Shown here: positions 1-64,000 of the stretch, piece by piece
How the letters are laid out: each line of letters starts with the position of its first letter
Position numbering within the stretch: the stretch's first letter is position 1
From: Phoenix dactylifera
Taxonomy: Eukaryota > Streptophyta > Magnoliopsida > Arecales > Arecaceae
Direction: 5' to 3'
Length of the DNA stretch: 64,000 bases
Assembly: GCF_009389715.1 (NCBI RefSeq)
Contig: NC_052404.1
Span: 6,470,745-6,534,744, forward strand
Notes under the pieces: model-generated
The model's input: the letters and a program-made list of their open reading frames with translations, nothing else
What the model was told of the DNA's origin: nothing
Database searches by the model: none
Position numbers and translations under genes: made by a program

Positions 1-2500
1 ATCAATCATACGTGAGGTTGGACCCACTTGAAATTACCAATAACCAATCCAATTTGTTAGTGAACAGATGGTTAGTATACATCAGCAAGAGATTCTATAT
101 GAATTCTCTAATCACCAAGTTAGGAGGCAAACTTGGAATTATATTCACCTATCAAATGATGGATTATTGTCTTTTATGGCATAAACATGATAACATATTA
201 TCCGTGAATTGGATTAAACTCTCCGACTTAAATAAGTCAAGAAAAAGGTCATGCTGGCTTACACAATAGAATCTTTGATTTCGATGACTATAGCAAATAT
301 ATGCATTTCAAATTACAGATGCTCTCCATTTTATCCATAGATATAGTTAATGAATCTTTACTTTGACAAAATAAGCTAGAAAGGACGCACACTGTTGTAT
401 TTCGTACTTAGATCACTATGTACCTTGCGTATGCAAAACATGCTTGATTAAACTTCAAACCACATTTAACTGAGAGGCCTAGCATCCATGATAAAAATTT
501 CTGAACCATGTAAACTAAATTTTGTTTCAAATAAAAGCATAATATGACATACTGATTATAGGTTCTGGCAAAACATCTTCTTTAGTCATATTCAAAAAAA
601 TAGAAATGGATTAAAGTTCGGGAAAGGACCTAGGATTTATGAATCCATCACAACCAATACCAATGCTTGCCTACACAAACATAGTACATAACCTGCCCAA
701 TATTGATTCAAAGAACATGTTGACCAAAAGAAGGATTCAAGGAACATCAAGTGCAGACAGCTTGCAACTTGAAGATTTGTTATTCCTTGAAGAAAGCCAC
801 ATCACATGTGCAAATGGTAAACACGTCTAATATCCAGGAGGGCAGTCAACAAGCTGCCAGGCTGGGAACCAAAGGGGTGAACACCCAGAATTGATGCCAA
901 CTTTGATGAGCAGTTCCCAAGGGAACTCATGTGAGACTTGAGTAAGGTGGGTGGGTGCCAGAAGCAATGTCCAAAAAAATTTTAAGTTAGAGAACTCCAC
1001 TTGGACTATTTATTAATTTTTTTAGGCGGTTAAAAATAAACTAGCTCGATGACAGAAAGGTGGGACAAAGACCGGAATTCTAGAAGTAGGGATTGCTAAA
1101 TTATGTTGCTCAACCTCAATACTTGCAGCTATCTATTTTTGGATTCCTCCTGCCTCTACAACCACAGATGCTTCTATAGATCTTCCATTCGATCTTGGCA
1201 CATTTCTTATAACAGCCCGACAGCATCCCTACTTTTGAGCTACTGTCTCTACTACATTCCGACCAGCCTGGTAATCAAGGGTTGAATGTTGGTATTCACC
1301 CCCAGTACAAGCCTCTAAATTACTCCCGAATTGAGTAGAGACAGACTGAATTGGCTTGCTAGACTATCAAGCATATATCACTCATAATCAGAGAGTCTAA
1401 TCACCGGATTGAACTGCCTCTAAATGCTGCATGTATATTCACCAGACTCTAATCACAGAGTAAAATCACACACCTACGATAAATTAGAAAACATGCAGAA
1501 TCATATGATGAAAATATCAGCTGGAGGAGTGATCCTGAAGTGCTCGTTACGACCTTCCGTACGTACAAACAAAAGCGGGAACATCACCACCACCACCATC
1601 ATGGGCCCGTTGATCTCAACTCACCACCAAAGGGTCCATGACTCACTCTTAGGTCCGGTGTCACAGGAGCTGCATGGCTTGACTCGTTCATCAAATTCCT
1701 ATTGATCTTTTTTTGTTCCTATCCAAGCCTCACACTCTGCTGATCAATTCTTTTAGCAATCAACAATGCAACCCAAGGATTGGGTGGTTGTGGTTGAGGA
1801 CACGACCATCAGATGGCCCACAGAAGCTCATGGGCTTTCATTTCATGGTGCAGGACCACAGCAGCATGCCTCCACCGAGCCCAGCCATGCCCATCAGCCT
1901 CTGCAGCAAAGTAATATACGGCACTTCTATACCAACCCCCTCTACTCCAGAAATCTCTTGTGGACTAATCACGAAGGGCGAGGTCATTTTGCAGTTACTT
2001 ACAATATATAAATGAAGCGTTCATTTCTTTACTCCTCGTCCTAACTTGTACTGATTAAAAAAAATAAATAGAACTCATGACACAAATCTTTTATAGCAAC
2101 TGAGTGCACCATCGAGAATATCAGGATGAACCTAACCATTCCCAATATAAAAACACCCGGTCCTCTGTTTGATCTTCGCACATATTCCAACATGTGTTTT
2201 TTATACATAATAAGGCTTGTTTAGTCCTTGAACATAATTATCCCTGATTCTATACCCGCTGAAACGCGACAAGGAATTGAAAGATAAAATGGATATCCAA
2301 ATCAAGGATCTACTCACGGGGATCAAACATAAAACGGCTGTCAAGCTAAAGAATAGATCTCAATTACTTATACATGGAAATAAAAACATAAGCTAGCAAC
2401 AGTAAAAACGTCAAATCTACAACCAAACAACAACCCAGAACAAGCTGACACAGAGAGCGCCCAGCATTGCTGAGCGGAGACTAGATTTTGGGCTACTGAC
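1..2500. other. Intergenic, no gene recognised
   Basis: AT-rich sequence with only short open frames that resemble no family I know. I see no splice-consistent exon series, RNA gene or terminal repeat. It could hold introns or UTR of a gene lying outside the window, but nothing here supports that. Confidence 0.4.
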
Positions 2501-3438
2501 CCGGCTGAGAGAAAGAGCTAAAAAGCGACCCCGGGGGGCCTGGTTTCAGAATAAGACGAGAATAAGTTAAACTGCTAATTAAACAAGGTATAAGAAGATG
2601 GGGTGTCACCATCACCACAATCTACCGAAGCCCAGCAGCAGAGGGGAGAAAAGGGGGGGCGGACAAAGAGCGCGGACACGTGTTAACTAAGGAGAAGTCA
2701 CCCGGTCCCATTTCACCTCGAGGATTCGGAAGTGCTCTCCCATGGAAAGCGAGTGGGGACTGCCCTAATAATGCAAAGACGACACCGATATTCCTTTTGG
2801 TTATACAAAATAAAAAGAGAATACGTATGAACGGGGTTCGATAAGATACGGAAGGTGGCAGCATCGTAGTGGGAGTGACAGAAGATATAAAAAGCACTGC
2901 AACTTTATATCAATGGTAAGCAAAGGGGAGGGGACAATTAAGAGAAAAACGCAGAGAGGAAGGAGAGGGCCAAGGAGGGCATATAGAAATGGGAACGAGA
3001 CAGTTCTTGGGCGGTAGTTCACAAGTCTTTTGCTGCAACCAAAGGGCACGGTTCCACAACCCCGATCCCTCTCGCCACGCAGAACCCCACCACCTATTTT
3101 CCAAAAAAAAAAAAACTCCACGACTCTTCATTAATTTTAAGCAGACGCGGACGAATCTACCCATCCCCGCCGGCCAATGAAGTCCGGAAACCGGCGGTGC
3201 CTCATCCTAGCTCAAAGAAGAACCCCATGGATTTCTAGTTTTCAATACTTTTAAAAGTCGAGCTAGGAGAAGCGATCTGATAACATCATCACGCTGTAAG
3301 CAGGAAAGAAACCGGCACCTACCGGTAGGACAGATAAATATTCTTAGAGCAATAAATCGGGAAGGTAAAACAAATTGAATATCTGTTTCTTTTATTTGCG
3401 GAAGCGAAGACAATGGAGTAAAATACAAATCGCCTCGC

Positions 3439-3472
<34 letters not shown>

Positions 3473-3657
3473 CATAAAACAGGATGGAGACCGGTGAGTG
3501 GATGGTGAGGCCACAAAAGCGTAAAAAATAAAAATAAAAGAAAGAGAATATAAAGCAGGGACGAGGCCAAAAAAAAAAGTGGTGGAAGATATGACAAGCC
3601 GTAAAGAGGTGGTTCGGGGGGAGGTGGGAAAAAATGGAAGTTACCGGGAGGAGGCGG
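2501..3657. other. 3' flank of the GATL gene, with a long A tract
   Basis: This lies downstream of the minus-strand glycosyltransferase and should include its 3' UTR. A run of 26 A at 3439-3464 reads as poly(T) on the gene strand, so it is not its poly(A) signal. Open frames on both strands here are low-complexity (Phe/Leu runs) and look spurious. Confidence 0.4.
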
Positions 3658-4764
3658 TCAGGGGGCGGGGCCGTACAAGTCGTAGGGGGCCCAGAGGGCG
3701 TCAAGGGGGCATGGCTGGTTCGAGGCAAGCCGGACCCAGGGCTTGCCGCTGCCGCTCCAGTGAAGGAGGCTGACCGGGCCGGGGTGGAGGTCGCGACAGC
3801 TGCCCTTGACGTTATCCCCGCCGAGCCCGTGCTGGTTCCACCTGTGTTCGATCGGCGCCACGTGCCCCGCGAAAACCAAGAGGAACGGCGGCAGCGAGCC
3901 CAGCTCATAGATTCCGCCGCCCCCACCGACGCCGCCCTTCTGCACCTCCATCCACCGCTCGATCCGCCGCGTGTACCCGAACCTCCGCCATCGGACCAGA
4001 TCGATGACCATCACCCCCGTATTGAAGTAGCACGGCCGCCGGCCGGCGAACGTCCCGGCGAGTCGCGGGTCCGACCAGAACCGCCCCGTGAAGTACTTGG
4101 TGAAGTTGGCGTGGCAGTACTCCGGCGCCCCCACCGTCCGCGACCCCAAGCTCGTCCTCCACAGCTTCGCGATGTCGTCGACCACCACGAGATCGGAATC
4201 CAGGTAGATCACCCGCCGCACGCACGGCTCCAGCATGTCGGCGAGGTAGTTCCTCGCGTAGTTGAGCGGCTGCTCTAACGCCTGCCGCACGGAGGTGGAA
4301 ATCAAGCCCCGGACACGCTCCGGCTCAAAGTAGTAGACCTTGAAGCGGAGCCGAGGGAAGGCGGAGCGGACCAGGGTTTCCAGACTGGTATCGGAGACGA
4401 GGAAGTGGAAGAAGACGTTTTCCGGGCAGAGGGCGTGCTGGAGGACGGAGTGAACCGCGGCGATGGAGCCGCGGAGGTACTCCACGTCGAGGGTGATGGC
4501 GATATGGACAAAGGTAGGATTGCAGGAGGTGTTGTTGTCTCCGGGGCTGCCGCATTCCTCCGCATTGCGGAATGGCAAGGCCTGGCGGAAGGAGAAGCGG
4601 CCCCGGGCGCCGGCGGCGCCGATGCCGGCGGGGAATCGGAGGTAACCATCGAGATGGGAGGATCGGATGGCCTCGGCTGGGGGGAAGGACTGGAGGGATG
4701 GGGAAATGACGACCATGACCATGGCAGCGGAGAAGAAGCCGGAGACCCGCATGATCCAGAGCAT
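3658..4764 (-). CDS. GATL-type galacturonosyltransferase-like protein (GT8)
   Basis: A single uninterrupted exon encodes 368 residues. An N-terminal hydrophobic segment (about residues 6-24) fits a signal anchor for the Golgi. The GT8 catalytic features are present: the DxD metal-binding motif D189-S-D191 in YLDSD, the FNTGV motif at 247-251, and the C-terminal HWSGSGKPW block with H335 and W343. GATL proteins act in cell-wall pectin and xylan synthesis; the exact donor and acceptor are not settled for many members. Lack of introns and a length near 350-390 residues are typical of the GATL subfamily, as against the longer GAUTs. I chose the ATG at 4764 because [14 protein letters not shown] matches family N termini as I recall them; an in-frame ATG at 4911 would add 49 mostly basic residues. 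A glycine run (about 277-284) is an oddity of this copy. No disabling change is seen. Confidence 0.93.
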
Positions 4765-6459
4765 CTTGCCGCCGCCCCGATACCCGGCCTTCCGCCGCCT
4801 CCGCCGCCGCGTCTTGAAATCAAAGAGATCGGCGAAGCGGGAGAAGGCGGAGAGGAGGAGGAGGGCTAGGGTTCCCTTGAGGCCCGCCAGCCTAGGAGAG
4901 AGCGGGGGCAAAAGTGGGGGAACCCTCGGGTGGAATCGCCCGATCGCGGGGATTCAGAGCTCGGATCCCTTGGGGGCGAAGAGATCGCCCACAGGGAAAG
5001 GTCGGTGGATGAAAAGGAAGCGGGAATAATCCATAAGGAAAAATACAGAAGAAAGATGCGTGGAACCGGAGAGAAGGAAGAGCGGATACCAGAGCCCGGT
5101 TCGGTGAATCGACCACCGGTGAGCTTATCTCTCTCTGGTGCCCTTTTCTTCCATCGCTTACGCGCTTTTTCCCCAATCCCCATCCCTCTTGAAGGAAGCG
5201 GCAGCAGGAACGGAGATGAGTTAACTTTCACCCTCACCCTTTTTTCCAACCACATGATGAAGCGGCCCCGAATATTTACCAATTGCCAACTATTTTTCGT
5301 TTTAAATTATAGTATTCCAGTGCTAATTATAATAATTTATCATAATTGTAATTAATTATTTAATTGTTTCCAACTGCGGTAAAGATTTCGGCAACTTCTA
5401 ATGCCTCCTTTTTGTCCGCCGAATTAATTGAAAAATCCCCTCGAGCCCATGCGCCAGTGGAGACCCAGCTGGCTCCGTCTCCCCATGACAACGACGAATC
5501 ACGGCCGTCTATCTCCCTTAAATGGCAAATGTGCCCTCCTGGATCACGATACCCCTTCTCCGGTCCCTCTTTCGCCAAGGGGCAAAATGGTCAATTTGCT
5601 AACACGTGAGATTATTGCTAAAACCTGGCGTCTTTTTTTTTGGGATATATTTAAATTAAACGAGAAACAGTCGGTGGTAGCCAGGTAATTCGAATCCGTA
5701 TTTTTTTGGGTCAACTGACCGGATTATACGAAATGACAGAATTGCCCCCACATTTCACGACGGGAGGTATGACATGCCGAGCCCTCTTTCCGGTGTTCCG
5801 CTTCGCTGGAACCAACGGATAGGCTATCAAAAGCGGGCTCCACGCTTTTCGGGCTACACGTGGGGCTTCCTCAGTCTCGCACGGCATATGTGTACGACCC
5901 CAGCTCGTCACCCGGAAGCGTCGTGATGGTGTGCACCTTGGCATCCGTCCTGCCTCAAGATGCGTGCACGCCGCAGTATACAGTAAGCCAGCCTGGCATC
6001 CACTTCGGGCGGCTTGGCGGGAAAGGACCCCCGCCGTACCCTCTAATTTTAGGCGAATCTTACAATTCCACCTAAGCATTGCACGGTTGGACACCTATAC
6101 GATTTTAAACCATCGAAATGCTGGTTCCTGCAATTCGGTTTGTAGGGGATCGGATTGCTTGGCTCGCCGAGCTGTCGCGGTTGGGGAGGAAGGAATCGTC
6201 GGCAATTCCAAAAGTCCTCGTGACGGGAGCTCGCACGGTTGCCCGTTACGGTCTTATCGATGGAAGATGGATTGCTTCGCCGTTGTATGCCGCGACGGGT
6301 TTCTTTTTTCTTCGGGAAAAGGACAGTGACCAGGTCCAACGGATTCGGGAAAAACAGCCGTTGTGGAAATACTTAATTAAAATAGGCAAATCCCGTAATT
6401 AAATCCAAGGTAGGTCGATGGGAACCAAAACCTTAATTTTCAGTTGATTATAAAATTAT
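4765..6459. other. 5' flank of the GATL gene, no other gene recognised
   Basis: The first few hundred bases should hold the promoter and 5' UTR of the GATL gene. From 5280 to 5350 the sequence is AT-rich. Open frames at 5700-6400 on both strands have no recognisable domains and lack splice or family support. Confidence 0.4.
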
Positions 6460-6720
6460 AATTAGTGAGTTTTTAAACCATAAAAATTATGGAGTTACTT
6501 TTTATGCTTGAATGTAGATGCTATGAACCAACATTAATTTCATTTAATAAATAATAAAATTAGATTTTTATTTATTTTATTATATTTGAGATAAATTTGG
6601 AAGCTAAATGTAATGTTGGCTTTGTATTATCATGGGCGGTACCTCTCGGTAGTATGATCATGCCATGCTTTGGATCTAGAAAGCGATAAATTATGTTCCA
6701 AATCTGAAGCGTGACAATTA
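6460..6720. repeat. Dispersed repeat, copy 1 (unidentified family)
   Basis: This aligns by eye in the same orientation with 10975-11200. Shared landmarks are a TTGGAAGCTAAATG-like stretch, a CCTCTCGGTAG / CCCTCGGTAG block and a terminal TGACA-type end. The copies are well diverged. It may be an LTR end of an old retroelement, but no partner parts are visible. Confidence 0.5.
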
Positions 6721-7284
6721 TGAATGGAAATAGATTTTCTTGCCATATTTTTTTATTTATTAATAAATATTTTCTCTCTAATGCGCTCCCCATCTTGCGA
6801 TCTTATATGCGAAGGTTTTGATAGGGGTACATGAAACAAAAATAGGAATCAAGTTCTACAACTTGCAAAACATTAAAAATGTCATTATGTGAGGTAATAC
6901 AAGGAATGAAAAGTATACTTTATTTTTAGTTTATGTGCCACTCCTATTTTAAAATTGTTTTACCTTTATAGCTTAGGGGAGAAGGGAGAGGGGAGGCAGG
7001 TGAGAAGCCCATCGGACGTGCATGACCCATGTGAATGACTTGGCAAGTCAGCTAACTAGGTCTGACCAATAACGTTTCACTAATAAAATGCCGGACTCTG
7101 GGAATAAAATTTTCGGAATGATTGAACAATTGAGACGTGCAAACAAATCCTCTATGATTTAGTCGCCCATAACTTCCAGGTAATATTATATCCAATTGAA
7201 ATTAAATAAAGACTATAAGCATGTGAATCTTAGTCAAAATAACAACCAAAGTAAGGTCAAAACGTAGAGGACCATTTTCCTTTC
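6721..7284. other. Intergenic, nothing recognised
   Basis: AT-rich sequence without a supported gene or repeat boundary. Confidence 0.4.
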
Positions 7285-8000
7285 TTTTTTATTGGTTCAA
7301 GAAGGGTTTTCCTTCATGACACTCAGAGAAGAACAAACCGAAGCACAAGGAGAGGAGGAAAATTAGACATCCATCAAATTTGGTTTTGATATGTTCTTGT
7401 TGTGGGGGCTGCCAAGCAATGGCATTCGTATGAGATGGATTGACAAAGGTGCGAGCAATACGGCAACCAGAGATGCTAGAATTATCAATGACATGGTCTT
7501 CAATGAAGTCGGCAAACGCGCTGTCGACTGAAAAAAGAAATAGGAGAATTAAATGCATCAAAATGTCTTCAACATTTTGTTCATTGGGATTTTATTGTGT
7601 CATAGCTATAATTTGATGGAGCAGTTAGCACAATTATGGCTTTCTTCCGGGACTAACTATGAGATATTATAGGCAAATCATCCAACTCCCAAAGCCTTTT
7701 AGAATCATGGCATAAGAAGAAGAAATGATCAATTGACTCCTCTTCTTTGCTGCTAAGAAGACAATTTGGAGAGATAGAAAGACCACGTGACACTAGCAGA
7801 AGAAGTTGGCAGGCTGCCCCATAGCAATTTTCACAAGAAGCAAAGTAATGGATGATGAGCTTTGATCTTCCATAGCTAGGCATGATGCCTCCGACACGGT
7901 GAACGATACACTTCTTGAACAGAGATTGAGGTTGAGGCCCGGAACCCATTCTCCAAACATAATTTGGTCTGCAATAATCTGAGGGAAGCACTGAATCAAC
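7285..8000 (-). mobile_element. LINE fragment (zinc-finger RT tail and RNase H start)
   Basis: The minus strand encodes a stretch like the plant LINE zf-RVT domain (LLSSKEEESIDHFFFLCHDS, about 7700-7770). Further on comes the lead-in to a LINE RNase H domain (WQPPQQEHIKTKFDG, about 7380-7430), in a different frame. Reverse transcriptase and endonuclease are absent. It is a truncated, decayed copy of an L1-type plant LINE. Extents are approximate. Confidence 0.6.
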
Positions 8001-8029
8001 AGTTCAACATTCCAATTGCCATTCTAAGA

Positions 8030-9840
8030 ATCCTTGCAAGCGTGTGTTTAGTCCCACATCGGTTATTCGCTAGAAAGATTTTGGGTACTTATATAGAACT
8101 AAAAAACCCCAAAAAAATCTTCCAGCTAGTCTTTTTTGGTGAGATCCTAGGTCGTGAAAACTATCATGCAATAATATAAAGTGGTCCAGAGTTGGATGTA
8201 CAAATATATAGCATGTGAGACCTAGCCTCATTGGGCAGGTTTGTTGGCCTACCCGGTGCCAAATGAAGGCCCAAAGGCCCCGTCTGGATTTGAAACAGGG
8301 TAGTGCCCCAGTAGATCACGGCGGAGGAGGATGAGTCCTCCTCTACCACGGGCTTCACTATAGGCTAGGATAACCTAGCCTCCATTCCTATTTAAGCCAT
8401 CGTAACCCCCCCAAATCCTAGAATAAGAGGCTCTATTTTAAGATCCGACAAACTCCTATTTTTAAATCCAAAATGCCCTTTTTTTCGGCCTCCTCCACTG
8501 TCGGCGCTTGTCGCCAGAGATGAGGACTGGTCCCCTATACCACTCTAGGTTATCATTGGAGCCCCACCATCGGAGATCATGAAGGAAGAGAGCCATTTCT
8601 TCCTTTCTTTTCATCGTCGGCCGCCCTGTCACCGTCGTCGGTTGCCCCTTTGTCACCGGACTTCTGGCTGTCGACCACCATGGTTACCTGGCCTTGTCCC
8701 TCTTCTTATTCTTCCGATTCCTCTTTCTTCTTATTCATCCTCTCTTTCCTCTTCTCATCTTCTTCCTAATTTTTGTTATTATCTCTCTCTCCTTTCTCTC
8801 TCTTCTTCCTCTTTGTCTCTCTTACAAGACCTAGAAATCTCAGTTCAAGCTTTGACTTACTTTGCTTAGATCCAAGTTGACTCCAAGGTGGAGGTCCTGA
8901 ACCACCCCGATACTCGAGGGTAGGCCGACCCATTACTACGGTCCTTGCCAGATCCTTTTGGAATTAGGTCACAGTTGATCTTCATTGAGTTGCTTAAATC
9001 ATATCTAATCTTGACCGGTTGAGTTCACCTTGTTTAGATGGACGCATTTTGTCGGGTACCGCCCCCTAATCAACGTTGCCTTTCTTTCACTTTGGTTTGG
9101 GCATGAGGCTACATCTCTAATAGGATTCTAACTTTATTTGGCTTCTAAAATAATGATAAAAATTAATTATATTTTAATGATATTAAAATAGATGAATCTG
9201 ACCCATCTAACTGAAGTAGAATTTTGAAGTGGCATGAGGTAAGTAACCTAACATTTCAAAGCGTATTTTCTAACCGGGACAAAATTACAATTAGTTCATT
9301 GTGATTTCTGTTTTATATTTCATTAAATGGGTCAAGCATATTATTACTACATTAATAATTATTTTCAAATATATTATGTATTTTCATACTCATATAAGAT
9401 GATTTTTGGTAAATATAACTAGATAATTTATAAAAATTATTTTATTTATGTATTCTTGGCACTGCTATGATCTGCCATCTGGCCTGCCAATGTGAATTAT
9501 TCGTTGGCCCTGTCGACTTCTAATCTGAGAAACTAGTTTTAATACCGAGCTACCGATGATTAGAATAATGGTATCTATTATCTAGCACTTGGTGCACCTT
9601 GTATCTACCATCTGACCCATGCCACTTGGTTACATGGCCACAGCTTAATATTGCGTCTATTATCGGCTTATGAAAAATAATTTTTGAAAAAAATATATAT
9701 GCGTATTATTCAAAATTTGATTTATTTCCAATCAGTATTATGCTATTTGATTGTTTATTTATTTGGCATGCTTAGACCGTACTTTAATGTATTATGTTGC
9801 TTGCTAGGTTGGTGTGGCTCATTATTCTTTTTTTTTTTCT
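8030..9840. other. Unresolved repeat-like region, possible LTR fossil
   Basis: It contains a TAGTCCCACATCGG motif near 8050, common in LTR and TRIM ends of plants, and a TATTTAAG box near 8388 followed by a CT-rich leader to about 8830. A long AT-rich tail with GGTA-type landmarks follows. An 8-bp inverted repeat (AGGCTAGG, 4-base loop, CCTAGCCT) lies at 8362-8381. I cannot find matching ends or coding parts, so family and extent are open. Confidence 0.3.
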
Positions 9841-10974
9841 ATTTTTCAGATCTTGAACAATGATTGCTTAAAACTAAGGATGTTTGCTAAAGATATTTGC
9901 GGTTATTTAGAATTTCTAATTTAGTCTTCTGTTTTAGTTTGAACATCTTGTTTGAATTGAATCATAATAATTAGTTAGCAAATTTTGACTTATGTTATTG
10001 ATTATGAGGAAGACTTAGATATTGATTAAATTAATTTTCAGGAATCAAAGAGTATCATTATTGCTTTGAGATTATAAGATTTGATCAGTAATTTTGTATG
10101 CTTGTATGGTCCGTCCTGTAAGTATGCAACATCTGCTACGCTCCATGTTCAGGAAATGGCACATTGGAGAGCCATGGCTGGGAAGCACAATCTATAGTCC
10201 CACTACCCGAATCGACCATATAAAACAATCTCTATCTGCTTGCTGGCCATGGTGATTGCTTTCCAGGTTGGAGAAGTGAGACCAATTTCCCAGCCACCAC
10301 TTCAATCAGTTAAGCACACCAAATTTGCATATCAGAATATCAAGCCCTCAGTGACTCCTAGGTTTACAAACAGAAGACCAAGAAATAGTATGTAACGTCT
10401 AGTTATCAAGTTCATGACCCCTTAAAAAATACCGTATGTTGTACCAAAAAAAAAAAAATTCCGTATGACAAGATGAAAGGGTCACTAAAGCGGCAACCTT
10501 TGAAAGGAAGCGAATTGGGGTCGAGCAAAGGACAGACTTCACAGGAGTCAGCCGACCAGATAAAGAAGTGACCTCCATTTCCATGCATCCAGCCGAAGGT
10601 TGATGCTTTCCTTAATGCACCGCAAGCCAGTCATTTTCAGACGAATCCATGATTTCCTGAATTAGAGACGAAGGAGTTTTAGGGCGAAAAGGTACTACCG
10701 ATTTGTCCAAGTTCACACGCTGCCCTCACTGAGCACGGTAGGTAGATTTGGCCTTCTTAAATCCTCTGCTGTCCTAAACCGCAAGCAGACATCAGCAAGC
10801 GGCAAAATATTGGCAAACGGGCTAGTTCTTGTGATGGCCCGTCCACGAGACCGGCCCGATCAGGCTTTGGCCCAGCCCATATTTCTATCAAACGGAAAAG
10901 AACATAAGGGGGAAGAAGAAGACTCCAACTACCATTAGGAGCCGAACTCCCGCGAGCAGCCAAAGGCTTGCCTA
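9841..10974. other. Intergenic, nothing recognised
   Basis: Short open frames only. No family resemblance, splice series or RNA gene seen. Confidence 0.4.
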
Positions 10975-11200
10975 GTAATTTTATAAATATTACGATTTAT
11001 GGATTGAGTGTTTATGTTTAAACGTAGATGCGCTAAACCAATGTTAACTTTGTTATTTGAATAAAATGATGAATTTGGATTTCTATATTTTGTTTGGTAG
11101 AAATATGGAAGCTAAATGAAATATTTGGTATCATGTTATCGTGGGTTGTATCCCTCGGTAGCATCGCCGTATTATATTCTGAATTCGTGGCATGACAGCT
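10975..11200. repeat. Dispersed repeat, copy 2 (unidentified family)
   Basis: Direct-orientation partner of 6460-6720, ending with GTGGCATGACAG. The shared order of landmarks over about 220 bases is beyond chance, although identity is moderate. Confidence 0.5.
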
Positions 11201-11389
11201 CTAGTAGGCCTATAGCCATAAGTGACTCCCATGTCCCCACCTCTATGTAATATCTCATAGCAAAGAGTGAATATATAAGGAGATAAAAGGCATCCTCACT
11301 GGCAATCTAAAAAACAAACAGTAAGAGACCTACTAACTAACACATCAGAGGAAGGGCAAACCACATGACCTTTAATCTAATAATTATTA

Positions 11390-11760
11390 CGGCTAAAAAT
11401 GGGGTACTGGAGATTCAGGATATGTCCAATCAACTATATCATAAGCTCTCTTCATATCTAGCTTAATAGCCATCAAATAATTCGAGAAAAAAGTATGATG
11501 CAAGGAGCAAAGCATTTCGAGTGCCAAAATCATATTATTGGAGATGTTGCGCCTAGAAAGATAGGCATGCTGCTCCTCGGAAATTAATTTTTGAATAGCT
11601 TTCTTAATATAAAGTGTTAAGACGTCCGGCAATCAACTTATATGGATGGTATTGCAAAGGTTAATAAGCTTGTAATGTTGAGATGAACTAGGGCTGCTGC
11701 GTTTAGGAAATAGCATGACAATGGTAGCGTTTTAAGCATTTCGTATCTACCCAATTTTTG
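11390..11760 (-). mobile_element. LINE reverse transcriptase fragment
   Basis: The minus strand reads like the N-terminal fingers of a plant LINE RT: a stretch like FPKRSSPSSSQHYKLINLCN upstream, then LISEEQHAYLSRRNISNN and the motif AIKLDMKRAYDIVDW, which corresponds to the KxDxxKAYD catalytic block. Frames shift between these parts, so it is dead. No endonuclease or 3' tail is adjacent. Confidence 0.75.
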
Positions 11761-12454
11761 TTTTTTCTTTTCTTTTTTTTAAAAAAATCCATCATAGCAC
11801 AACAAATATCAACATGAATAAAATTACAGTGCACTTTGTAGAAACCGGGTGGAAACGCATCATGGCACTTTACCTGAGGCCATGGACATGTGAGCTACAA
11901 TAATCACATCTGTAATTATCATTGATGAGTGCTAATTAATGATGATCCTTAATGCATAGCGATGCTTTAATTGAAGGCAAGCTTGATGGATCACAAGGAG
12001 TTGATTGCACCCATCTACTAATGAAATAATTTCTAAACTGATTCCTGATTAGAAGTTAAAATTCCAGCATGTTACACCCCTCATCACCTTCACGAAGCCA
12101 TTGTATTCTGATTAATGCTGTGAGAAAGTCTCTTTCTGTGCTTCGGCAATCTCTGGCACTCCCTAATCTTTTGCGTAAGAGATAAAGCTCATTTTGATTT
12201 AGTCCTCCATTATCCACTTCCAGCTACAGCATCTGATCAATCTCCCATTCTGAATCTTAGGCTGTGGCTTAATATTTCTGCTTCCCAAGTACATTAGCTT
12301 GTGGATTTACCACTCCGATTTTGCATAGGATGATTTGGCATAGCAGATTCTAACCTAGCTTAATTAGGGAAGCCAACTGCGTGCCGAATTCTACCTGACT
12401 TTTGGCTAACCAGACCCATCATCATCATGAACCTAAGGACCCAAAAAGTTTTTT

Positions 12455-12502
<48 letters not shown>

Positions 12503-13910
12503 GGGTGAAAGGCGAATGAGAATGAGTCCTTTTTTTTTTTTTTAGAGCTAATTGACGTGAACATGTGTGGCTTGTAGATATGGTAACCTGATTGTACTCA
12601 TTTATTAAATGAATCAGGTTCCAATTTAAAATTGGGACTCATTAGTAACTGGGTTAAGTCAGTTGAGCTGTTTGTAGCCCATTTATGATCCATCTGTGAT
12701 CACCGTAGACTCAACGCAGCTTGTTTTTTGAGCTGGTTGTGCAAATTGGCAGTATTTTCTTGAAGTAAGACGGGAAAAATTTTACCTGACATTCAAGCGA
12801 AGTGTGGACTCGAACCCAGGTTTTTTTGTACCAATTCCAATTGATCTTAGCGGTTGCCTTTCTTGGCTCACCCTCGAAGGTGTATCAAGCGGCCAACTAT
12901 AATTATTATGTTTAAAGGACATAAAGAAATAAGGTTCTTCTTCAAATATTAGTTCATCTATCATTTTATAATACTTTTATTTGTGGAATAGAGTTGGGAA
13001 GCTAGGTTGCTTAGTTGACTGCAAAGGTATTACTTTGTTTTCTTTTGTAATTACAAATGTCATGCATAGGTCTTGTATTTCTCATTCGAAAAAAAAAAAT
13101 CATGTTAAACATGAAAATAATTAACTAGACATCATCTTTTTAAGTGGTACAATAAATCTGATAAGTTAATCATTTCGAATAGCAGTAATATGACAAAAAA
13201 AATATAACCAACAGCCAATCAGATTTCAAAGAAACTAGAGAAGTTCATGCCTACTGGCTTAGGCTGTTCCGTCCTTTTTTTTCCCCACTATAACACTAGG
13301 TTGCAAGACAAAATTCAGTTGGTAGCAGAAATCTTCATTTGGTAGAATTTTATGGAAACAATTTTGTAGAACTTCCGAACTTCCTGTGGGTACGTAGGAT
13401 TTGGTATCACGCAATGGAGCTGTACATAAATAATTTAGGTCAAAGTGTTGACATGAACAAGCCCATATAAACTGTCAACTTTTAGTTCACAGACCATGAA
13501 AATGCGAGCAAATGCTTCACCAGGGCATATCACTAGCGCCCAAGCCCTAATCTTGATCTTTGAACAAAGTAACCCTCAAACCATGTTTGGTTGTGGGATG
13601 GGAGAAAGTAGGATAACCATCCATGTTTCCTCATATAACCTTCATGATGCTTCTAGTCATGAAACAAATTTGAATGTCATTTGACTAAAGTAGTGTTATT
13701 CTCGGCAATCATTTCATAGTAAAAGGAAATGCCGTTTGGTCGGAACAAAATTAAGTTACCGTCAAAAATAAAATGAACTTATCTGGGTTAAAAGTTAGTG
13801 TTATTCTCGGTCAGTTACTGTGGGTTTAGACTAGTTTTGGCCGACCTTGATAGGTATTTTGATACTTTCGTAAGCAGGTTCGGGTTTGATGGGCTCTAAC
13901 TCAGACTAGA
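11761..13910. other. Intergenic with a microsatellite, no gene recognised
   Basis: Holds the GT repeat at 12460-12501 and several poly(T) runs. No coding region or element boundary is supported. Confidence 0.4.
12460..12501. repeat. (GT)21 microsatellite
   Basis: An uninterrupted GT dinucleotide run of 42 bases, preceded by a T run. It is probably length-polymorphic. Confidence 0.95.
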
Positions 13911-14180
13911 TTTTTTTTTTTTTTTTGCGCGTAAACGGATATTTCATACATTATGAATATGAATAGATCCAATAGAACCATTAAACAACAAGTCCCGAAG
14001 TGCCATGAAAAACTCTCTTTTCGGCCTATAAAATGTCTTCTCCATGGCTTGCCACATATGCAGCCATCCAATCCGCCGCCCCATTAGCCTCTCGCTACAC
14101 ATGTTGAACCTGAAAGGCCAATCCATCTCCAACCACCGTCCAAATATTTTGAAGCAGGAAATGTCTCCCTTCATCACCAC
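13911..14180 (-). mobile_element. LINE 3'-end fragment (RNase H tail)
   Basis: A poly(T) run at 13911-13926 is the poly(A) tail of a minus-strand insertion. Next to it is the C-terminal part of the LINE RNase H domain; its AADW-like segment is the same as in the LINE copies at 50-52 kb. The fragment is 5'-truncated, as is usual for LINEs. Confidence 0.7.
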
Positions 14181-14845
14181 ATGAATTTTTTTAGATCTAG
14201 CTGATTACGGTAGCCGAGTTGCCCTCGCGTTAGGAACCGAGGAAACTCACACTAATTCTGGCAATCAAAGTAAGCCTGGATGGGAAGATGCAAGAGTTGC
14301 ATTTTGGGATTTAACCAATTTTAATTTGTCCCTTGGTACAACTGCAACGTTACGTAAGACCAGGGGACCCACAGGAAGCTCGTGACACAGGGCCGGAAAG
14401 TTACGGCCGGTCCCCTTGGGTGTAAGTGTAACGGCCACGGCGCGGTAAGTATGAATGAAGCCAAACCACGTAGCCGTCACGTGAATCCCCATGCCCCACC
14501 AGCCCAGTGTCACATCCCCCCCGTGCTTACGGGCCGGCCGTGGGTAATATCAAAAGGTCCCTTTCGTACTTGCCTAACAACTTCCGTCCTCTTCCATCCT
14601 CACGACTCGCCACTTCATCCAATCATCTTCTTGCACGTAAGCACGGGGGTCAATAGAGATGGAAAAGGTCCAGGCAAAAGCCGCACGTCGTCGCCCTAAT
14701 GCCTCTTCGTTACCGTGAACAGAATTAGTAGCATGACATATGAGTTAGATCGAGGTCAAACTCCGTCCCCGAAAAAATGGAGCTCGCGGTTCTCCGGCGA
14801 GACCTCCTTTTCAAAACACCTCGACTCGATACATCCACAAAATAT
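14181..14845. other. Intergenic, nothing recognised
   Basis: GC is higher than in the surroundings, with overlapping short frames on both strands. None shows a domain. Confidence 0.35.
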
Positions 14846-14848
14846 TTA

Positions 14849-15329
14849 GGGCTCGTTTGGTTCGCGGAAAGTATTTTCCCTCTTAGGAATATGATTCCTG
14901 GGAATCAGATTCCTAGGAAGAGGATACCTAGGAAAGTACTTTTGACATGTTTGGTTAACCATGGGAAAGTGACTAATTTCCAAAGTGCTTATGTTTGGTT
15001 AACCATCCACTTTCCTAGGAAAGTTATGTATAATTCCTATTATGCCCTTAATAAAAATTAGGTCTTTAATGCCTCTTTAATGCTTCTTTAATGCTGAAGG
15101 GTCTTTTTGGGAAAAAATAAAAAAGGAGTGATTCCCACCTCATGGGAAAGTAACTTTCCCATGTTTCTCATGGGAAAGACTTTCCCATGAAATGTGGGAA
15201 TCATATTCCCATGGAAATACAACTTTTCCATCTCTCTCCTTTGAAAACTCCAACCAAACAAGAGGCATTTTATTACTTTCCCGTTGACCACACTTTCCCC
15301 CCTCATTTTCCTGCGAACCAAACGAGCCC
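14849..15329. mobile_element. Tourist-like MITE (PIF/Harbinger type)
   Basis: A 481-bp element with terminal inverted repeats starting GGGCTCGTTTGGTTCGC; the right end is its reverse complement with one or two differences. It is flanked on both sides by TTA (14846-14848 and 15330-15332), the 3-bp target duplication typical of PIF/Harbinger elements. Inside are many GGGAAAGT / ACTTTCCC and GGAATC blocks, in both orientations. It has no transposase. Short open frames within it are spurious. Confidence 0.88.
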
Positions 15330-15332
15330 TTA

Positions 15333-15622
15333 TGCTTACCTGTATTCCTAAAATACCTTTCTTGTGAAGTAATTAAATTGCCCAGTAAAAGCCCAAAAAA
15401 AGAAGATGGTTAATTACGCTTGCCTAAGCATCTACTTCCATTGAATTAGTTACGTAAAGAAAGATAACGGATTCGATCACTTCCGTCGACCAAACACACA
15501 CGTTATAATTTATAAATCGTCGGCGACATGGTAAATGAAAAGGTTACGACAAAGACAGTCAAAAAAAAAAAAAAAGCTTACTCTTGTTGAGAGGAATTGA
15601 AATGTAACGGAAGAACCTCTAC
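15333..15622. other. 3' flank of the 147-residue protein gene
   Basis: Probably includes the 3' UTR of the minus-strand gene to the right. An A-rich run lies near 15560-15575. Nothing else is recognised. Confidence 0.4.
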
Positions 15623-16066
15623 CTACCGCCGAACTGCGATCTGGGGGTCCCCTCCGGCGGCGGCGGCGGCGGCGGCGGCAGAGATCAGCGATCCCTGCGC
15701 GACCAGCGACTTGTAGATCTCGACGATCATCTTCTCGTCGTACTCCTTAAGCTGCGGCCGCCGGAACCCGGCAGCCGCGTCGCCGCCGTACTCGGTGTAC
15801 CCGGCGGCGATCGCCCCGGAGGAGGCGAACGACAGCATCATCCGCACGTAGGCGTCGCGGATCCGCGCGAGGAACCGCTTTGGCGACGCCACCCGCGCGA
15901 GGAACCTCAGCCTCGGCGGAGCGATGCGGATCCGCCAGAACCGCCGCTTCCTCCCGCCGCCGAGCTCCGCCCGTCTCCGCCGCCTCGTTCCTCCGCCGCT
16001 GCCGTCCAGCCTCTGGTACGCCCTCCGCTTCCAGTACCCCTTCAACCCCCCCTTGTACGCCTCCAT
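15623..16066 (-). CDS. Plant-specific small basic protein, function unknown
   Basis: A single exon encodes 147 residues from MEAYKGGLKGYWKRR. The N-terminal half is strongly basic with a run of five arginines (28-32), followed by an aromatic/basic block (RRFWRIRI, 41-48) and a conserved-looking helix SPKRFLARIRDAYVRMM (61-77). The C-terminal part has LKEYDEKMIVEIYKSL (106-121), then an Ala tract (130-137) encoded by a GCC/GCG repeat. I recognise this layout from a family of small uncharacterised plant proteins, with no assigned domain or reaction. I chose the ATG at 16066 because the in-frame extension to 16162 is not like the family. No transmembrane segment or signal peptide is seen; the basic N terminus could bind nucleic acid or membrane, but that is a guess. 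Confidence 0.8.
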   Translation of the reverse strand: MEAYKGGLKGYWKRRAYQRLDGSGGGTRRRRRAELGGGRKRRFWRIRIAPPRLRFLARVASPKRFLARIRDAYVRMMLSFASSGAIAAGYTEYGGDAAAGFRRPQLKEYDEKMIVEIYKSLVAQGSLISAAAAAAAAGGDPQIAVRR

Positions 16067-16532
16067 CTCGCTCGCCTCGCCCTTATCCGCTCGATCTCCG
16101 ATATTTGCCGCGATGGAGGTTCGACCTGGGGATGGATGACAGGAGAGAAAACGACGGGGCATTTATTGGGGATGGGGGATCCTCTCACCTACATTTGATC
16201 GCGGGTTCGTTTAATGGGGCGGCGGTCAGCTCACCGTCAGATTAAAACCGCTGATCTCGTTGCTGGGATGGGGAGCGGGATCGATGGGGTTCGCCGGTTC
16301 GGGTCGTATCTTTCACCCGAAGGAACGATTCACCCCCTTTCGCGACCTCAACCATTGGATCGCGCAATAGCTGCCTCCAGATCTGTGCAAACGGACGGAA
16401 TGAAGAGTTGGAATGTCTAGAGCGAGAGCATTGTGCACCAGCCCATATGCGCATGCATGATGATGCCTGCAAACGTGCATGCATGGCAATTTACAGACAT
16501 GCCGTCTAATAAATCAAGGTGGTTCGACGGAA
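16067..16532. other. 5' flank of the 147-residue protein gene
   Basis: Expected to hold its promoter and 5' UTR. Several ATGCATGCATG-like runs occur near 16450-16480. No gene of its own is seen. Confidence 0.4.
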
Positions 16533-17694
16533 GAAACAGATAATGTAGCACATAACTTTCATGGGGCACCAAAGATGCATGCATGTCCATGATGGAATTG
16601 GAGGATGCCAGAATTTTTGACAACATGGACATGCACTTCAGAATATAATCTCGGCCTAGCTTAAGGCCTGTGTGGTTTGCATTACAAAGACTGAAGAATG
16701 AAGTTATCATTCATGGAGGAGAATTTTTTTTCTATTCTTCTCAACATGATGCTCTATGCCCCGCATGGGGACCAATCAACAAAGTTGGGCTGGGCTGAAA
16801 TCTAAACTCTGTGCCCATGGTTTATTTTTTCGGTTTATTCGTCACCTGCACTCACCACAAATTTCCCATGGTTCAGTTTGTCATAGACTTGCATGGGATC
16901 CCAGTCTTCAGGCCTGGGCTTTTTCTCCACAGTGTTGCTTTTAAGCTAGAATCTTTTTGTTAAAAAAAAAACTCAAAACTAGGGTGATCGGGCCCACAGA
17001 CAACCAACCAAGGCATAAAAGGCCCAACTTGGTGCCAAAATAATACTGAGATGACATTTGGCAAACATATGTATAATTGGATCAGTTTAGGACCACAAAC
17101 ACAATAGCACACTCAGTTTGGACCGCTGTACTTGTCATTTATACTAATTCTGTACATAGTTAATCTCATTTATAATGATTTGGATTCTTGAGTTATGTTT
17201 TTGGTAGGTTTAAGCCTACATACACACACGTACATTTACGAATTGGCATCACTTGACCTAAAGCTCTAAAAATTAGAGTCTAAACTAACCATGGCTAGTC
17301 TTAGGCGAATGTGGCCAATTAATAACCCTATGAATCAAATTGAGCAAGTTCCATAAGTTGATGATATGTAAAGTCATAACAATGAACTGAGCATGCATAG
17401 AATCTCTAGAAGGTCAGTGCATTTTATATGTCTCATGATCCTATCATTGTCATGTAATCTTGAGACATCAGTGGTTGGATTCCTCGTATTTATACATTCG
17501 ACATTCCCATTCCATATGGATCACACTGTGGTCCTTCTGGTCACTGTAGTAGTTTCACTAGTTCTTCTAGATATAGACATTATGACCTTTAAAATTAGCT
17601 AGGAGCATCTAAATTAGGTGCATGCATTCCTCTCTATGCTTTTTATTAAATGTTGTGAGGACATTGCCATAGTCAAGCAATAAGCTGTAAGCAT
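16533..17694. repeat. 1.16-kb direct repeat, copy A
   Basis: Matches 18349-19514 in the same orientation, from GAAACAGATAATGTAGCA to the region of AAGCAATAAGCTGT. By eye the copies differ at a few percent of positions plus one rearranged stretch near 17290-17330. The repeat has no coding capacity that I recognise. Its ends lack TG...CA, so the pair is not a set of LTRs. Confidence 0.85.
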
Positions 17695-18315
17695 TGATGG
17701 GGGGATCGTCCTGCTCACTACAGTAGGTTCACTCGATTTTGGCCGAATAGACCTCAGCACCGATTGAGCTGGGCCTCGGCTCCGCTAAGAATCAATTCGA
17801 GCTCCGACTTCGTCAAGAGCTCAGCCGACCTCAGACAGGCCCACTGCTACAACCTGCGTCAACCTTCTCTGATGCTCATAGCAAGGCATCCATAGACAAC
17901 GCTCTCCATAGACAACGTGCCCAGGGCGCTCCTATACTCACCAATGCACCCTGACCGAACTCGGGGTGCCTTATCCAATGATGTGCCCCGACCCCCGAGC
18001 TAGGGGTACTTTACCGAGCAAATCTCGGAATCAGGAACGCTAAGCTAACCTCAGTGCCTGTCAAGCCGAACTCACCAAGTATATGATACGATCGCTCAAC
18101 GAGCTCGGCCTCGCTCATGGCCACATCTACGAGTTTGCCCGCACCTGCCTACGTGGTCGTATATTGCAACGCCTCCGCGCCGTGCTTTGCTTGCTGGCCA
18201 ACGACAGCCAAGGACAACACCATGTTACCCCAGCCATATCCTGCTATAACTGTCAATACTCTATCGCTCATAAGATTGGACTGCACCGTGCGCCTCAAGT
18301 AATTTCTAGCTACGC
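17695..18315 (-). mobile_element. LTR fossil fragment (same family as 21721-22622)
   Basis: Reverse-oriented copy of the LTR-like fossil at 21721-22622. It starts with TGATGGGG, the reverse complement of that element's CCCCTCATCA end, and shares long stretches with it. The other end is missing, so it is a broken fragment lying between the two direct repeats. Family within LTR retrotransposons is not determined. Confidence 0.7.
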
Positions 18316-18348
18316 GCCATTTGGGTTAAAGTCATCCCCTCTCATGAT

Positions 18349-19514
18349 GAAACAGATAATGTAGCATATAACTTTCATGGGGCGCCAAAGATGCATGCAT
18401 GTCCATGGTGGAATTGGACGATGCCAAAATTTTTGACAACATGGACATGCACTTCAGAATATAATCTCGACCTAGCTCAAGGCCTGTGTGGTTTGCATTA
18501 CAAAGACTGAAGAATGAAGTTATCAATCACGTAGGAGAATTTTTCTCTATTCTTCTCAACATGATGCTCTATGCCCTATTGCCCTGCATGGGGACCAATC
18601 AACAAAGTTGGGCTGGGCTGAAATCTAAACTCTATGCCCATGGTTTATTTTTTCGGTTTATTCGTCACCTGCACTCACCACAAATTTCGCATGGTTCAGT
18701 TTGTCATAGACTTGCATGGGATCCCAGTCTTCAGGCCTGGGTCTCCACAATGTTGCTTTTACGCTAGAATCTTTCTGTTAAAAAAAAAAAACTCCAAACT
18801 AGGGTGATCGGGCCCACAGACAACCTACCATGGCATAAAAGGCCCAACTTGGTGCCAAAATCATACTGAGATGACATTTGGCAAACATACGTATAATTGG
18901 ATCAGTTTAGGACCACAAACACAATAGCACACTCAGTTTGGACCACTGTACTTGTCATTTATACTAATTCTGTACACAGTTAATCTCATTTATAACGATT
19001 CGGATTCTTGAGTTATGTTTTTGGTAGGTTTAAGCCTACATACACAGACGTACATTTAGGAATTGGCATCACTTGACCTAAAGCCCTAAAAATTAGAGTC
19101 CAAACTAAGTTTCAATTAATAACTAAAGCCCTAAAAATTGATAACCCCATGAATCAAATTGAGCAAGTTCCATAAGTTGATGATATGTAAAGTCATAACA
19201 ATGAACTGAGCATGCATAGAATCTCTAGAAGGTCAGTGCATTTTATATGTCCCATGATCCTATCATTGTCATGTAATCTTGAGACATCAGTGGCTGGATT
19301 CCTCGTATTTATACATTCAACATTCCCATTCCACATGGATCTTACTGTGGTCCTTCTGGTCACTGTAGTAGTTTCACTGGTTCTTCTAGATATAGACATT
19401 ATGACCTTTAAAATTAGCTAGGAGCATCTAAATTAGTTGCATGAATTCCTCTCTATGCTTTTAATTAAATGTTGTGAGGACATTGCCATAGTCAAGCAAT
19501 AAGCTGTTAGTATT
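18349..19514. repeat. 1.16-kb direct repeat, copy B
   Basis: Partner of 16533-17694. It continues to the right into unrelated sequence, which may be the ancestral flank. Confidence 0.85.
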
Positions 19515-21474
19515 ATAGGATATGTGTGCATACAAGAATAGATGTCATAGACCCGAACTTGAGCCACACTACTACGGAAGGATGTGATGTAGCGTGCCAC
19601 CGTCTGCTTTTGCTAATGGTTGTGAATAAAGCTCTATAGTGACATTACTTCCAATCTCTATAGAGTTGGTAATGAGGCTCTTTATTGCATTAGTTGCCAT
19701 TTCCATATAGCTAAATCCTCTCCGACATTAATAATCCATCCCACCTTTTTTGTTAGATAAAAAGCTGCAAGAGAGGTGCCTATTTGAAAATCCGATATGT
19801 TTATCAAATTAGCACAATAATAAACTAAGGCCCAAAGAATAGAGCTCTGGCATGCATCCCAAGAGTCTCGCTGTTGTTTGATTTAACTTATGGGCTTGGG
19901 GCCCAGCCCAATGCCCTAGTTGCTGAACATGCCCGGTAGCCCATTCATCCTAGTAAACAATTCTTTTGGAAAAAAATTGCTAGGCTTTCTAATTTCAATA
20001 TATGTATATATATAAAAAAGAAAATGGCCAATGGAGTTCAAGTCCATTCTTTTCTTTTTTTTATTGTGGGCTTCCACTATCTTGTTCAATCACTCGCCTG
20101 ACCCACCAAAACAAAGTATGATTTGAACGAGACACAAGGTTGAGACTCGAGAGCATCCAAAATCTGGACTGCAGCAGGCCATTACCAACCTTGCCTAGTT
20201 TCAAGTCCAGTTCATTTGGTTTCCATCAGTTCAGGTCGGAAGACAAGGTTTTAGGTTTCCATCAGATCTCTTCAGTGGTGGTGAGTCCCATCACGCAATT
20301 TAAACATTCAGTGATCGGCGTTGCTCATTTAGTATTCGCTTGAAGGACTTTCTCTCCGTATCATTCATTTAGCTCTCAAGCCCTCCAAGTTATTCTTGGC
20401 CGATCATAACTGAAGAAGAATATTGGCATGGAGAAGCGACTATTAAAATTGGAAGGAGTAATTTCCAACTACTTGCTACTGAGAGTTTTTTGTCTAAAAA
20501 TATTCATAAAATATTTATAAAAAAAGTCCAAGGGCTTTCGCATGCCATTGGGTCTGGTCGGGTCTAGGGTGGTTGGATCTAAATTTTGATCTCAGCTTTA
20601 CAAAGCAAGTAATCGGGTCAGACCGAGTCTAGGTACGAATGGAACTATAAATTCTACTGGGATCCAGATTCAGATATCCAAGGGGTCGCGTATAAACTGC
20701 TCTATTAATCTTGCAGATCTCACTTGTGTGAGGGATTTTGCATGGATTGGGTCGTTAAAATTAACTCAAAATTGTGTAATCCCATGCCAACTACTGTTCG
20801 TACAACCTTGTCCCTACTTTTTAGATGATCCGTGAAAATTCTGTCTATGTAGTGTCTTTTTTTCTTATTCTTTAAGAAAATATATGTATGTAGTGGCATT
20901 ATGTGGATTCTCGCTTGCAGATCTCGCAAGGATTCGCAGCTGACTCAATTTGTATCGATACATGGATCAGGAGATACTGGCTTAATACATGAGAGCTGTC
21001 CATCCATTTAGAGGATGCTCAAGGCTTTTGGCTATCTAGAACCCTCGACAAAAAAATTTACCCTATATCACGTACACTATATAGCCATTGCATCTCATTC
21101 GTCAAACGCTCATCTTGGTGGCTTGCACAGCCATTTAATGCATCCCACTTAGAATATAATTTCCAACCTGACAGCCATGCACTGTGGACGCACGTCCATC
21201 GTGGCTTCGCGGGCTACTCTATGCGCTGTTTCCACAACTTCTTTCAGGGTTTGTCTTGTAGCTTCATGAGTTGTTGTTTGCTTGGAGTAGTCTCGCCATC
21301 AATGATATTTGGCTTGCCGTAGAAAAAATTGGTGGGACAGCGTGCTATGTAGTTACGTACACATAACGTAACTTCCAATAAAAAAAGGGTTGCTCACGGT
21401 GGACCATGGCTTCACGGCAGAGATTCACCAATTTGTTCATTGCCCTAGCATTGCTCTTCTACAGGACTGCACCC

Positions 21475-21478
<4 letters not shown>
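19515..21478. other. Intergenic, no gene recognised
   Basis: AT-rich, with a short TATATA run near 20000. No supported gene or element. Confidence 0.4.

Positions 21479-21517
<39 letters not shown>
21479..21517. repeat. (CT)n microsatellite
   Basis: An uninterrupted CT run of 39 bases. It creates Ser-Leu repeats in one frame and Arg-Glu in another; neither is a real protein. Confidence 0.95.
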
Positions 21518-21519
<2 letters not shown>

Positions 21520-21720
21520 CCCATGTCATGTTGTGGATGCGTTGCTTGCAAGCATCGCACAATGCTGCCCAGCCCAAAAGTAGGCACAGCTTCTCAATAA
21601 AGGTCACCGCAACGGGGGAAAAGGTTCCAAAAGCTTCGAATGAGGGAGAGACATAAAGCCAAAATCTTTCCTTTGACGTCAATTAAGTAATTCAACAGCC
21701 AAACGATGATAAACACTTAT

Positions 21721-22622
21721 TGTTGTGGTTCAAATCTGGCCCCAAGATGACAACACCGGGAAAGTCGAAGGAGCTGCCGGAGTGTGGAGAAAAAGGACGA
21801 GAGCCACTTCCCACGCGGCGGAGTACCTACACAAAGTCTTACCGGTATTTCCGATGAGGGTCCTCTGACGATCAAGTTAGGGTGGTATTCAGTTGGTCCA
21901 GCCCAAAAGTCTCTTAGGTGTTACCTGACGGGGCTATTTATAGTCCCGATAGGGATGTTTAGATAGTGAAGGTATAGCCTGCAGCCAGAGCTTACTTGTG
22001 GCACGTGATGCAGTTCATTCTTGGCGACGGTAAGGCGTTGACAGTCGTAGTAGGATATGACCGGAGTAGCATGCGTTGTCCTTGACTGTCGTAGGCCAGC
22101 AGGCTAAGCATAGCGTGTTGGCGTCGCAATGTACGGCCACGTAGGAGGGCGGGGGCATGCACATGGGTACGGCCGTTGACTAGGCCATGCCCATTGAGAA
22201 GTGACATCATACATTTGGCGAGGTCGGCTTGATGGGTACCGAGGTGTGCTCGGCAGAGCGCTTCGAGCTTAAGAGTCGGGGCATATTGTTGGAAAGGGCG
22301 AGTCGACGAATACAGGAGGCACTCTGAGCTTGGCCGGGGCGAGTTGGCAAATACATGAGGCGCTCCGAGCTTGACCAGGGCGAGTCGGCGAATACAGGAG
22401 GCACTTCAAGGTCAAAGAGGCTTTTGGGGCGTACCGAGGGTTACTATGGGCTGCAGTAGCGGAGAAATTCGGCTGAGGTCAACTATGCTTTAGGTAGAAT
22501 ATGGGCTCGGATTGGCTCTTGGCAGGGGCCAATATTCAGCCCGGTCGGTGCTGAGGGCCCATTTAGCCGAAATTGAGCGGTTCGTTTGTTGTGAGTAGAA
22601 CGATCCGTTTTGCCCCTCATCA
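21721..22622 (+). mobile_element. Solo-LTR-like fossil
   Basis: A 0.9-kb block beginning TGTTGTGGTTCAAAT and ending CCCCTCATCA, so it has TG...CA ends. Related copies are at 17695-18315 (reverse, partial) and at 63914 to the window end (the first 87 bases). No internal coding region is attached and I see no clear target duplication. It is read as an old solo LTR of an unassigned LTR retrotransposon family. Confidence 0.65.
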
Positions 22623-23257
22623 GTTCCTACCAAAAGAAATCAGTTCCACATCCAAGCCATTTCTTCCATCTCACCGTCCCTGCTACGAACCCTTTCATAC
22701 TTTTTTCCCTCTTCCTGAAGCCCAAGTTTGGGAAGGCCCACCCACTCACATGCAGCGCAGCCTTGGATTCCCCATCCATTTCCACCCACATCTCTCCGCT
22801 GCCCAATTCCTCTCTCCTCCAACCCACCAAATCCCAGCCACACGTCCCTTAGCCCCTCCTCTGATCACATCCATCCATTCACATGCTCCGCCATAAAATA
22901 ACACCCCTCCGTTGCGGCACATGCTCCTATCTCTTCGATGGTTCGACCCCGCGGACGCCAAGCCGCCGACTTCTGCTTTTTCCCCCTTCTCCCCGCCCGA
23001 CAGACGTAGACGGAATCTAAAAGACCGTTCACACGTGCGAGTTGCGTCCTCTCTACGCCGACGCTCCTCCTTCCGCCACGTCACCTATCTCCGTTGTAAC
23101 GTGGGAGCGTGGGTAAAAGCTAAAGCCGTCGGATTAAAAATTTTCCAACCCTTCTTATATCTGATGGCCACGGGGTGCCGTCGCCACTCTCCATCACTCT
23201 CTTCTCTCTATCTCGTAAGGGGAGGAGAAAAGGACGCGAGTGCCGCAACTCTCGTTG
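22623..23257. other. 5' flank of the extensin-like gene
   Basis: CT- and CA-rich sequence that should include the promoter and 5' UTR of the gene starting at 23258. Open frames here, on both strands, are biased-composition shadows. Confidence 0.45.
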
Positions 23258-23782
23258 ATGGCGAAACGCCTCGCCGCCCCGTTTTCGTCGTTTCATCTCG
23301 CCTTACTGTTACTTCTGGCCGCCTCATCGCCCCCGATCGCGGCGGCGAAGGCCCGGATGAAAGACGACGTCTCGTGCTCAATGTGCTCCTCGTGCGACAA
23401 CCCATGCCAGCCCGCCGACTCCCCTCCGCCGCCGCCCCCATCCTCCTCGGCCGAGTGCCCGCCGCCGCCGTCATCATCGGGCGGGATCTTCTACTACTCC
23501 CCTCCGCCGCCGTCATCCTCGGGCGGGATCCCCTACTACTCCCCTCCGCCGCCCTACGTCTACTCCTCTCCGCCTCCTCCGTCTAGCGGCGGTGGAGGCT
23601 CGTACTACCACCCTCCGCCGTCCAACAGATACTACCCGGCGCCGCCGCCCCCGAACCCCTTCTCGCCCTATGTCCCGTTCTACTATTATAGCCCTCCCCC
23701 TCCCTCGAAGTCCTACTCGGGGTCTCTTAGCTTGAAGCCTCTTTCCTCCATTCCCCTCCTCCTCCTCCTCCTCTTCTTGTGA
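23258..23782 (+). CDS. Extensin-like Pro-rich cell-wall protein, probable GPI anchor
   Basis: A single exon encodes 174 residues. Residues 1-30 form a signal peptide (MAKRLAAP followed by a Leu-rich core). Next comes a Cys cluster, CSMCSSCDNPC (40-50). The centre is built of SPPPP / SPPPPSSS blocks alternating with Tyr-rich stretches (FYYSPPPP, YYSPPPPYVYSSPPPP), the hallmark of extensins whose prolines are hydroxylated and glycosylated and whose tyrosines can cross-link. The C terminus is a Ser/Gly stretch followed by a hydrophobic tail (PLLLLLLFL), consistent with a GPI-anchor signal. Expected location is the outer plasma membrane or wall. I preferred the ATG at 23258 over one 18 bases upstream because it gives a cleaner signal peptide. 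There is no LRR domain, so it is not a full LRX protein even though similar genes are often named that way. Confidence 0.88.
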   Translation: MAKRLAAPFSSFHLALLLLLAASSPPIAAAKARMKDDVSCSMCSSCDNPCQPADSPPPPPPSSSAECPPPPSSSGGIFYYSPPPPSSSGGIPYYSPPPPYVYSSPPPPSSGGGGSYYHPPPSNRYYPAPPPPNPFSPYVPFYYYSPPPPSKSYSGSLSLKPLSSIPLLLLLLFL

Positions 23783-24714
23783 GCTCTTTGATCGTAGGTC
23801 CGGGATCAACAAGACGGAGGACTGGGGAATTTCCGGAGGATTCCCAAAATGGGCTCCTGGGCGTTCCCAAAATGCCCCTCTCTGCTCCCACAAGCGGCGG
23901 CGGTGGCGGCACCACGAAGTCTCAACTCCTCTCTCCCGATCTCCGTTTGTAGCCCTCCATTTCCGTTAATTTTTACTTTTATGTAATTTTTGTGATATTA
24001 TGTTGAATTTTATTGTAATGGAAGGTATAGGAAAAAAAAAGAGGGGGAGGGGGAGGGGGAAATAATGCAGGAATTTGTTGATGGTGAGAGTAATTATTAG
24101 TGTTCGTAAATAATGTAATGTTTTCTCAGTTTCTCTGATGTTCGGTTGTCTACCTTATTGATGATGCCGGTTTGGTGTGCCGATGGCACGTCTTATGTTT
24201 AAATGGATGCTTCTACCGAAAGCGAACGGTTTCATTACTTATTTACCTTTCTCTCCCTTCTCGCTTTTTGTTTCGTGGTGAGGGAGGGACAGACTCGGAT
24301 GGCTCGCGGCAGGGGCGGTGCAGCGGAAGCGGAGACGGGGATCGGTGGAACGGAATAATGAGAAAAGGATGGTTGTTGGTGGGCTTCACATGGAACGTTA
24401 GTGGATGAGGATGTCTCCATGCGAGGGTGACGTGGAGTAATGTCGGCAATCGTCAGGTGTCATTGCTATTAGTTTTGAGAACAAAAATCATATGAGGTTG
24501 GCATCATAGGAGGAAAGATAAAATCCAAAAATTCTTTACTAATAAACTCCATCAGTCTTCTAATTTAACAAACAAAAAAAATAGTGGCCATCGATATCTT
24601 TTTTCTTCCTCATCAAGCTTCTCCTTCTATGCTCTTCTTCATCAAGCCATCTTTTTCATCCGTAATGTTTTTCCCTTCTCCTTTCGATTCACTTTTTTCC
24701 TTCCTTCTAGAAAT
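23783..24714. other. 3' flank of the extensin-like gene
   Basis: Probable 3' UTR in the first 200-300 bases, then a purine run with GGGGGA repeats at 24040-24061. No further gene recognised. Confidence 0.4.
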
Positions 24715-25175
24715 TGTATATCGATTTACCTAAAGGTGTATACTGGAACGTTTCATGACTATTTGGCTAAATGTGAATCACTTGACCATGCAATTTGTAC
24801 TAGTGAATATCATGTTTTGAAAACTATGTATTAATTTAACTAAAGATATGTATTAGGTTGCTACTATGCGCACAACAAAAAAGCTTGTAGTATGTATCAG
24901 AAAGCCGACAAGTATATATCATTTGGTCATGTAGCGTGATTAGTGAGCATTATATCCTGTAAACTATGTATTGATTTATCTAGAAGTGTATATTGGGATA
25001 TTGGATGACTATATTACTATATGTGTATCAATTAGACAAATGCTATATACTCGTGAAATATAATATTCTGAATACTATATATCAATTCGCTGTAACGTAT
25101 GTATTAGGTTGCTACTAGGTGTGTATCAAAAAAACTTACAATATGTATTAAGAAGTCGATAAGTATTTATCGCTT
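24715..25175. repeat. Degenerate tandem repeat, unit about 250 bp
   Basis: Recurring landmarks are ACTATGTATTAATTTA-like, ATGTATTAGGTTGCTACTA (near 24850 and 25097) and AAGCCGACAAGTATATATC versus AAGTCGATAAGTATTTATC (near 24902 and 25153). There are roughly two diverged units, with shorter GTGTAT-type internal similarity. It looks like a decayed satellite or repeat array. Confidence 0.6.
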
Positions 25176-27944
25176 AATGAGAAAGAAAGAGGATGCGACG
25201 GTAAAGAGGATGCGATGGTCTTTCTTTGCACGCAGTCTCTACTGGCACGTAATTTTTTTTTATTTTTTTGAAGTTATGGAATTAACGGACTCTATTAATA
25301 GGAGAAGTTCTATTTCTATTTGATTACTGGGTTTCTCATTAAGATGGTCATAAGAAGAAATGAGGCAAAAAAGAAAAAGTCCCACCCTATACAAAATTAA
25401 CAACTATAGTTAGCTTTGTTATGAATAGTGTTAGGCATGTATTATGTGCTAGAGAAAGCATGAACAATTACAATTCTCATATTTAATATAAAAATATATA
25501 ATTAAATGAATATAGTGTTCTTAGCTGTTACATTTTCTTGCTCATCATAAAAAACTAAAGATTAGTTAAAGATGGGAGTTTATAAGGTTGAAGGGAGGAG
25601 AGATGCATGTGTGGGAGCCCATTACTTGCTAATGATCAACCACCCTTCATCTGTGGTTTGCCATTAGATGATAATTGTTGGCCTCGGAGTACTACTTGCG
25701 ATAAAGAGGATCATACTTTATAATCTTAAGTAAAACATACTATGATCCAGTCATTGTAGCAGTCATTGCAGCTGTCCACCTGTGAGCAAAATCTGAATTT
25801 AAATCTTTACATGTTTTTTTTCTCAACGTGTAATTCTAATAGATGGATGGTGCTCTCATTTTCATTCTTAAAAAGAGAAAGAAAAGATGTTTCCCCATTG
25901 CAATTGACCCCCAACATTTCACTATCATTTTTTAATAAATTGTATAAATTAATGCTTTATGATATGACAATTTAAACTCCATACTTTATTCAGAGCTGGC
26001 CATCTCACACAATCATAGGCTGTGCACCCTTTAGCGAACATGGAACACATTTATAATTCAAGCATAATATAGGGTATGTATTTACTAGTAAATGCGAAAG
26101 ATACTAAAGAATACGAAGGCACTTGCTAGTAAATGAGAAAGATAGCAAGGATACTAATATTCCGGAGGACCTCGCAAAACATTAGGCTATGACTTTGACA
26201 TAGATTATAGATGAATGAAAGAGTTTGGAGTGCTTGAAGATGTTGTGCAGAATGCGATCCAATTGTTGACGTCGCAAAAGAAGAACAGCCATTTTTTTTC
26301 ATGCAAAACAAACAACCCAAATCCTTCAATTCATCTGCTCCCTAAACCATTAGCCATTCTGGCCTTGGGCAAAGAACCAGGTTAAAGAACTTGCACAAAC
26401 ACAAACTTCAGGGACTCTAACCTAGGGTTATTTGGACACTGATAATATATAAAGTATCAGAGAACAATTTGATTGCCCATTGGTACAATCTTCCATGACC
26501 ATGAAGATAACTTTGTACCGACAACAGCAGCAATAATCAAATAACTGATAACAACTTACTATGGAACCGAAGAGGTTCTCGATGTCACCAACGAAACCAT
26601 ATGCCAAACCAACACAATTGCTAAAAGAGAAATCGGACTTACAAATGTATAACAGGAGAAGGAAACAACAAAGGCTACAGGAAATTTATACTATTCCTTC
26701 CAAGGGAAAAGGCTTAAGGAATTGGTCACGGTTCATTATTTAGCAAGAAAGACCAGCTGCAGCCTGACAGGGTGCCAAGAGTCACAGTTCAGAAAATTAC
26801 CTCACAAAAGTTTGGAAAGAATCAAGATAATCAAAAGTGTTAAGAACTACAAAAGTAAAGAATTTAAATATTTAATGTAATTAATGCACGCAAGAAGCAT
26901 GGGAGAATATTTCTAGAATAAATTGTTTATAATTTGAATGAAATACTAAGATCCACGAATAATTGAATATTCTAGTTGATTCACTTGCAAAGACATCGAT
27001 TTATGAATAGCTGACCATTTCCTGTTTAGTTCATATACTTCAATTATAAATTGGAGAATTCTTTATCAAATAAAAGAATCATAAATTTGAAATAATTCAA
27101 AAAATATAGTGACCATGACCAGATTAAGCTGAAACAACAATAACAATAGATGCCATCGACTATCAAGCACAGAACTGAAAACAACAGAACAAATGATATG
27201 CTTCATTTGTTTGTTCAATAGGCATCCTTTCCCACATGACAGCCTACAAATGTATGCTTTTCAGGAAGGCCATAATGAGATAAACCAAACCAACAATAAT
27301 TCTTATAGACCTCACAGAAATCACTCTTTTACTCATGCTAATACAGGATGCAAGAGATTGTAACCGGTGCTTATCGCATGTAACAAGATACTTTGAAATG
27401 GAGGTAACCTTCCCTTCACCGGCTTACCCTTTACATCGACAGGTAGGGAACTTGTCTGACCAGATCATCAAATAGCCATAGAAAGGGATAGCGTTTGATG
27501 TCTCCATCAGAAAACCCACTTCATCTGGAGCAGCAATGCCTCGACCACACAAGCAACTGGAATGACAAGACTCATACCAACATGAGAGGAGGACTCCCCA
27601 ATTGACCAACGACTTCCTCATCACCATAGCTGGGGCATTGTCCTTCTGCAACCTTTGGGACAGCGTCTACGTGCTTCGACCTACCTTCTTTCAGGCTATT
27701 TTCTTTTGTCTTTATTTCACATTTAATATTAGGAGATCTGTAGCATTTACAATTTTATGTTTTAAATTTATTACATGAATAGATTTCTTTTGTGCTAAAA
27801 TAGATTTCTTTTGATGCTAAATAATATACATATATATTATTCTTTTTAAGATTCTCTATCAATTGTAATTATAGTTTTACTTGCTTATTTAGGTGATATA
27901 TTGCTAACAATCCAAAGAAGTATTTGTTTATTTTTTTGTTAGTA
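25176..27944. other. Intergenic, no gene recognised
   Basis: AT-rich. Open frames at 26126-26329 (-), 26561-26743 (+) and 27424-27651 (-) resemble nothing I know. The last, with several Cys, could be a fragment of a gene or element but cannot be assigned. Confidence 0.35.
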
Positions 27945-28256
27945 ATATATAATTCATTAAATTATGACATATTAGATCTTAATTACAATAATTGTTTTGC
28001 TAGCACAAAATTAGTAATCAATTATTCTAATAAGATAATAAATTATTCTAATATATAATTTATTAAATTGACATATTAGATCTTAATTACAATAATTATT
28101 TTGCTAGCACAAAATTAGTAATCAATTATTCTAATAAGGTAATAAATTATTCTAATATATAATTTATTGAATTGACATATTAGATCTCAATTATAATAAT
28201 TCTTTTGTTAGCACAAAATTAGTAATCAATTATTTTAAAAAGATAATAATTTGCTT
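27945..28256. repeat. AT-rich tandem repeat, 104-bp unit, three copies
   Basis: The landmark GACATATTAGATCT starts at 27966, 28070 and 28174, giving an exact 104-base period. Each unit also carries TTGCTAGCACAAAATTAG or a close variant. The third unit has decayed most. Composition is extremely AT-rich. Confidence 0.9.
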
Positions 28257-28567
28257 GACCTCCAAGAGGTTTCAAGAAGTAATTTCCAGATCCATTCAAA
28301 CTGAAAATTTGAAAATTGGTTAATCCATAATAAGTAATTTAAGTTTGCACTTAGGCTTTTCTAAAAATTGAATTTATGTGATATCTAGTGATTATATCCG
28401 CTAACTAATAGTGTCTAAAAGGAGGAAGGACTTTTTTCTAGAATTTTTTCAGAATTGTTCTCTATTTTTTCGTGTCAAAATGAGAGGAAAAAGAGGGATA
28501 TTTATAGGGTTCTTGGGCCAACGTCTCATTGGCCCAAAAAAGGAAGCATGCGCATTTTGGGAACATT

Positions 28568-28664
28568 ATTGCGGACGCGTCTGCGTCTTCTACAGACGCG
28601 TCCGCAATCATCCCACGAAGGGCCAGCTACAGACGCGTCCGCAATCATCCCACGAAGGGCCAGC
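28568..28664. repeat. Perfect hairpin overlapping a 37-bp tandem duplication
   Basis: Arms ATTGCGGACGCGTCTG (28568-28583) and its exact reverse complement (28593-28608) are separated by 9 bases. The right arm lies inside a 37-bp unit (28591-28627) that is repeated exactly at 28628-28664. A 12-bp palindrome GCTGGCGCCAGC follows at 28669-28680. This GC-rich island sits just beyond the broken 3' end of the importin-alpha pseudogene. Confidence 0.9.
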
Positions 28665-28749
28665 GGGCGCTGGCGCCAGCGTGCCCACAAGAGAGAGTGC
28701 ATGCGCGAGCTCGAGACATGCATCTCGGGCCACACGCCAATTAATTTTT

Positions 28750-31700
28750 CTAACAGCCTTCTCATAGACGTCAGTGTTGTCCTGGCCCTGCAGATTCTCA
28801 AGCTTCTCTAGCCCTTCAGCTTCATCAATCATCTGGGCATAGAGATTCAATCCCCTGGTAGTGTCCAAGTTCTTCTCAGCTTCGCCGACCTTCAGTATGT
28901 TCTCAAGCCCTTCCAAACAGACTGTAACCCTTCTAGGATCCGGGCAAACAAGAAGTGCACACGAGGGCTTGATGCAGCCTTGGCTCACCAGGAACCTATA
29001 CTCGACAAATTACAACCAATCATGTCAAGGAGAATAAAAAAACTTAAGCCTCCAATGTATGAATCTTATTTAAATAGTTAAAGATTAAGTTGGCAGAGAT
29101 ATACTTTATCTGATCATGTGTACCGCCTGAAGTAGCATTTGAAATAGCCCATGCCGCCTCTTTCTTGATATCTAATTCAGCTGTCTGAAGCAAACGTACC
29201 AGAGGACCAATGATACCAGCAGTAATTACAGCCTGGCTTAAAGATGCAACAAAAGTTTATGCGTGACAAAGATGGGAAATTATGGCACATTTGATGAGGA
29301 GAACAATTTACTGGTAATCAGTTATTAGATTGTTCATCCACAATCAGTTACTTCAGTATGATGTATCAGTTTAGTAACGATGTCTACTCTCAAATATCTT
29401 CACTCAAGTACCATATTTCCAAACTAATTTCAAATTTTTGAAGCAACTGATTTATACTCATTAGGAAGATTGCCATAACCTTGGTATCTAAAAGTCAACC
29501 AAGTTCTTCTATTAATATATCGTCATCTATAACATTTAAACAACATAAAGTCCGCTTTCTTACACCATACCTGCATCTGGTCCTTGTTTCCAGCAGTAGT
29601 ATTTAAAATAGTCCAACAGGCTTCCTTCTTGATGCTTTTCTTATGATTTTGTGCCGAAAGATTGAGAAGGAAGGTAAGTGTTTGATGATTGATGACATGC
29701 TAGAAGAAAAAGATAAATAAATAAATCACTTGACAAATGGAACTAACACTTTCTATGAGCAAACATGAAAGAATATATGCCAGATGAAATTCATGAGAAT
29801 GCAAAAAGGTGGCTATGCATGAATATACTACTGGCTAGAGGGATCAGAGCTATATATAGCATGTCTATCTCACAGACAAAGAAGTGAAAAACCAATTCAA
29901 AATGTAACAAGTTAACAGAAATACAAAAAGGAGGGGGAAATCCTGAAGCTGGGATCATGCTTAAACTTCCCATATTATAGCTTTGATAAGCAAAAAAATT
30001 CATCAGAACAGTCCAACTTTGCCTCTCATAAACAATCTCAATAATCAAAATACAGTGATACACAGAATCGAGCATTTTATTTGCCCAATCTCAATAACCA
30101 CCACACTTTTTATCTGTTTCTGCTACAAAGCATTTGGGCTGATAACTAGGCTTTGGTGGAGTTGCTCTACCTCCAACCCACGGCCCGATAAATTGTTTAG
30201 GTTATGCTGAAAACCCATCCAAGACATAGCCCAAACATTATCTCAAGGATAGAGTTTAAGCCGACTCGAAAGCACATATATAAATAAACCAAGCAGCTAG
30301 GGGTGTTTTGAAATGGTTCCAAAAAGGGATGGCAGGAGCGGGTGGATATAGTAAGCCTCCCTCTTCATCCTCCTCTCTGTCACCACTCTTATTTTGTCCC
30401 CCCTCTAGTCACCTAGGACATCTGTCTCCTTCCGTATTATTTGGAGGCAGAGCTCATCTTGTATAACCCAATCTTGAGACATCTCCAAATTTTAGTAGGT
30501 AGAGCACACTGATTCAGTGCAGATCAAGGTTGGGTCAAATGGGATAAGTGAAGCATATTTGTCAGGTTTGCAAAATATTATCATTAGATATTCTCTAATA
30601 ATATATTCTCATAATAAAGTACCAATTCAAGAAAATGGACCATAGACCAGAATTAATGTAAAACGGAGAAAACTTGTATTCTTATAAGGACCTAATTAGA
30701 AGAAACATGCATGTCAATTATGTAACCACTTTTCCAAGGAATAACAAAATAACATCAATACTTCATCCAAAAAAAAAGAAGAAAAAGAAAAAAGTGTAAT
30801 TCAAGTAATTTTAACAAGAAACTCAAACAAGAAAGAAACAATCAAATTGAAGGTTTAGGTAAACAATCAGACTGCTACAAAAAATAAAGAATCAATCCAA
30901 ATGTTGAAATTTGTAGCATGTAAACTAAGGTCAACTTCTTAGAGCCCCTTGAGCAGAGATGAGGGAAACTGGGGCTTTATAACCCAAACAACTAGTGACC
31001 TTAGTTAACCCTGCCTAATGTCAGGTTGTCGAGCCTGCCACAAGCCTGCGGGCCATGCCAGCATGGTGGGTGGACACACCATGTACAGCGGCCTCCCAGG
31101 AGAGCTGGACCCCAGGCAAGACAGCAGAGTCCCAGCCTACATCAAAGAGAAGATCTATGTGGCCTCCTTTTGAAACATGGATCCATCCACTATAGAAAAA
31201 CCAAAGTGGAAACAGACAAAATCCAAACACTATACAGACAGTGATAGCTGATGAACAGTGAGAACACCAAGATGATATGCAATATGCAACTTATTAATGC
31301 AAAACACTATATATACTGACAGATTGTCGTGCTACCAACCAGCCAAGTGTATGTTATGCCAAACTTACAGATTTACAAGTACGGGAACATCTGAGCCCAA
31401 AAATTCCTCTGAGGAGCCGACATGCATGCTCATTTCTTACATTTAAGATGTTAACATGTTTCGAATTAGAAGGGAGAAAAGGGCTTAATAGGCAAAACTG
31501 TGAAGTATAACTGAACAAAGCTAATACATAACTATGTAAGAATAACATCAATGCATAAATAACTGTGTCATTAGAAGATCATAGTACACCTGTGTGACAG
31601 AACTGTGAAGTATGACTGAACAAGACTAATATGTAACAATGTAAGAGCGATACCAAAGTATAAATATTGTCATTAGAAGATCGTAATACACCTCTGTTTG

Positions 31701-33449
31701 CACATCATCCCCAGTAACAATGTCACCAACAGTACAAAGGGCGGGTATAAAAACTGAAGGTGAGGGATGAATGCAAGGACAAAGATTCAAAAACAAAAAT
31801 TACTTGCGAAAATTGAAAACATGTGCCAAAGAAAAAAAAATCATATCATCAAATTATTCAGGGGAAAAAAATAAAATCACATACAGAAGAAGCTTAACAA
31901 GCCAACCGCAAATGCCTGATTCAATTACTGCTTGGATTTTGTCATTTGTACCATCAGAAAGGTATGATAGCACCCAGCAAGCATCAGTGAGAACTTCCTC
32001 ATCATTCGAATGGATGAGGCGCTCAAATGCTGGAAGGGCGAGCCTTGTCTGCTCATGAAGAAGGAAAAAAATTCATATAAGCATTGCAAGAGCCATGGCG
32101 CTACAGAATACAGAATAACGACACAAACATGCGCTGACAGATAAGCCTCCTCAAACGATGGCTGCGGCTGTCCCCTGCAGAAGTGCGACAAAGTCCAACT
32201 GGCATGCCTCAGCATAGAGAGCTAGGCATGCTTGCTAAACCATGCCAGCAATGGAACCAATGCACCATTGGCAAGCACAAGGTCATGGGATCTTGGAGAA
32301 TCACCAGCAACATTGCCCAATGCCCACACAGCCTCCAAATGCCAAAAAAGGTACAACAATAACAACATAAGTATGCCAAAAACCAGAGACTCCAACCAAG
32401 ACGATACTATCTACAAGGCTATTTCCAACAATTAATCTTTAATAGTAACACTACTCAAAAAGTCCAACTACTAACAATATCAAGTAATCATATACCTGTT
32501 CTCCGACATCATCACTAGGGGAACCTAGGAGCTTCACAAATATCGGCACAGCATCATGATCAACCACAATTTTGGTGTTCTCTGATGTCCCAGAGGCAAC
32601 GTTAGTTAGCGCCCAAGCAGCTTCAAACTGCTCGAGTGATCCGAAATAAGTACATACGTAATTATAATCTCAGGTTAATCAAGCAAATTAATGGCAAGAT
32701 CCACCCATGCAGAATTCCATTGCAGACCTGAAGTTGAGGAAAATCCTTTCTCGTGAGGAACTTAAACAAAGCGTGGAACAACACCAGCCTGGATAACCTC
32801 CTCAATGGGAGGGCTTCGCTCTGTTTAAAATTAGTCCATTGCAATCAGTACAAACTTTTACTCCAAAAGATCATAAAAATTCAAACTTTATGATTGATTG
32901 AATACCTATCGAAAGCAATTTCCGAAACTGTGTGGTAGCTTGGAGCTGCAAGTTTAGATCACTCGAATAAACTCCAACCAGGTTTCAGCAAAAAAAATAA
33001 ACTCCAGCCACAACGGCGGGCAGGCTTTCCAACTAAGATTTACAATACCAAATAAGAAAGATAGAAACTCTATGAGTTCCAAATCAAGCACCCCTACCGC
33101 TAATCCAGCATAAGAAAAAAAAATAATGATATAAATCCGCAAAACTCTAGGTTTCTGCAACTGGATTTCCTATTCGATCAAGGATCTGAACTTCATAGAT
33201 CCCTCAAGGATCCCGACCTGCCGATAAGAACCCTAGAATTATCGATGGAGAAGGGAGGAAATAGAGTAAAGGCGGCACCATTTTCTCCACGGCGGATGCG
33301 TGGATGGAGGCGGGGAAGGGCTGGGCCTGCTGCATGCCCTCTAGCCGCTTCTTCTGTAGGCTCCCTCCGCCGCGGACCCTCCTCCGCTTCCACCACACCT
33401 TGTACTTGCTCCGGCGGACCTCCACCCACGCGCTCGGCCCCAACGACAT
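28750..33449 (-). pseudogene. Importin alpha pseudogene (intron-bearing, 3'-truncated)
   Basis: Exons run right to left with recognisable GT-AG borders. The IBB region at 33449 begins MSLGPSAWVEVRRSKYKV; a segment like LQATTQFRKLLSI is near 32900 and armadillo-repeat exons follow near 32800, 32500-32635, 32140-32330, 31890-32050, 31690-31760, 29580-29700, 29105-29240 and 28750-28995 (FLVSQGCIKP, NLYAQMIDEAEGLEKLE). Importin alpha binds nuclear localisation signals through Arm repeats and importin beta through the IBB. This copy is broken. The IBB core lost residues by a shift and deletion, and no exon is seen for the segment between IBB and first Arm repeat. One base is inserted in the exon ending KFLTRKDFPQLQ, an in-frame TAG follows WFSKHA, and the C terminus ends after YEKAV in foreign sequence. 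Retained introns show it arose by DNA duplication, not retroposition. Confidence 0.88.
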
Positions 33450-34085
33450 AGCTCGCTCCTTCGCCCCCGACAGGGAGAGAGAGGCGAAAGAAAAAGCCTG
33501 GACTGAAGGATTGCAAGGACTGAAGGAAGAAAATGAGCCAAACAAAAAGGTTTTTTTTTTATCTTTTATTTCAACCGCGAGAGACGAGTAAACACTATTT
33601 CGACCCACTCCAAAAGTACGATAGTAGCGACAAAAAATTTCTAAAAGGATCAAAAATTTTAAGGCACCAGCAACTACGACCGCCGAAGAACCAGCAGAAA
33701 TTTTATTGGGCTCCATCGGATCTGATGAAGGGTGCTTCCCTGGGTATCTTTTGTCGGTTTGTGAAGAATCGGGTAATCTCGATAGCTTCATCGGTTAGTT
33801 AAAAACCAGCGATCGCGCGGAGTTTTAACTACCGAGGAGTACTTCGAGAAAAGCCCACGAGCGTTGGGAAAATCTCTGTTGGCGCCACCGGTTTGGCGGG
33901 GAGAGTTGATGGCCAGGATGAGATCACAGCCATTGGATGGCCAGGATTCTCCCCTCTCGACCCATGCATCACAGTTGCCAATATATACATCCAAAGCTGT
34001 ACATGCCCCTCCATCTATTCACCTCCATGACTCTTCTATTACTTTTACTGAAAGTAAATTCTTCTACAAATCCTATGTGTTGAGA
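33450..34085. other. 5' flank of the importin-alpha pseudogene
   Basis: Likely the former promoter and 5' UTR of the importin-alpha copy. No other gene recognised. Confidence 0.4.
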
Positions 34086-34089
34086 TAAA

Positions 34090-36465
34090 AGATTGTGCGC
34101 AGCCATGCAAGACGTCGATTATTCACAACCCTTTGTAAGAGAAACCAACAAAGACACTCGATGAGAATGAGGTTCAAATTTGGTGAGACAAGTATTAGTA
34201 TTTCTAGCATAACAAAAACACCCAAAAGATGCAAGTAATCTAAGGAAGGTAGAGAGTGTAGGAGTGACTAACAAGTGTTTTGCCAAACAAAACAAGGGTA
34301 GGCATCTTATTGATAAAATAGAGTATAAGCGAGCTTAAGAGCCACATCGAGAAGATAATAATTTGTGCTTATGTTTGGCTCTCCAATTATGTTAAGGTGC
34401 ATGGATGCAGATATGTTGGAACAAGATATCATGCTCTTAAAACAATACTTAGAGTATTATTTAACAAGAAATTGAGTCTATTGTCGGTTTGAATGACAGT
34501 AACCTAATAATAACGGAAAACCATTTGCCAAAAAATATATGAGACAAGAAAATGTTTTGGATTTATATTTCATCAAAAATACCCAATAACAGCAAGAATA
34601 ATCACCAAATATGTTTAAAAAAAATGATCTCTGAACCAGAAGCAGCATACTTATCGACTGCTGTGACCAACACGCACCAGCAACAGCGCTCGAAAGTCAG
34701 AGTGAACCAAGAGAAGCTGAACAGACGGAGTGCAAGTAAATAAGCATCCAAGCGGGAGGGAGTATGATACCCTTTCCAAATATCACACCATATCAAATTA
34801 AAAGGCGTATCACATTTATTTGAATTAAGTGAAAAAAGGGATCTGCAATGTTTAACTACTATATATGGATCACAAAGCAAATCATCACACACTGAAAGAT
34901 TAGAAAAGGAAGATAAAATACTTAAGGTTTAAACAAGCGAGAATCTTTGATGCCATAATTCCGTGAGATGATCTTAGAATGCATGTAACAATGAGAGTGT
35001 GGCTGGATTGTTGCGGTGGTTATTGGAGAGTTGTTGAAGTCGATATTTTAACTTCATCGATTCCAATCATCTACTTCATGGTCAGATACTAAAAAGGCAA
35101 AAACATGGGAAAGAAAATAATGGTACAATTGAGAGCCTTGGTGAGTTGGCTAACCGAAAGAAGATTGTAACTAAACGATGGAACATAGAAGACATCATTT
35201 GAGCTTGTCTATCAAACTACATACACCAACATGTGTGATATGAGTGGTATAGCTATTCAACATGCTAACATGTTTGAGTTGTGAAACATTTACTAATGAC
35301 TCAAGATGGACAGGATGCAAAAGAGTTGGATGGCCCCGAATCAGATTCAAAAATGAGTAGGTGTTATATGGGTGTTACGTTCAAAGATGAGTACGTATTA
35401 TATGGGTGCTGCATAGCATTTCAACAAAATCATAGAAGAAGTGCAATCAGCATTCAAATTAAATAACTAATGGTATTAGGCTGCAACTATATTTGGTGCC
35501 ATGTTGGTTGTACAGGAGATTAGAACTATGTGTTATTTGATGCTTCAGGAGATACAGGAGATTTCTTTCGTCGCAAGTGACTATCTATTGGGTGGTGGAT
35601 CACCCTTGATGATCCAACATCTGGCTTCAATATGGTCGATGATGTTGCATCCTTGGCAAACAGGTTTGGGACATCAGGCAACCGGTCGAGATTGTCTTAG
35701 ACTTTCAAGTACTGCTACCCAAATTAGCAGCTAGGGCTACGACACCAATACTTGAGTCTAAGGTAATTTGAATGCCCTTCTGCCATCATCCTAAAGTAAC
35801 AGAGATAACAATTAGCTATCATTTGGTAGAAGCTTCTTAGCTAATATTTTGGTGCCAACATAGCTAAAAGCTTCGTTCAATCTCATTAAGAATTGATACA
35901 CCTTTTACACATGGTGCTCGTTCTTTTTAGAAAGAATCCTATGTGCGTGGTGGTACCTTGGAGGGGGAGACTAGCTTGTCTCATATTTTGCTCCATAGAA
36001 GTGAAGTAGGCAACCATATTGTGTTGTAATAAGCTTTCTTTTCAGTTTGTAAATTCTAAAATAATTCTCTCCGAGACAGACAATTTTCAAGATCTACTCA
36101 TAACTCTGAGTAGTCTTGACATAAGCAACATTGCCATTAAGGTCTTTATTGAGAATATTAAGAATACAAGATAAAACCATATGATTGCATCATTCCCATG
36201 CCTTGATAGTAGAGTAACGTGCTGTTGGTTGGGGTAGAGACCAATCTACAAGTTGTAGCTTATTTTTTATTCCAAAAGTTACAATAAGTGCATGCCTCGA
36301 AGTACTATAGTTGTATCTACCAAGATTTTGTCGAGTCAATATAGTCTTTGGACCATCAAAGTGATGCAAATAATAAGAGTTGAAGTCATATCCTATACTA
36401 TTATCATTGTTGATGGTTGGAGACAATTTCTTCGGTGTGCTTATGATGATAGGATGCAAGAAGGA
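34090..36465 (-). mobile_element. Ty1/copia retrotransposon fossil, broken
   Basis: On the minus strand, a gag-like N-terminal region lies at about 36200-36460 (YYLHHFDGP and KNKLQLVDWSLPQP are typical copia gag landmarks), with further gag-like sequence to about 35800. An integrase-like C-terminal stretch lies at about 34090-34400. The order fits one minus-strand copia element. It has many breaks and no clear LTRs, and looks old. The limits are approximate. Confidence 0.65.
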
Positions 36466-37257
36466 ATAAGACTGATTGTAATAGAGAATAATTACTTGCT
36501 CTTCTAAATTCTATTTTGTTAAATATATAATATTGTATAATAAAAATTTCATAGTTTCTATAATAGTTAGAGACACAAATCCTATTTTCTTAAAAATAGC
36601 TATTAGATATAAAAAAATAAGAGAAGCCAGCAACAAATATAAAAATAAATCCAAATGATCGTACATGATTCTAGGCAGTTTATATATAGAAACATATTCC
36701 AAGGAACATAAAAAGATCAATTCACACATTTGGCTAGGTTGCCTAATAAGAATATAAAAAATCCAAGCCGCAAGTATGGAAATAAATTCAATAATTATGA
36801 AGAGATGAGAATACACATATATTACTATTTTTTTTTCAAATGAATCAAATCATATACGTTCATTTATCAATTTTTTTCTAAATAAAAGAACTATGCATGT
36901 GCCCATTGCACCAATCTAGCTGCATCCTTCAATCAAAATCATTCGAAATCGACGGCATTCTACGAGCTAGCCATATGCAATTTCACTGTATAAGGATATA
37001 CATCCATCAGGACAAAATTCCCAAGCAACAGAAAGACATTTCCGAAAATATCCCCCAACAAAGTGGCAATCTTTTGAGAATCAAGAAAAATATCTAGCGA
37101 GTGCGAATCTCTGGAATCCTCGCCGGCTCGTAAAATCAGCAAACTTGCCCGCGAGAACCCGGGGACCGAAGAAGATATTTTTTTTCCCGCCCAACCGCAG
37201 AAATGGAAATGGAAAAGAGGAAAGCTAATTAGATTTCCGAGAGCCCCCTTCTCCTCC
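36466..37257. other. 5' flank of the J-domain gene
   Basis: AT-rich to about 36900, then more mixed. It contains the upstream region of the J-domain gene. No other gene recognised. Confidence 0.4.
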
Positions 37258-37263
37258 TATAAA
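37258..37263 (+). promoter_or_regulatory. TATA box of the J-domain gene
   Basis: TATAAA in the context CCTCCTATAAATCC, 98 bases before the ATG, followed by a CT-rich leader typical of plant 5' UTRs. Confidence 0.6.
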
Positions 37264-37360
37264 TCCAATTCCCACCCCTTGCCCCTCCCTTTCCTTCTCG
37301 TGCCTCCTCTCGCTCCCTTTCCAGCAGTTCCCCGACCGTCCATGCGATATATCTCCGGCG

Positions 37361-38436
37361 ATGGACGCCGATGAGGCCGGATCCGACGGCTCCTGTTACT
37401 ACTCCCTCCTCGGGATTCGGAGGAACGCCTCCTCCTCCGATATACGCACCGCCTATCGCAAGCAAGCCCTCGTATATCTTTCTCCCCCTCTCCCCTTCTT
37501 TTTCTCTCCCTGTTCTAATTTTAAGTTTTAGTTATCTTTTCTGATATTTCTTTTTCTAGCAATGGCATCCGGACCGGTGGGCGAAGGACCCGGCGGCGAT
37601 GGGGGAAGCAAAGCGGCGGTTCCAGCGGATCCAGGAGGCCTACTCTGGTAAGTTCACAAACCCCACCGTGACGGTTTCCGTTACGTTACTGACGTCCGTT
37701 GACGGCGTCTTTGTGGGCCGCGATCTGGTGTTACGGCAGTTCTTTCCGACAAGGGCAAGCGCGCCATGTACGACGCCGGCCTCTACGACCCCCGCGAAGA
37801 GGACGACCAGGTATCGGTGTTATATGAGAATTCCAATCTCATTATATTTTTTTAACTAGAATTTGTTGATTTACTTTGAAGTATTAATTTTATTTTCGAC
37901 GGCTAGGATTTCACCGATTTCATGCAAGAGATGCTAGCGATGATGGACAGCGTGAAAACGGAGGTAAGCTGCCCTCACCGCCGTAACGCCCAGCGACTCA
38001 TCAAGTTATTTTTCACCAATCCGGATATATCGCATAGAGATCTATATGCTTGTGTCCAATCTGCTGTCAGCCGTTCCTCGAAACCAGATCTAGCCGTCCA
38101 TCGAGTTCGGTCGTCCGGTAGTTGGTGAGGGGAACGGGCTATGGTAGTTCCGTGCTTTAGATGCCGAAAATGGCCCTGAGAGGGGTATAGTGGGAAGGAA
38201 ATTAAGATTTCGCGGCTGATTTGTTTGTTTGTTTTTTTTTTTTTTTGATTTTTGGTGGATAAAATGAGAAGAAGCCGGATAGCCTGGAGGACCTGCAGAA
38301 GATGCTGGCGGATATAGTGAACGGCGATGGCGGGACCACCGATTTCGGTGGGCCTCACCACAGCGACGCGCGCCGAAGGCCGTTGGATGCCTCCAAGGGG
38401 ACTCGCGTCGCCCCGCGCCCTGCGATGCGGCGTTGA
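37361..38436 (+). CDS. Small J-domain (DnaJ/Hsp40-like) co-chaperone, 5 exons
   Basis: Exons at 37361-37471, 37560-37647, 37740-37810, 37907-37963 and 38269-38436 join in frame with GT-AG introns to give 164 residues. The J domain fills residues 13 to about 81: YYSLLGI start, helix II with YRKQAL, the HPD motif in WHPDRW (residues 40-42), then [22 protein letters not shown] domains stimulate Hsp70 ATPase. There is no Gly/Phe or zinc-finger region, so it is a class III (type C) J protein. The C-terminal part has [16 protein letters not shown], resembling other small plant DnaJ-domain proteins, and ends in an Arg-rich tail. No signal peptide or membrane segment suggests the cytosol or nucleus. 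The last intron and exon are copied as debris at 42225-42468 and 56450-56668 in the array downstream. Confidence 0.92.
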
Positions 38437-38818
38437 TCTTTCTTTGGTTCCGGTGTACTTAAATAAAAAAAATATATTAGAAGTTAATAATAAAATTGTT
38501 GGTGTGGTCTTTTAAATTTAATTTACTCTTTTAGTCTTTCTTTAGTCTCGTGTGTTTATTGGATAATTATGAAACGTCTAATCTTAATGTCTTTAAAATT
38601 TTTAACTAAAATCCATATTTTTAATATTTTACCGACACTGCCGGTAGGGCCCAAACGGGTTACTGATGCTTTGTGATCCGCATTTCGGACTCGCGTTGTA
38701 TCTTTCGCTGGAAAGAATGGCTGATCTTTCTGCACGATGTTATCCGTCGGATAACATTTTGTACGGATCTCGAGGCACTCCGAGTAAATCTGGAAGCCAA
38801 CGGTGGATGTGAATCATT
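38437..38818. other. 3' flank of the J-domain gene
   Basis: Probable 3' UTR and downstream sequence. It ends at the left target duplication of the SINE. Confidence 0.45.
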
Positions 38819-39222
38819 TTTTTTTTTTTGCTAAACAAAATGGGGGTAGAGGGGAGAGGACAAGTCCACCCCCGCGTAGCAGCCCTAATTGGGCCCTGCC
38901 CCCGCCAGGACTATGTTCGATTCGGGCAGAATGACCGTTTGGTATAGGTCCAGCACACCAGACCCCAGCCATATATTACTCATACCCTTCCCACCCGTGG
39001 CCCCGGCTCAGTTATCCCACTGGGCTCTGGCTCGAGTACCACGTGTGAGTACGTCACACCTGGCACCACCAAGGCTACCAGCCGACCAGTAGCACTTCTA
39101 GACCCCGCGTCCAGGCTAGGAGCATCCGGTCTCCACAATTAATCGACGCCCGCGCGTTTCGAACCTGGAACCGCTTGGTTAGAAGCAGAGCTCCGTCCCA
39201 ACTGAGCTACCGCCTTGGCGGC
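38819..39222 (-). mobile_element. tRNA-derived SINE
   Basis: A 404-bp minus-strand element. Its head carries a tRNA-like A box TAGCTCAGTTGG (complement of 39198-39209) and B box GGTTCGAAAC (complement of 39156-39165), an internal RNA polymerase III promoter. The 3' end is the poly(T) run near 38819-38830 on the plus strand. Direct repeats TGAATCATT at 38810-38818 and 39223-39231 are the target duplication. It is not a functional tRNA because the rest of the cloverleaf is absent. Confidence 0.88.
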
Positions 39223-40214
39223 TGAATCATTCTTTCGCGCGAAAGATACAACCCTGTCCCTGGGTCTTTTTGGGTGGGGTCCAGGTGCTTATCCTTGTGG
39301 TCAGATGGAAACTTAGCGGGAAAACGATTTGGATGCAAGTGAATGCCTTTTTAGCTTGCCATCTTCAGATAGTATGTTATAAAAGAAAGTGCTCTTGGTG
39401 TCGTTAGCAAGAGTATTATAAGCCATCAGTGTAGCGGCTAGTGGTGAGCTTAATGGCCCGGGTTACTTAAAATTTAATTAACTGTTGTTTGTGATTTGCA
39501 TTTTAATTGCATAATTATTTCTGTTTATGCTAGTCGAACCAAACACAAGGATCATCCGTGGTACTCACATGCCTCGCAAAGGAAATTAGGCTGCGGATTG
39601 ACTTGCAATTTTTATTGTTCCATCGGCTTTAGCAAAAAGCCAGTATGAAAACATATGGGCCGGGTCAGGGTTAGATTGGGTCAACCAAGCCCAAATTAGT
39701 CTGGTATGTGAAGTACGAAGTGCGCTGCATTTAGAGCCTGCCCAGTTTGTTTAGGTTGATTAAGACAAATAAAGTAGTTTTGGATGTGTTTGTTTGTATT
39801 TAGAGAGCCAAACTAATCAACCTATTTAGGCTGGTTACAAGTCCAATTAGTTAGCCGTCTTTATAGTCCATACCACGTTCAGTGTACCAAAAAGAATGAT
39901 ATATATATAATCAAGTGCACAAGGACAAAGTAAATGGCTGAGGCACTTGACCGGACGGCCATACTTTTTTCAATTTCTTTTATCTGAATTGGATGACATT
40001 GCGAAAAGGTTCACAAATGCAGCAAACACACTAAACCAGGTTGGTTTATTTATTTAATTGTCTATTTTAGAAAACCATGCAGAGACACTCAGTAGAAAAG
40101 GGAAGCATGGAAGCAACCATGGCAACCTCACATACGCTCATTCGAAACGCAAGCTCTTGATTATTATAGTTCTCACACCAGCAGGTATACGAACTCAAAC
40201 CCGAACTAACCACT

Positions 40215-41069
40215 TCAAGCATAGGCACCAGGGTTGGCCAGGAGGTAGGCCTCTGCAGCCTTGATAGTCCCGATCACTGCTTCCTTTCCCTTGGCAATCT
40301 CATCCTTGTTGTCAACTCCTGGTAATGGCTTATAGGTTGTCACCACCTTGCACACGCACCCTCCCTTGCTGGATTTCTCGAACTTGAAATGGGTTGAGGC
40401 CGACTCGATCTTCTTCCCGAGATCGCCGCCTTCGACAAGGCTGTGCTTGCACTCAAACTTGTCGAAGTCCACAAAGTCCAGGCGCTCCTTTACATAGCTA
40501 AATGGCATGGCTACAAATATGGGAACCACAAGGTTAGCACCAGCTCTAAGTCCATAAAAATTAGATATATATAAGGATTTGTTTGAATGATTGGGCTGAA
40601 AAAATTTTATTAGATTCGTGGATTAAGTCAGTACAATCAGCAAAATTATAGGATTACAAGCTGATCTAGACATATACTTAGAAATAGCTTTGGAGTGGGC
40701 AGGTTAGATTTCCATATCAAGAAAAAAAGATTTTAGCCTGTAAACATATGAATATAGGCTTGGTCCGGCTTGTAATCTTATGATTTTGCTTGCTGTATTG
40801 GTTCAATCCATGAATCCAAAAGGATTTTTAGCCCAATCACCAAAACAGAACTTAAGACTAGAAAATTTCAAAGTGTGAGCCATAATACCTGAGGTGAAGT
40901 TGATCTGTCTGACACTCCCAACACTACCATCACCATGGACACCAGCGGCACTTGCGACGATGTCAGGCAAGAGCTTAGCGGCCAGGTTGTGCCAGTCGAG
41001 GACCGCCTTGAACAACCTTGGAGCGGGCGCTTGGGACTCGACCTCGAGGTTCCAACATGGGGGACTCAT
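40215..41069 (-). CDS. PR-10 / Bet v 1 family protein, copy 1
   Basis: Two exons, 41069-40889 and 40510-40215, joined at a phase-1 GT-AG intron after codon 60, the conserved intron position of the family. They encode 158 residues. The START-like Bet v 1 fold is indicated by WNLEVES (strand 1), the glycine loop GDGSVG (46-51), VRQINFTSAMPFSYVKERLD, and the C-terminal helix AEAYLLANPGAYA. PR-10 proteins are small cytosolic ligand-binding proteins induced by pathogens or stress; some bind flavonoids or cytokinins, and RNase activity is reported for some. The ATG at 41069 starts at MSPPCWNLEVES; an upstream in-frame ATG at 41099 would add ten unusual residues. This copy has Ser in MPFSYVKE, where the others have Gly. 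Confidence 0.95.
40588..40839. mobile_element. Fold-back (MITE-like) element in PR-10 copy 1 intron
   Basis: Imperfect inverted arms of about 75 bases, from TGATTGGGCTGAAAAA to AGCCCAATCA, fill most of the intron. Both arms contain GATTACAAGC-type and CAAAAT-type blocks in mirror order. It has no coding capacity. Target duplication is unclear, so class is open. Confidence 0.7.
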
Positions 41070-41162
41070 GGTTAAATTGGATTCTTTATTGGGCTTCACT
41101 TCTTTCTGCTAAGTTGTGGTGAGCGAAATCCAGATGGAGAATGGCGAGCAAAGGATGGGGGT

Positions 41163-41168
41163 TTTATA
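41163..41168 (-). promoter_or_regulatory. TATA box, PR-10 copy 1
   Basis: Minus-strand CTCTATAAAAC, with TATAAA beginning 99 bases before the ATG. The same box and spacing recur in all four copies. Confidence 0.75.
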
Positions 41169-42224
41169 GAGGGTTTGTGTGGAATGGTAGGTATGGAACG
41201 AAGAAGCATGCGTGCTGGTTTTTTCAAATTTGGGCAGCGCCTTTGCTAAACTGCTGACTAATAAAAATAGAGGAAAGAATGCGGGGGAGAGGTAGCTAGG
41301 TGCTCACGTCGAGGTGAGACTTTTTTTTTTTTTTTGGTGAGACTTGGGGAACGTTTTTTTTTCCATTGGCGGATCCCAGCTAAAACGATCATGAGCGCTC
41401 TAACTGTTGATATATGCCCTGCTTCGCAGTTTATGATTTCAAATTTTAATATTAAAAGAATATATGAAAAACTAACATTTTTAGTGTTCGTCTAATAAAA
41501 ATATCATTTTTTAGGTGAGACAGACTTAATTATTTGGAGATTATTTAGATTATAATAAATTGTTATATTGCCCAATAACCCATCTGTTATCTTTTTCTAC
41601 GTTATATTGCTATAATAACAGAGTAAAGTAGGGGCCAAAAAGCATTATAAATTTATAATAACCATTCTTCTTTTTTTATAATAACCAATACGCGAGCCGT
41701 GGTCATAATGAGCATGTGGCAACCCATGTCTATAATAACATTTCTCAAACCCATTTACTAAGTGAATTGAGTTCAAATTTAGACTTTGACACCTTTAACT
41801 TATTTTGTTCTATTTAATAATTAGATCAAATATAACTTGACATATTTAATTTATTTAATCTATTTAATCTGATCTGCTTAACTTGTTTTTATTATATTTA
41901 ACTCGATATGGAAGTCTATCTAAATTTAATTAATTTATTAAAAATTTATTTCACTTGTTTAATAGATGAGTTATATGGATCAGGTCGGATTATCTATTTA
42001 ATAAATATATCAAATTTAGATTGATGGTTTTTTTGACTCAATTCGTATTCAATCTGATCTATATTCGATCTGATCCAATTGTGACCTGTACTCTGCTCAG
42101 ACAAGGACTTTTTATCTATATAAAAATTTAGTTTGGGTATGTGGCCAGAGCTCTAGCTGGGCATCTTGGCCTGCAAGAGGATGCGTTTAGCCCAGCCCAA
42201 AACGAAGAGGCTTGCTTTCTTTCT

Positions 42225-42468
42225 TCCGGTAGTTGGTGAGGGGAACAGCATACGCGGATCTGGGTCCCCGTGCGGGCCCATGGTATTTCCGTGCTTGAGA
42301 TGACGAAAATGGCCCTGAGAAGGGTATACTAGGAAGGAAACTAAGATTTCGCGGCTGATTTTTTTTTTTTTTTTGATTTTTGGTGGATAAAAATGCGAAG
42401 AAGCGGGATAGCTTGGAGGACCTGCAGAAGATACTGGCAGATATAGTGAACGGAGATGGCCGGACCGC
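42225..42468 (+). pseudogene. J-domain gene 3' fragment (intron 4 / exon 5)
   Basis: Aligns with 38113-38340 of the J-domain gene: TCCGGTAGTTGGTGAGG, the GATTTCGCGGCTGATT segment, the poly(T) run, and then exon 5 from AAGAAG to about GATGGC. The splice acceptor AG is CG here, and the rest of the exon is replaced by LINE sequence. It cannot be functional. Confidence 0.9.
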
Positions 42469-42660
42469 CGGGTTTGCGAGGAAAGATCCGAGTTGGCATG
42501 GGCTTTGACCCACTTGGGAGCCTGGTCGACTCAGTGGAGGAGCTGGGGACAACTGGGTCGGCTGGGTTGCAGGCCAGCCCAGAGATCCAAATAGTTGATG
42601 CGGGCTCGAGCCAATCAAACAAAAGGCCCAGGAGCCCAGCGCCACACCCTGCGTTGGGTC

Positions 42661-43853
42661 TAGGGCTGGAAGTGGGCCGGGCCGGGCCGGGCCATACTCC
42701 TACCCGAGCCCGGCCCGAAATTATTTTTCGGGCTTCGGGCCGGGCCGAGGCCCGAACAGTTTTACAGAAACTCAGCCCGAGCCCGGCCCGAGCCCGATTG
42801 GGCCAGCCTGATCACGAGCCCGGCCAGAGATGTTCGCGTCCGGAGCAAGCTCCCGAAGCCACAAATCTCTGTGCACCAACATGAAGGCGTGGATGCGATC
42901 TGATCATTCCCATGTAGGCCGGACTGCGCCCTCACCTCTCGGCAGAGGAGCCGAGCTCCAGCTCATGCTCGGTGTCATCGGCGCCGGCGCGCCTCTCGTC
43001 TTGTTCCCCATCTAAACCCATAAATTCGCCCTCAGTCACCACCTCAAGGAGGATCCGATGGTAGGTCTTCTTCCTTTACTTAAAGGCATAAAGCCGCTGT
43101 TCTAATTTTTATCTACTTCCAGCAACTCAAATGGTAAAGAGGGGCAATCCCTGACTCCCATTCACATAAAAAAAAAAAGAAAAAAAACTTTATTTCTTAT
43201 TCTTCTTCTCTCTCTTTTTCTTGTTTTCCCCCCCGAATAAATGGCAGGAAGCATCAATGGCAGAATACATAATACAACAATACATCGCGACGTCAGGCGG
43301 CGAGCAAGCATTAAACTCGGTGAGTAGTATGTACACCATGGGGAAGGTAAGGATGACGGCGACGGAATTCCGAGCAGGCAATGGCAATAACGCCAGCCAT
43401 GCCAACAAGAAGGCGAGCAAGGGTGGTGGTGGAGGGGAGATGGGAGGGTTCGTGCTGTGGCAGAAGAAGCCGGACTTGTGGTGTCTTGAACTGGTGGTGG
43501 CCGGATGCAAGATCAGCGCTGGGAGTGACGGCAAGGTGGCATGGAGGCAGACAGCATGGCTTCGCCTCTGTGCCTCTGCAAATCCCTCGGGCAAGTTGGC
43601 AACTGGGTTTAGCCGCGATTCGGCAGACTGCAGACACAACTGGGTTTAGCCACGATACGGGCTGGAAGTGGGCTCGGGCTTGGACGGGCCCGAGCTGGGC
43701 CAATGAAATACCCGAGCCCGGCCCGAAATAGAAATGGGCTTAATCATTCAGCCCGAGCCCGGCCCGAAATGCATTGAGCCTAGCCCATAGCCCGGCCCGC
43801 GGGCGGCCCGACCCGATGGGCTTCGGGCCGGCCCGAGCCCACTTCCAGCCCTA
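42661..43853. mobile_element. Pack-type hAT element carrying a host gene fragment
   Basis: A 1193-bp element with terminal inverted repeats TAGGGCTGGAAGTGGGC (perfect over 17 bases, then more GC-rich similarity). It is flanked by the perfect 8-bp duplication GTTGGGTC (42653-42660 and 43854-43861), the hAT signature. Subterminal regions are packed with CCCGGCCCG / GCCCGAGCCC motifs. No transposase is present. The centre (about 42830-43620) holds part of a DUF620-family gene including an intron. Its insertion into LINE ORF1 dates it after the LINE. Confidence 0.92.
42830..43620 (+). pseudogene. Captured DUF620-family gene fragment inside the hAT element
   Basis: Two exon pieces surround a 187-base GT-AG intron (43061-43247). 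Exon 1 has a weaker match (LQLMLGVIGA, then HKFALSHHLKEDPM). Exon 2 reads EASMAEYIIQQYIATSGGEQ, ALNSVSSMYTMGKVRMTATE, GGFVLWQKKPDLWCLELVVA and GSDGKVAWRQTAW. These are hallmark blocks of the plant DUF620 proteins, whose function is unknown. After about 43570 the similarity fades. An in-frame stop in exon 1 and missing N- and C-terminal parts make it a fragment. The intron shows capture from genomic DNA. Confidence 0.85.
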
Positions 43854-43861
43854 GTTGGGTC

Positions 43862-44390
43862 GGGCTGCAGGAGGGCGGCTCGAGAGCGCGAGCAGGGCCT
43901 CTCCAGAGAAAGGTTCAGGCGTGGCCTGTGGGCTCGAGGCGGGCCCATCAAGAGCCTTGAAGCGGGCCGGCCTGGGGCTGACCTGGGCATGTTGCCCATG
44001 TCGGGCACAACGGGGCCCAGGAGTGATGGAGCTGCTAGCTCCGGCCACAACGAAGGCGGCCCAAGCGGGACATGATCTCCCCCAAGCCATGCCGGAGAGC
44101 GACCTAGAGGGGAGGTCGGACGTGGGAGGGTCGGTGCCGCCCAGGAGCGGGGTTGAAGTGGCTCGGGCGGACCGAATGATCCAGGGGGCGGTGGTGGAAG
44201 AGGTGGGCTGCGACGGCGGTGGCGATTGGGCTGCTGGCAGGGTGGTGGCGGTTGTGGATCACCCCACTGTTGTGCAACATGTGAAGGTTGCAGCGATGAG
44301 GGTGGTCTCGGGCATGAGCGAGGAAGGTGAGCAGCGAATTGAACAGGCCCACAGTGGATTGGAGGACCTTGAGACTTTGGGGGGGTACAC
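43862..44390 (+). other. GC-rich LINE ORF1-like segment
   Basis: Right of the hAT element an open frame (43855-44424) continues the GC-rich LINE leader. It is Ala/Gly/Val-rich with no domain that I can name, so it is read as decayed ORF1 of the host LINE. Confidence 0.5.
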
Positions 44391-47300
44391 GTCAGGGCCC
44401 ACTTATCAAGGTAGTGCGTTATGAAGATTCTAGTATCGAACTGAGGGGGGCGGCCAAGCCTTCCTTCATGACTTCATTTAGGAGATCAAATCAGGTGAAT
44501 GACTCGGAGATCTGCTTTCTATGTGAGACGTGATTATTTGGAGATGGTCTCTGTCGAGTGCAGCATCGCCTGGCAGCTGATCCTAGGGACTATTTTGGGG
44601 CATCTTGGGGTTGTGGAAGAGGGGGATAGCCACTATGGATGTTTTCCATAACTACTTACAGCAGGTTGTAATAGTTATTTCAGAACCTAATGAAGCTCCG
44701 TGGGTATTATGTGGTGTGTATGCCAATACTGACTACAGAGTTAGGAGAGTTCTCTGGAATGAGATCACCAACCTGATTTCCTAGGGCATTCCGACAGTGG
44801 TGGTGGGTGACTTCAATTGTATCCAGGGGCTCAGTGAGAAACAGAGAGGCAGGGCTTACACCGACTCAGTGGACAGGAGGGAGTTTCGGAATTTCTTGTC
44901 GAAGAATGAACTGGTGGACCTCAGATTCTCTGGGTCGAGATTCACTTGGTGCAACAACCAGTCCAGCCGATAGATAGGGTCGTGCATCTCCATGCTGGGT
45001 TCTCTGCTTCCCTACCTACCAAGTCAGTAACTTACCTCGGATAGCTTCGAATCATTGTCTTCTTTTGATTTCTACAGAATCTTGCTCCAGTCACGACATC
45101 TCATTCCGCTTTGAGAAAGTGCGGCTGTCATATCTCCAGTCTTAGAACATTGTTCGGGAGGCTTGAGAGGTGCTAGTGCGGGGTGATGCTATGCAGAGGG
45201 TTTCGCGTAGGCTGGGGCTCACTAAGCGATGACTCTGTTGGTGGAACCGAGAGGTAGTTCTTCAGGAGATTGGAGGAGGCTGAGATTTCGATTGCTGATC
45301 TTCAGGGGAGAGAGGATATGGGTGGAGAGCTCTGGGAGGCCGACATGGTAGTCATACAACAGCAACTTGCTACACATCACTCCCTCTTGCAGCAGCAGGA
45401 GCTCTTCTAGAGACAGAAATCTAGAATTCTGGGTCAAGGAGAAGGACTGGAACACCAGATTCTTCCACCAGACGATTATTATCAAAAGGCAGAGAAATAC
45501 GATCCACTCTATGGAGTCAAGTCATGGCGGCTAGATACGGCAAAGTGCGGACTAATGGGGCGGCCCCGAGTAGAGGAGAAGACACTACATGTGGCGGGAG
45601 ATTTGCAAGTACATGCCTACTGCCTTGGTGAATACCAAATGGCTGATCGGCGATGGGCAGAGCATGGATGTTGTGGACGACCCATGGGTAGTCTCTCTTC
45701 CTTTGAGACTGTCGCGACCATGGTCAACGTCGAGGCTACGGATGGACTCTAGTTTTGCGATCTTCTTAACTCAGAGGGGGTGGAGTGGAATGTCGGCAGG
45801 ATCTATCGGTTATTTGGAGAGCACCTTGTAGAGCGTGTTTGATTGCTCCCGATTTCGAGGTGTGCTGATGTGAGGGTTTGGAGCACGTCCTGTAGAGCCA
45901 GTGTCAGGTGGGAGATGTCTTCCGCATCCTCCAGCAAGAGCACAAGCCTTGGATGGATTATGCTTAGATCTGGAGCATCCGACTTCATCCGAAGGTAGCA
46001 TTATTTCTATAGAAGGTGGCTTAGGAGCGCCTGTCGACGAGATTGGGGCTAAGCAAAAGGGGACTGGGCATTCATCCCCAGTGTCCGAATTGCTGAGTGG
46101 ACGAGACGGTGGATCATGTTCTGCTCTAGTGTGTGTGGGCTAGGGGGTCAGAGGCTCGTCGAGATCCCACACGATGCCTAGAGTCGGATGGGGTCTTTCC
46201 TACAGGCAGTTTATTGGTGGTCCAACGGCTCCGAGATGCGTCGGGTGGCTGTTGCAGCGATCTACACAGCTTACTAGATCTAGTTGGTAAGGAATGCTCA
46301 GACTTTTGGTGAGAATAGTTCGTCCTCAAGGTTCCACGTGGAGCGCGCTCGGGTACAAGTAGCAGAGATCATTAATGCAAGCTTAGCTTATGGGTCTTTG
46401 ATAGCTCAGGACAGTTGGAGCCCTCATTTTGCTCAAGTAGAGCCTTGTATGGTGTTCTTCACTTGGGAGCGCCCACCTCCAAGCTTCCTTAAGGTCAACT
46501 TCGATGGATCCATGCGAGACGGTGGCAGAAGAGGAGGTGATGGGTTTGTCATTAGGGGCTCGAACTCTAGGATAGTGGCTGCCAAATCTTCGATACCTCA
46601 GTCATTGGAGCAAAGCTGCGGCTGAATTGGGCTAGCTTGTGCCGTGCTCGGCGTGTGCTATAGGCCAGCTCGATTACATTACAGGATGACTCGGGCATCG
46701 TGATCAGTTGGATCCAAGGTGGCCCGAGTGGTGGTAGAGGGAGACACCCTCTTCTTCGAGATATTTAGACTTTGGTGAGTGACGTTGTGGCCTTTCAGGT
46801 TAGGCATGTGTTTAAAAAGGTTAATGAGGCTGCGGACTGGGTGACTTCTTATGTGACTTGTCACTCCGGGGGTATCCTGTGGGCTGGAAAGGGGGAGTTG
46901 CTCAGAGTACTCCAAGATTTATTATTTTTTGATTTTATTGGGTATATCCATACTCGAACGGTATGAACGCCGCTTTAGCGCAAAAAAAAAAAAAAGAAAA
47001 TACAACGTTGTTGCTGGGTCCTTTTGTGTGGGGTCCAGGTGCTTATCCTTGTGGTCGGATGTAAACTTAGCGGGAAAAAGGTTTGGATGCGAGTGAATGC
47101 CTTTTTAGATACATAACCTTGTTATCTTCAGATGGTATGTTATATAAGAATGTGCTAGTGGTGTCGTTAGCAAGAGTTATTATAAGCCATCAGTGTAAGC
47201 TAGTGTTGAGCTTAATGGGCCTGGATACTTAAAATTTAATTAACGGTTCTCTGTGATTTGCATTTTAATTGCATAATTGTTTCTGTTGCTAGTCGATCCA

Positions 47301-47954
47301 AAGACAAGAATCATCCGTGGTACTCACATACCTCGCAAAGGAAATTAGGATTTGTTTCATTAGCTTTAGCAAAAACCCAGAACGAAACATATGGGCCGGG
47401 TCAGGATTAGATTGGGTCAAGCAAGCCCAAATTAGTCTGGTGTGTGCAGTACAAAGTGCGCTGCATTTGGAGCCTACCCAGTTTGATTAGGTTGATTAAG
47501 ATAAATAAAGTAGTTTTGAATGTCTTTATTTGTATTTAGACAGCCAAACTAATCAACCTATTTAGGTTGGTTACAAGTCCAATTAGTTAGCGGTCTTTAT
47601 AGTCCATACCACGTTCACTGTGCCAAAAAGAATGATATATATGTATATATATAAAATCATGTCCATAAGGAGAAAGTAAAAGGCTGAGGGACTTGCCCGA
47701 ACGGCCATACTTTTTTCAATTTCTTTTCTGAATTGGATGACATTGCGAAAAGGTTCACAAATGCAGCAAACACACTAAACCAGGTTGGTTTATTTATTTA
47801 ATTGTCTATTTTAGAAAACCATGCAGAGACACTCAGTAGAAAAGGAAAGCATGGAAGCAACCATGGCAACCTCACATACGCTCACTCGAAACGCAAGCTC
47901 TTGATTATTATAGTTCTCACACCAGCAGGTATACGAACTCAAACCCGAACCACT

Positions 47955-48803
47955 TCAAGCATAGGCACCAGGGTTGGCCAGGAGGTAGGCCTCTGCAGCC
48001 TTGATAGTCCCCCCGATCACTGCTTCCTTTCCCTTGGCAATCTCATCCTTGTTGTCAACTCCTGGTAATGGCTTATAGGTTGTCACCACCTTGCACACGC
48101 ACCCTCCCTTGCTGGATTTCTCGAACTTGAAATGGGTTGAGGCCGACTCGATCTTCTTCCCGAGATCGCCGCCTTCGACAAGGCTGTGCTTGCACTCAAG
48201 CTTGTTGAAGTCCACAAAGTCCAGGCGCTCCTTTACATAGCCAAATGGCATGGCTACAAATATTAGAACCACAAGGTTAGCACAAACTCTAAGTACATGA
48301 AAATTATATATATATATAAAGGTTTGTTTGGGTAATTGGGCTGAAAAAATTATATTAAATTTGTGAATTGAGCCTGTACAACTAACTGGTCTAGACCTAT
48401 ATTCATAAGTACTTACAAATAGCTTTGGAGTGGGCCGGCTAGATTTTCAAATTAAGACAAAAAGATCTTAGCCTATAAACTTGTGAATATCGGCTTAGTT
48501 CGGCCTATAATCCTATGATTTTGATGGCTGTACTGGCTCAATCTATGAATCCAAAAGGATTTTTAGCCCAATCATCGAAATAGAATCTAAACTAGAAAAT
48601 TTCAAAGTATGGGTCATAATACCTGAGGTAAAGTTGATCTGTCGGACACTCCCGATGCTACCATCACCATGGACACCGGCGGCGCTTGCGACGATGTCAG
48701 GCAGGAGCTTAGCGGCCAAGTTGTGCCAGTCAAGGACCGCCTTGAACAACCTTGGAGCGGGCGCTTGGGACTCGACCTCGAGGTTCCAACACGGGGGACT
48801 CAT
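47955..48803 (-). CDS. PR-10 / Bet v 1 family protein, copy 2
   Basis: Exons 48803-48623 and 48253-47955, with the same phase-1 intron position, encode 159 residues. It differs from copy 1 by an extra Gly (EAVIGGTIKA, a 3-base insertion), Ile in GDGSIG, Gly in MPFGYVKE and FNKLE in place of FDKFE. All Bet v 1 landmarks are intact and no disabling change is seen. The TATA box and spacing are conserved. It is probably expressed, but this cannot be judged from sequence. Confidence 0.94.
48334..48574. mobile_element. Fold-back element in PR-10 copy 2 intron
   Basis: Same inverted-arm element as in the copy 1 intron, from TAATTGGGCTGAAAAA to AGCCCAATCA, with small internal deletions. Confidence 0.65.
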
Positions 48804-48895
48804 GGTTAAATTGGATTCTTTATTGGGCTTCACTTCTTATGCTAAGTTGTGGTGAGTGAAATCCAGATGGAGAATGGCGAGCAAAGGTTGGGGGT

Positions 48896-48901
48896 TTTAT
48901 A
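48896..48901 (-). promoter_or_regulatory. TATA box, PR-10 copy 2
   Basis: TATAAA on the minus strand, 98 bases before the ATG, in the same context as copy 1. Confidence 0.75.
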
Positions 48902-49341
48902 GAGGGTTTGTGTGGAATGGTAGGTATGGAACGGAGAAGCATGCGTGCTGGTTTATTCATATTTGGGCAGCGCCGTTGCTGAAACTGCTGACTAATAAAA
49001 ATAGAGGAGGAAAGAGTGCAGGGGAGAGAGGCGGGCAGGTGGCTCACATCAAGGTGAGACCTCGGGGAACCGTTTTTTTACATTCTGACGGATCCCAGCT
49101 AAAACAGATCGCTATAACCGTTGATACATGCCCTGCTTCGCAGTTTATGATTTCAATTTTTAATATTAAAATAATATATGAAAAACTAACCCTTTTAGTG
49201 TTCGTCCAATAAAAGTAACATTTTTCAGGTGAGACAAACTTAATTATTTGGAGATTATTTAGATTATAATAAACTGTTTTATTGCCCAATAACCCACCCA
49301 TTATCTTTTTCTGCATTATATTGTTATAGTCACAGAGTAAA

Positions 49342-49611
49342 GTAAGAGCGGTGATTACCATCCGCTGCTGAGAGATGTTTCCGGATCGTAATTTGTGGTG
49401 GGATGGTACTCTAAACTAAGTACGTATTTAGAGAGGTCAATGATGTTGCAGATTGGGTGACCTTTTTTTGTTGCCGACCACTCGAAAGACCACCTTTGGG
49501 TAGAAAAGGCAGCGTTGCCCAGTGCACTCCATGATGTACTATTTTTTGGTTTACTTGGTTGTATCTGTACACGTTATATGTGATATTCCGACTTTTAGCA
49601 AAAAAAAAAAA
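49342..49611 (+). mobile_element. LINE 3'-end fragment in array unit 2
   Basis: A plus-strand insertion ending in a poly(A) tail (49600-49611). It interrupts the AGAGTAAAGTAGGGGCC... sequence that is continuous in units 1, 3 and 4. The inserted sequence resembles the RNase H tail of the local LINE family (a DWVT-like segment followed by a TATCTGTACACG-type 3' UTR). It is absent from the other units, so it arrived after the duplication. Confidence 0.7.
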
Positions 49612-49648
49612 CAAAAAGCATTATAAATTTATAGTAATCATTCTTCTT

Positions 49649-49654
49649 TATATA

Positions 49655-49693
<39 letters not shown>
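49649..49693. repeat. Compound (TA)n (TAA)n microsatellite
   Basis: TA dinucleotides followed by about ten TAA trinucleotides. Units 1, 3 and 4 have only short T/A runs at this place. Confidence 0.9.
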
Positions 49694-49695
<2 letters not shown>

Positions 49696-50263
49696 CCAAT
49701 AATGCGGGCCATGGTCATAGTGGGCACACCATGTTTGTAATAAAGATCAACATGTTGGCCTATTTATTAAATAAATTGAGTTCAAGTTTAAATCTTTGAC
49801 CTATTTAATTTATTTCGATTCATTTAATTATTAGATAAGATCATCTGACCCATTTAATCCGTTAAAGATCTACTTAATCTATTTAATCCGACTCTCTTAA
49901 CTTGTTTCTGTTTAGTTTAACTCGATATACTTAACCTATTTAAATTCAATTAATTTATTAAAAATTTATTTAACTTGTCTTAACTTGTTTAATAAGCGTG
50001 TTATATGGATAAGGTCGAGTTACCTATTTAATAAATAGAGCGGGATTGAATTGGTAAATTTTTAACTCAACTCGTATCTGATTTGATTCATATCCGCCAC
50101 GATCTGATCCAATTGTCACTCTTATTTTGCTCAAATAAAAAAATTTACCTATAAAAACAAATCTAAGGTACATTTTGTTTTTTGGTTATTTTTTAGAAAC
50201 TTTGTCTAACTTAAACATCGAAGGCCTCCTCGTCCGAATCAGCTTTGGCAACCTTCCGGTTAG

Positions 50264-51117
50264 TTTTTTTTTTTTTTTTGTTGCTAAAAACAAGTATATC
50301 ATACAATGCGGGTACGGATACACCCATTAGAGTCGGCAAACAGCAAATCACACAATGCCCTAGGTAAGTTCCCCTCCTCATCCATAGGGTGTCTCTTGAA
50401 TGGTTCGCCACAGACGCTGCCACCCAGTCCGCTGCCCCGTTGGCCTCTCGGTACACGTGCTTGGCTTGAAAGACCACTCCATCACTCACTATTTTTCAGA
50501 TATTTCGAAGCAAGGGGTGTAACCGTTCACCTCCGCCCGGGCCCTGTTGGGCCCAACCAATAATGATGATGAGTCACCCTCCAGTATGATTGAGGTAGCT
50601 TGGAGCGCTCGCCTAGCATGACACAGTCCAGTCCAGGCCGCCCGCAACTCTGCTCCCGAAACCGAGATGTCGAAGATCTGGCAGCCACCACCCTGGAGCT
50701 CGGGCCTCTGATGACAAAATCAGCTCCTCCCCTCCTGTCGCCATTTAGAACGGAATCGTCAAAAATTAACCTTGAGAAAACTCGGAGGTGGTGGCTCTCA
50801 TGTGAAATACACCATACAGAGCGTTGCTTGAGCAATATGGGGGCCTTAGATGTCCTGAGCTATCCAAGGCACATGATCCAAGCCTACTTGAGTGATTTCA
50901 GCTGTCTGTTTTCTGGCACGCTCTATCACAAACTGTGGGGATAAATTATGTTCGTCAAAAATTCGAACGTTCTTCATCAGCCAAATCTGATAAGCTCACC
51001 GCTACGGTCTCACATCGCATATGAAGGGTACTGGACCACCGCCGCATAGTCTGGAAGAAGAAATCCTCTTGGCACCGTGCCTCCTGCGGCACCCCAGCAA
51101 GTCGCCAGGCTCCAACG
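50264..51117 (-). mobile_element. LINE fragment, minus strand (RNase H and zf-RVT part)
   Basis: Poly(T) at 50264-50279 marks the tail. The minus strand then gives the RNase H end (VFQAKHVYREANGAADWVAA), an earlier FVIRGPSSRVVAA segment and a fragment towards the zinc-finger region. Array-unit sequence resumes at about 51118. It is 5'-truncated and disrupted. Confidence 0.8.
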
Positions 51118-51300
51118 ACCTTCAATGTATGGTTTTGACGGCAACAGCTTTGATTAATTATTATTGTACGAGAAAACTTTGTCATCGTCAAAGAAATTTG
51201 CAAGAAGGGGACTCGATCAGCTCTGTAGGCAGTACATGTCACAGCAAATCCAGTGTATAAACTTTAACACGTGTTTGTATCCGACATGAAATTTAGTGTT

Positions 51301-52766
51301 CTTTTTTTTTTCTGCTTAAAACGGGTTCTTCAGACAACGCGTGTCCGAATACATCCAAGAACATCAAAATACAAAATCTCACGTAGTGCCAATGGCAGCT
51401 CTCACTCTCCTGCCCACAGGGCGTATCCCGAGTGGTGTGCTGCATATGCAGCTATCCAGTCAGCCGCCCCGTTGGCCTCCCTAAATACATGCTTAGCCTC
51501 AAAGGCCGCACCATCCTTCACCATCATCCTAATATCCCGAATCAAAGGATGGCCAGTGCTCTCACGCCGAATCCACCCAATGACAGTGGATGAGTCGCCC
51601 TCCAAGATGATCGAGCTAGCCCGCAGTACCTGCCGCGCATGGCGAAGGCCGGCCCAGGCAGCTCGCAACTCCGCCTCTGCCCTCTGGAACTGATATGTCG
51701 AAGAGCCGGCAACCGCCCGCTGCCACTACCCTAGAGTGAGGGTTTCGTATGACGAAGCCTGCGCCGCCTCGTGTACCACTATCTAGTACTGAACCATCAA
51801 AGTTAACCTTGAAGAAACTCGGGGGTGGGGGCTCCCAGGTGAAGAACACCGTCCGAAGAGCTGCCTGAGTAGAGAAAGAACTCCAGGTGTCCCGAGCTAT
51901 CAAGGCCGTATCTGAAGGGCTGGTAGGTCTGGAATCCATCGCCAGTACTCGAGCAGACTCCGCAACAAACCTCGGCGACATTCTACGCTCACCGAAGGTG
52001 CGAGCGTTCCTTGCCAGCCAGATCTGATGGGCAGTGCAAGTTGCTTGGATGGACTCCTGACATGTCCGAGGACTGGCCAGCCACTATCATATCATATGTA
52101 GAAAAAGTCTCCTCTCCCGCCACACCTTCTCTGGGATACCCGTCCACTGCCATGTCAACCTCGCCCAAGTACATCCAAATAGTACATGGTCCACTGACTC
52201 GTCTGCACCGCAAGCCCCACACTCCGCAGGGATCCCCAAACCACGTCGGCTCAGCACTGCTCTCGTCGGGAGACGGTTCCACATCACCTTCCATAAAAGA
52301 GTGCTGCTCTCGGGTGGAGCCTGGACCTCCAAATCCAAGCACAGTCCCATCCACTCTCATGCTCTCACTGAATCACCCGGGCCAGGTCACCCAGCCTAAC
52401 ACTGGCCCTGCATGAAGTGCTCCAAACCCTGACATCTGGGCCCTCGCATCCTGGTACTAGAAGAGAAAGGATCCTCTTGGCTAGATGTGCCCCGAACAAC
52501 TGATGTAGTCTGTCCTCGTCCCACTCTGCCCTCCCTGGTGCTAGGAGGTCGCACATCCGGACCCCACTGCTGCCTCAAAATCCACCGTCGTCGGCCAATA
52601 TCTCAAAGGAATGGTATCCACTCATGGATCATCAGTCACAACAATGGTCCGGCCATCGCCCATCAGCCACCTGGTATTAGCTAACACGGTCGGCAGGTAC
52701 CTCCCAATCTCGCGCCACATGAAAGAGATACGGCGACCACACCGTGCCACCTCAGGGCTCCCTCTT
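51301..52766 (-). mobile_element. LINE fragment, minus strand (RNase H plus zf-RVT)
   Basis: It lies inside a T run of array-unit sequence that is uninterrupted at 59700-59720. The minus strand encodes a well-preserved RNase H domain (FKVNFDGSVLDSGTRGGAGF, then ILEGDSSTVIGWI, AFEAKHVFREANGAADWIAA) and upstream zf-RVT sequence (GDPCGVWGLRCRRV region). Reverse transcriptase and endonuclease are absent. It is a different insertion from 50264-51117. Confidence 0.82.
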
Positions 52767-52769
52767 TTT

Positions 52770-53556
52770 TTTTGGTACATGAAAATTTAGTTTGGGTACG
52801 TGGCAAGAGCTCGAGCTGGGGATCCTGGCCTGCAAGATGATGCGTTTAGCGCCGCCCGCACCGCCCCACCGCGCTATTCCCAACTTATTCCCCGCCAATA
52901 ACTACTTATTCTCCGGTTGGGCAGTAAAGGTCGGAGAAGGGTAAGACCAAAGAGTCGGGCCGAAAATTTTTCTAAACTGCCAAAAAGGTTCAAAGCTGAA
53001 GGCGGAGATTTTGTCGGAATGACGTGTCCCGCAGGACCAAAACGCACGGCTCTTACGGTGGTAGCGTCACAGAATGGAGACCTAGCCATCTAGAAATCTT
53101 ATCTCCCTCTTATTTCTTACTAAGAAACGTCCTCTCTTTCATCTGGTAAAGAAGATGATTTACTGGCTCGTATGGTCGGCAAGGAAAAGAATTGCATGTT
53201 TCTTTCTATTTAAATAGCAGTGGTAGGACTCATATTGGGACAAGGCAACCAAGCGTCGTGGTTCTATCTTGACTAATAAGAAAAAATGTCCCATAGATTT
53301 ATTAGCCCTGCCAATTCTTCTTTCAACAACTTATTTTTAGACTTTGAGTATGTGACAAATAATATCAGAACCATACCTATTGTGCGTCACAAACTTCAAT
53401 AGTCATATGGGCTCTTTATTGAAATAGACTAAAGTCGAGTAAGACTTGGGCTATGGATGGACCCCGTCTCTAGAGTAGGCTTCAACTATGATGAGGGCAT
53501 CACAAAATTGAATGGAGGAGGTTGTCATAATTCTATATTGACCGATAAAAGAGGTA
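52770..53556. repeat. Duplicated flank block, copy 1
   Basis: Matches 59723-60446 in the same orientation, from TACATGAAAATTTAGTTTGG through GCGCTATTCCCAACTTATTC and GTCGGAATGACGTGTCC to GGAGGAGGTTGTCAT. It is part of the larger array unit. No gene recognised in it. Confidence 0.85.
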
Positions 53557-54533
53557 CCATATGGGTTAATCAATCTAGACCAATCCACCACCCAATAGCT
53601 TAAGCTTTTGGTTTGTGAGCGTGTGACACAAGGCCCACTCTAATATGAAGTCCTAAGCCCATTTAGCACAACCTGACATGGCTGATATAAGATGATGGGA
53701 TGCAATGCATGTAGCGTCTGAGAATCTACAGATTCTGTCCCAACAAATGCATGTTGAAAATTTAAATTCCATGAATGTAATTACGAAATTTCATGTGATT
53801 TTTTAGCTATTTTAACAAAATTGAGTGAAAAAATAAATAGCAATCTACGGTTTGCTTTTACTATGTCCTAAGTTGGAATCAGAGCTTACTTGGTCTGGGT
53901 CAGGTCGGAGTTATGGCACTGTGGATTGAGCGCAGCCTGGGTCATGCCGGATTAGACAGATGGTGCATCAAGTTTGGCCTACTCTTTAATGGCGTTGGTC
54001 AAACCCACAACTACCTTTAGCTAATTCACCCCAGCTAGAAAGGCTAATATAGCTGCTTTGGCTTGTAATATAGGGATTATAAACAAACTCATCAGGATAT
54101 GTCAAGAGTTTTTCCCTATGGTTTCTGTAATGAGAGATCTTCATTAAGGAGTTTATACTAGAGAAGAATGATGTTTGGAGGACTATATCAGCCTAGTTGG
54201 CTCAACCAAGAAAAATATTTTCTACCCTTGAATTAATGGCACAAGTTCTTAAATAAGTGTGAACTGAAAATTTTAAATTTGGGGTGTTACTGTCAGGTCA
54301 GGTTTAATTGTGTCAATGTCCAATATGATAGTCAGTTGGCTTTTGATATGAACAAGACGCAATCCTTTGATTTGGAGCTGACCCCCATGACCCTTCTGAT
54401 TCCCAATCCATGTAAATTTTGGGACACATTTTATGTTGTTTATTGCACATGCCTCACAACTTTCGAGCTATTTATTACCCATTTATTTGACTACTTTGAA
54501 AGGTTGCGTAGGCTTTCATCTAGAGATCACGAA
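53557..54533. other. Intergenic, no gene recognised
   Basis: AT-rich sequence past the end of the duplicated block. Short frames only. Confidence 0.4.
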
Positions 54534-54735
54534 TTTTTTTTCTTTTTTTTTTTTTTTTTGCCTACATCGGGACTACTCATAAAATTCTAGTATGAATATA
54601 TTTTAAAAAAAATCAGAAGAATACAACAAGTTACGAAGTATCCGAGACATCCCCTTCATCAATCTAAAAATTCTCCAAAGTGATTTGTTACAAAGAAAAT
54701 CACTCAGTCTGCAGCTCCATTGGCCTTATTACAGA
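54534..54735 (-). mobile_element. LINE 3'-end fragment
   Basis: Poly(T) at 54534-54559 followed on the minus strand by sequence like the 3' UTR and RNase H end of the local LINE family. The segment at about 54690-54735 fits the codons for a NKANGA-like stretch. Short and decayed. Confidence 0.55.
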
Positions 54736-55054
54736 CGTGTTTTGTTCTGAAGGTATTGCCATCGGCACACATACACACTCACACATATAATAAAAAAATA
54801 AAAAATAATTAAAAAAAGGAAAAAAGAAAGAAAGCCCGAGAGGACACAATCCAATTGTAGGCTTAATGTTTGTTATTGCTGATGTATCAAAGATTGCAAC
54901 ATTTGGCCTCAACCAATCTGACTTGTTAGCTGGACGAGGAGGTGTAACCAAAACCCAACCTGCAAGCTCAATGGGTCAGATTAGATTATTTACGGTTCAA
55001 GTTAGGCTGGGTTGGATATGTCCGTATGTTGGTTTTTGTACATTGGTTGAGATC
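54736..55054. other. Intergenic, nothing recognised
   Basis: AT-rich with CACACA and A-rich runs. No supported feature. Confidence 0.4.
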
Positions 55055-56040
55055 TCGAATAACCCATCTGTTATCTTTTTCTACGTTTTATTGCTATAAT
55101 AACAGAGTAAAGTAGGGGCCAAAAAGTATTATAAATTTATAATAACCATTCTTCTTTTTTTTTTATAATAACTAATATGTGGGCCATGGTCATAATGGGC
55201 TCGGGGCAACCCATGTTTATAATAAGGATGAACCGTTATCTATTAAGTGAATTAAGTTCAAGTTTAAATCTTTGACTTATTTAATTTATTTTGATTTATT
55301 TAATAATTAAGATCTAACTCATGTAATCAGTTTAAGACATGCTTAATCTATTTAACTCGATCTACTTGACTTGTTTCTATCCTATCTTAACTTATCTAAA
55401 TTCAATTAATCTATTAAAAATTTATTTAGCTTGACATGGCTTGTTTAATAAATGGATTATATAAATCAAGCCAGGTTACTTGTTTAATAAATAGCTTAGA
55501 TTCAAATTAATGAATTTTTGACTTAATTCGTATTCGATGTGATCCATATCCGATCTTATCTGTTTCAATTGTGACCGGTACCACTTAGATAAGAACTTTT
55601 TATCTATTAAAAAACCTAATTTTTTTTTTAAGTCTCTTTTTTTTTTTCTCCTGCTATTTCTTAGGGCTCTGTTTTAGTTAAACATCGATCGCCCTCGCTC
55701 GGATCAGCTTTGGCAACCTTCAAGCTCTTTTTTTCCTTTTCTGTGCAAGATGAGGGTCACAAATTGGATCTTCTTCCTTACATGCACATCCGCCAACGAC
55801 CTTCAAGTATCAGATTGGGTTTTGATGGCAACAGCTTGGAATAATTATTGTTGTACAAGAAAACTTTGTCATCGTCAAAGAAATTTGCAATGAGGGGACT
55901 CGATCAGCTCTGCGGGCAGTACATGTCACAGCAAATTTGTATCTAACATGAAAGTTTAGTGGGTTTTTTTTTTTGGTACATGAAATTTTAGTTTGGATAC
56001 GTGGCCAGAGCTCTAGCCGGGTATTTCGGCCCGCAAAACA
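55055..56040. repeat. Orphan array unit lacking a PR-10 gene
   Basis: Begins within the right-flank sequence of the PR-10 units (AATAACCCATCTGTTATC, then AGAGTAAAGTAGGGGCC and TTATAAATTTATAATAACC). It continues through the AAACATCG...GGCAACCTTC block, the GTCATCGTCAAAGAAATTTG block and the TTTAGTTTGGATACGTGGCC block. The PR-10 gene and everything left of it are missing. Confidence 0.8.
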
Positions 56041-56449
56041 TAGAGGTTTATTTTTTTTAATAAAAATGGTATTTTATATAGCTCTAACATGAGTACGTCC
56101 TGAAAATGTCTCTCGTGGATGTTTAGATGATCTCTCCGAAGTGCCGGACAACAAAGGAGGCGATTCAGTTTGCATCACTGTTCGCTTCCCAGAACACATG
56201 TAATGCCTGAAAAGAGCTCAGTTCCTGGACCAGTCTACGAGTATTACAAATAAAAGAGTAACCATCACCATATATGTTCACTCCCCACACCCAATCAATT
56301 ACCACTGAACAGTCTCCCTCAAGGTATATGCACTTAGCACCAAGTACCCGCCATGTAAAGGAGATATCCTTTCAAGCTGTCCGTAGCTCCGCTCCAATTA
56401 TAGTAAGACTGTGTGTACAGTGACCACCCGATGCTATCACCCTGCTGAG
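56041..56449 (-). mobile_element. LINE 3'-end fragment (RNase H part)
   Basis: The minus strand carries decayed RNase H-like sequence of the local LINE family (regions corresponding to the EGDCSVVIDWVW-like block near 56290-56330). It separates the orphan unit from the J-gene fragment. Confidence 0.55.
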
Positions 56450-56668
56450 GTGAGGGAAAGACTGAAGAGCGGATCTTGGTCCCATGCAGGCTATGGTAGT
56501 TCCGTGCTTGAGATGCCGAAAATAGCCCTGAGAGGGATATAGTGGGAAGGAAATTAAGATTTCGCCGCTGATATGTTTTTGTTTTGTTTTTTTTTTTTTT
56601 GCTTTAAAAAGAGAGCATAGTTGGTGGATAAAATTAGAAGAAGCCGGATAGCTTGGAGATGGCGGGAC
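56450..56668 (+). pseudogene. J-domain gene 3' fragment in array unit 3
   Basis: Aligns with intron 4 and the start of exon 5 of the J-domain gene (GGTAGTTCCGTGCTT, GAAATTAAGATTTCG, AGAAGAAGCCGGATAGC). Most of exon 5 is deleted: GCTTGGAG joins directly to GATGGCGGGAC and then to array sequence. It shares with the 42225-42468 copy an extra GCGGATCTTGG-like stretch missing from the intact gene. Confidence 0.85.
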
Positions 56669-57640
56669 AAGGTGCTTATCCTTGTGGTCAGATGGAAACT
56701 TAGCGGGAAAACGATTCGGATGCAAGTCAATGCCTTTTTAGCTGGCTATCTTGAGATAATATGTTGTAAAAGAAAGTGTTAGTGGTGTCGTTAGCAAGAA
56801 TATTAGAAGCCCTCAGGGTAGGCTAGTGGTGAGTTTAATGGCCCTGCTTACTTCAAATTTAATTAATGGTTGTTTGTGATTTGCATTTTAATTGCATAAT
56901 TATTTCTGTTTATGCTAGTCGAACCAAAGACAAGAATAATCCGTGGTACTCACGCCTCGGAAAGGAAATTAGGTTGCGGACTGACTTGCAATTTTTATTG
57001 TTCCATTGGCTTTAGCAAAAAACCAGAGCGAAAACATATGGGCCGGGTCAGGGTTAGATTGGGTCAACCAAGCCCAGCTTAGTCTGGTGTGTGAAGTACA
57101 AAGTGCGCTGCGTTTAGAGCCTACCCAGTTTGATTAGGTTGATTAAGATAAATAAAGTAGTTGTGGATGTGTTTATTTGTATTTAGACAGCCAAATAAAG
57201 AAGTTTTGGATGTGTTTGTTTGTATTTAGAGAGCCAAACTAATCAACCTATTTAGGCTGGTTACAAGTCCAATTAGTTAGCCGTCTTTATAGTCCATACC
57301 ACGTTCAGTGTACCAAAAAGAATGATATATATATAATCAAGTCCACAAGGACAAAGTAAATGGCTGAGGCACTTGACCGGACGGCCATACTTTTTTCAAT
57401 TTCTTTTATCTGAATTGGATGACATCGTGAAAAGGTTCACAAATGCAGCAAACACACTAAACCAGGTTGGTTTATTTATTTAATTGTCTATTTTAGAAAA
57501 CCATGCAGAGACACTCAGTAGAAAAGGGAAGCATTGAAGCAACCATTGCAACCTCACAAACACTCACTCCAAACGCAAGCTCTTGATTATTATAGTTCTC
57601 ACACCAGCAGGTATACGAACTCAAACCCGAACTAACCACT

Positions 57641-58468
57641 TCAAGCATAGGCACCAGGGTTGGCCAGGAGGTAGGCCTCTGCAGCCTTGATAATCCCGAT
57701 CACTGCTTCCTTTCCCTTGGCTATCTCATCCTTGTTGTCAACTCCTGGTAATGGCTTATAGGTTGTCACCACCTTGCACACGCACCCTCCCTTGCTGGAT
57801 TTCTCGAACTTGAAATGGGTTGAGGCTGACTCGATCTTCTTCCCAAGATCGCCTCCTTCCACCAGGCTGTGCTTGCACTCAAACTTATCGAAGTCCACAA
57901 AGTCGAGGCGCTCCTTTACATAGCCAAATGGCATCGCTACAAATATTAGAGCCACAAGGTTAGCACCAACTCTAAGTACATGAAAATTATATATATAAGA
58001 GCTTGTTTGGATGATTAGGCTGAAAAAATTCTATTAAATGTATGGATTGAGCCAGTACAACTAGCTGGTCCAGGCCCATATTCATAAGTACTTAGGAATA
58101 GCTAGAGTGGGCCGGTTAGATTTTCATATTAAGAAAAAAGATCTTAGCTAATATAGGCTTAGACCAGCCTGTAATCTTATGATTTTGCTGGCTATGCTGG
58201 CTCAATCTATAAATCCAAAAAAAAATTTAACCCAATCATCAAAACAGAACCGAAGACTAGATAACTTCAGAGCATGGGCCACAATACCTGAGGTAAAGTT
58301 GATCTGCCTGACACTCCCGACGCTACCATCACCATGGACACCGGCGGCGCTTACGATGATATCAGGCAGGAGCTTAGCGGCCAAGTTGTGCCAGTCGAGG
58401 ACCGCCTTGAACAACCTTGGAGCGGGAGCTTGGGACTCGACCTCGAGGTTCCAACACGGGAGACTCAT
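57641..58468 (-). CDS. PR-10 / Bet v 1 family protein, copy 3
   Basis: Exons 58468-58288 and 57936-57641 encode 158 residues. Distinguishing residues are Leu3 (MSLPCW), PDIIVSAAG and EAVIGIIKAAEAY. The split codon is GCG rather than GCC. The glycine loop GDGSVG, the intron phase and the C-terminal helix are intact. Copies 3 and 4 share MSLPCW and PDIIVS, so they are the closest pair in exon 1. Confidence 0.94.
58012..58238. mobile_element. Fold-back element in PR-10 copy 3 intron
   Basis: Same inverted-arm element as in the other introns, shortened. Confidence 0.6.
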
Positions 58469-58560
58469 GGTTAAATTGGATTCTTTATTGGGCTTCACTT
58501 CTTCTGCTAAGTTGTGGTGAGTGAATTCCAGATGGAGAATGGCGAGCAAAGGTTGGGGGT

Positions 58561-58566
58561 TTTATA
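58561..58566 (-). promoter_or_regulatory. TATA box, PR-10 copy 3
   Basis: TATAAA on the minus strand, 98 bases before the ATG. Confidence 0.75.
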
Positions 58567-59722
58567 GAGGGTTTGTGTGGAATGGTAGGTATGGAACGAA
58601 GAAGCATGCGTGCTCGTCTATTCAAATTTGGGCAGCGCCGTTGCTAGAACTGCTGTCTAATAAAAAGAGAGGAGGACAGAGTGCAGGAGAGAGAGGTAGG
58701 TAGGTTGCTTACATGAAGGTGAGACTTCGGGGAACGTTTTTCGTCCATTCTGACGGATCCCAGCCAAAACAGACGTGAGCGCCATTATTGTTGATATATG
58801 CCCTGATTCGCAGTTTATGATTTCAAATTTTTAATATTAAAATAATATATGAAAAACCAACCTTTACTGTTCATCTAATAAAAATATCATTTTTCAGGTG
58901 AGACAAACTTAATTATTTGGAGATTATTTAGATTATAATAAATTGTTTTATTGCCCAATAATCCATCTGTTATCTTTTTCTACGCTATATTGCCATAATA
59001 ACAGAGTAAAGTAGGAGCCAAAAAACATTATAAATTTATAATAACCATTCTCTCTCTCTCTCTTTTTTTTTTTATAATAACTAACATGCGGGCCGTCATC
59101 ATAATAGGCACGTGGCAACCCAGGTTTGTAATAAAGATCAACCTGCCAGGCCTATTTGGTAAATAAATTGAGTTTAAATTTAAACTCAGTATACTTAATC
59201 TATTAAAAAATTATTTAATTGGCTTTGACTTGTTTAATAAATGGGCTATATAGCCAGATCAGGCCATCTATTTAATAAATAAATCAAATTTAAATAGATA
59301 AAATTTTAATTTAATCGATATTCGCCACCTCTTTTTTATTGGAATAAAAAAAATTTATTTATAAAAAGAATTTATTTTTTTATTTGCTATTTTTTAGAGG
59401 TTTTGCCTAATTTAAACATCGAAAGGCCCTTCCCGTCGGATCGGCTTTGGCAACCTTCGAGCGGGTTTTTTTTTTATTTTTTCCTGCTGCAAGGTGACAG
59501 GCACAAATGGGACCCCACGTCTTTCAAAGTGTCATATCGGGTTTTGACGGTAACAGCTTTGATTTATTATTATTGTACGAGAAAACTTTGTCATCGTCAA
59601 AGAAATTTGCAAGAAGGGGACTCGATCAGCTCTGCAGGCAGTACATGTCACAGCAAATCCAGCATATAAACTTTAACACGTGTTTGTATCTGACATGAAA
59701 TTTAGTGTTTTTTTTTTTTGGT

Positions 59723-60446
59723 ACATGAAAATTTAGTTTGGGTACGTGGCAAGAGCTCTAGCTGGGGATCTTGGCCTGCAAGATGATGCGTTTGGCGCCG
59801 CCCGCACCGCCCCCACCGCGCTATTCCCAACTTATTCTCCGCCAAAAACAACTTATTCTCCAGTTGGGCAGTAAAGGTCGGGGAAGGGTAAGACCAAAGA
59901 GTCGGGCCGAAAAATTTTCTTAAGTGCAAAAAGGTTCAAAGCTGAAGGTGGAGATTTTGTCGGAATGACGTGTCCAGCAGGGCCAAAACGCACGGCTCTT
60001 ACGGTGGTAGCGTCACAGAATGGAGACCTAGCCTTCTAGAAATCTTATCTCCCTCTTATTTCTTACTAAGAAACGTCCTCTCTTTCATCTGGTAAAAAAG
60101 ATGATTTACAAGGATCGTATGGTCGGCAAGGAAAAGAATTGCATGTTTAATGGTGGGACTCATATTGGGACAAGCCTCGTGGTTCTATCTTGACTAATAA
60201 GAAAAATTGTCCCATTGATTTATTAGCCCCACCAATTCTTCTTTTAACAACTAATTTTTAGACTATGAGTACGTGACAAATAATATCAGAACTATACCTA
60301 TTGTGCGTCACAAACTTCATTGGTCATCAGAGCTCTTTATTGAAAGAGACTAAAGTCGAGGAGGACTTGGGCTATGGACAGACTTCCATCTCTAGAGTAG
60401 GAGACATCTATGATGAGGATATCACAAGATTAAATGGAGGAGATTG
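59723..60446. repeat. Duplicated flank block, copy 2
   Basis: Partner of 52770-53556, slightly shorter through small deletions (for example near 60145). Confidence 0.85.
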
Positions 60447-61519
60447 TCATACATGTGGCGGCCCCGAGTGGACAAAGATGCTCCTATATGCGGTGGAAGA
60501 TTTGCAGGTACATGCCTACTGTCTTGGTGAATAATAGATGGCTGATCAGCGATGGGCAGAACGTGAATGTGGTAGAGGATTTGTGGGTGGACTCTCTTCC
60601 TTTGAGACTCTGGACGACCATGGTCAACGTCGAGACAGTGGACAGGGTCCGTGATCTTCTTAGTCCAGAGGGGGCGGAGTGGGATGTCTGCAGGATCGAT
60701 CAGTTATTTGGAGAGCACTCTGTAGAGCGTGCTCGATCGCTCCCGATTCCCAGGTGTGCTGATGGAAGGGTTTGGAGCACGTCCTACAGAGCTAATGTCA
60801 GTGTGGGAGATGTTTTTCGCACCCTCCAGCGGGAGCACAAACTTTGGATGGTTGTGCTTGGATCTGGAGCTTTAGACTCTATCTAAGAGTAGCATTATTT
60901 CTGTGAAAGATGGCCTCGAGCATCCGCCGACAAGATTGGTGCTGAGCAGAAGGGGGCTGGGCTTTCATCCCCAGTGTCCGGATTGCCGAGTGAATGAGAC
61001 GGTGGTGGACGATGCGCTAGATCATGTTCTATTCCAGTGTGTGTAGGCTAAGGGGTTTGGGTTTGTCATTAGGAGCCCGAACTCTAGAATAGTGACTGCT
61101 GGTGGCTATCGGATCTTCAATATCTCAGTTTCTAGAGCAAAGCTGTGGGCGGCTTGGGCCGGTCTGAGTCATGCTCGCGCGTGCTACAGACCAGCTCGGT
61201 ATATTAGAGTGTGACTCGACCACTGTAATCAGCTGGATCTAGGGTGGCCTGAGTCGCGGTAGAGGAGGACACCATCTGCTTCGAGATATTTGGACTATGG
61301 TGAGTAACGTTGTGGCCTTTTCAGCTGGGCATATGTTTAGAGAGGCTAATGGGGCCGCGGACTGGGTGGCTTCTTATGTGGCCTATCACTCTAGGGGTAC
61401 TCTGTAGGCTGGGGAGGAGGAGCTGCTGAGAGCACTCTAAGACTTGTTATTTTTTTATTTTATTGGGTGTATCCGTACTCGTACGGTACGAAATGCCGCT
61501 TTAGGTGGAAAAAAAAAAA
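60447..61519 (+). mobile_element. LINE fragment sharing the unit 2 insertion junction
   Basis: Corresponds to 45560-46997 of the large LINE: zf-RVT (VNNRWLISDGQNVNVVEDLW), then RNase H (AGHMFREANGAADWVA), then a poly(A) tail near 61509-61521. About 390 bases present in the unit 2 LINE (46145-46538) are missing here. The tail is followed by AAAATACAACCTTGTCCC, the same target junction as at 47001. Both therefore descend from one insertion. Confidence 0.85.
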
Positions 61520-62504
61520 AAAGGAGAAAAATACAACCTTGTCCCTCGTCCTTTTGTGTGGGTCGAGGTGCTTATCCTTGTGGTCAAATGTAAACTTAGC
61601 GGGAAAACGATTTGGATGCGAGTGAATGCCTTTTTAGATACCAAGTTTGTTATCTTCAGATGGTATGTTATATAAGAAAGTGCTAGTGGTGACGTTAGCA
61701 AGAGTATTATAAGCCACCAGCGTAGGCTAGTGGGGATCTTAATGGCCCTGGTTACTTCAAATTTAATTAACGGTTGTTTGTGATTTGCATTTTAATTGCA
61801 TAATTATTTCTGTTTATGCTAGTCGAACCAAACACAAGGATCATCCGTGGTACTCACATGCCTCGCAAAGGAAATTAGGCTGCGGATTGACTTGCAATTT
61901 TTATTGTTCCATCGGCTTTAGCAAAAAGCCAGTATGAAAACATATGGGCCGGGTCAGGGTTAGATTGGGTCAACCAAGCCCAAATTAGTCTGGTATGTGA
62001 AGCACGAAGTGCGCTGCATTTAGAGCCTTCCCAGTTTGATTAGGTTGATTAAGACAAATAAAGTAGTTTTGGATGTGTTTATTTGTATTTAGACAGCCAA
62101 ACTAATCAACCTATTTAGGTTGGTTACAAGTCCAATTAGTTAGCCGTCTTTATAGTCCATACCACGTTCACTGTGCCAAAAAGAATGATATATATGTAAT
62201 ATATAAAATCATGTCCATAAGGAGAAAGTAAAAGGCTGAGGCACTTGACCGAACGGCCATACTTTTTTCAATTTCTTTTCTGAGTTGGATGACATTGTGA
62301 AAAGGTTCACAAATGCAGCAAACACACTAAACCAGGTTGGTTTATTTATTTAATTGTCTATTTTAGAAAACCATGCAGAGACACTCAGTAGAAAAGGGAA
62401 GCATGGAAGCAACCATGGCAACCTCAAACGCTCACTACAAACGCAAGCTCTTGATTATTATAGTTCTCACACCAGCAGGTATACGAACTCAAACCCGAAC
62501 CACT

Positions 62505-63338
62505 TCAAGCATAGGCACCAGGGTTGGCCAGGAGGTAGGTCTCTGCAGCCTTGATAGTCCCGATCACTGCTTCCTTTCCCTTGGCTATCTCATCCTTGTT
62601 GTCAACTCCTGGTAATGGCTTATAAGTTGTCACCACCTTGCACACGCACCCTCCCTTGCTGGATTTCTCGAACTTGAAATGGGTTGAGGCCGACTCGATC
62701 TTCTTCCCGAGATCGCCGCCTTCGACCAGGCTGTGCTTGCACTCAAACTTGTCGAAGTCCACAAAGTCCAGACGCTCCTTTACATAGCCAAATGGCATCG
62801 CTACAAATATTAGAGCCACAAGGTTAGCACCAACTCTAAGTACATGAAAATTATATATATATATATATATAAAAGGGTTTGTTTGGGTGATTTGGCTGAA
62901 AAAATTCTATTGAATTTGTAGATTGAGCCTGTATATTTATAAGTACTTAGAAATAGCTTTGGAGTGGGCCAGCTGGATTTTCAGATTAAGACAAAAAAAT
63001 CTTAGCCTATAAATTTATGAATATAGGCTTAGTTCGGCCTATAATCTTATAATTTTGCTGCCTGTACTGGCTCAATCTATGAATTCAAAAAAAATTTTAG
63101 CCCCATCATCGAAACAGAATCTAAAACTAGAAAATTTCAAAGTATGGGTCATAATACCCGAGGTAAAGTTGATCTGTCTGACACTCCCGACGCTACCATC
63201 ACCATGGACACCGGCGGCGCTTACGATAATGTCAGGCAGGAGCTTAGCGGCCAAGTTGTGCCAGTCGAGGACCGCCTTGAACAACCTTGGAGCGGGCGCT
63301 TGGGACTCGACCTCGAGGTTCCAACACGGGAGACTCAT
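62505..63338 (-). CDS. PR-10 / Bet v 1 family protein, copy 4
   Basis: Exons 63338-63158 and 62800-62505 encode 158 residues. It has MSLPCW and PDIIVS like copy 3, GTIKAAETY near the C terminus (Thr where the others have Ala), and a TCG rather than TCA serine codon just before the intron. Reading frame, splice sites, glycine loop and C-terminal helix are intact. Confidence 0.94.
62888..63108. mobile_element. Fold-back element in PR-10 copy 4 intron
   Basis: Same inverted-arm element, shortened by deletions. A (TA)n run (about 62852-62870) lies beside it. Confidence 0.6.
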
Positions 63339-63430
63339 GGTTAAATTGGATTCTATATTGGGCTTCACTTCTTCTGCTAAGTTGTGGTGAGTGAAATCCA
63401 GATGGAGAATGGCGAGCAAAGGTTGGGGGT

Positions 63431-63436
63431 TTTATA
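63431..63436 (-). promoter_or_regulatory. TATA box, PR-10 copy 4
   Basis: TATAAA on the minus strand, 98 bases before the ATG. Confidence 0.75.
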
Positions 63437-63913
63437 GAGGGTTTGTGTGGAATGGTAGGTTTGGAACGAAGAAGCATGCGTGCTGGTTTATTCACATTTG
63501 GGCAGCGCCGTTGCCAAAACTGCTGACAAATAAAAATAGACGAGGAAAGAATGCGGGGGAGAGGTACGTAGGTGCTCGCATCAAGATGAGACTTCGGGGA
63601 ACGTTTTTTTTCCATTCTGACGGGTCCAGCTAAAACAGTCATGAGCGCTATAACTGTTGATATATGCCCTGCTTCGCAGTTTATGATTTCAAATTTTTAA
63701 TATTAAAACAATATAGGAAAAACCAACCCTTTGAGTGTTCGTCTAATAAAAATATCATTTTTCAGGTGAGACAAACTTAATTATTTGGAGATTATTTAGA
63801 TTATAATAAACTGTTATATTGCCCAATAACCCATCTGTTATCTTTTTCCCCGGTGTATTACTATAATAACATAGTAATGTAGGGGCTAAAAAGCATTATA
63901 AATTTATAATAAT

Positions 63914-64000
63914 TGTTGTGGTTCAAATTTGGCCCGAGGGTGACCACGCCGGAGAAGTCGAGGGAGCCACCGGAGTGTCAAAGAAGAGGGTGAGCCACCT
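63914..64000 (+). mobile_element. LTR fossil, start only (runs off the window)
   Basis: Begins TGTTGTGGTTCAAAT and matches the first bases of the LTR-like fossil at 21721. It interrupts array unit 4. Whether it is a solo LTR or part of a longer element lies outside the window. Confidence 0.7.

Follow-up and report, generated by a model that had tools for sequence, protein, structure and literature searches.

The 1193-bp segment at positions 42661 to 43853 of the window (the whole 64-kb stretch of DNA analyzed here) is probably a non-autonomous hAT-type composite, or Pack-hAT, in which two miniature elements surround a piece of a DUF620 gene and which was moved as a whole by its outer ends (Table 1). 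A preliminary description of this DNA had presented the segment as a Pack-hAT with a captured, intron-containing DUF620 fragment, and it is still best read as a hAT-like, non-autonomous element with an intron-containing gene fragment inside; beyond that description, the present analysis reveals an in-frame TAA stop codon, an additional, third terminal repeat, the loss of some two thirds of the DUF620 domain, and a probable composite anatomy. The outer ends, the target site duplication, the third repeat copy, the foldback structure of the right unit (R), the DUF620 match and the in-frame stop are all read directly from the sequence.

Table 1. Features of the composite element and of the repeated units around it (positions in the window)
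Feature	Position	Strand	Remarks
Target site duplication, left copy GTTGGGTC	42653..42660	.	8 bp
Left outer terminal inverted repeat TAGGGCTGGAAGTGGGC	42661..42677	+	17 bp
Left unit L, miniature-element sequence	42661..42830	+	170 bp; inner border approximate; G+C-rich
Upstream exon piece	42831..43060	+	5' border approximate
In-frame TAA stop, upstream exon	43013..43015	+	
Predicted intron	43061..43247	+	187 bp; GT...AG; phase 0
Downstream exon piece, start of DUF620 domain	43248..43592	+	PF04788; right border somewhere in about 43559-43592
Junction sequence between gene piece and R	43593..43656	+	holds most of the 24-bp direct duplication
Inner third terminal-repeat copy	43657..43673	+	15/17 bases; two outermost bases changed
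Right unit R, foldback miniature element	43657..43853	+	197 bp; own inverted repeats 43659-43679 / 43831-43851
Right outer terminal inverted repeat	43837..43853	-	17 bp
Target site duplication, right copy GTTGGGTC	43854..43861	.	8 bp
Four tandemly repeated units	39241-41785, 46541-49349, 56664-59186, 61058-63912		pairwise matches 87-89% identical

The outer terminal inverted repeats match each other at 17 of 17 positions, and GTTGGGTC adjoins both ends of the element with 8 of 8 bases identical, an 8-bp target site duplication of the kind by which hAT insertions are recognized; the perfection of both features, claimed previously, is thus borne out. The whole window was scanned for inverted repeats of at least 10 bp, 80 to 5000 bp apart, with an 8-bp repeat on either side that differed at no more than one position; once very simple repeats were excluded, this returned three pairs, two with a perfect duplication. 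The first is the element itself (17 bp, perfect duplication), the second an 11-bp pair that lies in a tandem array (28055-28150) and also has a perfect duplication, and the third a 10-bp pair with one mismatch in the duplication. Fifty dinucleotide shuffles gave a mean of 0.2 pairs, and a perfect duplication in none; with repeats of at least 8 bp, the scan yielded 17 rows in the window, a figure for the real sequence alone. A single duplication brackets the whole unit, which therefore inserted here as one piece, and the perfect ends and duplication suggest that the insertion may be recent. When the element is deleted in silico, stop-free frames of at least 100 residues cross the join (one on the plus and two on the minus strand, in a G+C-rich stretch), and the joined plus-strand reading of the emptied site has no Pfam match at E values up to 10. 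No empty homologue of the insertion site was found, and the right flank is without another match in the window until 45555.

As in Pack-TYPE elements generally, host gene sequence lies between the terminal repeats. The preliminary description had made its DUF620 claim depend on a profile search, and the exon-2 reading passes it, matching PF04788 (DUF620) with an E value of 2e-28 and 99.9 bits against a cut-off of 22.5. The match extends over residues 28 to 115 of that reading and profile positions 1 to 82 of 243, and about two thirds of the domain are absent from the captured piece. The frame starting at 43248 translates as EASMAEYIIQQYIATSGGEQALNS...GSDGKVAWRQTAW..., and of the three blocks named earlier as DUF620 hallmarks, LWQKKPDLWCLELVV and GSDGKVAWRQTAW fall inside the match, while YIATSGGEQALNS (residues 12-24) falls outside because the profile starts at residue 28. 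The score of the profile match is 93.3 bits when the reading is cut at 43559 and 99.2 bits when it is cut at 43592, which places the right border of the gene piece between these positions. The GT-AG intron pointed out earlier is also recovered as a prediction, 64% A+T, across which exon order and phase are preserved; its presence in the captured piece argues for capture at the DNA level.

The upstream exon piece reads ...NMKAWMRS...ELQLMLGVIGA..., a stop, and then THKFALSHHLKEDPM, with ...ELQLMLGVIGAGAPLVLFPI immediately before the stop. KAWMRS and LMLGVIGAPL are motifs that we take to be like the N-terminal part of DUF620 proteins, and this likeness, together with the continuity of the splice and not a profile match, is the ground for assigning the exon to that part. 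Taken alone, the portion ahead of the stop matches no Pfam family, since the Pfam model begins later in the protein. A chimeric frame is open from an ATG at 43058 through the predicted splice to a stop ending at 43649 and, as judged from sequence, might be expressed. The complete domain and open frame of a functional DUF620 gene are both wanting here; with about two thirds of the domain missing and an in-frame stop upstream, the captured piece is probably non-functional and most likely passenger sequence. In IMG/VR, no DUF620 relatives turned up in a protein-pattern search, and PDB sequences gave 0 matches at E values up to 10. Arabidopsis has nine DUF620 genes, BDR1 to BDR9, with BDR1 located at secondary-wall pit boundaries (PMC6349933); the captured piece belongs to the same family by PF04788 but, compared with the Arabidopsis proteins, retains no more than roughly the first third of the domain and carries the upstream stop.

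Exon order and phase kept across the intron would also be expected of a native DUF620 remnant at this locus, with the terminal repeats contributed by separate insertions around it. We regard this as highly improbable: the perfect 8-bp duplication encloses the entire unit, an arrangement that none of 50 shuffles produced, the DUF620 match breaks off at profile position 82, and a search with both exon readings detected neither a parent gene nor any other DUF620 sequence in the 64-kb window.

The composite structure is most apparent at the right of the gene piece, where the third copy of the terminal repeat faces as a left end, with its mismatches confined to the two outermost bases. Matches to the terminal repeat within three mismatches number three in the 64 kb against 0.17 expected, and none of 100 shuffles contained three. 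Because of this third copy, the segment from 43657 to 43853 looks like a separate foldback mini-element of its own: its inverted repeats are 21 bp long and perfect, compared with the 17-bp match between the left and right outer ends, and none of 200 shuffles folds as strongly (z -5.8). At the inner end of R, the adjoining 8 bp (GCCACGAT) differ from the outer duplication and are not repeated to the right of R, and R thus did not insert at this place alone.

The left unit (L) is less complete. It is 68% G+C, and R is equally G+C-rich; the motif GAGCCCGGCC occurs three times in L, twice in R and nowhere else in the window, and L likewise folds better than shuffled sequence (z -6.4, with 0 of 200 shuffles as good). 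No inner terminal repeat is found in L within three mismatches. Direct alignment of L with R, ends included, has a score reached by 0 of 500 shuffles, whether of 2-, 3- or 4-mers; with the ends removed, the interiors score as well in 0, 2 and 37 of 500 shuffles (2-, 3- and 4-mer, respectively), and the interior likeness may therefore be one of shared motifs alone. The best stretch has 54 of 71 columns alike, 12 of the columns being gaps, and the tails of L and R align no better than chance (94 and 300 of 500 shuffles). On account of the tail alignment, L is not regarded as an almost complete copy of R, and an inverted alignment of the interiors was likewise unconvincing (14, 140 and 322 of 500 for 2-, 3- and 4-mer shuffles). 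Given this weak interior similarity and a tail at chance level, L may be one end of another or a longer element instead of an R-like element that was shortened. Other matches to L or R were not found in the 64-kb window.

The main rival to a composite origin is template switching during repair, in which a single hAT miniature element is broken or excised, gap filling switches template to the DUF620 gene and back, and the product, made up of an incomplete left copy, filler and the full element copied anew, later transposes to this site. The right capture junction bears on this possibility, as it contains a 24-bp direct duplication (43600-43623 and 43637-43660, 92% identical) that may be repair filler; its resemblance to templated filler argues a little for such a history, gap filling is favored for most single-copy animal Pack-TIRs in PMC8277862, and PMC3260210 mentions that errors of repair have been suggested as a cause. 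A single copying event from one template should, however, yield copies that are identical at the start, and L and R differ even though no mismatch is seen in the outer ends or the duplication. We therefore hold this account to be possible, though not probable.

Assembly in place is a further alternative, with a miniature element inserted first and the gene piece and the left end of a second element nested into it later. A single outer duplication would fit a first element alone too, and weak G+C-rich inverted pairs bracket the gene piece (42774-42796 with 43658-43680, 78%; 42771-42795 with 43670-43694, 72%), but these pairs are imperfect and built of common GCCCG motifs, the 8 bp that precede R do not reappear after it, and the repeat list holds no inner duplication that we noticed besides the 24-bp one at the right junction. 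Such nesting is accordingly unlikely.

Under the favored composite origin, two related miniature elements would at the start have flanked the DUF620 gene piece in the same orientation. The left element would then have lost its inner end and the right one would have had its inner end altered at two terminal bases, after which a hAT transposase supplied in trans could use just the two outermost ends, move the whole 1.2 kb, and paste it here with formation of the 8-bp duplication. The transposase family, the order of these events and the presence of two separate source elements are what we infer. What the sequence itself holds is an altered third repeat next to the captured DNA on one side and none in L on the other, i.e., inner ends mutated or deleted as in the model of Gisby and Catoni 2022 (PMC8903248), in which the outer ends come into use once the inner ends have been deleted or mutated. 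A more specific version, in which the element is a preserved intermediate predicted by this re-mobilization model and combines its two routes, with one inner end lost and the other disabled by two terminal bases at most, is rather doubtful.

The element is hAT-like by the length of its duplication and by its terminal repeats, which agree with the Ac repeat (C/TAGGGATGAAA, as given in PMC3260210) at 9 of 11 bases. The AAACGG subterminal repeats of the Ac/Ds family proper occur 0 times on both strands of the element, and there was no transposase match among 11 readings scanned, a small part of the readings of the window. In IMG/VR, the terminal repeat occurs in two contigs as a single match each, with no partner within three mismatches in the stretches scanned (9278 of 35168 bases of the contig in one case), and we estimate that both arose by chance, given a 17-mer and a collection of very large size. 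A literature search with the first 11 bases of the terminal repeat gave, among the matches listed, none about transposons by title.

Maize and rice hAT elements were surveyed for Pack-TYPE members in 2022, and maize Pack-hATs were analyzed (PMC8903248); like the present element, these are non-autonomous and carry host coding DNA within hAT-type ends, and their proposed origin is the use of the outer ends of neighboring related insertions. The present element differs from them in the relict inner end that can still be read in its single observed copy. The preliminary description held capture to be less often described for hAT elements, a fair statement given that the 2011 paper PMC3260210 calls it rare in this group. 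The same paper lists two Ds2 and nine Ds-l4 elements that contain fragments of genes, in some cases including introns, and the present element thus joins a known kind; Ds2-22, for one, carries two exons and their intron, and the palm element likewise contains a predicted intron. A compound of a complete unit, captured DNA and a truncated second unit was also reported in maize Ds there, namely Ds-l4-483, with a complete element, captured sequence, and a truncated second copy with a perfect terminal repeat at its end. The present element has the mirror order, with the complete unit on the right, and is far shorter (1193 versus 7344 bp). The complete first element of Ds-l4-483 is itself flanked by a duplication, whereas no duplication is found at the inner border here, and the present element further differs in being without AAACGG repeats and in sharing 9 of 11 bases with the Ac end.

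The element sits between the first and the second of the four tandem units, which are about 2.4 to 2.8 kb each. Every unit holds a minus-strand reading like that at 47955-48446, and the latter, the only one from which the profile match comes, matches PF00407 (Bet v 1) with an E value of 5.5e-06. Gene families of this kind point to a plant as the host. Elsewhere in the window are a minus-strand reading of glycosyl transferase family 8 (3658-4953; PF01501, E value 6.6e-52), a direct duplication of ~1.2 kb (16530-17695 and 18346-19514, 93% identity), and a tandem array of a 104-bp A+T-rich unit (27943-28249; 2.9 copies, 93% matches). A diverged repeat in opposite orientations (45588-46993 and 51302-52721, 63% over 1450 columns) is perhaps the remnant of a non-LTR retrotransposon; a minus-strand reading within it (51619-52083) matches RVT_3, though weakly and below the cut-off (E value 0.055).

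How cut-and-paste transposons acquire gene pieces is still argued. For hAT elements, the readable relict inner end favors the neighbor-fusion model over template switching, and the element is a concrete test object for that model; as a single example of an already described kind, it brings a modest gain. If one inner end was indeed lost and the other disabled by its terminal bases, the element could help to show which bases at the ends cause a hAT transposase to skip an inner end and carry off a gene piece.
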